A stretch of 24,593 bases of DNA from a virus. A program made the translations under genes and the position numbers. The stretch covers positions 1 to 24,593 of IMG/VR virus record IMGVR_UViG_3300037891_000279; one strand, written 5' to 3'. Shown here one piece after another: positions 1 to 24,593 of this stretch (positions are counted from its first letter, which is position 1; each line of letters begins with the position of its first letter). The notes beneath the pieces are model-generated. The model had not been told where the DNA came from and made no database searches. It worked only from the letters and a program-made list of their open reading frames with translations.

Positions 1-501
1 AAGGATAGTGGAGAATACTTTTCACCACTTCAAGCGAAAGAAGTTATTGATGATTACTTCGAGGCATTTCCTAAACTCAAAGAGTGGTTAGACAATACTA
101 AAGATTTTATTCAAGCCAATGGCTATGTCTACTCTCATTTTGGAAGAAAGAGAAGATTACCGAATGTCTTTAGTAAAGATAAAGGTATTGCGTCACACGA
201 AGTTCGTAGTGGTGTAAATGCTCTCGTTCAATCTGTGTCTAGTGATATTAATTTACTAGGTGCTATTGATATGCAAAAGCATATTGTTGAGACAGGCATG
301 GACGCCAAGATATTTGCACTTGTTCACGATTCAGTTCTAGCAGAAGTACGAGAAGATTTAGTAGAAGATTATAGTATCAAATTGAGACTATGTATTCAGA
401 AAGATAGAGGCTTAATGATTCAAGGCTCACCAGTTGGATGTGACTTTGATGTCGCTGATGATTACAGTTTAGGTAAGTTCGGGAAGTTATATGGTATTTA
501 G
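1..501 (+). CDS. Family A DNA polymerase, C-terminal end (partial)
   Basis: Open from the first base in frame 1, so the start lies left of the window; 166 residues are visible. They form the end of the palm of a Pol I-type polymerase. GYVYSHFGRKRRLPN resembles the GYVxTxxGRRRxLP stretch after the O-helix. VNALVQSVSSDI corresponds to the usual INxxIQGxAAD segment, with QS in place of QG. LVHDSVLAEV is motif C (HDE type), carrying a catalytic Asp. The protein would be the replicative polymerase of the phage; the 3'-5' exonuclease and motifs A and B must lie upstream. The stop overlaps the next gene by 11 bp. The family assignment is secure; the subfamily cannot be judged from this fragment. Confidence 0.93.
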   Translation, partial: KDSGEYFSPLQAKEVIDDYFEAFPKLKEWLDNTKDFIQANGYVYSHFGRKRRLPNVFSKDKGIASHEVRSGVNALVQSVSSDINLLGAIDMQKHIVETGMDAKIFALVHDSVLAEVREDLVEDYSIKLRLCIQKDRGLMIQGSPVGCDFDVADDYSLGKFGKLYGI

Positions 502-1141
502 AGAGTTAAACTTATGTTTTATTCATATCCCAAAGTGTGGAGGTTCAAGCATAACTATGCAGTACCACAGAAAACATGAAGGGGGTATTCATAGTACTGT
601 AGGTAAGACTTGGAGACCAGGACTAGAAGTAGAAATGTACAGACCTATTGGAAGAGAAGGACAGATACAAAAGTTACACAATATGCATGCTGACGCAGAC
701 CAATACTATCCTGTGTTCAGAGAATATGGTATGATTACACAGGTAAGATATCCACTAGATAGATTCGCTAGTGCATGGAAGCATCTAGCAAGTGTGAACT
801 TAGTAGATACTCCTTTTGATAAGTGGGTACCTCGTGCAATTGAAAATTTATATGAAGGTCATTGGGCAAGGTCATTAGACTATCCAGAGCAATACATTCA
901 ACACTTAAGTGTTATCAATCCAGGATTTGATGCAAGTATATTATTTAAACATCAGTATACTTTCCTTAGACCTGAAGTTGAAGTACACAAATTAGAGGCA
1001 GGAACAATTTGGGAAAGATTAAATTTAAAACCCCTGCTACACAATAACAGTCTACCAAAATATGAGGCAAAGTGGACTAGGCATAATGAAATGCTAGTAG
1101 GAGATTACTATGAAAGAGACTTTATTGAATTCGGATATTGA
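491..1141 (+). CDS. Sulfotransferase-like protein
   Basis: A 216-residue protein. FIHIPKCGGSSI (residues 10-21) fits the 5'-phosphosulfate-binding loop of PAPS-dependent sulfotransferases (IHIPKxGGTS type). QVRYPLDRFASAW (84-96) fits the 3'-phosphate-binding motif (VRDPxxRxxSxY). Both motifs are in the right order for the Sulfotransfer_2 family, which moves sulfate from PAPS to sugars or proteins. The ATG at 491 has GGGAAG just upstream and overlaps the polymerase gene. With several glycosyltransferases in the window, a glycan substrate is a reasonable inference, but nothing here identifies the acceptor. Confidence 0.8.
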   Translation: MVFRELNLCFIHIPKCGGSSITMQYHRKHEGGIHSTVGKTWRPGLEVEMYRPIGREGQIQKLHNMHADADQYYPVFREYGMITQVRYPLDRFASAWKHLASVNLVDTPFDKWVPRAIENLYEGHWARSLDYPEQYIQHLSVINPGFDASILFKHQYTFLRPEVEVHKLEAGTIWERLNLKPLLHNNSLPKYEAKWTRHNEMLVGDYYERDFIEFGY

Positions 1142-1808
1142 TAGTATAGTAGCCTGTGGTGGTGGTATTGAGACAGCAGCCGCTGTTGCCTGGGCAGTAG
1201 ATAAAGGATATAAACCTTTTCTATTTACTGAAGTTGTAGATAGAGATAATCCTGCTATAAAAGGAATGACAAGAGCCTCTGAAGATATAGCAGAGTATTT
1301 TAATTTACCATTCAAGGCAGCTTATAATGATATGCCTATGGAAAATGCAAGTATACCACCTACTGACTTCTCATTTGCACAAGCAATAAAACTAATTCTA
1401 GGCAATCCTAATATTAGATTTAAGTATATTATCAATGGCGGAAATGCAGAAGATAGTATGCAACAAAGAGTACAGCTACGATACCTACAGAGAATAATTA
1501 CTAGTAGGTGGGGCAATCAATATGACATGCACGGAATGAAATGGAAGGCATTTTTAAATGTGCCTATAATGTTATTTCCATTTGAGTACTTACAAAAGTC
1601 AGAGATTATAGGAATAATGATGAACAAACATCCAGAACTTGTAAAGAAAGTCTGGACTTGTGTATCTCCTATTAAAGAAGAAAACAATTACAAACAATGC
1701 GGACAATGTGGCAAGTGTACTGAATGGAGTTCAGCACTTAGAGTAGCAAAGCAAGCTAAATTAAAGATACAAGAGGGACTAGATTATGAGTATAATATGC
1801 GTCAGTAA
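1110..1808 (+). CDS. QueC-like PP-loop ATPase with C-terminal zinc cysteines
   Basis: A 232-residue protein. GGGIET (residues 17-22) sits where the PP-loop SGGxDS of adenylating enzymes belongs, followed by a helix rich in Ala. Near the C-terminus Cys184, Cys197, Cys200 and Cys203 reproduce the four-cysteine zinc site of QueC (SC...CGxCxxC). QueC converts 7-carboxy-7-deazaguanine to preQ0, and phage QueC homologues feed deazaguanine DNA modification. The PP-loop is degenerate (Ser to Gly, Asp to Glu, Ser to Thr), so activity or substrate may differ. The start has GGAG 8 bp upstream and overlaps the sulfotransferase by 32 bp. No QueD, QueE or DpdA homologue was recognised in this window, so the function is an inference. 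Confidence 0.65.
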   Translation: MKETLLNSDIDSIVACGGGIETAAAVAWAVDKGYKPFLFTEVVDRDNPAIKGMTRASEDIAEYFNLPFKAAYNDMPMENASIPPTDFSFAQAIKLILGNPNIRFKYIINGGNAEDSMQQRVQLRYLQRIITSRWGNQYDMHGMKWKAFLNVPIMLFPFEYLQKSEIIGIMMNKHPELVKKVWTCVSPIKEENNYKQCGQCGKCTEWSSALRVAKQAKLKIQEGLDYEYNMRQ

Positions 1809-2313
1809 AGAGTGGCACGAGTTAACAATAGAAGAACTATACAGAATTATACAGTTACGAATTGATGGATTCATAGTACAAAATAAAACCTGTTATCAAG
1901 ACTTAGAAGCACACTATGACCAGAATGGTTGGTACACTATGTACTATGATACAAGTTTAGGTATGCATCCTCAGTCTATGGTAGGACAGACACAGTTCTG
2001 TACTAATAAAAGTTTTACAGGTAGTGATGGTACAGTATACACCTATCCTGCATGGCGCAGACAGGCTTGGTTGCCAGGTTATAGAGATTGGAGAGTAGAG
2101 CAACCACAAACTGTTGCAGCTGCAATGAAGTATACAGGAAAGCCTTACATGATGGCAGAAGTTATGAGCGAAGGATATATACAGCACATGATAGATAAGT
2201 GTGGGTATAGATGTGTTACAGATGAGCCTTACTTAGATGACGCAGGTAGACCTAACTGGGTATGTGTAAATGATACTATAGACTTCCAAGAAAGGTATGG
2301 TGTAAAGATATGA
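1786..2313 (+). CDS. GNAT-fold acetyltransferase, ElaA-like
   Basis: A 175-residue protein. Residues 11-40 (HELTIEELYRIIQLR...CYQDL) closely follow the N-terminus of ElaA-type GNAT proteins (FxxLTxxELYxILxLRxxVFVVEQxCPYQDLD). The C-terminal YIQHMIDKCGYRCVTDEPYLDDAG segment fits the last GNAT helix and strand (FYxxxGFxxxxxxYxEDGIPH). The usual acetyl-CoA loop (Q/RxxGxG/A) is not evident in the middle, where an RRQAWLPGYRDWR segment stands instead, so catalysis is uncertain. It overlaps the QueC-like gene by 23 bp and joins the next gene by ATGA. The target (protein, amine or nucleotide) is unknown. Confidence 0.68.
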   Translation: MSIICVSKEWHELTIEELYRIIQLRIDGFIVQNKTCYQDLEAHYDQNGWYTMYYDTSLGMHPQSMVGQTQFCTNKSFTGSDGTVYTYPAWRRQAWLPGYRDWRVEQPQTVAAAMKYTGKPYMMAEVMSEGYIQHMIDKCGYRCVTDEPYLDDAGRPNWVCVNDTIDFQERYGVKI

Positions 2314-2780
2314 GAGCCCCAGTATTCCCTTTCGAGTTTGATGTAGATAGAGAGTGGCTATTAGAAAAAGCATTACAAGAGCCTAGAAGACAGTTCTATC
2401 ACCATGGAAAGAAAGAAGAAAGAATAGAAGGCTACAAGTATGCTATAATAGACTATCCTGAACTACAAGAACTAGTAGGCAGATTCGCATTAGCTATAAA
2501 AGGCAGATGGAATATGAAGTTTGTGTACATTGCCCCTAACACTACTATAGGTTGGCATAAAGATTGGGGAACAAAGTGTGCATTTAATTGGGTTATAAAT
2601 GGTAATAACGCAGCAATAAAATATAGAGATAGACCATACGCTTATAGCTCAGCTATAATAAACACACAAGAAGAACATATGGTCAAGAATAATGACCGAG
2701 AACGAATACTATTTAAGATAGCTTTATTCGATAAGAGTTACGAGGAAACATGCAAACAATTCAGTTCCCAATTTTTGTAA
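2310..2780 (+). CDS. Fe(II)/2-oxoglutarate oxygenase, Asp/Asn beta-hydroxylase-like
   Basis: A 156-residue protein. Candidate iron ligands are His83 and Asp85 in IGWHKDWG and His123 in EEHMVKNNDRER, with Arg132 as probable 2OG-binding arginine. The H-x-V-x-N...R pattern after the second histidine is typical of aspartyl/asparaginyl beta-hydroxylase-like cupins. The fold region is compact and starts almost at once, as in small phage members of the family. It is coupled to the GNAT gene by ATGA. The substrate is unknown. It is one of three candidate 2OG oxygenases within 3.2 kb. Confidence 0.68.
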   Translation: MRAPVFPFEFDVDREWLLEKALQEPRRQFYHHGKKEERIEGYKYAIIDYPELQELVGRFALAIKGRWNMKFVYIAPNTTIGWHKDWGTKCAFNWVINGNNAAIKYRDRPYAYSSAIINTQEEHMVKNNDRERILFKIALFDKSYEETCKQFSSQFL

Positions 2781-3223
2781 TACATAGTGATAATGTAGAA
2801 GAACTGGATGGCATACTATGGTTAGATGACCAAGTACTAGACGATAAAAACATGGAAGGCGATAGTCTAGGTATGAGAAGAATACAGTCGCCAATGAAAA
2901 GTATATATCCTTTGAGATATATGATAGAAGATGAGATTAGTTATTTAAAGCACAGAGGGAATACCTTTATAGATAGTACAGGAAAAATTATTATAAAGGA
3001 AAAGAATAGAAATGCTAGACTAATATATCATAAGATTGTAAAAACAGATTTAAAAGACGTAGCCGCTGTAGTATGGCTAGAGGGAGTTCCTTTTCCTTTC
3101 ATAGAAAAGAGACCGCCCCCAGCAGAATATACATGGGCAGGAGTGCTACATTTATCAGGTTTCCCATGGAAAGTATGGGAATATTGCGAACACAAGAAAA
3201 AAGATACATGGAGAAAAGTATGA
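2750..3223 (+). CDS. Hypothetical phage protein, 157 aa
   Basis: I do not recognise the family. The protein is soluble-looking, with no signal peptide or membrane segment, and is rich in charged residues. It has a Trp/Pro-rich C-terminal third (EKRPPPAEYTWAG, FPWKVWEYCEHKKKDTW). The ATG at 2750 has GAGGAA close upstream and overlaps the oxygenase by 31 bp. The stop overlaps the next start as ATGA. Its place in the coupled accessory cluster suggests expression with the oxygenases, but no function can be given. Confidence 0.75.
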   Translation: MQTIQFPIFVIHSDNVEELDGILWLDDQVLDDKNMEGDSLGMRRIQSPMKSIYPLRYMIEDEISYLKHRGNTFIDSTGKIIIKEKNRNARLIYHKIVKTDLKDVAAVVWLEGVPFPFIEKRPPPAEYTWAGVLHLSGFPWKVWEYCEHKKKDTWRKV

Positions 3224-3591
3224 AAAAATTAATGTTTTGGGTTATAGATTGTTGGAGAGTTGTTATGGATAATAGATTTAATCCATTGAGGCATATTCCA
3301 GACCCATCAATACAAGCGTATTTTACACTTGTACTGTTTACTATGTGGTCAGTATTTTTTGGATTTATTGCAACATATTATATGGGCTGGTATGGGTACG
3401 ATGTAGTAACATCTATCATAGTCCACTTAGTAATTGTAATACCAATTATATTTACCAACATTATTTTTCAGGAAGCTGAAAGAGATGGACGTAACTGGTA
3501 CGTAGATTATAGAGAAGACCAGTGGAAAAGAAAGTTATTTCCACGAGGTAAACCTAATGTAATCAAGTGGGATATAGATAAAGAAGCATGA
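3220..3591 (+). CDS. Small membrane protein with two transmembrane helices
   Basis: A 123-residue protein. Two hydrophobic segments stand out, about residues 33-55 (YFTLVLFTMWSVFFGFIATYY) and 61-83 (DVVTSIIVHLVIVIPIIF). They flank a very short loop and are followed by a charged tail. I place the start at 3220, because this ATG overlaps the previous stop as ATGA and has GGAG 6 bp upstream; upstream in-frame starts would run deep into the preceding gene. It is probably an inner-membrane hairpin protein with both ends on the same side. It lies two genes before the cytochrome c. Its function is unknown. Confidence 0.75.
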   Translation: MKKLMFWVIDCWRVVMDNRFNPLRHIPDPSIQAYFTLVLFTMWSVFFGFIATYYMGWYGYDVVTSIIVHLVIVIPIIFTNIIFQEAERDGRNWYVDYREDQWKRKLFPRGKPNVIKWDIDKEA

Positions 3592-4004
3592 GTCAATGGC
3601 ATGGTGGAAAAGGTTCAAAGAGACGCAAGTCCGATGAACAAGCTTATCGAGATAATTACGATAAGATTTTTAATAAAGGAGTAGAGATGGGAAACGAAGA
3701 CGCGCAACAGTTAATGATTGCACTAGAGACATGTATATGTTATGTCGCGTATACAAGCTTAAATAGTGGTGGGCAAAAGGAAAGAGAAATGACATGTTGC
3801 CCTAGGTTTATACCTAGTGGTAATGGATTATCTTTTAATCAGAAAGCTTCACAAATGGATAAGTGTTTAGCCTATGATATAGAGTTTCAGAGATGGGATG
3901 ATATAGACTTAGAAACTATAACAGACTGGCATGTAATACAAGAAGATGACTTTGAAGAGCAGTGCAATGAATTATACGGCGATAATATGCCGGACGTAGA
4001 ATGA
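3588..4004 (+). CDS. Hypothetical phage protein, 138 aa, with GGKGSKRR N-terminus
   Basis: The first 28 residues (MSQWHGGKGSKRRKSDEQAY...YDKIF) resemble the basic GGKGS...W/YDxIF N-terminus found in many small phage proteins of unknown role. The remainder is acidic and carries three clustered cysteines (ETCICYV, MTCCPRF) that could bind metal. An in-frame ATG at 3687 with GGAG 5 bp upstream could give a second, shorter product (105 aa) that lacks the basic segment. It is coupled on both sides by ATGA. No function can be assigned. Confidence 0.75.
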   Translation: MSQWHGGKGSKRRKSDEQAYRDNYDKIFNKGVEMGNEDAQQLMIALETCICYVAYTSLNSGGQKEREMTCCPRFIPSGNGLSFNQKASQMDKCLAYDIEFQRWDDIDLETITDWHVIQEDDFEEQCNELYGDNMPDVE

Positions 4005-4447
4005 GAGAGCTAGGAATGACATTAGTAGGTTGTCTAGTAATTGTAACCTTCTTTACACTTAAAGTATATCCAAGCTTAGAGTACAAAGGTTTCTCTAATA
4101 GTAGTTCTTGTACAGGTAAATGCTATGAAGAATATGTAGCACTTAACGGCACATCAGTAGAGATTGAACAAAAGAAAAAGGCTTTAGCAGCAACAGACCC
4201 ATTCAGTGATATTAGAAGTCTATGGTCGGGCTGTGTAGCTTGTCATGGAGCTAATGGTGAAGGTGGAGTCGGGCCTATGTTGGCTGGACAAACAGCAGAC
4301 TATATTAGTGGTAGACTTATATCATATAAGAATGGAGAACAAGTAGGGCCAATGAGTGCACTTATGTGGGGACAAGCAGCCAAGCTATCTCAGAAAGAAA
4401 TAGATACAATAGGTGAATTTATTGTAGCAGGTATGCCTGGTAAGTAA
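4001..4447 (+). CDS. Membrane-anchored class I cytochrome c
   Basis: A 148-residue protein. Residues 6-22 form an uncleaved-looking hydrophobic anchor, so the rest should face the periplasm. CVACH at residues 78-82 is a haem c attachment site (CxxCH), followed by GANGEGGVGPMLAGQ, typical of cytochrome c class I of the c553/c4/c5 kind. Met118 or Met122 is the likely distal haem ligand. The C-terminal LSQKEIDTIGEFIVAGM helix matches the last helix of the fold. An extra Cys37-x3-Cys41 pair precedes the domain. Such proteins carry electrons between respiratory complexes. Maturation would need host haem lyase machinery. It is ATGA-coupled to the previous gene and TAATG-coupled to an oxygenase. The haem domain is confident; its role in infection is unknown. 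Confidence 0.88.
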   Translation: MRELGMTLVGCLVIVTFFTLKVYPSLEYKGFSNSSSCTGKCYEEYVALNGTSVEIEQKKKALAATDPFSDIRSLWSGCVACHGANGEGGVGPMLAGQTADYISGRLISYKNGEQVGPMSALMWGQAAKLSQKEIDTIGEFIVAGMPGK

Positions 4448-4953
4448 TGTACAAAATAATAAGAAACTATCTTTCAGCAGATGAATGTGACGATTACATA
4501 GCAATGACTAGAGTACTTGACCCCAATCCTTCACTAGAAGTTGGATTAAAGACTACTAAGAAATCACATCATCATGTAAATAGAACTTATTGGACACTAC
4601 GAAGTATGACTAAACACTTCAGGCCACTGAAAGCACAAGCAGAAAAATATTGGGACTTACCTTCTGGCTCATTAAAGTTTACACATGCCCCTAAAAACTA
4701 TGCACATATTATGTGTTATGACGCACCAGGGCAGGGATTAGAGTGGCATGCAGAGCCTAACATTTCTACTGTGTCTGTTTCTATAAATTTATCAAATCCT
4801 TGGGAGTACGAAGGAGCAGACTTTGAATTAAGAAAAGCTCCTAGCTTAGAGTTATTTAGAGGGGACGCAATATTTTATTCTAGTACTATGGTACATAGAG
4901 TTGCTGACCTAGTGAGTGGCAGAAAGTTAAGTTTTGTTATGTGGTTAAAATGA
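4447..4953 (+). CDS. Fe(II)/2-oxoglutarate oxygenase (prolyl-hydroxylase-like)
   Basis: A 168-residue protein with the double-stranded beta-helix pattern of P4H/PKHD-type oxygenases. It shows YDAPGQGLEWHAE, then SVSINLSNPWEYEGADFEL, then RGDAIFYSSTMVHRV and GRKLSFVMW. Likely ligands are His101, Glu103 and His150, with Arg159 for 2-oxoglutarate. The first motif is HxE rather than the more common HxD. The N-terminal YLSADECDDYI helix is also usual for the family. It directly follows the cytochrome c gene (TAATG) and is coupled to another oxygenase by ATGA. The substrate is unknown. Confidence 0.85.
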   Translation: MYKIIRNYLSADECDDYIAMTRVLDPNPSLEVGLKTTKKSHHHVNRTYWTLRSMTKHFRPLKAQAEKYWDLPSGSLKFTHAPKNYAHIMCYDAPGQGLEWHAEPNISTVSVSINLSNPWEYEGADFELRKAPSLELFRGDAIFYSSTMVHRVADLVSGRKLSFVMWLK

Positions 4954-5468
4954 TTACATATACTGACTGGGTTACTCCCGAAGAAGTAAAAGAAATAGAG
5001 CAAACTGTATTAGTAAAAGAACAGTATGTACTTAGTCTACCTACTCCTTGGGAGAATGGTTTTAAAGGACTGACTAATAAGTTTGCAGCCTACAATTGGT
5101 TAGATGACTTCGAGTTTTTAATACCTAAATTACAAGAAATATTAGAAACTACTCATGTAGTACAGTGCTGGGCTAATGTGTTGAGACAAGGAGAAGGAGT
5201 ACCAAAACATCATCATGCTGTAGGGAAGAACGCAAACTTTAAATGCGGAAATTTATTTATATCAGGAGAACAAAGCGTAGGAACTACATACGATTGGATA
5301 GGTAATGTTCCTAATACTCCTGGTGAGTTACATTGGTTTGGCTGTCATTTGCTACATGAAGTGAGTCCAAATACGAGCAAAAAAGAAAGAATTAGTTTGG
5401 CATTTGATTGCCATGCAATACAAAAAGATATGAGTGTATTCGATAGAGGAGAATATAGAACAGTATGA
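4950..5468 (+). CDS. 2OG-Fe(II) oxygenase, gp2OG/TIGR02466-like
   Basis: A 172-residue protein. The pattern W-A-N-V-L-R-Q-G-E-G-V-P-K-H-H-H (73-89), then GNLFISG, NTPGELHWFGCHLLHEVSP (His136) and KKERISLAFD (Arg147) matches the small phage/bacterial 2OG-oxygenase family with the WxNxxxxGxxxxxHxH...PGxLxxFPxxLxHxVxP...ERxSxxFN signature. I choose the ATG at 4950, which overlaps the previous stop as ATGA, over a GTG nine bases earlier. It is the third candidate oxygenase of the cluster. Substrate unknown; a role in modifying proteins or small molecules is an inference only. Confidence 0.78.
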   Translation: MITYTDWVTPEEVKEIEQTVLVKEQYVLSLPTPWENGFKGLTNKFAAYNWLDDFEFLIPKLQEILETTHVVQCWANVLRQGEGVPKHHHAVGKNANFKCGNLFISGEQSVGTTYDWIGNVPNTPGELHWFGCHLLHEVSPNTSKKERISLAFDCHAIQKDMSVFDRGEYRTV

Positions 5469-5605
5469 ATATAGATAGACACGACTTAAGAGCAGCCTTA
5501 GTCACTGCAATAATATTAATGAGTACATATTTTTGGGCTATCCATGCGGATGCTCAGGTTTGTGATTACTCAGTACATGGACATTATATATGTGCGGATT
5601 CGTAA
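5465..5605 (+). CDS. Small exported peptide, 46 aa
   Basis: Read directly from the sequence: the ATG at 5465 overlaps the previous stop as ATGA, and the reading frame closes with TAA at 5603. A positively charged start (MNIDRHDLR) is followed by a hydrophobic stretch (AALVTAIILMSTYFWAIHA) and then ADAQ, which looks like a signal peptide with an AxA cleavage site. The mature part would be only about 20 residues with two cysteines (QVCDYSVHGHYICADS), possibly a disulfide-bonded periplasmic peptide. It overlaps the asparagine synthetase start by 16 bp. The coupling and signal pattern support a real gene, but no homologue comes to mind. Confidence 0.6.
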   Translation: MNIDRHDLRAALVTAIILMSTYFWAIHADAQVCDYSVHGHYICADS

Positions 5606-7098
5606 TAACACAAAATAAAAATATGGTAGTAACCATGTTAGAAAGACAAGGCTTTCGCGGACCTGACCTAATGCATTTTTGGGCAGATGAGAAAGTATCT
5701 ATGGGACACGCTCTCCTAGATATTAGTGGAGAAAGACAAAAACAACCATATAAGACTAGAAAAGGAGAGATTATTGTATTCAATGGGGAGATGTATGACA
5801 CGACAAAACCTAATGATACAGCTTTTTTAGCAAATGGTTATGATATGTATGGATTAAAGTTTTTACAGTATACAAATTGGCATGGCGCAATAGGGATATA
5901 TAGTCCTAAAACTACGCAACTAACTTTGATTAGAGACCAGTTTGGAGCAAAGCCATTGTGGTTTTACAAGAAAGGCAAAGCTTTTGCTGCTTCAACAAGT
6001 CTAAGAAGTTTTATTAATAAAGAGAGAGATCCTTTGGTAGATAAATCATATAAATTTAATCCTTTATTTTCTGGCAATGAGACTCCTTATAAACATATAA
6101 CTAAAGTTGCTCCTGGTCAGTATGTAACACATAACTTTACTACCAATGAGACTCGTACATCTAACTTATGGAAAGACTATTTAATAAGGTCATGGAAGTT
6201 AGACAAAAAAGAATTTAGAGAAAGAACAATAAAGTCGATAAGAAATATTGCTAACAATAAACAAAAGACAGGCATATTCCTTAGCGGAGGATTAGATAGT
6301 ACATTTGCCCTTTCTTGTATTAAAGATATGGGACTCGATTTAACAGCTTATATCTGCAAGTATGATGCAACCAGAGCAAAGTATCAAAACCATGATGGGT
6401 TCAGGGGCGAGACAGATATGGCTATAAAGACTTGTAAAGAGTGGAATGTTCCTTATAAAGTAGTAACATTACGACAAGATGAAATGGGACATTTAAGTAG
6501 AATGTGGATGGCAAAGACGCACTTCTGCTGGGTAGATAGAAATAGACAAGCACCCCGATATAAACTGTGTGAAGCTGCAAGTAAAGATGGCTGCAAAGTT
6601 ATAATCACAGGAGACAGCGCTGATGAATTGTACACAGGATATCAACATCACGCTAAAAGACTGGTAGACCCAGACTGGGATAAAGAAACAGTAAAGAGAT
6701 GTAGAAGAATGAAATGGTTTCCAGATGGATGCTTTTCTAAGACAGACGGATTTAATAATGGATTATTCTTTGATTTGTTAGCAACTTCTGAACAGAATAT
6801 ATTAACAACTGACCAGACTTGTGGAATGTTTGGAATGGAGTCTAGACCAGTATTTTTATCTCAGAACTATGTACAGTATATATTTCAGATTTCAGGTGCA
6901 GAAAAATTTAAACAACATCCTGACTGGCAGAAAGGAACTTATAAATACTTATTAAGAGAAGTATTTGGAGATATGCTGCCGAAGCATGTAAGAGAAAGAA
7001 AGCAGAAAGTAGGTTGGTCTAGTCCTTGGGACAACAACGTAAAATTAATTGAACAACGATGGAGAGAAGAAGACTTAGAGTTTTTAGAGGTATTATGA
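5590..7098 (+). CDS. asnB: Glutamine-hydrolysing asparagine synthetase
   Basis: A 502-residue protein. MCGF at the N-terminus gives the Ntn-type catalytic Cys2 after Met removal. RGPD (23-26), FNGEMYD (64-70) and RDQFGAKPLWF (115-125) are class II glutaminase motifs. SGGLDS (232-237) is the PP-loop of the synthetase domain, and ITGDSADELYTGY is the second ATP/aspartate-site motif (GxGxDExFxGY class). The enzyme would use Gln and ATP to amidate aspartate or a related carboxylate. The start is fixed by the required MCG. It is shorter than cellular AsnB proteins (about 550-650 aa). Phage AsnB-like proteins may act on other substrates, so the exact reaction is open. Confidence 0.9.
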   Translation: MCGFVITQNKNMVVTMLERQGFRGPDLMHFWADEKVSMGHALLDISGERQKQPYKTRKGEIIVFNGEMYDTTKPNDTAFLANGYDMYGLKFLQYTNWHGAIGIYSPKTTQLTLIRDQFGAKPLWFYKKGKAFAASTSLRSFINKERDPLVDKSYKFNPLFSGNETPYKHITKVAPGQYVTHNFTTNETRTSNLWKDYLIRSWKLDKKEFRERTIKSIRNIANNKQKTGIFLSGGLDSTFALSCIKDMGLDLTAYICKYDATRAKYQNHDGFRGETDMAIKTCKEWNVPYKVVTLRQDEMGHLSRMWMAKTHFCWVDRNRQAPRYKLCEAASKDGCKVIITGDSADELYTGYQHHAKRLVDPDWDKETVKRCRRMKWFPDGCFSKTDGFNNGLFFDLLATSEQNILTTDQTCGMFGMESRPVFLSQNYVQYIFQISGAEKFKQHPDWQKGTYKYLLREVFGDMLPKHVRERKQKVGWSSPWDNNVKLIEQRWREEDLEFLEVL

Positions 7099-7190
7099 TA
7101 GAATTACAAAAATGGATAGGACACTTAATAAACAGATTTTTTGAGTGGAGTTTTAAGAGAACTGCGGATAGACAAAACAGAGACTTATGA
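7095..7190 (+). CDS. Tiny coupled ORF, 31 aa
   Basis: ATG at 7095 overlaps the asparagine synthetase stop (ATGA) and the stop at 7188 overlaps the next start (ATGA). The product begins MIELQKWIGHLINRFFEWSF and ends with a basic, polar tail. It looks like one amphipathic helix that could lie on a membrane. The double ATGA junction is the only strong sign that it is translated; it may mainly serve to carry ribosomes to the next gene. Confidence 0.5.
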   Translation: MIELQKWIGHLINRFFEWSFKRTADRQNRDL

Positions 7191-7591
7191 TAGGTTTCAC
7201 TTGTGGAGCTTTTGATTTATTACATGCAGGGCATATAGTTATGTTAAAGGAAGCTAGGGATAATTGTGATTATTTAATAGTAGGATTACAAACTGACCCA
7301 AGCATTGACAGGCAAGACAAGAATCAACCTGTGCAGTCTGTATACGAAAGGTATATACAACTTAGAGCAGTTAAGTATATTGATGAAATTATACCTTACG
7401 ATACAGAACAGAGTTTACGCGATTTGATAGAAGCTACAAAAATAAATATTAGATTTGTAGGAGAAGATTATAAAAACAAAGGTTTTACAGGGGACGATTT
7501 GGCAGAAGAGATTTACTATACGAGTAGACAACATTCTTTCTCTAGTACTACGTTAAGAAACAAGATATATGAAAGCAGTTATAAAAAATAG
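7187..7591 (+). CDS. Cytidylyltransferase-like nucleotidyltransferase
   Basis: A 134-residue protein. GAFDLLHAGH (7-16) contains the HxGH motif of the class I nucleotidyltransferase superfamily. ERYIQLRAVKYIDEIIPY (54-71) and the late SSTTLR (119-124) match the RfaE C-domain/TagD group, which activates sugar or polyol phosphates with CTP or ATP. The length is right for a stand-alone domain. The likely role is making an activated sugar for the phage glycosyltransferases, though the substrate cannot be read from sequence. It overlaps the helicase start by 23 bp. Confidence 0.85.
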   Translation: MIGFTCGAFDLLHAGHIVMLKEARDNCDYLIVGLQTDPSIDRQDKNQPVQSVYERYIQLRAVKYIDEIIPYDTEQSLRDLIEATKINIRFVGEDYKNKGFTGDDLAEEIYYTSRQHSFSSTTLRNKIYESSYKK

Positions 7592-8849
7592 AATACAAAT
7601 AATGGGTACACCTGATGTGTTCAATAAAATAGAAAAGGAGTTGACTTATACTTTACCTCCTCGTATGCCACAAGATCCACCTATGGTGCTTAAAACAATT
7701 AGATACATAAGGAAGGGGTTAATCTCTATTCCTGTCGGAAGACTAGATTTAATACCAGATGATTACGAAGTTTTCGATAAGCGTGTTAGTGTGCCGGCTG
7801 ACTTTCCTAAGTTTAAGTTTGACTTACGACCAAGCCAAAAAGCGGTTTATGACGAAGTAGATGACTGCGCTATAATTAACGCTTGGGTAAGTTGGGGTAA
7901 GACATTTACAGGTCTTGCTATAGCAGAAAAGCTTGGGCAGAAAACACTTGTTGTTACTCATACAACTACATTAAGAGCGCAGTGGGAAAAAGAAGTAAAG
8001 AAAGTATTTGGAATTGACGCAGGAGTAATTGGTGGTGGAAAGTTTAATGTAGAGCCTCCTATAGTAATTGGGAATATACAGTCATTATACAGACGAGTAG
8101 ACGACATAAAACACATATTCGGAACAGTTATATTAGATGAAATGCATCATGTATCAAGTCCAACCTTTACGCGTATAGTAGACGAAATGCCTGCTAGATT
8201 TAAGGTGGGACTAACAGGAACACTAGAACGAAAGGATGGAAGACATGTAGTGTTTAGAGATTACTTTGGAAATAATGTATTTAAACCACCAAAAGAAAAT
8301 TATTTGATACCTAAAATAGATATTTATAAGACAGATATAAGATTTATAGATGGCTCGTTTACGCCTTGGGCGGAACGAATCAACGACCTTACTCACAACG
8401 AAGAATATGTCCATAGTGTGAGTATGATAGCGGCAAAGTATGCTGCAGAAGGACATAAAGTACTGGTTGTCTCTGATAGAGTACATTTTCTAAAAAGATG
8501 TGCTAATTTAGTAGGAGATAAAGCAGTATCAATCACAGGCGATATGAACTTTGAAGAAAGAGAACAGGCTATGGAAGAAGTGAGAACAACTAAGAACATT
8601 CTGTTCGGCACACAATCTATTTTCTCAGAAGGCATATCATTGAATGAATTAAGCTGTTTAGTACTAGGTACACCAGTTAATAATGAACCTTTATTAACAC
8701 AGCTTATAGGTAGAGTAGTACGAAAACTAGATGGCAAAAGACAACCAGTTATCGTAGACATAAATTTAAAAGGCAAAACTGCATCCCGTCAAGCAAATGC
8801 TAGAATGGGGTACTATATTAGAGAAGGCTATGAGGTAGCCGTATTATGA
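7569..8849 (+). CDS. UvsW-like superfamily II DNA helicase
   Basis: A 426-residue protein. LRPSQKAVYDEV is the Q-motif-like segment, AWVSWGKT (105-112) the Walker A, THTTTLRAQW motif Ia, DEMHH (190-194) the DExH box, GLTGT motif III, and QLIGRVVRKLDGK near residue 380 is motif VI. These match T4 UvsW and related phage helicases, which unwind branched DNA and drive recombination-dependent replication. The Walker A is unusual, with WVSWGKT instead of the common GxGKT. It is followed by an ATGA junction to the glycosyltransferase. Confidence 0.9.
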   Translation: MKAVIKNRIQIMGTPDVFNKIEKELTYTLPPRMPQDPPMVLKTIRYIRKGLISIPVGRLDLIPDDYEVFDKRVSVPADFPKFKFDLRPSQKAVYDEVDDCAIINAWVSWGKTFTGLAIAEKLGQKTLVVTHTTTLRAQWEKEVKKVFGIDAGVIGGGKFNVEPPIVIGNIQSLYRRVDDIKHIFGTVILDEMHHVSSPTFTRIVDEMPARFKVGLTGTLERKDGRHVVFRDYFGNNVFKPPKENYLIPKIDIYKTDIRFIDGSFTPWAERINDLTHNEEYVHSVSMIAAKYAAEGHKVLVVSDRVHFLKRCANLVGDKAVSITGDMNFEEREQAMEEVRTTKNILFGTQSIFSEGISLNELSCLVLGTPVNNEPLLTQLIGRVVRKLDGKRQPVIVDINLKGKTASRQANARMGYYIREGYEVAVL

Positions 8850-9745
8850 ATCAAGAAACAAAAGAAATCCAACTGAATTTGGAAGAGATGAGAAAGATGA
8901 AAATTTTCTTGGCTACTCCAATGTATGGTGGTCAATGCTATGGACTATATACTAAGTCATTAATGGACACAACAAGTACATATATGCATCATGGAATTGA
9001 AATGCAAATTTATTATTTATTTAATGAGTCCCTAGTAACTAGAGCAAGAAACTATTGTGTACACAACTTTTTAAAGTCAGAGGCAACTCACATGCTATTT
9101 ATAGATAGTGATGTATCTTGGAAAGCTATGGACTTAATGTATATGACTCACTTAGTCTCAGAGAATATAAACAAGTATAAAATTATGACAGCACTGTATC
9201 CTAAAAAGACTATTGCATGGGAAAAAGTATTACATGCCGCCAAGTCTGGAAACTTTGATGAAAATCCTATGGGACTAGAAAAGGTAGCAGGAGACATGGT
9301 TTTTAATCCAGACCATGGAGCATACCCAGATGGTAGAGCTCCTATATATGAACCTGTAAAAGTAAGAGAGGCAGGTACTGGATTTATGATGATACATAGA
9401 AGTGTATTTGAAGAATACGCAGTAGCACATCCTGAACTAGAGTATACTCCAGACCACATACGAGAAGGAGAGTTTAGTATAGGAGAAAAAATACATGCTT
9501 ACTTTGACTGCATAATTAATGACCAGAACAGATATCTAAGTGAAGACTATATGTTTTGTGAGAATGTACGAAAGTTAGGTATAGATATATGGACACTACC
9601 TATGGTTGAGCTCATGCATAGTGGCAGTTATGTTTACCAAGGAAAGTTGGTAGATATGGCAGTGAATGACGTTCACGCTACACTGGCACCTGCTGATGCT
9701 GAGAAAATCGCAATGAACACAACTCGTCAGAACTCGGAAAAATAG
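8846..9745 (+). CDS. Anp1-like glycosyltransferase (GT-A fold)
   Basis: A 299-residue protein. KIFLATPMYGGQCYG opens the Rossmann-like domain. LFNESLVTRARNYCVHNFL and THMLFIDSDVSW (DSD, about 92-94) are the donor-binding segments of the Anp1/GT62-like phage glycosyltransferases. Later AGTGFMMIHRSVF and LSEDYMFCENVRKLGIDIW fit the acceptor/metal half (SED...). It probably transfers a sugar to DNA, a virion protein or a host surface glycan; the acceptor is not known. The ATG at 8846 overlaps the helicase stop. An internal ATG at 8897 in front of KIFLATP is an alternative start. Confidence 0.82.
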   Translation: MNQETKEIQLNLEEMRKMKIFLATPMYGGQCYGLYTKSLMDTTSTYMHHGIEMQIYYLFNESLVTRARNYCVHNFLKSEATHMLFIDSDVSWKAMDLMYMTHLVSENINKYKIMTALYPKKTIAWEKVLHAAKSGNFDENPMGLEKVAGDMVFNPDHGAYPDGRAPIYEPVKVREAGTGFMMIHRSVFEEYAVAHPELEYTPDHIREGEFSIGEKIHAYFDCIINDQNRYLSEDYMFCENVRKLGIDIWTLPMVELMHSGSYVYQGKLVDMAVNDVHATLAPADAEKIAMNTTRQNSEK

Positions 9746-9748
9746 TTC

Positions 9749-9777
9749 TTGACACAATCTTGGAAATTTGATATAAT
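9749..9777 (+). promoter_or_regulatory. Consensus sigma70 promoter with extended -10
   Basis: TTGACA at 9749-9754 and TATAAT at 9772-9777 are separated by exactly 17 bp, and TG lies one base before the -10 element. It sits in one of the only two real gaps on the + strand, just after the glycosyltransferase stop. Transcription would begin near 9784 and read into the unknown 111-aa gene, SSB, peroxiredoxin and the gp47/gp46-like pair. The AAATTTG stretch before the -10 is shared with the second promoter at 14037. Confidence 0.9.
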
Positions 9778-9828
9778 ATGTTATTATTTAATTGGAATGA
9801 GATATTAAAAGTAAGCAAAGGAAATGTA

Positions 9829-10164
9829 ATGGACACCATAACAATCCTACGAATTATTACTTTCAAACTTACACCCAAAAATTACAACGACCGAGTGTTT
9901 AAATTTTATGAACACTACTATGGCGGTCAGTCGTTTCTCTTGAATCCTGAGAAATTGATGAACGCCGGTCGCAGCTACTCAGACAAAGAAGTAGTGGAAT
10001 ATGCAGGAGTCGCATCGTTCCGCAATTACTTTGAGTATCAGCAAACCAAAGACTCCACACTTGACCTTCTGATGTTACCAATATCAGAAGATATTATTAC
10101 TAAAAACAGACTGCTTGACATAAAAAACGGCAGGATTCATTTTATGTTCGAGGAGACACAATAG
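9829..10164 (+). CDS. Hypothetical phage protein, 111 aa, first gene after promoter
   Basis: I do not recognise the family. I place the start at the ATG at 9829, which has AAAGGAAA 5-12 bp upstream. An in-frame ATG at 9778 abuts the -10 element and would lie upstream of the expected transcript start. The protein is soluble-looking, with an aromatic N-terminal third (FKFYEHYYGGQSF) and no signal peptide or membrane segment. Its position ahead of SSB in a strongly promoted unit suggests a replication- or takeover-related role, which is an inference from context only. Confidence 0.75.
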   Translation: MDTITILRIITFKLTPKNYNDRVFKFYEHYYGGQSFLLNPEKLMNAGRSYSDKEVVEYAGVASFRNYFEYQQTKDSTLDLLMLPISEDIITKNRLLDIKNGRIHFMFEETQ

Positions 10165-10174
10165 GAGAATTATT

Positions 10175-10804
10175 ATGGCAATAGGCTTTAATGTAACCAA
10201 GGGCTCAGCCCAAAAAGATAAAATATCAACTTATAACTACGCGGATAAGGAAGACCACAAGGTAAGACTAGTGGGCGACTTACTCCCTAGATATGTCTAC
10301 TGGATTAAAGGAGAGAACAACAAAAACATCCCTATGGAATGTTTGTCATTTGACAGAAACTCTGAAACCTTTAATAACATCGAACACGACCACGTAAGAG
10401 ACTTTTACCCAGACTTAAAGTGTGGATGGTCTTATGCGGTCCAATGTATCGACTACTCAGACAATTCAGTTAAAGTGTTGAATCTTAAAAGAAAATTGTT
10501 TGACCAAATTATTGTAGCTATGGAAGACTTAGGTGATCCAACATGCCCAACAACTGGTTATGACATTCATTTTAAAAGAAAGAAAACTGGACCTCAGGTA
10601 TTCAACGTTGAGTATCAGTTAGCTGTCTTAAAATGTAAAAATAGAGAACTCTCAGAAGAAGAGCAACTAATGATTAAAGACCTAAAATCTATGGATGACG
10701 TACTTCCTAGACCTACAGCTGATGCACAGTTGGAGTTACTAAGAAGAATTAACAACCAAGATGGCGGGGCTGAAACAGTAGACTCAGAGTTTGACGTATC
10801 ATGA
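10175..10804 (+). CDS. Single-stranded DNA-binding protein, gp32-like
   Basis: A 209-residue protein. Its middle has the features of phage gp32-type ssDNA-binding proteins: a stretch with many aromatic and basic residues (FYPDLKCGWSY, LNLKRKLFDQI, GDPTCPTTGYDIHFKRKKTG). The tail is acidic (GGAETVDSEFDVS) of the type that binds partner proteins. AGGAG upstream of the ATG is one of the best ribosome sites in the window, as expected for an abundant protein. It lies in the block with the recombination nuclease genes. The peroxiredoxin start overlaps its stop as ATGA. Confidence 0.82.
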   Translation: MAIGFNVTKGSAQKDKISTYNYADKEDHKVRLVGDLLPRYVYWIKGENNKNIPMECLSFDRNSETFNNIEHDHVRDFYPDLKCGWSYAVQCIDYSDNSVKVLNLKRKLFDQIIVAMEDLGDPTCPTTGYDIHFKRKKTGPQVFNVEYQLAVLKCKNRELSEEEQLMIKDLKSMDDVLPRPTADAQLELLRRINNQDGGAETVDSEFDVS

Positions 10805-11307
10805 TTGGAGTAGGAAACATATTTCCTGACTTTCACATGATTGGAGTGGATGAAAGCAATAGCTTTTTAGATTTAGATGTATTAGCACCCAGTACTTGGA
10901 CTGTTATGTATTTTTATCCAAAAGACTTTACTTTTATCTGCCCTACCGAGATAGCAGGAATGGACATGTTAGTGTCTGAAGCAGATGTTGTTGGCGTTAG
11001 CGGTGACAACGAGTTCTGTAAGTTAATGTGGAAAGAGTCAAACGACTTAATTAGAAACATTAACCATATCCTAGCAGCAGACTGTGGCTTGAAATTAGCT
11101 TCTAAACTAGGAATAGTAGATAAAGCTAATGGAGTATGCTACAGAGCTACTTATATCATTGACCCAGAGGGGGTTATCCAACATGTATCAGTTAACGCAC
11201 TAGATACAGGCAGAAATGCCAATGAAGTACTAAGAACACTGCAAGGCTTAAAAGCTGGTGGACTTACAGGTTGTGAATGGCAACCAGGAGAAGACTTCGT
11301 AGCGTGA
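10801..11307 (+). CDS. Peroxiredoxin (AhpC/TSA family)
   Basis: A 168-residue protein. MYFYPKDFTFICPTE (36-50) is the typical peroxidatic-cysteine motif with Cys47, and a second cysteine in GGLTGCEWQPGED (Cys158) sits where the resolving cysteine of typical 2-Cys enzymes is found. The TYIIDPEGVI strand is also standard. The enzyme would reduce hydrogen peroxide or organic peroxides using a thioredoxin- or AhpF-like donor from the host. It lies between SSB and the nuclease pair in the same promoter unit, so it should be made at the same time as replication proteins. Its start overlaps SSB as ATGA. Confidence 0.93.
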   Translation: MIGVGNIFPDFHMIGVDESNSFLDLDVLAPSTWTVMYFYPKDFTFICPTEIAGMDMLVSEADVVGVSGDNEFCKLMWKESNDLIRNINHILAADCGLKLASKLGIVDKANGVCYRATYIIDPEGVIQHVSVNALDTGRNANEVLRTLQGLKAGGLTGCEWQPGEDFVA

Positions 11308-12254
11308 TATTATTTACCGCCGATTGGCATATTAAACTTGGGCAGAAGAATGTACCATTAAGTTGGGCATGTTCTCGTTATGAGATGTTCTTTGAGCAAA
11401 TCCAAGATGTTATTGCGGATAATAATTGTGACTTACACATCATTGGTGGGGACTTGTTTGATCGAGTCCCTAGCATGGATGAGTTAACTCTGTACTTTGA
11501 TTTTATAAAGCAGGTTACTATAAGAACAATTATTTATGACGGAAATCATGAAGCAACAAGAAAAAATAAAACTTTCTTTAGTAATTTAAAGAAGGTTACA
11601 AGTAGTATCAATCCTCTAGTAGAAGTGATTGACTCTACATATTACGAAGATAACTGGGCAATATTACCTTACGCAGACTTACATAGAAAAGATGCAATAG
11701 AAAACATTGATGCAGATATCTTATATACTCATGTTCGTGGAGAGATACCACCTCATGTAGTACCAGAAGTAGATTTAGAAAGATTTGATAAATTTAAAGT
11801 TGTGTTTGCTGGAGATTTACATGCTCACGAGAATACTCAAAGAAATATTGTATACCCAGGCAGCCCAATGACAACATCATTTCATAGAAACCAAGTCCGA
11901 ACGGGGTACTTGTTAATAGACGGATTAGAATGGAAGTGGGGAGGTTTTGACTTACCACAACTTATTCGTACTAATGTAACAAATCCTGACGACATGGTTG
12001 CTACAGACTTTCACCATACTATATATGAGTTGGAAGGAGATGTGCAAGATTTAGCAAAGGTTAAGAATACAGAACTACTAGATAAGAAAGTAGTAAAACG
12101 AGAAATGGAAGCAACTCTTAAATTAAGTCAAGATATGACAATTTCAGAAGAGTTGATAATGTATCTAAGTGAAATCTTAAGTCTGGACGAAACAAAAATA
12201 CCAAACATTATAGGAGTGTTTAATGATTATTCTAAAGAAGCTGAAGTGGGATAA
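11277..12254 (+). CDS. Recombination nuclease subunit, gp47/SbcD/Mre11-like
   Basis: Up to 325 residues. All metallophosphoesterase motifs are visible: DWH (16-18), GGDLFD (57-62), GNHE (89-92), THVRG (His152) and GDLHAH (179-184), with PGSPMTTSFHRN after them, as in Mre11/SbcD/T4 gp47. It should pair with the ATPase encoded next to process DNA ends for recombination. The start is uncertain: the ATG at 11277 overlaps the peroxiredoxin by 31 bp, while a GTG at 11304 would overlap its stop as GTGA and give the more usual short N-terminus (VILFTADWH). Confidence 0.93.
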   Translation: MATRRRLRSVILFTADWHIKLGQKNVPLSWACSRYEMFFEQIQDVIADNNCDLHIIGGDLFDRVPSMDELTLYFDFIKQVTIRTIIYDGNHEATRKNKTFFSNLKKVTSSINPLVEVIDSTYYEDNWAILPYADLHRKDAIENIDADILYTHVRGEIPPHVVPEVDLERFDKFKVVFAGDLHAHENTQRNIVYPGSPMTTSFHRNQVRTGYLLIDGLEWKWGGFDLPQLIRTNVTNPDDMVATDFHHTIYELEGDVQDLAKVKNTELLDKKVVKREMEATLKLSQDMTISEELIMYLSEILSLDETKIPNIIGVFNDYSKEAEVG

Positions 12255-14028
12255 TTGCTTTTCTTATGGAGAAGATAATGAGTTAGACTTAGACAGGTCG
12301 ACTCTTACACAGCTAGTAGGAACAAACGGAGTTGGGAAATCCTCTATCCCCTTAATTTTAGAGGAAGTATTATTTAATAAAAACAGTAAAAATGTTAAGA
12401 AGGCAGATATCGCAAACCGTTATATCAATAATGGTTATAATATCTCTCTATCTTTTACAGTGGATGATGATGAGTACTGTATTAGCGTATTAAGACGCGC
12501 AGCACTTAAGTGTAAACTTACAAAAAATGGAGAAGATATAAGTTCGCACACAGCGTCGAATACATACAAGACGCTTGGGGAAGTATTGGGTATAGATTTT
12601 AAGACCTTTTCTCAATTAGTTTACCAAAACACCAATGCATCATTACAATTTTTAACTGCGACTGATACTAATAGGAAGAAGTTCCTAATTGACTTATTGA
12701 AATTAGACGAGTATGTCTCGTTCTTTGAGATTTTTAAAGAAGCTGTAAGAGTAAAAGCAAACGAAATCACAGGAACCAATGCGAAACTTGCAACAATTCA
12801 GAAATGGTTATCAGATAATATTCTCGAGGATAGTGAGATACTCGATAAATTAGTTTTACCAAAAATTAATGAAGAAGATGAAGAGTCTTTACGTTCTTTA
12901 CAGTTACAATTTGAAAATATCTCCGAAAAGAATAAAAAAATAAATCTCAATGAAATGCTCAAACAGCAGGTAAAAAACATACCACTAGAGCAGTACAAAG
13001 AAGATATAGAATCACATCCTGAGCTACAAGATACTTCTCAGATAGAACAAGACATGGGCAGAATTAATCATAATCTTGCACACCACGAGGGACTATTGAG
13101 TGAGTACGAAAGTCAGACAGGTAAATGTCCTACATGCGGTCAGGACATAGAAGTAGACTTCACAGAAGAAAAACTAGAACTTCATAGGGAAGGGATAAAG
13201 ACGGCAAAGTTAAACTACTTAGAAAAGAAAGCAGATTTAGGTGAGATACAGCATGGAAATAAAATACATAGGGCAGCAACCAAAGGAATCGAAGACTGGG
13301 AACAAACCTACAGGTCTATTGACCATGAGCTCCCGACAAGAGCAGTGGACGAAGAAGCCGTCGCAGAACAAATTAAAGAGCTTCGTAAAAAGATTACCGA
13401 TAGTAGGTCGGATCTTCAAGAGGTTATAGATGAAAACACCAGAAGAGAAAGGCATAACACCAGAATTAGCATCATACTGGAACAGACTGATGGATTTCAA
13501 AGGGAGCTTGATGCAAGTCAATCTAGTCTTGAGAGTTCAGAAAGCAAATTGGCGATTCTTGAAACACTCAAAAAAGCATTTAGTACGAACGGACTACTAG
13601 CTTATAAAATAGAATCTCTAGTAAAAGAACTAGAAGTTCTAACAAACGACTACCTCGCAGAGTTTAGTGATGGTAGATTTAGTATTAACTTTGTAGTGGA
13701 GAACGATAAATTAAATGTGGAAGTCTCAGATAACGGCAATATTATTGACATTCTTGCTCTTTCTAGCGGCGAGTTAGCTAGAGTTAATATAGCAACCTTA
13801 GTAGCAATACGAAAACTAATGGCTTCTATAAGTCGTAGTCAAATCAATGTGCTATTCTTAGATGAGGTAAACCAAGCCTTAGATGAAGTTGGTAAAGAGA
13901 AGGTAGTGGAAGTATTACTTAAAGAAGAAAACCTCAATACATATATGGTATCGCATGGTTGGACTCACCCACTATTACAAAAGATAGAGATAACTAAAGA
14001 AGATAACATTAGTTACTTAGAAGGATAA
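12223..14028 (+). CDS. Recombination ATPase subunit, gp46/SbcC/Rad50-like
   Basis: A 601-residue SMC-type protein. GTNGVGKSS (33-41) is Walker A. A charged coiled-coil half leads to the zinc-hook CPTC (Cys302, Cys305), and a second coiled-coil half returns. LSSGELARVN (about 511-520) is the ABC signature, VLFLDEVNQALDE (about 543-555) is Walker B with D-loop, and SHGWTHP carries the switch histidine. It is the ATP-driven partner of the upstream nuclease, and the genes overlap by 32 bp. It is similar in size to T4 gp46 and complete. It ends the first promoter unit. Confidence 0.94.
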   Translation: MIILKKLKWDNCFSYGEDNELDLDRSTLTQLVGTNGVGKSSIPLILEEVLFNKNSKNVKKADIANRYINNGYNISLSFTVDDDEYCISVLRRAALKCKLTKNGEDISSHTASNTYKTLGEVLGIDFKTFSQLVYQNTNASLQFLTATDTNRKKFLIDLLKLDEYVSFFEIFKEAVRVKANEITGTNAKLATIQKWLSDNILEDSEILDKLVLPKINEEDEESLRSLQLQFENISEKNKKINLNEMLKQQVKNIPLEQYKEDIESHPELQDTSQIEQDMGRINHNLAHHEGLLSEYESQTGKCPTCGQDIEVDFTEEKLELHREGIKTAKLNYLEKKADLGEIQHGNKIHRAATKGIEDWEQTYRSIDHELPTRAVDEEAVAEQIKELRKKITDSRSDLQEVIDENTRRERHNTRISIILEQTDGFQRELDASQSSLESSESKLAILETLKKAFSTNGLLAYKIESLVKELEVLTNDYLAEFSDGRFSINFVVENDKLNVEVSDNGNIIDILALSSGELARVNIATLVAIRKLMASISRSQINVLFLDEVNQALDEVGKEKVVEVLLKEENLNTYMVSHGWTHPLLQKIEITKEDNISYLEG

Positions 14029-14036
14029 TATATATC

Positions 14037-14065
14037 TTGACAAGAAACTTAAAATTTGTTATAAT
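14037..14065 (+). promoter_or_regulatory. Second consensus sigma70 promoter with extended -10
   Basis: TTGACA at 14037-14042 and TATAAT at 14060-14065 are 17 bp apart, with TG one base before the -10. It fills the gap between the Rad50-like gene and the glutaredoxin. Transcription would start near 14072, leaving a leader of about 15 bases that contains AAAAAGGAAC as ribosome site. It shares AAATTTG before the -10 with the promoter at 9749. It should drive the glutaredoxin, nuclease and ribonucleotide reductase genes. Confidence 0.9.
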
Positions 14066-14086
14066 ATATTTATAAAAAGGAACAAC

Positions 14087-14318
14087 ATGCAAGTAGTAAT
14101 ATACAGTATACCGAATTGTACATATTGTGTACAAGCAAAAAAATTTAGCAGAAGCTCATCCTAAGGTGGATGAGACTATATACAAGATGATGGGAGATGG
14201 TTTTAAACCAACAGAAGTTAGGGAACTATTCCCTAGTGCAAGAACATTCCCACAGATTATAGTGGATGGAGAAAAGATAGGCGGATTTACAGAACTCAAG
14301 GCCTTATTGGATGGTTAA
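14087..14318 (+). CDS. Glutaredoxin, split by a frameshift at an A7 run
   Basis: The ATG at 14087 has AAGGA 6-10 bp upstream and lies right after the promoter. It reads MQVVIYSIPNCTYCVQAKK, with the CTYC redox site (Cys11, Cys14), then ends at TAA (14162). The next frame (+1), open from about 14127, gives LAEAHPKVDE..., LFPSARTFPQI and DGEKIGGFTELKALL, the usual C-terminal half with the cis-Pro TxPQI and GG motif. The two halves join cleanly at the A7-T3 run at 14137-14146; removing one base restores a complete glutaredoxin of about 76 residues. It would reduce the NrdA/NrdB enzyme. Sequencing error, mutation or slippage are all possible. Confidence 0.8.
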
Positions 14319-14799
14319 TTCAAGAAGAAAAGGTCATGACGCTGAGATACGCGTATCAGAAATGCTTAATAGAATTACTGGCGAGGTGTTTGTACAGACA
14401 CCTGGTTCAGGTTCTGGCAAGATAAAAGGTGATTTAATGGTAGCTCACAAACATAATCTCTTTACAATAGAGGTTAAGTTTTATCGTGATATGGCATTTA
14501 ATCACAAAATATTTACTCAAAAGAGTAATACCTTTGTGGGTTGGTGGTCTAAGTTGTGCAGACAGGCAACTGAAATGGGACAAGAACCTCTACTTATATT
14601 TAAGGAGAACCACTCACAGTGGTACGTGGCAACGACAAGAAAGCCATGTTACAAAAAACATATGTACATAAACTGGTTGGGGTGCTATGTCACCTTCGCT
14701 GAACAATTTTTAGAAACACAGGAGTTAAAGTTTACAAATGGCGATAAAATTTACGAGCCATGGAGAGTCGATCCCGAATGGGAACTTACTAATAGTTGA
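14311..14799 (+). CDS. PD-(D/E)XK nuclease, Holliday-junction resolvase-like
   Basis: A 162-residue protein. RRKGHDAEIRVSEML puts Glu12 in the first helix, GDLMVA gives Asp41, and FTIEVKF gives Glu54 and Lys56. Together these form the E...D...ExK core of archaeal-resolvase/VRR-type nucleases. The G-S-G-S-G-K-I-K-G-D segment is typical of small phage resolvases that cut branched DNA before packaging. It overlaps the glutaredoxin stop by 8 bp and the flap nuclease start by 62 bp. The exact DNA structure it cuts is inferred from context with the recombination and helicase genes. Confidence 0.82.
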   Translation: MVNSRRKGHDAEIRVSEMLNRITGEVFVQTPGSGSGKIKGDLMVAHKHNLFTIEVKFYRDMAFNHKIFTQKSNTFVGWWSKLCRQATEMGQEPLLIFKENHSQWYVATTRKPCYKKHMYINWLGCYVTFAEQFLETQELKFTNGDKIYEPWRVDPEWELTNS

Positions 14800-15595
14800 T
14801 GGACTCAACTTGGCGTTCAGATGGAAACATCAGGGCAAGAATGACTTTGAGCATGATTATGTTAGAACAGTACAATCATTAGCAAAGTCTTATGACTGCG
14901 GAGAAATCGTAGTCTTAGGGGATGGCGGTAGTAACTACCGTAAAGAAATATACCCCGAATACAAAGCAAACAGAAAAGAGAGATATGCAGAACAGACTGA
15001 GAAAGAGGAACGCGAGTTCCAAGAGTTCTTAGCCGAGTTTCAAGTTACTATGAATACTTTAAAGTATAAGGGACATCTTACGCTAAAATATGCAGGCGTA
15101 GAGGCTGATGATATAGCCGCTCTTATCTGTCAGAACAGAGAGAATCTAGGTATACAAAATATCTGGATGATTTCATCAGATAGAGACTGGGATTTACTTA
15201 TTGACGGAAACATAAGTAGATTCTCAACAGTCACTAGAAAAGAAACAACACTTCATAATTGGGACGAGCATTATGATTTTGACCCAGAGTACTTCTTAAC
15301 ATATAAGTGCTTGACAGGGGATAAAGGAGATAACGTTCCAGGAGTTGATGGTATCGGTCCAAAGAGAGCGACACAGATTATTCAACAATATGGAGATATT
15401 TTTGATATTATGGCGAGTTTGCCAATCGAAGGAAAGTATAAATTCATACAGAACTTAAATGAGTTCGGAAGTGAAGGACTTGAGGTTGGTATTAAACTCA
15501 TGGATTTAACATATGACGTAGATGGAGCAGTGCTCGGTCACGCCAAAGAGATTATAGGATTAGTAGAAAATTATGTCAGTGAAAATAGACTTTAG
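14738..15595 (+). CDS. 5'-3' exonuclease / flap endonuclease (FEN family)
   Basis: A 285-residue protein. LLIVDGLNLAF (Asp21), VVLGDGG (Asp62), YAGVEADDIAA (Glu122, Asp124, Asp125) and ISSDRDWDLL (Asp148, Asp150) are the metal-binding acids. LTGDKGDNVPGVDGIGPKRA (193-212) is the helix-three-turn-helix DNA-binding segment. These are the hallmarks of the 5' nuclease family (T5 D15, T4 RNase H, the Pol I N-domain). It would remove RNA primers or flaps during replication, complementing the family A polymerase. No later in-frame start lies before the first catalytic Asp, so the long overlap with the previous gene seems real. Confidence 0.93.
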   Translation: MAIKFTSHGESIPNGNLLIVDGLNLAFRWKHQGKNDFEHDYVRTVQSLAKSYDCGEIVVLGDGGSNYRKEIYPEYKANRKERYAEQTEKEEREFQEFLAEFQVTMNTLKYKGHLTLKYAGVEADDIAALICQNRENLGIQNIWMISSDRDWDLLIDGNISRFSTVTRKETTLHNWDEHYDFDPEYFLTYKCLTGDKGDNVPGVDGIGPKRATQIIQQYGDIFDIMASLPIEGKYKFIQNLNEFGSEGLEVGIKLMDLTYDVDGAVLGHAKEIIGLVENYVSENRL

Positions 15596-17348
15596 TAAAG
15601 ATAGTCTTTTAGATGAATTTGCATTAGCAACTCTAAAAGATAGATATATGGTAGGTGATGAAACTTCACCCCAAGAAGCTTTTGCGCGTGCCGCAATGGC
15701 TTTCGCAGATGATGAGGCTCATGCACAAAGACTATATGACTATGTAAGTAAACTATGGTTTATGTTTGCTACGCCAGTATTATCAAATGGAGGCACTAGA
15801 AGGGGATTACCTATTAGTTGCTTCTTGAATTATGTAGACGACAGTAGAGAGGGAATAACAGACCACTTCACAGAAAATGCTTTCTTATCTTCTTTTGGAG
15901 GAGGTATCGGAGGCAGCTGGAGTGATGTTCGTGCGTCTGGCTCAAAAACTTCAAAAGGAAGTGAGAGTACAGGGGTAGTACCTTTTATGAAGGTAGTGGA
16001 CGCAGAGATGCTCGCTTTCTCACAGGGAGTAACTAGACGGGGAAGTTACGCAAGTTATCTACATATGAGTCACCCCGAGATTGAGGAATTTTTAGATGTA
16101 CGGAAGCCAACTGGTGGCGATATTAACCGTAAGTGTACTAACATCCATCATGCTGTGGTTATTCCTGACGCTTTTATGGAGCTTATTCACTCCGCTTCAA
16201 AGTATCCTGATTTTGACGACAGCTGGGATCTTACAGATCCTCATTCCCTTGAAGTAAAGAAAACTGTATCTGCGAGAGCGTTATGGGTTAAAATACTTCA
16301 GAATAGAATGGAAACTGGAGAGCCTTACTTAATGTTTGAAGATGCGGTAAACAAAGATTTGCCCGACTTTCAGAAGAAGAAAGGAATGAAAGTACATCAC
16401 AGTAATCTGTGTTCGGAAATAACACTCGCTACAAACGAAGAACGAACAGCCGTTTGTTGCCTGTCTAGTGTCAATCTAGAGTATTATGATGAGTGGAAAG
16501 AAGTACCTGCATTTATACCTGACTTAGTCAGAATGTTAGATAACGTACTTGAATACTTTATTAACAATGCTCCTGAACAACTAGAGAAAGCTAAGTTTAG
16601 TGCTCAGCGGGAGAGGAGTATTGGACTTGGTGCTATGGGCTTTCATGCGTATTTGCAGAAGAATGGAATACCATTTGACAACCCAATGGCAACAGGCGCT
16701 AATTCTGAGATGTTCCAATATATCAAAACACAAGCGGAAAACACAACTAGACAACTAGCTGTTGAGAGAGGAGCCTGCCCAGACGATGATACTTGTTCTG
16801 TAAGGAACGCTCATCTATTGGCAATCGCTCCTAACGCTTCGTCTAGTATTATATGTGGGAACACAAGTCCAAGTATTGAACCATATAGAGCAAATGCCTA
16901 TACTCAAAAGACAAAGTCTGGTAGTAACTTAGTAAAGAATAAATTTTTAGACAAGTTGCTAATGAGTAAAATAGGACATAGTGATGTATACGATAGCACT
17001 TGGAAAAGTATTGTTGCAAACAGAGGTAGTGTACAACATCTTGACATACTCGACGAGTGGGAAAAAGATGTATTTAAAACAGCCGTAGAAATCAATCAAG
17101 CATGGATTGTAGAACACGCTTCAGTGAGACAGGAATATATCTGTCAGTCACAAAGCGTAAACCTATTTTTCCCACCTGATGTAAACAAAGGCGATTTACA
17201 TAATGTCCATATGTTAGCATGGGCGAAAAATTTAAAAACATTGTATTACTTGAGAAGTGAAGCTATCAGTAGAGCTGATAATGTTTCTAATCAAGCTAAA
17301 CGAGAAATAATATTTGAACAGTCAGACTGTTTAAGTTGCGAGGGATAA
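15573..17348 (+). CDS. nrdA: Ribonucleoside-diphosphate reductase, class Ia-type large subunit
   Basis: A 591-residue protein. Active-site cysteines are Cys83 (PISCFLN), Cys280 (NLCSEI, with Glu282) and Cys295 (AVCCLSS). The radical-path tyrosines are the pair in KTLYYLRS (about 558-559), and the C-terminal swinging pair is CLSC (Cys586, Cys589). It reduces ribonucleotides to deoxyribonucleotides. The first catalytic cysteine comes only 83 residues in (225 in E. coli NrdA), so the ATP-cone that mediates dATP feedback inhibition is absent, as in many phage enzymes. It overlaps the flap nuclease by 23 bp and abuts NrdB. Confidence 0.96.
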   Translation: MSVKIDFSKDSLLDEFALATLKDRYMVGDETSPQEAFARAAMAFADDEAHAQRLYDYVSKLWFMFATPVLSNGGTRRGLPISCFLNYVDDSREGITDHFTENAFLSSFGGGIGGSWSDVRASGSKTSKGSESTGVVPFMKVVDAEMLAFSQGVTRRGSYASYLHMSHPEIEEFLDVRKPTGGDINRKCTNIHHAVVIPDAFMELIHSASKYPDFDDSWDLTDPHSLEVKKTVSARALWVKILQNRMETGEPYLMFEDAVNKDLPDFQKKKGMKVHHSNLCSEITLATNEERTAVCCLSSVNLEYYDEWKEVPAFIPDLVRMLDNVLEYFINNAPEQLEKAKFSAQRERSIGLGAMGFHAYLQKNGIPFDNPMATGANSEMFQYIKTQAENTTRQLAVERGACPDDDTCSVRNAHLLAIAPNASSSIICGNTSPSIEPYRANAYTQKTKSGSNLVKNKFLDKLLMSKIGHSDVYDSTWKSIVANRGSVQHLDILDEWEKDVFKTAVEINQAWIVEHASVRQEYICQSQSVNLFFPPDVNKGDLHNVHMLAWAKNLKTLYYLRSEAISRADNVSNQAKREIIFEQSDCLSCEG

Positions 17349-18308
17349 ATGAGTTTATTAAAAGAAAGAGAATACTATAAACCTTTTCAATATCCTTGGG
17401 CATTTGAGAACTATAAAAAACAACAACAAATGCATTGGTTACCTGAAGAAGTACCATTACAAGACGATATAAAGGATTATAAAGAAAAATTAAGTGAAGG
17501 CGAAAGGACATTGCTAGACAATATCTTTAAGTTTTTCACACAGGCAGATGTAGATGTATGTGGAGGCTATGCCCACCACTACTTGCCTACATTTAAACAA
17601 CCAGAAGTAAGAATGATGCTTGTCAGTTACGCTGCTATGGAAGCAGTGCATCAAGAAGCATATTCTTTACTATTAGAAACTTTAGGTAAGTCAGAAGACA
17701 TGTACCAAGAGTTTTTTGATATTGGTGCTATGATGGAGAAACATGAATATCTACAAGATTTCAGCATGGAAACTCCATATGACATGGCAAAAACAATGGC
17801 GGTATATAGCGCATTTACAGAAGGAGTACAGTTATTTAGTAGCTTTGCGATTCTTCTTAACTATCCAAGACATAACTTAATGAAAGGAATGGGACAAATT
17901 GTTACATGGAGTATTCGTGATGAATCCTTACATGTTGAAGGTTTGTCAAAACTATTCAGAACATTCATTGCAGAAAATCCTGAGTTGTGGAACGATAAGT
18001 TAAAATACGAAATATACTGTGCTGCAGAAAAGACAGTAGAGTTAGAAGATAACTTTATTGATATTTGTTTTGATAAAGCAGATATACCAGATTTGACAGC
18101 AAAAGAAGTCAAGGAATATATTAGATATATTGCAGACAGAAGGTTACTGGGAATAGGTATGAAGAAGATTTTTCATAGTACTGAAAACCCCTTGCCTTGG
18201 ATTGACATGCAAGTCAACGCAGTTGAGCATACCAACTTTTTTGAAAACCGTTCTACTGAGTATGCTAAAGCTAGTACACAAGGCAATTGGCAGGATGTAT
18301 TCAAATGA
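17349..18308 (+). CDS. nrdB: Ribonucleoside-diphosphate reductase, radical-generating small subunit
   Basis: A 319-residue protein. Metal ligands are visible at the expected spacings: Asp67 (TQAD), Glu98 and His101 (EAVH), Glu158 (FTEG), Glu192 and His195 (DESLH). Tyr105 stands seven residues after Glu98, where the tyrosyl radical of class Ia proteins sits. The C-terminal tail of this family docks into NrdA. The gene starts immediately after the NrdA stop, with GAGGG as ribosome site. Together with NrdA and the upstream glutaredoxin it forms a full dNTP-supply module. Confidence 0.96.
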   Translation: MSLLKEREYYKPFQYPWAFENYKKQQQMHWLPEEVPLQDDIKDYKEKLSEGERTLLDNIFKFFTQADVDVCGGYAHHYLPTFKQPEVRMMLVSYAAMEAVHQEAYSLLLETLGKSEDMYQEFFDIGAMMEKHEYLQDFSMETPYDMAKTMAVYSAFTEGVQLFSSFAILLNYPRHNLMKGMGQIVTWSIRDESLHVEGLSKLFRTFIAENPELWNDKLKYEIYCAAEKTVELEDNFIDICFDKADIPDLTAKEVKEYIRYIADRRLLGIGMKKIFHSTENPLPWIDMQVNAVEHTNFFENRSTEYAKASTQGNWQDVFK

Positions 18309-18511
18309 GTTCAGAATTACCAACACAAACAATTACAATAGATGAAACAACACATGACGTATCGTCATTATCTAAAGACCAACAAAGTATAGTTAATGCG
18401 ATAAACAAATGTGATGTTGACCTAGAGGACTTAAAACACAAGATGGCTATAACACAGACTGCTCGACAGGCTTATGTTAACGATCTTGGCGACCAGTTAA
18501 AGGAAGAGTAA
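18305..18511 (+). CDS. Small conserved-looking phage protein, 68 aa (DUF6447-like)
   Basis: The start at 18305 overlaps the NrdB stop as ATGA; the next gene starts on its stop (TAATG). The pattern TITIDETTHDVSSLS, a helix with DLEDLKHKMA, then QTARQAYVNDLGDQL resembles small phage/bacterial proteins with TITIDGKxYxxxxLS...QTARxAYxxAL, which I believe is DUF6447. The first part looks like a short beta hairpin and the rest like an amphipathic helical pair. The function of that family is unknown. The position between RNR and the glycosyltransferases gives no further clue. Confidence 0.72.
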   Translation: MSSELPTQTITIDETTHDVSSLSKDQQSIVNAINKCDVDLEDLKHKMAITQTARQAYVNDLGDQLKEE

Positions 18512-19155
18512 TGAAAATATTCGTAGGCTATGAATCAGCATATCCTGAAATGTTTGAAGTGTGTAAGGCATCAATCTTACGATTTAATCCAACACACGAA
18601 GTTATACCTTTAATTACTTCGGAATTAGAGGAACAAGGAATCTACTATAGAAAAGAAAAAGGAAATACCGAATTTGCTTTTACTAGATTTCTTGTACCTC
18701 AACTTTCCAACTACATGGGATATTCTCTATTCTGTGATGGTGACTTTCTATGGAGATGTGACCCACAAGAGATAACTCATTTTAAGAAAGATAATGAAGA
18801 AGTTATGTGCGTACAACATGCAGACTTAATGTTTGACCAATACACTAAGATGCATGATAAATTAAACAAACCTTATGAGAAAAAATATTGGTCATCTTTA
18901 ATGTACTTTAATAATAAAGAGTGTACAATGCTAAATGAGTGGTATGTGAACAATGCTGCCGCTAAACATTTACATGGATTTACTTGGGCTAGTAACTTAG
19001 GTTCTTTACCTGCTGCTTATAATGCTCTAGTAAATTATTACGATTTTGGTGAAAGAGCCAAAGGAGTACATTTTACAGACGGTGGACCATGGATGGGTAT
19101 TTACGACCATGACGAATACTGTAAAGAATGGACAGACATATATAATTCATTATAA
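18511..19155 (+). CDS. Glycosyltransferase, GT8-like
   Basis: A 214-residue protein. MKIFVGYES opens the nucleotide-sugar domain. EFAFTRFLVPQLSNYMGYSLFCDGDFLW (54-81) is the characteristic GT8 region, with FTRF before the hydrophobic strand and the metal-binding DGD (76-78). SSLMYFNN and GPW...GI fit later GT8 positions. It would transfer a sugar from a UDP-sugar. It starts a block of glycan-related genes joined by TAATG junctions. The acceptor could be host envelope or virion protein; not determinable here. Confidence 0.82.
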   Translation: MKIFVGYESAYPEMFEVCKASILRFNPTHEVIPLITSELEEQGIYYRKEKGNTEFAFTRFLVPQLSNYMGYSLFCDGDFLWRCDPQEITHFKKDNEEVMCVQHADLMFDQYTKMHDKLNKPYEKKYWSSLMYFNNKECTMLNEWYVNNAAAKHLHGFTWASNLGSLPAAYNALVNYYDFGERAKGVHFTDGGPWMGIYDHDEYCKEWTDIYNSL

Positions 19156-20072
19156 TGAGAAACATACCTGTAACAGCAGTAGACCAGTATGATTTTTTAG
19201 CACACAGGCGTGAGCAAGAAAAGTTACATTGGGAAAAGAAAAGCGTACTAACAGAGTTAGACTCGATTCTTACTGTTGAAATAAATACTACAGAGTTATG
19301 TAATAGAACTTGTGTCTTTTGTCCGAGACACGACCCCAAAGTATTTCCAAATAGAAACTTGCATCTTACCACAAAAGGAGCTGAAACAATCGGTCTCGAA
19401 CTAGGTAAGGCAGGTTTTAGTGGAAAAATATCATTGAGTGGATTCGGAGAGAATTTACTTAATCCAAATTTCAGAGAGATAGTTCATATCTTTCGACACA
19501 CAGTTCCATTAGCAACTTTAGAGTGTAATACTAATGGAGATAAATTAACCCAAACATACGCACAAGAACTATTTGAATATAGTGGATTAGACTTGATTTA
19601 CATAAATCTTTATGATGGTGTAGAACAAATGACTCACTTTGATAAAGTTATGAAGAACATACCTGAAGAAAAGTACAAATATCGTATGCATTGGGGTGAC
19701 TTTAAAGACCATGGCTTAATACTTAACAACCGTAGCGGGGTCATCGATTGGGTAGGTATAGAAGAATCTAGTATAACTTCTTTAAAAGGAAAGCCATGTC
19801 ACTATCCTTTCTACAAAATGTTCGTAGATTGGAATGGAGATGTTCTATTTTGTAGTAACGACTGGGGTAGGGAACATGTTGTGGGAAATTTGCTGCAAGA
19901 TACATTACACAATGTATGGTTCGGTAAACCTATGACAAAAATTCGTAAAAAATTAATGAGAGGAGACAGGTCACAAAGCCCTTGTAATAAGTGTAGTGTA
20001 GACGGTTCTCTGTTTGGAAAAGAATCTTTCAATCTAGTAAAGGAGTACTATGAAAATCGCAGTAACAGGTAG
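19155..20072 (+). CDS. Radical SAM protein with SPASM-like C-terminal domain
   Basis: A 305-residue protein. INTTELCNRTCVFCPR carries the Cx3Cx2C iron-sulfur motif (Cys49, Cys53, Cys56). LSGFGENLLNP corresponds to the GxGEPLL segment that contacts SAM. A C-terminal cysteine group (Cys215, Cys233 in LFCSNDWG, Cys277, Cys280) matches a SPASM/twitch domain holding an extra cluster. VGNLLQDTLHNVWFG is also typical. Such proteins modify peptides or small molecules, and some act on sugars. Phage homologues sit in glycan clusters as here. It is not a QueE (which has Cx14Cx2C or Cx3C variants without SPASM). Substrate unknown. Confidence 0.88.
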   Translation: MRNIPVTAVDQYDFLAHRREQEKLHWEKKSVLTELDSILTVEINTTELCNRTCVFCPRHDPKVFPNRNLHLTTKGAETIGLELGKAGFSGKISLSGFGENLLNPNFREIVHIFRHTVPLATLECNTNGDKLTQTYAQELFEYSGLDLIYINLYDGVEQMTHFDKVMKNIPEEKYKYRMHWGDFKDHGLILNNRSGVIDWVGIEESSITSLKGKPCHYPFYKMFVDWNGDVLFCSNDWGREHVVGNLLQDTLHNVWFGKPMTKIRKKLMRGDRSQSPCNKCSVDGSLFGKESFNLVKEYYENRSNR

Positions 20073-20553
20073 CAGTAAATTAGCAAATTATATACAAGGT
20101 AATAAAATAAGAGTAGAGTTTGGGGCAGATTGGTCACAATATGATGTATTCGTAAACAATGCTCATGTAGAGTGGGAACAATGCAGACTTCTCGAAGAAG
20201 TGTATGAGGTATGGAAAGATGATGAAACTAAAACAATAGTTAATATTTCGTCAAGAGCCCATCAACCTAATATATCTAAAGGATATAAGTACGCTGCACA
20301 AAAGGCCGCTCTAAATCATATGGCAACTAACTTAAATTATAACAGTAATGCCAAGTGTAGAATCGCTACAATCAATTTTGGGTTATTAGAGTCTTCAATG
20401 CATTCAAGTATCTCATACGAGAGAGCAGGTGAGTGGGTAGATTGGGTGATAAAAAACCCAGACATTACTGAAATAACAATTGAAAATCCTGGAAATTATA
20501 TCCAAATTCAGAATGAAAAAGAAATCGCTAGAAGTTTGGGATTGAAGTCATAA
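20050..20553 (+). CDS. Short-chain dehydrogenase-like protein (minimal SDR)
   Basis: A 167-residue protein, clearly shorter than ordinary SDRs (about 250). VTGSSKLA (5-12) is a reduced TGxxxGxG nucleotide loop with the later glycines missing, VFVNNAH (33-39) matches the NNAG motif, VNISS (64-68) supplies the catalytic Ser, and YAAQK (81-85) is the YxxxK motif. The catalytic triad is therefore present, while the cofactor loop is degenerate. It may reduce or epimerise a sugar nucleotide for its neighbours. AGGAG precedes the ATG, and the gene overlaps the radical SAM gene by 23 bp. Confidence 0.75.
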   Translation: MKIAVTGSSKLANYIQGNKIRVEFGADWSQYDVFVNNAHVEWEQCRLLEEVYEVWKDDETKTIVNISSRAHQPNISKGYKYAAQKAALNHMATNLNYNSNAKCRIATINFGLLESSMHSSISYERAGEWVDWVIKNPDITEITIENPGNYIQIQNEKEIARSLGLKS

Positions 20554-21182
20554 TGGGACGAGTAATATTAGTAGGAAATTCAGTAGAATTACTTCAACAC
20601 GAGTACGGCTCATATATTGACAGTTTTGACACAATTGTTAGATTTGGAAAAGGCATACCTACAAATGAGAATTTCGTCTCGATAGGTAAAAAAACTGATA
20701 TGTGGATTACAGGTTTCTTAAGACAGAAGTACTGGAAACACTTTAAAGACGCAAAAGTTTTATTTAACCGATGTCGAATACATATGGACAAAGAACCTAT
20801 CACTCCTAAGATAGAAGGATTAGAGTTTACGAATATGTTTAGTGATGAAGAGATACTAGAAATATTTGATTTGGTAGGAGCTATCAATGGTAAAGCAGAT
20901 GGAGGCAATCGTCCTTCAGCAGGTTTCCTAGGTATAATGTATTTCTTGAATAAGTGTGAGTATGATAGTTTGGAAATTATAGGATTTGATTTCTTTGCTA
21001 AAAAGTTACCATTCTCCACAGGGGCAGACTATCCTGCTAGTTGGCATTTACCAGTTAATAGTATTTCAAAGACTCCTCATAATCCTAATGAGAGACAAAT
21101 AGTAAAAGAACTATCCGATAGAGGTAGATTAAATTGGAAGATTCTCTCCAACTTAGAAGAAGAATATTTAGATTTTTCCTAG
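20553..21182 (+). CDS. GT29 (sialyltransferase-like) glycosyltransferase
   Basis: A 209-residue protein. VILVGNSVELLQHEYGSYID (4-23), followed by SFDTIVRFG, follows the L sialylmotif of eukaryotic-type GT29 enzymes (VVGNSxxLxxxxxGxxIDxxDxVxRxN). GNRPSAGFLGIMYFL (118-132) follows the S sialylmotif (PSxGxxxxxxAL), then IIGFDFFA. It lacks membrane anchors, so it is probably cytosolic. Known family members use CMP-sialic acid; whether this one does is unknown. It is the last + strand gene, and its end overlaps the convergent - strand gene by 15 bp. Confidence 0.72.
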   Translation: MGRVILVGNSVELLQHEYGSYIDSFDTIVRFGKGIPTNENFVSIGKKTDMWITGFLRQKYWKHFKDAKVLFNRCRIHMDKEPITPKIEGLEFTNMFSDEEILEIFDLVGAINGKADGGNRPSAGFLGIMYFLNKCEYDSLEIIGFDFFAKKLPFSTGADYPASWHLPVNSISKTPHNPNERQIVKELSDRGRLNWKILSNLEEEYLDFS

Positions 21183-21189
21183 TCTAAAT
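21166..21189. terminator. Weak inverted repeat at the convergent gene ends
   Basis: ATTTAGA at 21166-21172 pairs with TCTAAAT at 21183-21189 across a 10-base loop that includes TTTTT. It lies exactly where the + and - strand genes converge and overlap. The stem is AT-rich, and no U-run follows it clearly in either direction, so termination activity is doubtful. Confidence 0.25.
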
Positions 21190-22118
21190 CCTACTTTCAC
21201 CAAAGACCCAGCTACGCGTTTCTGCTTAGCTGATTTCAATAATAATTTTTCATTGTTCCTAGCATTTCTTAAGTTAATAGGTATGCTTGGAATCAAATTA
21301 GTATACATATCCCAAGGTAGGGAGAGTTGTACACAAGTAGGTAACAGTAAGTAGTCTTTGATTAACCACTTATGTTGTATGTTTATTGTAAAAGATTTTC
21401 TTAACATTACATTATAGTTTACACTATCTAAAGGCCCGATGGCTTCTTTCTCTACTAGAATATCGTTTTTACCATTCATGTATAATGGTACAAATTTATG
21501 TTGATAAGTTAGTAGCTTTCCGACGAAACATTCAGTACCTGCTTGATATAGCAGTCTGTCTATCTTTGGCATGTTAGGAGATTGAGCTGCTAGTGCATCA
21601 GTTTCAGTTGGACAGAATAGTTCTTCCAATGGGAAAGTCTTTAACATGTTATAATTAAATATCATAAACTCTGGGTCAATGTTTTCCATTTTAGTTGGTG
21701 CAATAGGTATTTGTAAAATTCTGTAGAAGTCCTTGAATCTTGGATGTTTTCTAAAAACTCTTTTATGTGATAAGAAAGAAACAGAGCCACTAAAGAAATC
21801 TTCATTGGGGAAGTTGTTTGCCCATTTACCATTTATTATATTATTACCACCTAGCCATACTATTCTTTTATGTAGTCCACCTTTATCTTTCCAGTGGTCT
21901 AATAGATGTAGCATGCATTTTGCTAAGTCTGACTGTCTCCAAAAGGACTCATATATCTTTACGTTAGGAAAGTTATCCAGTATCCATTCTATAGGTGCTT
22001 CTGCCCAGTCTTTATTATTTACGTAAAGATGTATTCTTACTTCTTCTTTATCAGGCAGGAGTGAAGCTAAAGTAAACATACTCCATACTTTTTTATAGGG
22101 GTGTACTATTTCAATCAT
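21168..22118 (-). CDS. Large hypothetical protein, possible glycosyltransferase
   Basis: A 316-residue protein. I do not recognise a family with certainty. The first 75 residues alternate short hydrophobic strands and helices (MIEIVHPYKKVW, IHLYVNNKDW, NVKIYESFW), like a nucleotide-sugar domain. RIVWLGGNNIIN and EFMIFNYNMLKTFP could be donor-site strands, and the tail is basic. No DxD is obvious. The context (next to a KpsS-like protein and facing glycosyltransferase genes) favours glycan work, by inference only. Its ATG overlaps the upstream gene by 8 bp. Confidence 0.68.
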   Translation of the reverse strand: MIEIVHPYKKVWSMFTLASLLPDKEEVRIHLYVNNKDWAEAPIEWILDNFPNVKIYESFWRQSDLAKCMLHLLDHWKDKGGLHKRIVWLGGNNIINGKWANNFPNEDFFSGSVSFLSHKRVFRKHPRFKDFYRILQIPIAPTKMENIDPEFMIFNYNMLKTFPLEELFCPTETDALAAQSPNMPKIDRLLYQAGTECFVGKLLTYQHKFVPLYMNGKNDILVEKEAIGPLDSVNYNVMLRKSFTINIQHKWLIKDYLLLPTCVQLSLPWDMYTNLIPSIPINLRNARNNEKLLLKSAKQKRVAGSLVKVGFRLGKI

Positions 22119-23022
22119 GTTTTTTTATCTTTTTAAATTCCCAAAAGTTGTTAATATACGCTTGGAGTCTTTCTTCTGCATCTTCGTCAAAATCAAATAT
22201 AATTCCAGAGTTTTTTGCTGAAAATATCTTACGAAGTGCAAGGTATGAGTCTCTATTTGATATCGTATCGTAAAAGCTCTCATAGGTTAGTAAATTTTTC
22301 TCTCTCGCTACTTTAGGAAAGCTAACAAGAGAAAGTTTCTTTCTGAGAAGGATTGCAATTAATCCCATCTCACTATTAGGTGCGGTAGCTACTTCACTAC
22401 TATTAAGTAGTAATTCATACCCACCTTCTTTTTTATTTAGTACATTAGCAGCACCAAATCTTCTTTTTAAATCTGCGATGTAGATAGGAGCGGTAATTGG
22501 ATGAGGTTTAATTTTATATCCTTCATTTACTAATTTACCTACTCTATTATAATCAATCACTGTTCCTTTACATAATAAGTTACTTCCTGGTGGAAAGATA
22601 ACTTTATCGTGAAACTCTGTGTTCCATTGTAAAGTATACTTGTTCTGTAAATTATTTTTTATCTTATCGATTCTTTCTTCATCTATTTTTATGTCTGAAT
22701 TAGTAATCGATTTAAATAATTTAGTATTTATCTTTACAGAGTTAACTCTACAATATATTCCTTTACCTAAAAAATCTGTATACAACCATTTTCTAATACT
22801 GTGTAATTCATTAGTGTTAAACCATAAATCATATTCCCAGTCTATACCTTCATTAGTTTTTAGCTCTAATTTTCTTTTAAGGTTGGCTAAACCATCAAGG
22901 TCATCTTTAGGTCTAAAAGAAGAACCTGACTTCATAAAATGAGTTGCGACATCGCCCAGAGACTCATTTATTGTCATCGCTGTTAGCGGCTTCTTTTTAG
23001 GACGCTTTCTTGTTCTCTGCAT
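22111..23022 (-). CDS. Unknown protein with KpsS/GT-B-like C-terminal half
   Basis: A 303-residue protein. It begins with a very basic stretch (MQRTRKRPKKKPL). The middle and end show EGYKIKPHPITAP, then a Rossmann-like strand-helix, GGYELLLNSSEVATAPNSEMGLIAILL and KKLSLVSFP. The KPHP and S/E-V-A-T-x-x-S-E-x-G-x-x-A order recalls capsule polysaccharide (KpsC/KpsS) and other GT-B proteins, where such residues bind the nucleotide sugar. The match is partial, so this is a suggestion. It overlaps the 55-aa gene upstream by 26 bp. Confidence 0.62.
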   Translation of the reverse strand: MQRTRKRPKKKPLTAMTINESLGDVATHFMKSGSSFRPKDDLDGLANLKRKLELKTNEGIDWEYDLWFNTNELHSIRKWLYTDFLGKGIYCRVNSVKINTKLFKSITNSDIKIDEERIDKIKNNLQNKYTLQWNTEFHDKVIFPPGSNLLCKGTVIDYNRVGKLVNEGYKIKPHPITAPIYIADLKRRFGAANVLNKKEGGYELLLNSSEVATAPNSEMGLIAILLRKKLSLVSFPKVAREKNLLTYESFYDTISNRDSYLALRKIFSAKNSGIIFDFDEDAEERLQAYINNFWEFKKIKKHD

Positions 23023-23164
23023 TTTTTGCCTCGAAAAGTTGTTTTTCCATATTCTTCATTCGTTCTTCCATTTCTCCAATGCTGTCAAATATTGCTAACA
23101 TCATTGATTCCAGTTTTTTATTGAGATAGTCTGGTGTAATCTCGTCGTTCGTTGGTTTTATCAT
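22997..23164 (-). CDS. Small coiled-coil protein, 55 aa
   Basis: Read directly from the - strand: ATG at 23164, stop TAA at 22997. The product (MIKPTNDEITPDYLNKKLES... ending NAENKKAS) is one long charged helix with a Met/Ile/Leu heptad-like pattern in LNKKLESMMLAIFDSIGEME, and should form a coiled coil. GGAG lies about 12 bp before the start. The gene begins 3 bp after the repeat-protein stop and overlaps the next gene by 26 bp, so it fills what would otherwise be a gap. It could be a fibre chaperone or adaptor, but this is only a guess from position. Confidence 0.65.
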   Translation of the reverse strand: MIKPTNDEITPDYLNKKLESMMLAIFDSIGEMEERMKNMEKQLFEAKNAENKKAS

Positions 23165-23167
23165 TTT

Positions 23168-24592
23168 TTAAGAATCGCTCCATTCTGAGCCATCCCAATA
23201 AGACAATCCAAAGTCTGCAAGACTCGCAACTTCGGTATCAAATATTGTACCTGCTTGGGAGGCGGTTATTCTTTCAAATACTGTTGTTGTTGTATCGAAA
23301 GTAGTTGTTGTTAAGTGGTCAGTTGTTCTGTTTGTTTCTGTTGCTTTAGTAGTATTAATAGTTGTAGTTGTTGTTCTACCTGTGGCAAAGATTGTTGTTT
23401 TTGTTGTTTCAAAAGTAGTAGTTGTTCCAAATGTTGTTGTTCTAGCTGTTGCTGTATCTTTGGAAGTATCAAATGTACTTGTTGTAGTCCTGCTTGAACC
23501 AGTTGTTCTACTAGATGCGGTACCTCTATCTGTAGTGAAGGTACTTGTTGTTGTTCTACTTGATGCTGTCGCTCTTGTTGTAACTGTTCCTTGTGTAGTT
23601 GCAAAAGTAGTAGTAGTAGCTCTACTCGACGCTGTACTTCTAGTTGTATTAAATGTTGTCGTTGTAGAATGAGACGTTCCAGTTGCTCTAGAAGAAGCTC
23701 TTGAAGTAATATAAGCAGTCTCATAAGCTGTTGACTGAGTAGTATTAGTGCTTCTACTTGTATTTGTAGACTGAGCAGTATTAGTACTTCTAGCTGTGTT
23801 AGTAGCCTGAGTAGTATTTGTACTTCTACTTGTGTTTGTACCTTGAGTAGTAGTATATGAACTAATAGTAGCGAATGTTGTATTATCTATATAAGCAGTT
23901 GCAGTTATAAACGTAGTTGAAGTATTAGTTGTTTGTGATGTATTAGTACTTCTAGCTGTGTTAGTAGCCTGAACAGTATTTGTACTTCTACTTGTACCAA
24001 ATGATGTATTATTTGTAAACGCTGTATTATTAGTAAACCCAGTACTTCTACTTGTATTAGTAGCTTGACTTGTGTTTGTACTTTTACTTGTAGCAAATGA
24101 TGTATTATTTGTAAAGGCTGTATTATTAGTAAACCCAGTACTATCAATATACGCTGTAGATGTGTTTGTGTTTCTAGCAGTGTTCGTAGCTTGAGTAGTA
24201 GTATATGTTGTTATAGTAGCAAATGTTGTGTTATCGATATACGCTGTAGAGGTATTAGTGTTTCTAGCAGTATTGGTAGCCTGTGAAGTAGTATATGTTG
24301 TTATAGTAGCAAATGTTGTGTTATCGATATACGCTGTAGATGTGTTTGTGTTTCTAGCTGTATTCGTGTTTCTAGCTGTGTTTGTATTCCTTGAAGTTCC
24401 AAATGCTGTGTTATCTATGTAAGCTGTAATTCTAGAAGTATTAGTGTTTCTTGAAGTTCCAAATGCTGTGTTATCTATGTAAGCTGTAATTCTGCTAGTG
24501 TTAGTGTTTCTTGATGTGTTTGTTGCTTGACTAGTGTTATATGCAGTACTTCTACTCGTGTTTGTATTTCTAGCTGTATTTGTAGCAAAAGC
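23168..24592 (-). CDS. Thr/Ser/Asn-rich tandem-repeat protein, C-terminal part (partial), putative virion fibre
   Basis: The reading frame is open from the right edge (24592) to TAA at 23168, 474 residues without a start codon inside the window. Most of it consists of short Thr-rich units such as NTSRST, NTTQAT and NTARST. They are organised in larger copies of about 20 residues (TAYIDNTAFGTSRNT type) and 29-30 residues (NTSTAYIDNTTF...YTT type). The last 40 or so residues are not repetitive and end LSYWDGSEWSDS, like a C-terminal cap. There are no cysteines in the repeats. Thr/Asn-rich repeats with a distinct tip fit an extended phage fibre or surface protein; this is an inference from composition. 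It starts the - strand unit. Confidence 0.75.
   Translation of the reverse strand, partial: AFATNTARNTNTSRSTAYNTSQATNTSRNTNTSRITAYIDNTAFGTSRNTNTSRITAYIDNTAFGTSRNTNTARNTNTARNTNTSTAYIDNTTFATITTYTTSQATNTARNTNTSTAYIDNTTFATITTYTTTQATNTARNTNTSTAYIDSTGFTNNTAFTNNTSFATSKSTNTSQATNTSRSTGFTNNTAFTNNTSFGTSRSTNTVQATNTARSTNTSQTTNTSTTFITATAYIDNTTFATISSYTTTQGTNTSRSTNTTQATNTARSTNTAQSTNTSRSTNTTQSTAYETAYITSRASSRATGTSHSTTTTFNTTRSTASSRATTTTFATTQGTVTTRATASSRTTTSTFTTDRGTASSRTTGSSRTTTSTFDTSKDTATARTTTFGTTTTFETTKTTIFATGRTTTTTINTTKATETNRTTDHLTTTTFDTTTTVFERITASQAGTIFDTEVASLADFGLSYWDGSEWSDS
23700..24560 (-). repeat. Tandem coding repeats, about 60 and 87-90 bp units
   Basis: Near-identical DNA copies recur inside the repeat protein. 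A block with GTGTTATCGATATACGCTG occurs around 24228 and again around 24318, with a diverged copy around 24141. A block with GTTCCAAATGCTGTG occurs around 24397 and 24457, 60 bp apart. Copy spacing is always a multiple of three, so the frame is kept. High identity between neighbours points to recent duplication or conversion. Confidence 0.8.
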
Positions 24593-24593
24593 A

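Follow-up and report, generated by a model that had tools for sequence, protein, structure and literature searches.

Predicted membrane-anchored c-type cytochromes form a family in T5-like and T4-like phages, with a two-helix membrane protein as a likely associate

Plastocyanin occurs in cyanophages, and the photosynthetic electron-transport genes of these viruses have changed the views of the energetics of infection. PTOX is known from cyanophages (PMC7472177) and alternative oxidase (AOX) from prasinoviruses and cyanophages (PMC12584671), as described in the accessible parts of both papers. All three are, like the cytochrome and the AOX discussed below, virus-encoded electron carriers or quinol oxidases, but they belong to photosynthetic settings, unlike the phages analyzed here. 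In the excerpt of PMC8190135, viral SoxD auxiliary genes are described that share a c-type cytochrome motif with the present gene but serve sulfur oxidation, occur with SoxC and lack the motif in some copies. Another gene of the respiratory chain comes from a viral fraction of the Indian Ocean, in the form of cbb3 oxidase subunit I sequences for which SAR86 host predictions are mentioned (PMC3474794, excerpt); they encode part of an oxidase, however, rather than a cytochrome c carrier. According to PMC8115048, the nitrogen-cycle phages studied there showed no cytochromes, and the terms cytochrome, oxidase and electron are absent from PMC9599517. No description of the viral cytochrome family considered here was found in the literature, which is weak evidence because coverage comprised open-access PMC only. 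This family is a candidate respiratory counterpart of the cyanophage genes in phages of heterotrophic ocean bacteria.

The window, i.e. the whole stretch of DNA analyzed here, comprises positions 1 to 24,593 of the virus record IMGVR_UViG_3300037891_000279. The features around the cytochrome gene, denoted cytC, are:

3208 to 3591, plus strand: TM2, a membrane protein with two transmembrane helices, candidate partner (viral relatives, alignment A6, AF2 helices; start codon 3208 picked by eye)
3588 to 4004, plus strand: a 138-aa protein between TM2 and cytC, not known as a member of the unit
4001 to 4447, plus strand: cytC, predicted membrane-anchored class I c-type cytochrome, 148 aa (open reading frame, PF00034, AF2 fold, viral relatives)
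4004 to 4078, plus strand: cytC residues 2 to 26, N-terminal helix, predicted membrane anchor (DSSP of the AF2 model)
4109 to 4123, plus strand: cytC residues 37 to 41, C-T-G-K-C, the start of the C-x3-C-Y motif (invariant in alignments A1 and A2)
4232 to 4246, plus strand: cytC residues 78 to 82, CVACH haem c attachment site (sequence)
4364 to 4366, plus strand: cytC Met122, presumed sixth haem ligand (M122-W123 invariant in A1; c4 alignment)
4447 to 4953, plus strand: neighbour on the downstream side with likeness to 2OG-Fe(II) oxygenases (PHROG 61), no established member of the unit

The cytC open reading frame starts with ATG and overlaps the upstream frame (3588–4004) through ATGA, whereas the downstream junction is TAATG, with the stop and the next start sharing base 4447, so that the ATGA coupling proposed in the original prediction holds on the upstream side only. 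The 138-aa upstream protein has no Pfam, PHROG or NCBIfam match. Judging from its sequence and its AF2 model, cytC is a real, phage-encoded gene for a class I c-type cytochrome of the respiratory (c4/c5-like) type, predicted to be membrane-anchored. An N-terminal anchor, a CVACH haem site and a class I core with candidate Met ligands had been read from the DNA alone, and each is borne out: residues 7–26 are hydrophobic and lie in a modelled helix (2–26), the haem site is C78VACH82, and PF00034 matches with 28.3 bits (cut-off 21.3; E 4.4e-6), with Met122 being, of the two candidate axial ligands (Met117 and Met122), the one that is invariant in alignment A1 (20 rows). In a phmmer alignment, the ALMWGQAAKLS segment of cytC is matched to the segment TMIMRGVAAKLS of Pseudomonas stutzeri cytochrome c4, and a phmmer search of the PDB gave matches to c4/c552/c554 cytochromes with E-values as low as 5e-11.

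A structure model had been named beforehand as a check, and the AF2 model (built on 64 sequences; mean pLDDT 83.7) has the class I cytochrome c fold at about residues 67–145, preceded by helices at 2–26, 40–49 and 52–65. The top structural matches are bacterial c-type cytochromes, with 8yts_A (Z 12.7, rmsd 1.5 over 79 aa) ahead of Vibrio c554 (Z 11.9). Somewhat lower comes 8smr_K (Z 10.8, rmsd 2.0 over 80 aa), which is chain K of the bc1-cbb3 supercomplex of P. aeruginosa; sequence comparison also gave matches of chains in this entry to cytochrome c4 and to a cbb3 subunit. The viral structure library BFVD held no match to cytC at E<=0.001, and there is no PHROG for it. The c4/c5 cytochromes of Gammaproteobacteria (c4: 1etp, 8smr chain K) are like cytC in the fold of the haem domain and in the Met region, but c4 is di-haem, and with its single CxxCH cytC does not qualify as a c4. 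Assignment to SoxX (TIGR04485) was rejected as well (19 bits, curated cut-off 61). The CuA domain of Cox2 is a cupredoxin domain with the motif CxExCxxxHxxM; a Cox2-type, CuA-like site at C37/C41 was discarded because CTGKCYEEYV contains no His and the model has coil and helix there, without strands.

The cytochrome is no one-off but belongs to a large viral family. In IMG/VR, 34 of the 44 candidate stretches found with the single cytC sequence, and 434 of the 462 found with an alignment, encode relatives (the loci taken from the latter scan are the best 80 of the 434). Among 50,697 deposited phage records, there was no relative of cytC at E<=0.1, and two cytochrome queries yielded no cytochrome match in any of them. 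Conservation was assessed on 189 viral loci (some contigs repeated) that, after three partial or ambiguous sequences were dropped, reduce to 114 distinct sequences, each covering at most 77 residues ahead of the haem site, the site itself and the whole of the remainder. All 114 have the hydrophobic segment, C-x3-C-Y, CxxCH and the Met, and the distal region invariably reads Ser, one or two residues, Met and then W, Y or F. The cysteine motif is CxGxCY in 110 sequences and CYDECY in four. The C37-x3-C41 pair, regarded as an oddity in the original prediction, is thus not peculiar to the window phage because all 114 viral sequences keep C-x3-C-Y, and so do those Halieaceae homologues that share the architecture of cytC. 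The median dN/dS of 0.256 (136 of the 1596 pairs, with dS of 0.05–1) points to purifying selection on the viral genes.

A chimeric assembly around the gene, a possibility raised at the outset, is rejected: cytC has the same neighbours in two other IMG/VR contigs (L001 and L002), the 434 relatives are viral, and the window is collinear with the 88,165-bp contig of L002 (G001) at 93–99% identity. An artefact in which a host gene ended up on a misassembled contig is of negligible probability, because cytC keeps its neighbours in other contigs, has relatives in hundreds of viral stretches and falls in a single viral clade. The differences from G001 are replaced stretches at 3224–3587 and around 4432–4447; window positions 7191–24593 match at 98%. 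Within cytC, the codons of residues 1–26 are 60% identical in nucleotide sequence to L001/L002 and the remainder is 98% identical, and the N-terminal anchor segment (window 4001–4078) has been swapped by recombination relative to these contigs. By eye, the family seems to have two recurring types of anchor.

Cellular relatives were searched for in one genome per species. The best full-length matches are proteins of Halieaceae (L039–L045; 38–45% identity in the best segment), which agree with cytC in their anchor, C-x3-C-Y, turn and haem domain. These anchored cytochromes of the OM60/NOR5 group (L042, L043 Luminiphilus syltensis NOR5-1B) also share with cytC the CxxCH, the glycine-rich character of the turn and S-x-x-MW, and in some genomes adjoin a TM2 homologue, but they differ in having only 34–42% identity (7 rows), an N-terminus without MRELG and a clade of their own. 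Other Halieaceae proteins (L046–L056) match in the haem domain alone, with 55–60% identity over residues 75–143. These proteins and the relatives found in SAR86-like genomes are c5-like and differ from cytC in their signal-like N-terminus and C-x5-C. ‘SAR86-like' is itself an inferred label for a gammaproteobacterial order with genomes of 0.8–1.8 Mb and a GC content of 30–39% in the loci read.

In total, 74 of the 140 Halieaceae genomes match cytC at E<=1e-18, with both cytochrome types mixed in this count. In the gammaproteobacterial sample, 11 of the 369 genomes match, the N-terminal part being present only in the Haliea-type G052; the match of G069, which starts at position 33, is another protein. 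Alphaproteobacteria were dismissed as donors, with one match among 385 sampled genomes (E<=1e-15), confined to the haem domain. Of the 203 genomes of the small-genome order, 143 match the cytochrome profile at E<=1e-8; among the matches listed, none starts before profile position 42, and therefore the proposed SAR86-like host seems to have no direct cytC homologue. The best matches in this order are c5-like. In most of the 15 loci read, a di-haem c4-like gene is close by; L249, the one locus followed (by eye) over its entire length, has a DsbA-like gene between the c5-like and c4-like genes.

In the tree, the 57 viral rows group together in a single clade (98/94), as do the 23 rows from Halieaceae (98/96), within the limits of few columns, long outgroup branches, an outgroup split across the sides of the branch, an unsure root and no mixture model. 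The donor search and tree proposed beforehand thus give Halieaceae as the nearest full-length cellular kin and place the viral rows apart. The 57 rows include L036 and L037. Like L038 (left out of the tree on account of ambiguous bases), they come from MAG contigs assigned to Sphingobacteriales and Synechococcus; T4-like phage genes surround the cytochrome in all three contigs, which were read as misbinned phage and rejected as host evidence. Seven of the 30 Halieaceae loci were left out, L208, L221 and L222 by a distance filter and L230–L233 as the c5-like type.

Judged by a T5-type terminase (in the near-identical G001, 50% identical to that of Pectobacterium phage My1), a helicase and a D12-like endonuclease, the window phage is T5-like. 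The best matches of the window endonuclease are 36% identical, one of them being annotated D12, and that of the helicase is 44% identical; the phages concerned are T5-like. Other carriers are T4-like: of 50 records, 15 contain Gp23 and 35 do not, many of the latter being fragments, and in the T4-like G003 the terminase is 56% identical to that of Phage C48C1. Some carriers share few proteins with G001 or G003, and one such (G010) has Gp23. By these markers, cytC appears in at least two phage lineages (T5-like and T4-like) and in unplaced phage contigs.

T5-like phages infect Gammaproteobacteria, and the host of the cytC carriers is probably a marine gammaproteobacterium. Chromosomal TM2 genes occur in 57 of 203 genomes of the small-genome order, and over 119 aa the TM2 of the T4-like G003 shares 87% identity with one of them; the second TM2 of G014 reaches 81%. 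The IscU encoded by a T5-like contig (L146) has its two nearest relatives in genomes of this order (67% and 65%; next 63%; 360 sampled). Six viral IscU have been placed with gammaproteobacterial homologues, one of them near SAR86 (PMC5332604, accessible part). Such similarities suggest that at least some of the phages carrying cytC have SAR86-like hosts; for the window phage, the evidence is weaker, its TM2 being 51% identical to six sequences of the small-genome order and 32% identical to four from Halieaceae.

The c4/c5 carriers of Gammaproteobacteria serve bc1 and cbb3, and the c4/c5 likeness of cytC therefore favours a route to an oxidase. The favoured reading, held with a little more than even confidence on the grounds of sequence and structure model, is that cytC carries quinol-side electrons to a host terminal oxidase and would thereby keep the infected host respiring. 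The host Sec machinery would insert the protein N-in, with R2 in the cytoplasm and one membrane helix; the host cytochrome c maturation (Ccm) system would load haem c at C78/C81, with His82 and Met122 as ligands; and the haem domain would stay tethered at the periplasmic face. Electrons would come from the quinol side through host complex III, possibly via TM2, and would pass to a c-oxidising terminal oxidase of the host, of the cbb3 or aa3 type. In a lytic infection that halts host gene expression, cytC would sustain electron flow, the proton-motive force and the supply of ATP or redox equivalents. Against this reading, inspection of the window genes showed no gene for an oxidase, bc1 or haem maturation. 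If cytC is functional, viruses may determine how fast infected marine bacteria respire and how much oxygen they use. With this family, the upkeep of host respiration by lytic phages becomes a testable question.

The two-helix protein TM2 had been proposed as a partner of the cytochrome. Gene order in phages and in Halieaceae agrees with this, and TM2 is a likely associate of cytC by that measure, although in the window one gene separates the two. TM2 has neither a Pfam family nor a PHROG, and its AF2 model, with long membrane helices at 33–58 and 66–92, matches no PDB fold at E<=0.001. Across the 47 rows of alignment A6, 20 columns are invariant, one of them being that of H73, a His within the second of the two helices. 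Its viral family comprises 358 of 382 candidate stretches. Among the best 80 of the 358, cytC lies within 6 kb in 31 loci and is absent from 49, some of which are cut by contig ends; because the TM2 queries were drawn from phages holding cytC, such shares are upper estimates. TM2 directly adjoins cytC in 23 loci (11 cytC types at <90% identity). Counted by distinct types, 14 of 35 TM2 occur with cytC and eight of these 14 are adjacent to it, compared with 2.27 expected for a random gene slot, a level reached in 9 of 20,000 simulations. As an independent line of evidence, a TM2 relative is present in 31 of the 140 Halieaceae genomes (E<=1e-4). In four of the five Halieaceae loci read (L601–L604), TM2 and the cytochrome are adjacent and co-directional, joined by an ATGA overlap in L601, and in the fifth (L605) the match lies 300 bp away on the opposite strand; this ratio is not a frequency because the loci were chosen for close coordinates. 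The association with cytC offers an initial clue to the role of the TM2 family, a recurrent neighbour of the cytochrome in virus and cell alike.

The TM2 of L602 (4124–4690) has an extra N-terminal part (PTTLTPYEWEQWYAE) that resembles the one in another membrane protein adjoining the cytochrome in L042 and L045. The chromosomal TM2 genes of small-genome gammaproteobacteria (L606–L611) have varied surroundings with many small unknown genes and no cytochrome.

The adjacency in phages and in Halieaceae chromosomes, once with the ATGA overlap, fits an alternative in which TM2 and cytC are a small two-protein electron-transfer unit of bacterial origin, captured by phages as a pair: TM2 would take electrons from quinol, or dock the cytochrome to a quinol-oxidising complex, and pass them to haem c, with AOX sometimes added by phages as a second outlet for quinol electrons. 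The invariance of R23, Q36, W47 and H73 in 66 of 66 TM2 rows is in line with such a role, and so is the presence of signal-peptide-type cytochromes beside or near TM2 in a different kind of AOX phage (L572, L576 and L577). This alternative is nonetheless rated unlikely, given the 49 of 80 viral loci and the SAR86-like loci read in which TM2 comes without cytC, the remote TM2 relatives in Phage Melnitz and Phage C48C1 with no cytochrome match to either of two queries in deposited phages, and the lack of a PDB fold match for TM2. A stronger version, in which TM2 and the tethered cytochrome make up a captured respiratory module, is more doubtful still. This module would be the smallest set needed to pass electrons from quinol to cytochrome c, in place of host complex III or in addition to it, and in some lineages a phage AOX would join it. 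If this is true, the virus would equip SAR86-like and related bacteria with a branched quinol-to-oxygen pathway of viral making that does not depend on the expression of host genes.

AOX stands directly before or after cytC in 18 loci (seven cytC types, with at least four contigs counted twice), and the order is TM2-cytC-AOX-small protein in L432–L435. By its sequence, this neighbour is a genuine AOX: the L034 copy matches PF01786 with 221.9 bits (cut-off 22.7), the di-iron motifs E, ExxH, E and ExxH are invariant in the four aligned sequences, and mitochondrial AOX is matched at about 1e-35 (3vv9 at 2e-35), compared with a weak match to the PTOX PHROG (0.003). Six of 15 AOX types are adjacent to cytC, compared with 1.66 expected (77 of 20,000 simulations). 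In the scan seeded with a set that included cytC neighbours, cytC was found in 35 of 80 loci (best 80 of 508), a figure biased upward for that reason; the 31 of 80 obtained for TM2 may be too high in the same way. When the AOX of Phage C48C1 served as the query of a control scan, a cytochrome was found in 5 of the best 80 loci. AOX as a general partner of cytC is weakened accordingly, and on these counts the link is lineage-limited. AOX oxidises quinol, not cytochrome c; AOX is therefore no electron acceptor for cytC and would rather be a parallel outlet for quinol electrons. The AOX model, the one oxidase model applied, found no match in G001, the near-identical relative of the window. At E<=1e-5, the sole match of phage AOX in deposited phage records is a protein of Phage C48C1 annotated as hypothetical; no cytochrome match was found in this phage.

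AOX itself is common in marine phage contigs (L424–L502 and L505–L584; 508 of 594 candidate stretches). Four of the five cytochromes in the control scan (L572, L573, L576 and L577) are of a second type, with a signal-peptide-like N-terminus and without the anchor; three of them lie beside or near TM2, at 11 bp in L572 and L576 and at 157 bp in L577.

A further neighbour, sm53 (single-TM, 60–72 aa; L158:10444-10647 and relatives), has HPMKQ invariant in 10 rows and a viral family of 377 out of 461 candidate stretches. It adjoins cytC in 37 of the 38 first-set records that carry it. As an obligate partner sm53 is weakened by the scan that it seeded (best 80 of 377), in which cytC is present in 38 loci and missing within the flank examined in 42.

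The gene settings of cytC differ between groups, namely nrdA-(x)-nrdB-cytC-grx, uvsW-x-cytC-x-x-gp47-gp46 and the T5-like positions (names mostly by eye). Within eight genes of cytC in 90 records, nrdB recurs in 36 loci and glutaredoxin in 33 (names by eye), as would be expected if the cytochrome were metabolic cargo placed in a hypervariable region beside nrdA/nrdB/grx by the modular architecture of the phages, with no functional tie to TM2, sm53 or AOX. That AOX-TM2 adjacency does not exceed chance (3301 of 20,000 simulations), and that the TM2 and AOX queries came from cytC-holding loci, biasing the shares upward, are compatible with this explanation; it is set against a TM2-cytC adjacency above the gene-order expectation that recurs in bacterial chromosomes, and is considered quite improbable.

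Within the flanks examined, IscU was found in 20, an IscA-like gene in 14 and a ferritin-like gene in three of 86 cytC loci. In two phages, the ferritin-like gene (L119:10457-10897 and L127:10457-10897; Pfam match on the L119 copy) lies directly 3' of the cytochrome, and the window encodes a peroxiredoxin (10801–11307), as does Phage C48C1 two genes after TM2. Both could be taken to suggest that cytC feeds the detoxification of peroxide or oxygen, for example through a di-haem cytochrome c peroxidase of the host, and shields the cell from oxidative damage. Such a role appears very improbable: inspection of the neighbouring genes brought up no cytochrome c peroxidase, and thiol peroxiredoxins are not known to use cytochrome c.

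For the respiratory role favoured here, the points against are that the haem-domain-only identity to c5-like proteins exceeds that to the full-length Halieaceae proteins (55–60% versus 38–45%), that the proposed host seems to be without a direct homologue, that the AOX link is lineage-limited, and that G001, the nearest long relative of the window, has no TM2.

Several other features of the carriers deserve mention. No tRNA on which to base a host prediction was found in the window or in G001. The window contains a match to the glycosyltransferase family 29 (sialyltransferase) domain (PF00777) at 20553–21182 and, at 23168–24592 on the minus strand, a low-complexity, repetitive open frame rich in T-N-T-S-R units that aligns to G001 at several offsets and probably encodes a tail or fibre protein. 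In G001, the genes for a CHASE2-adenylate/guanylate cyclase, FecR, curlin-repeat and CsgG proteins are clustered (L168:9072-14392; Pfam), and the T4-like G003 has a CHASE2-like open reading frame at 44133–45971 (by eye).
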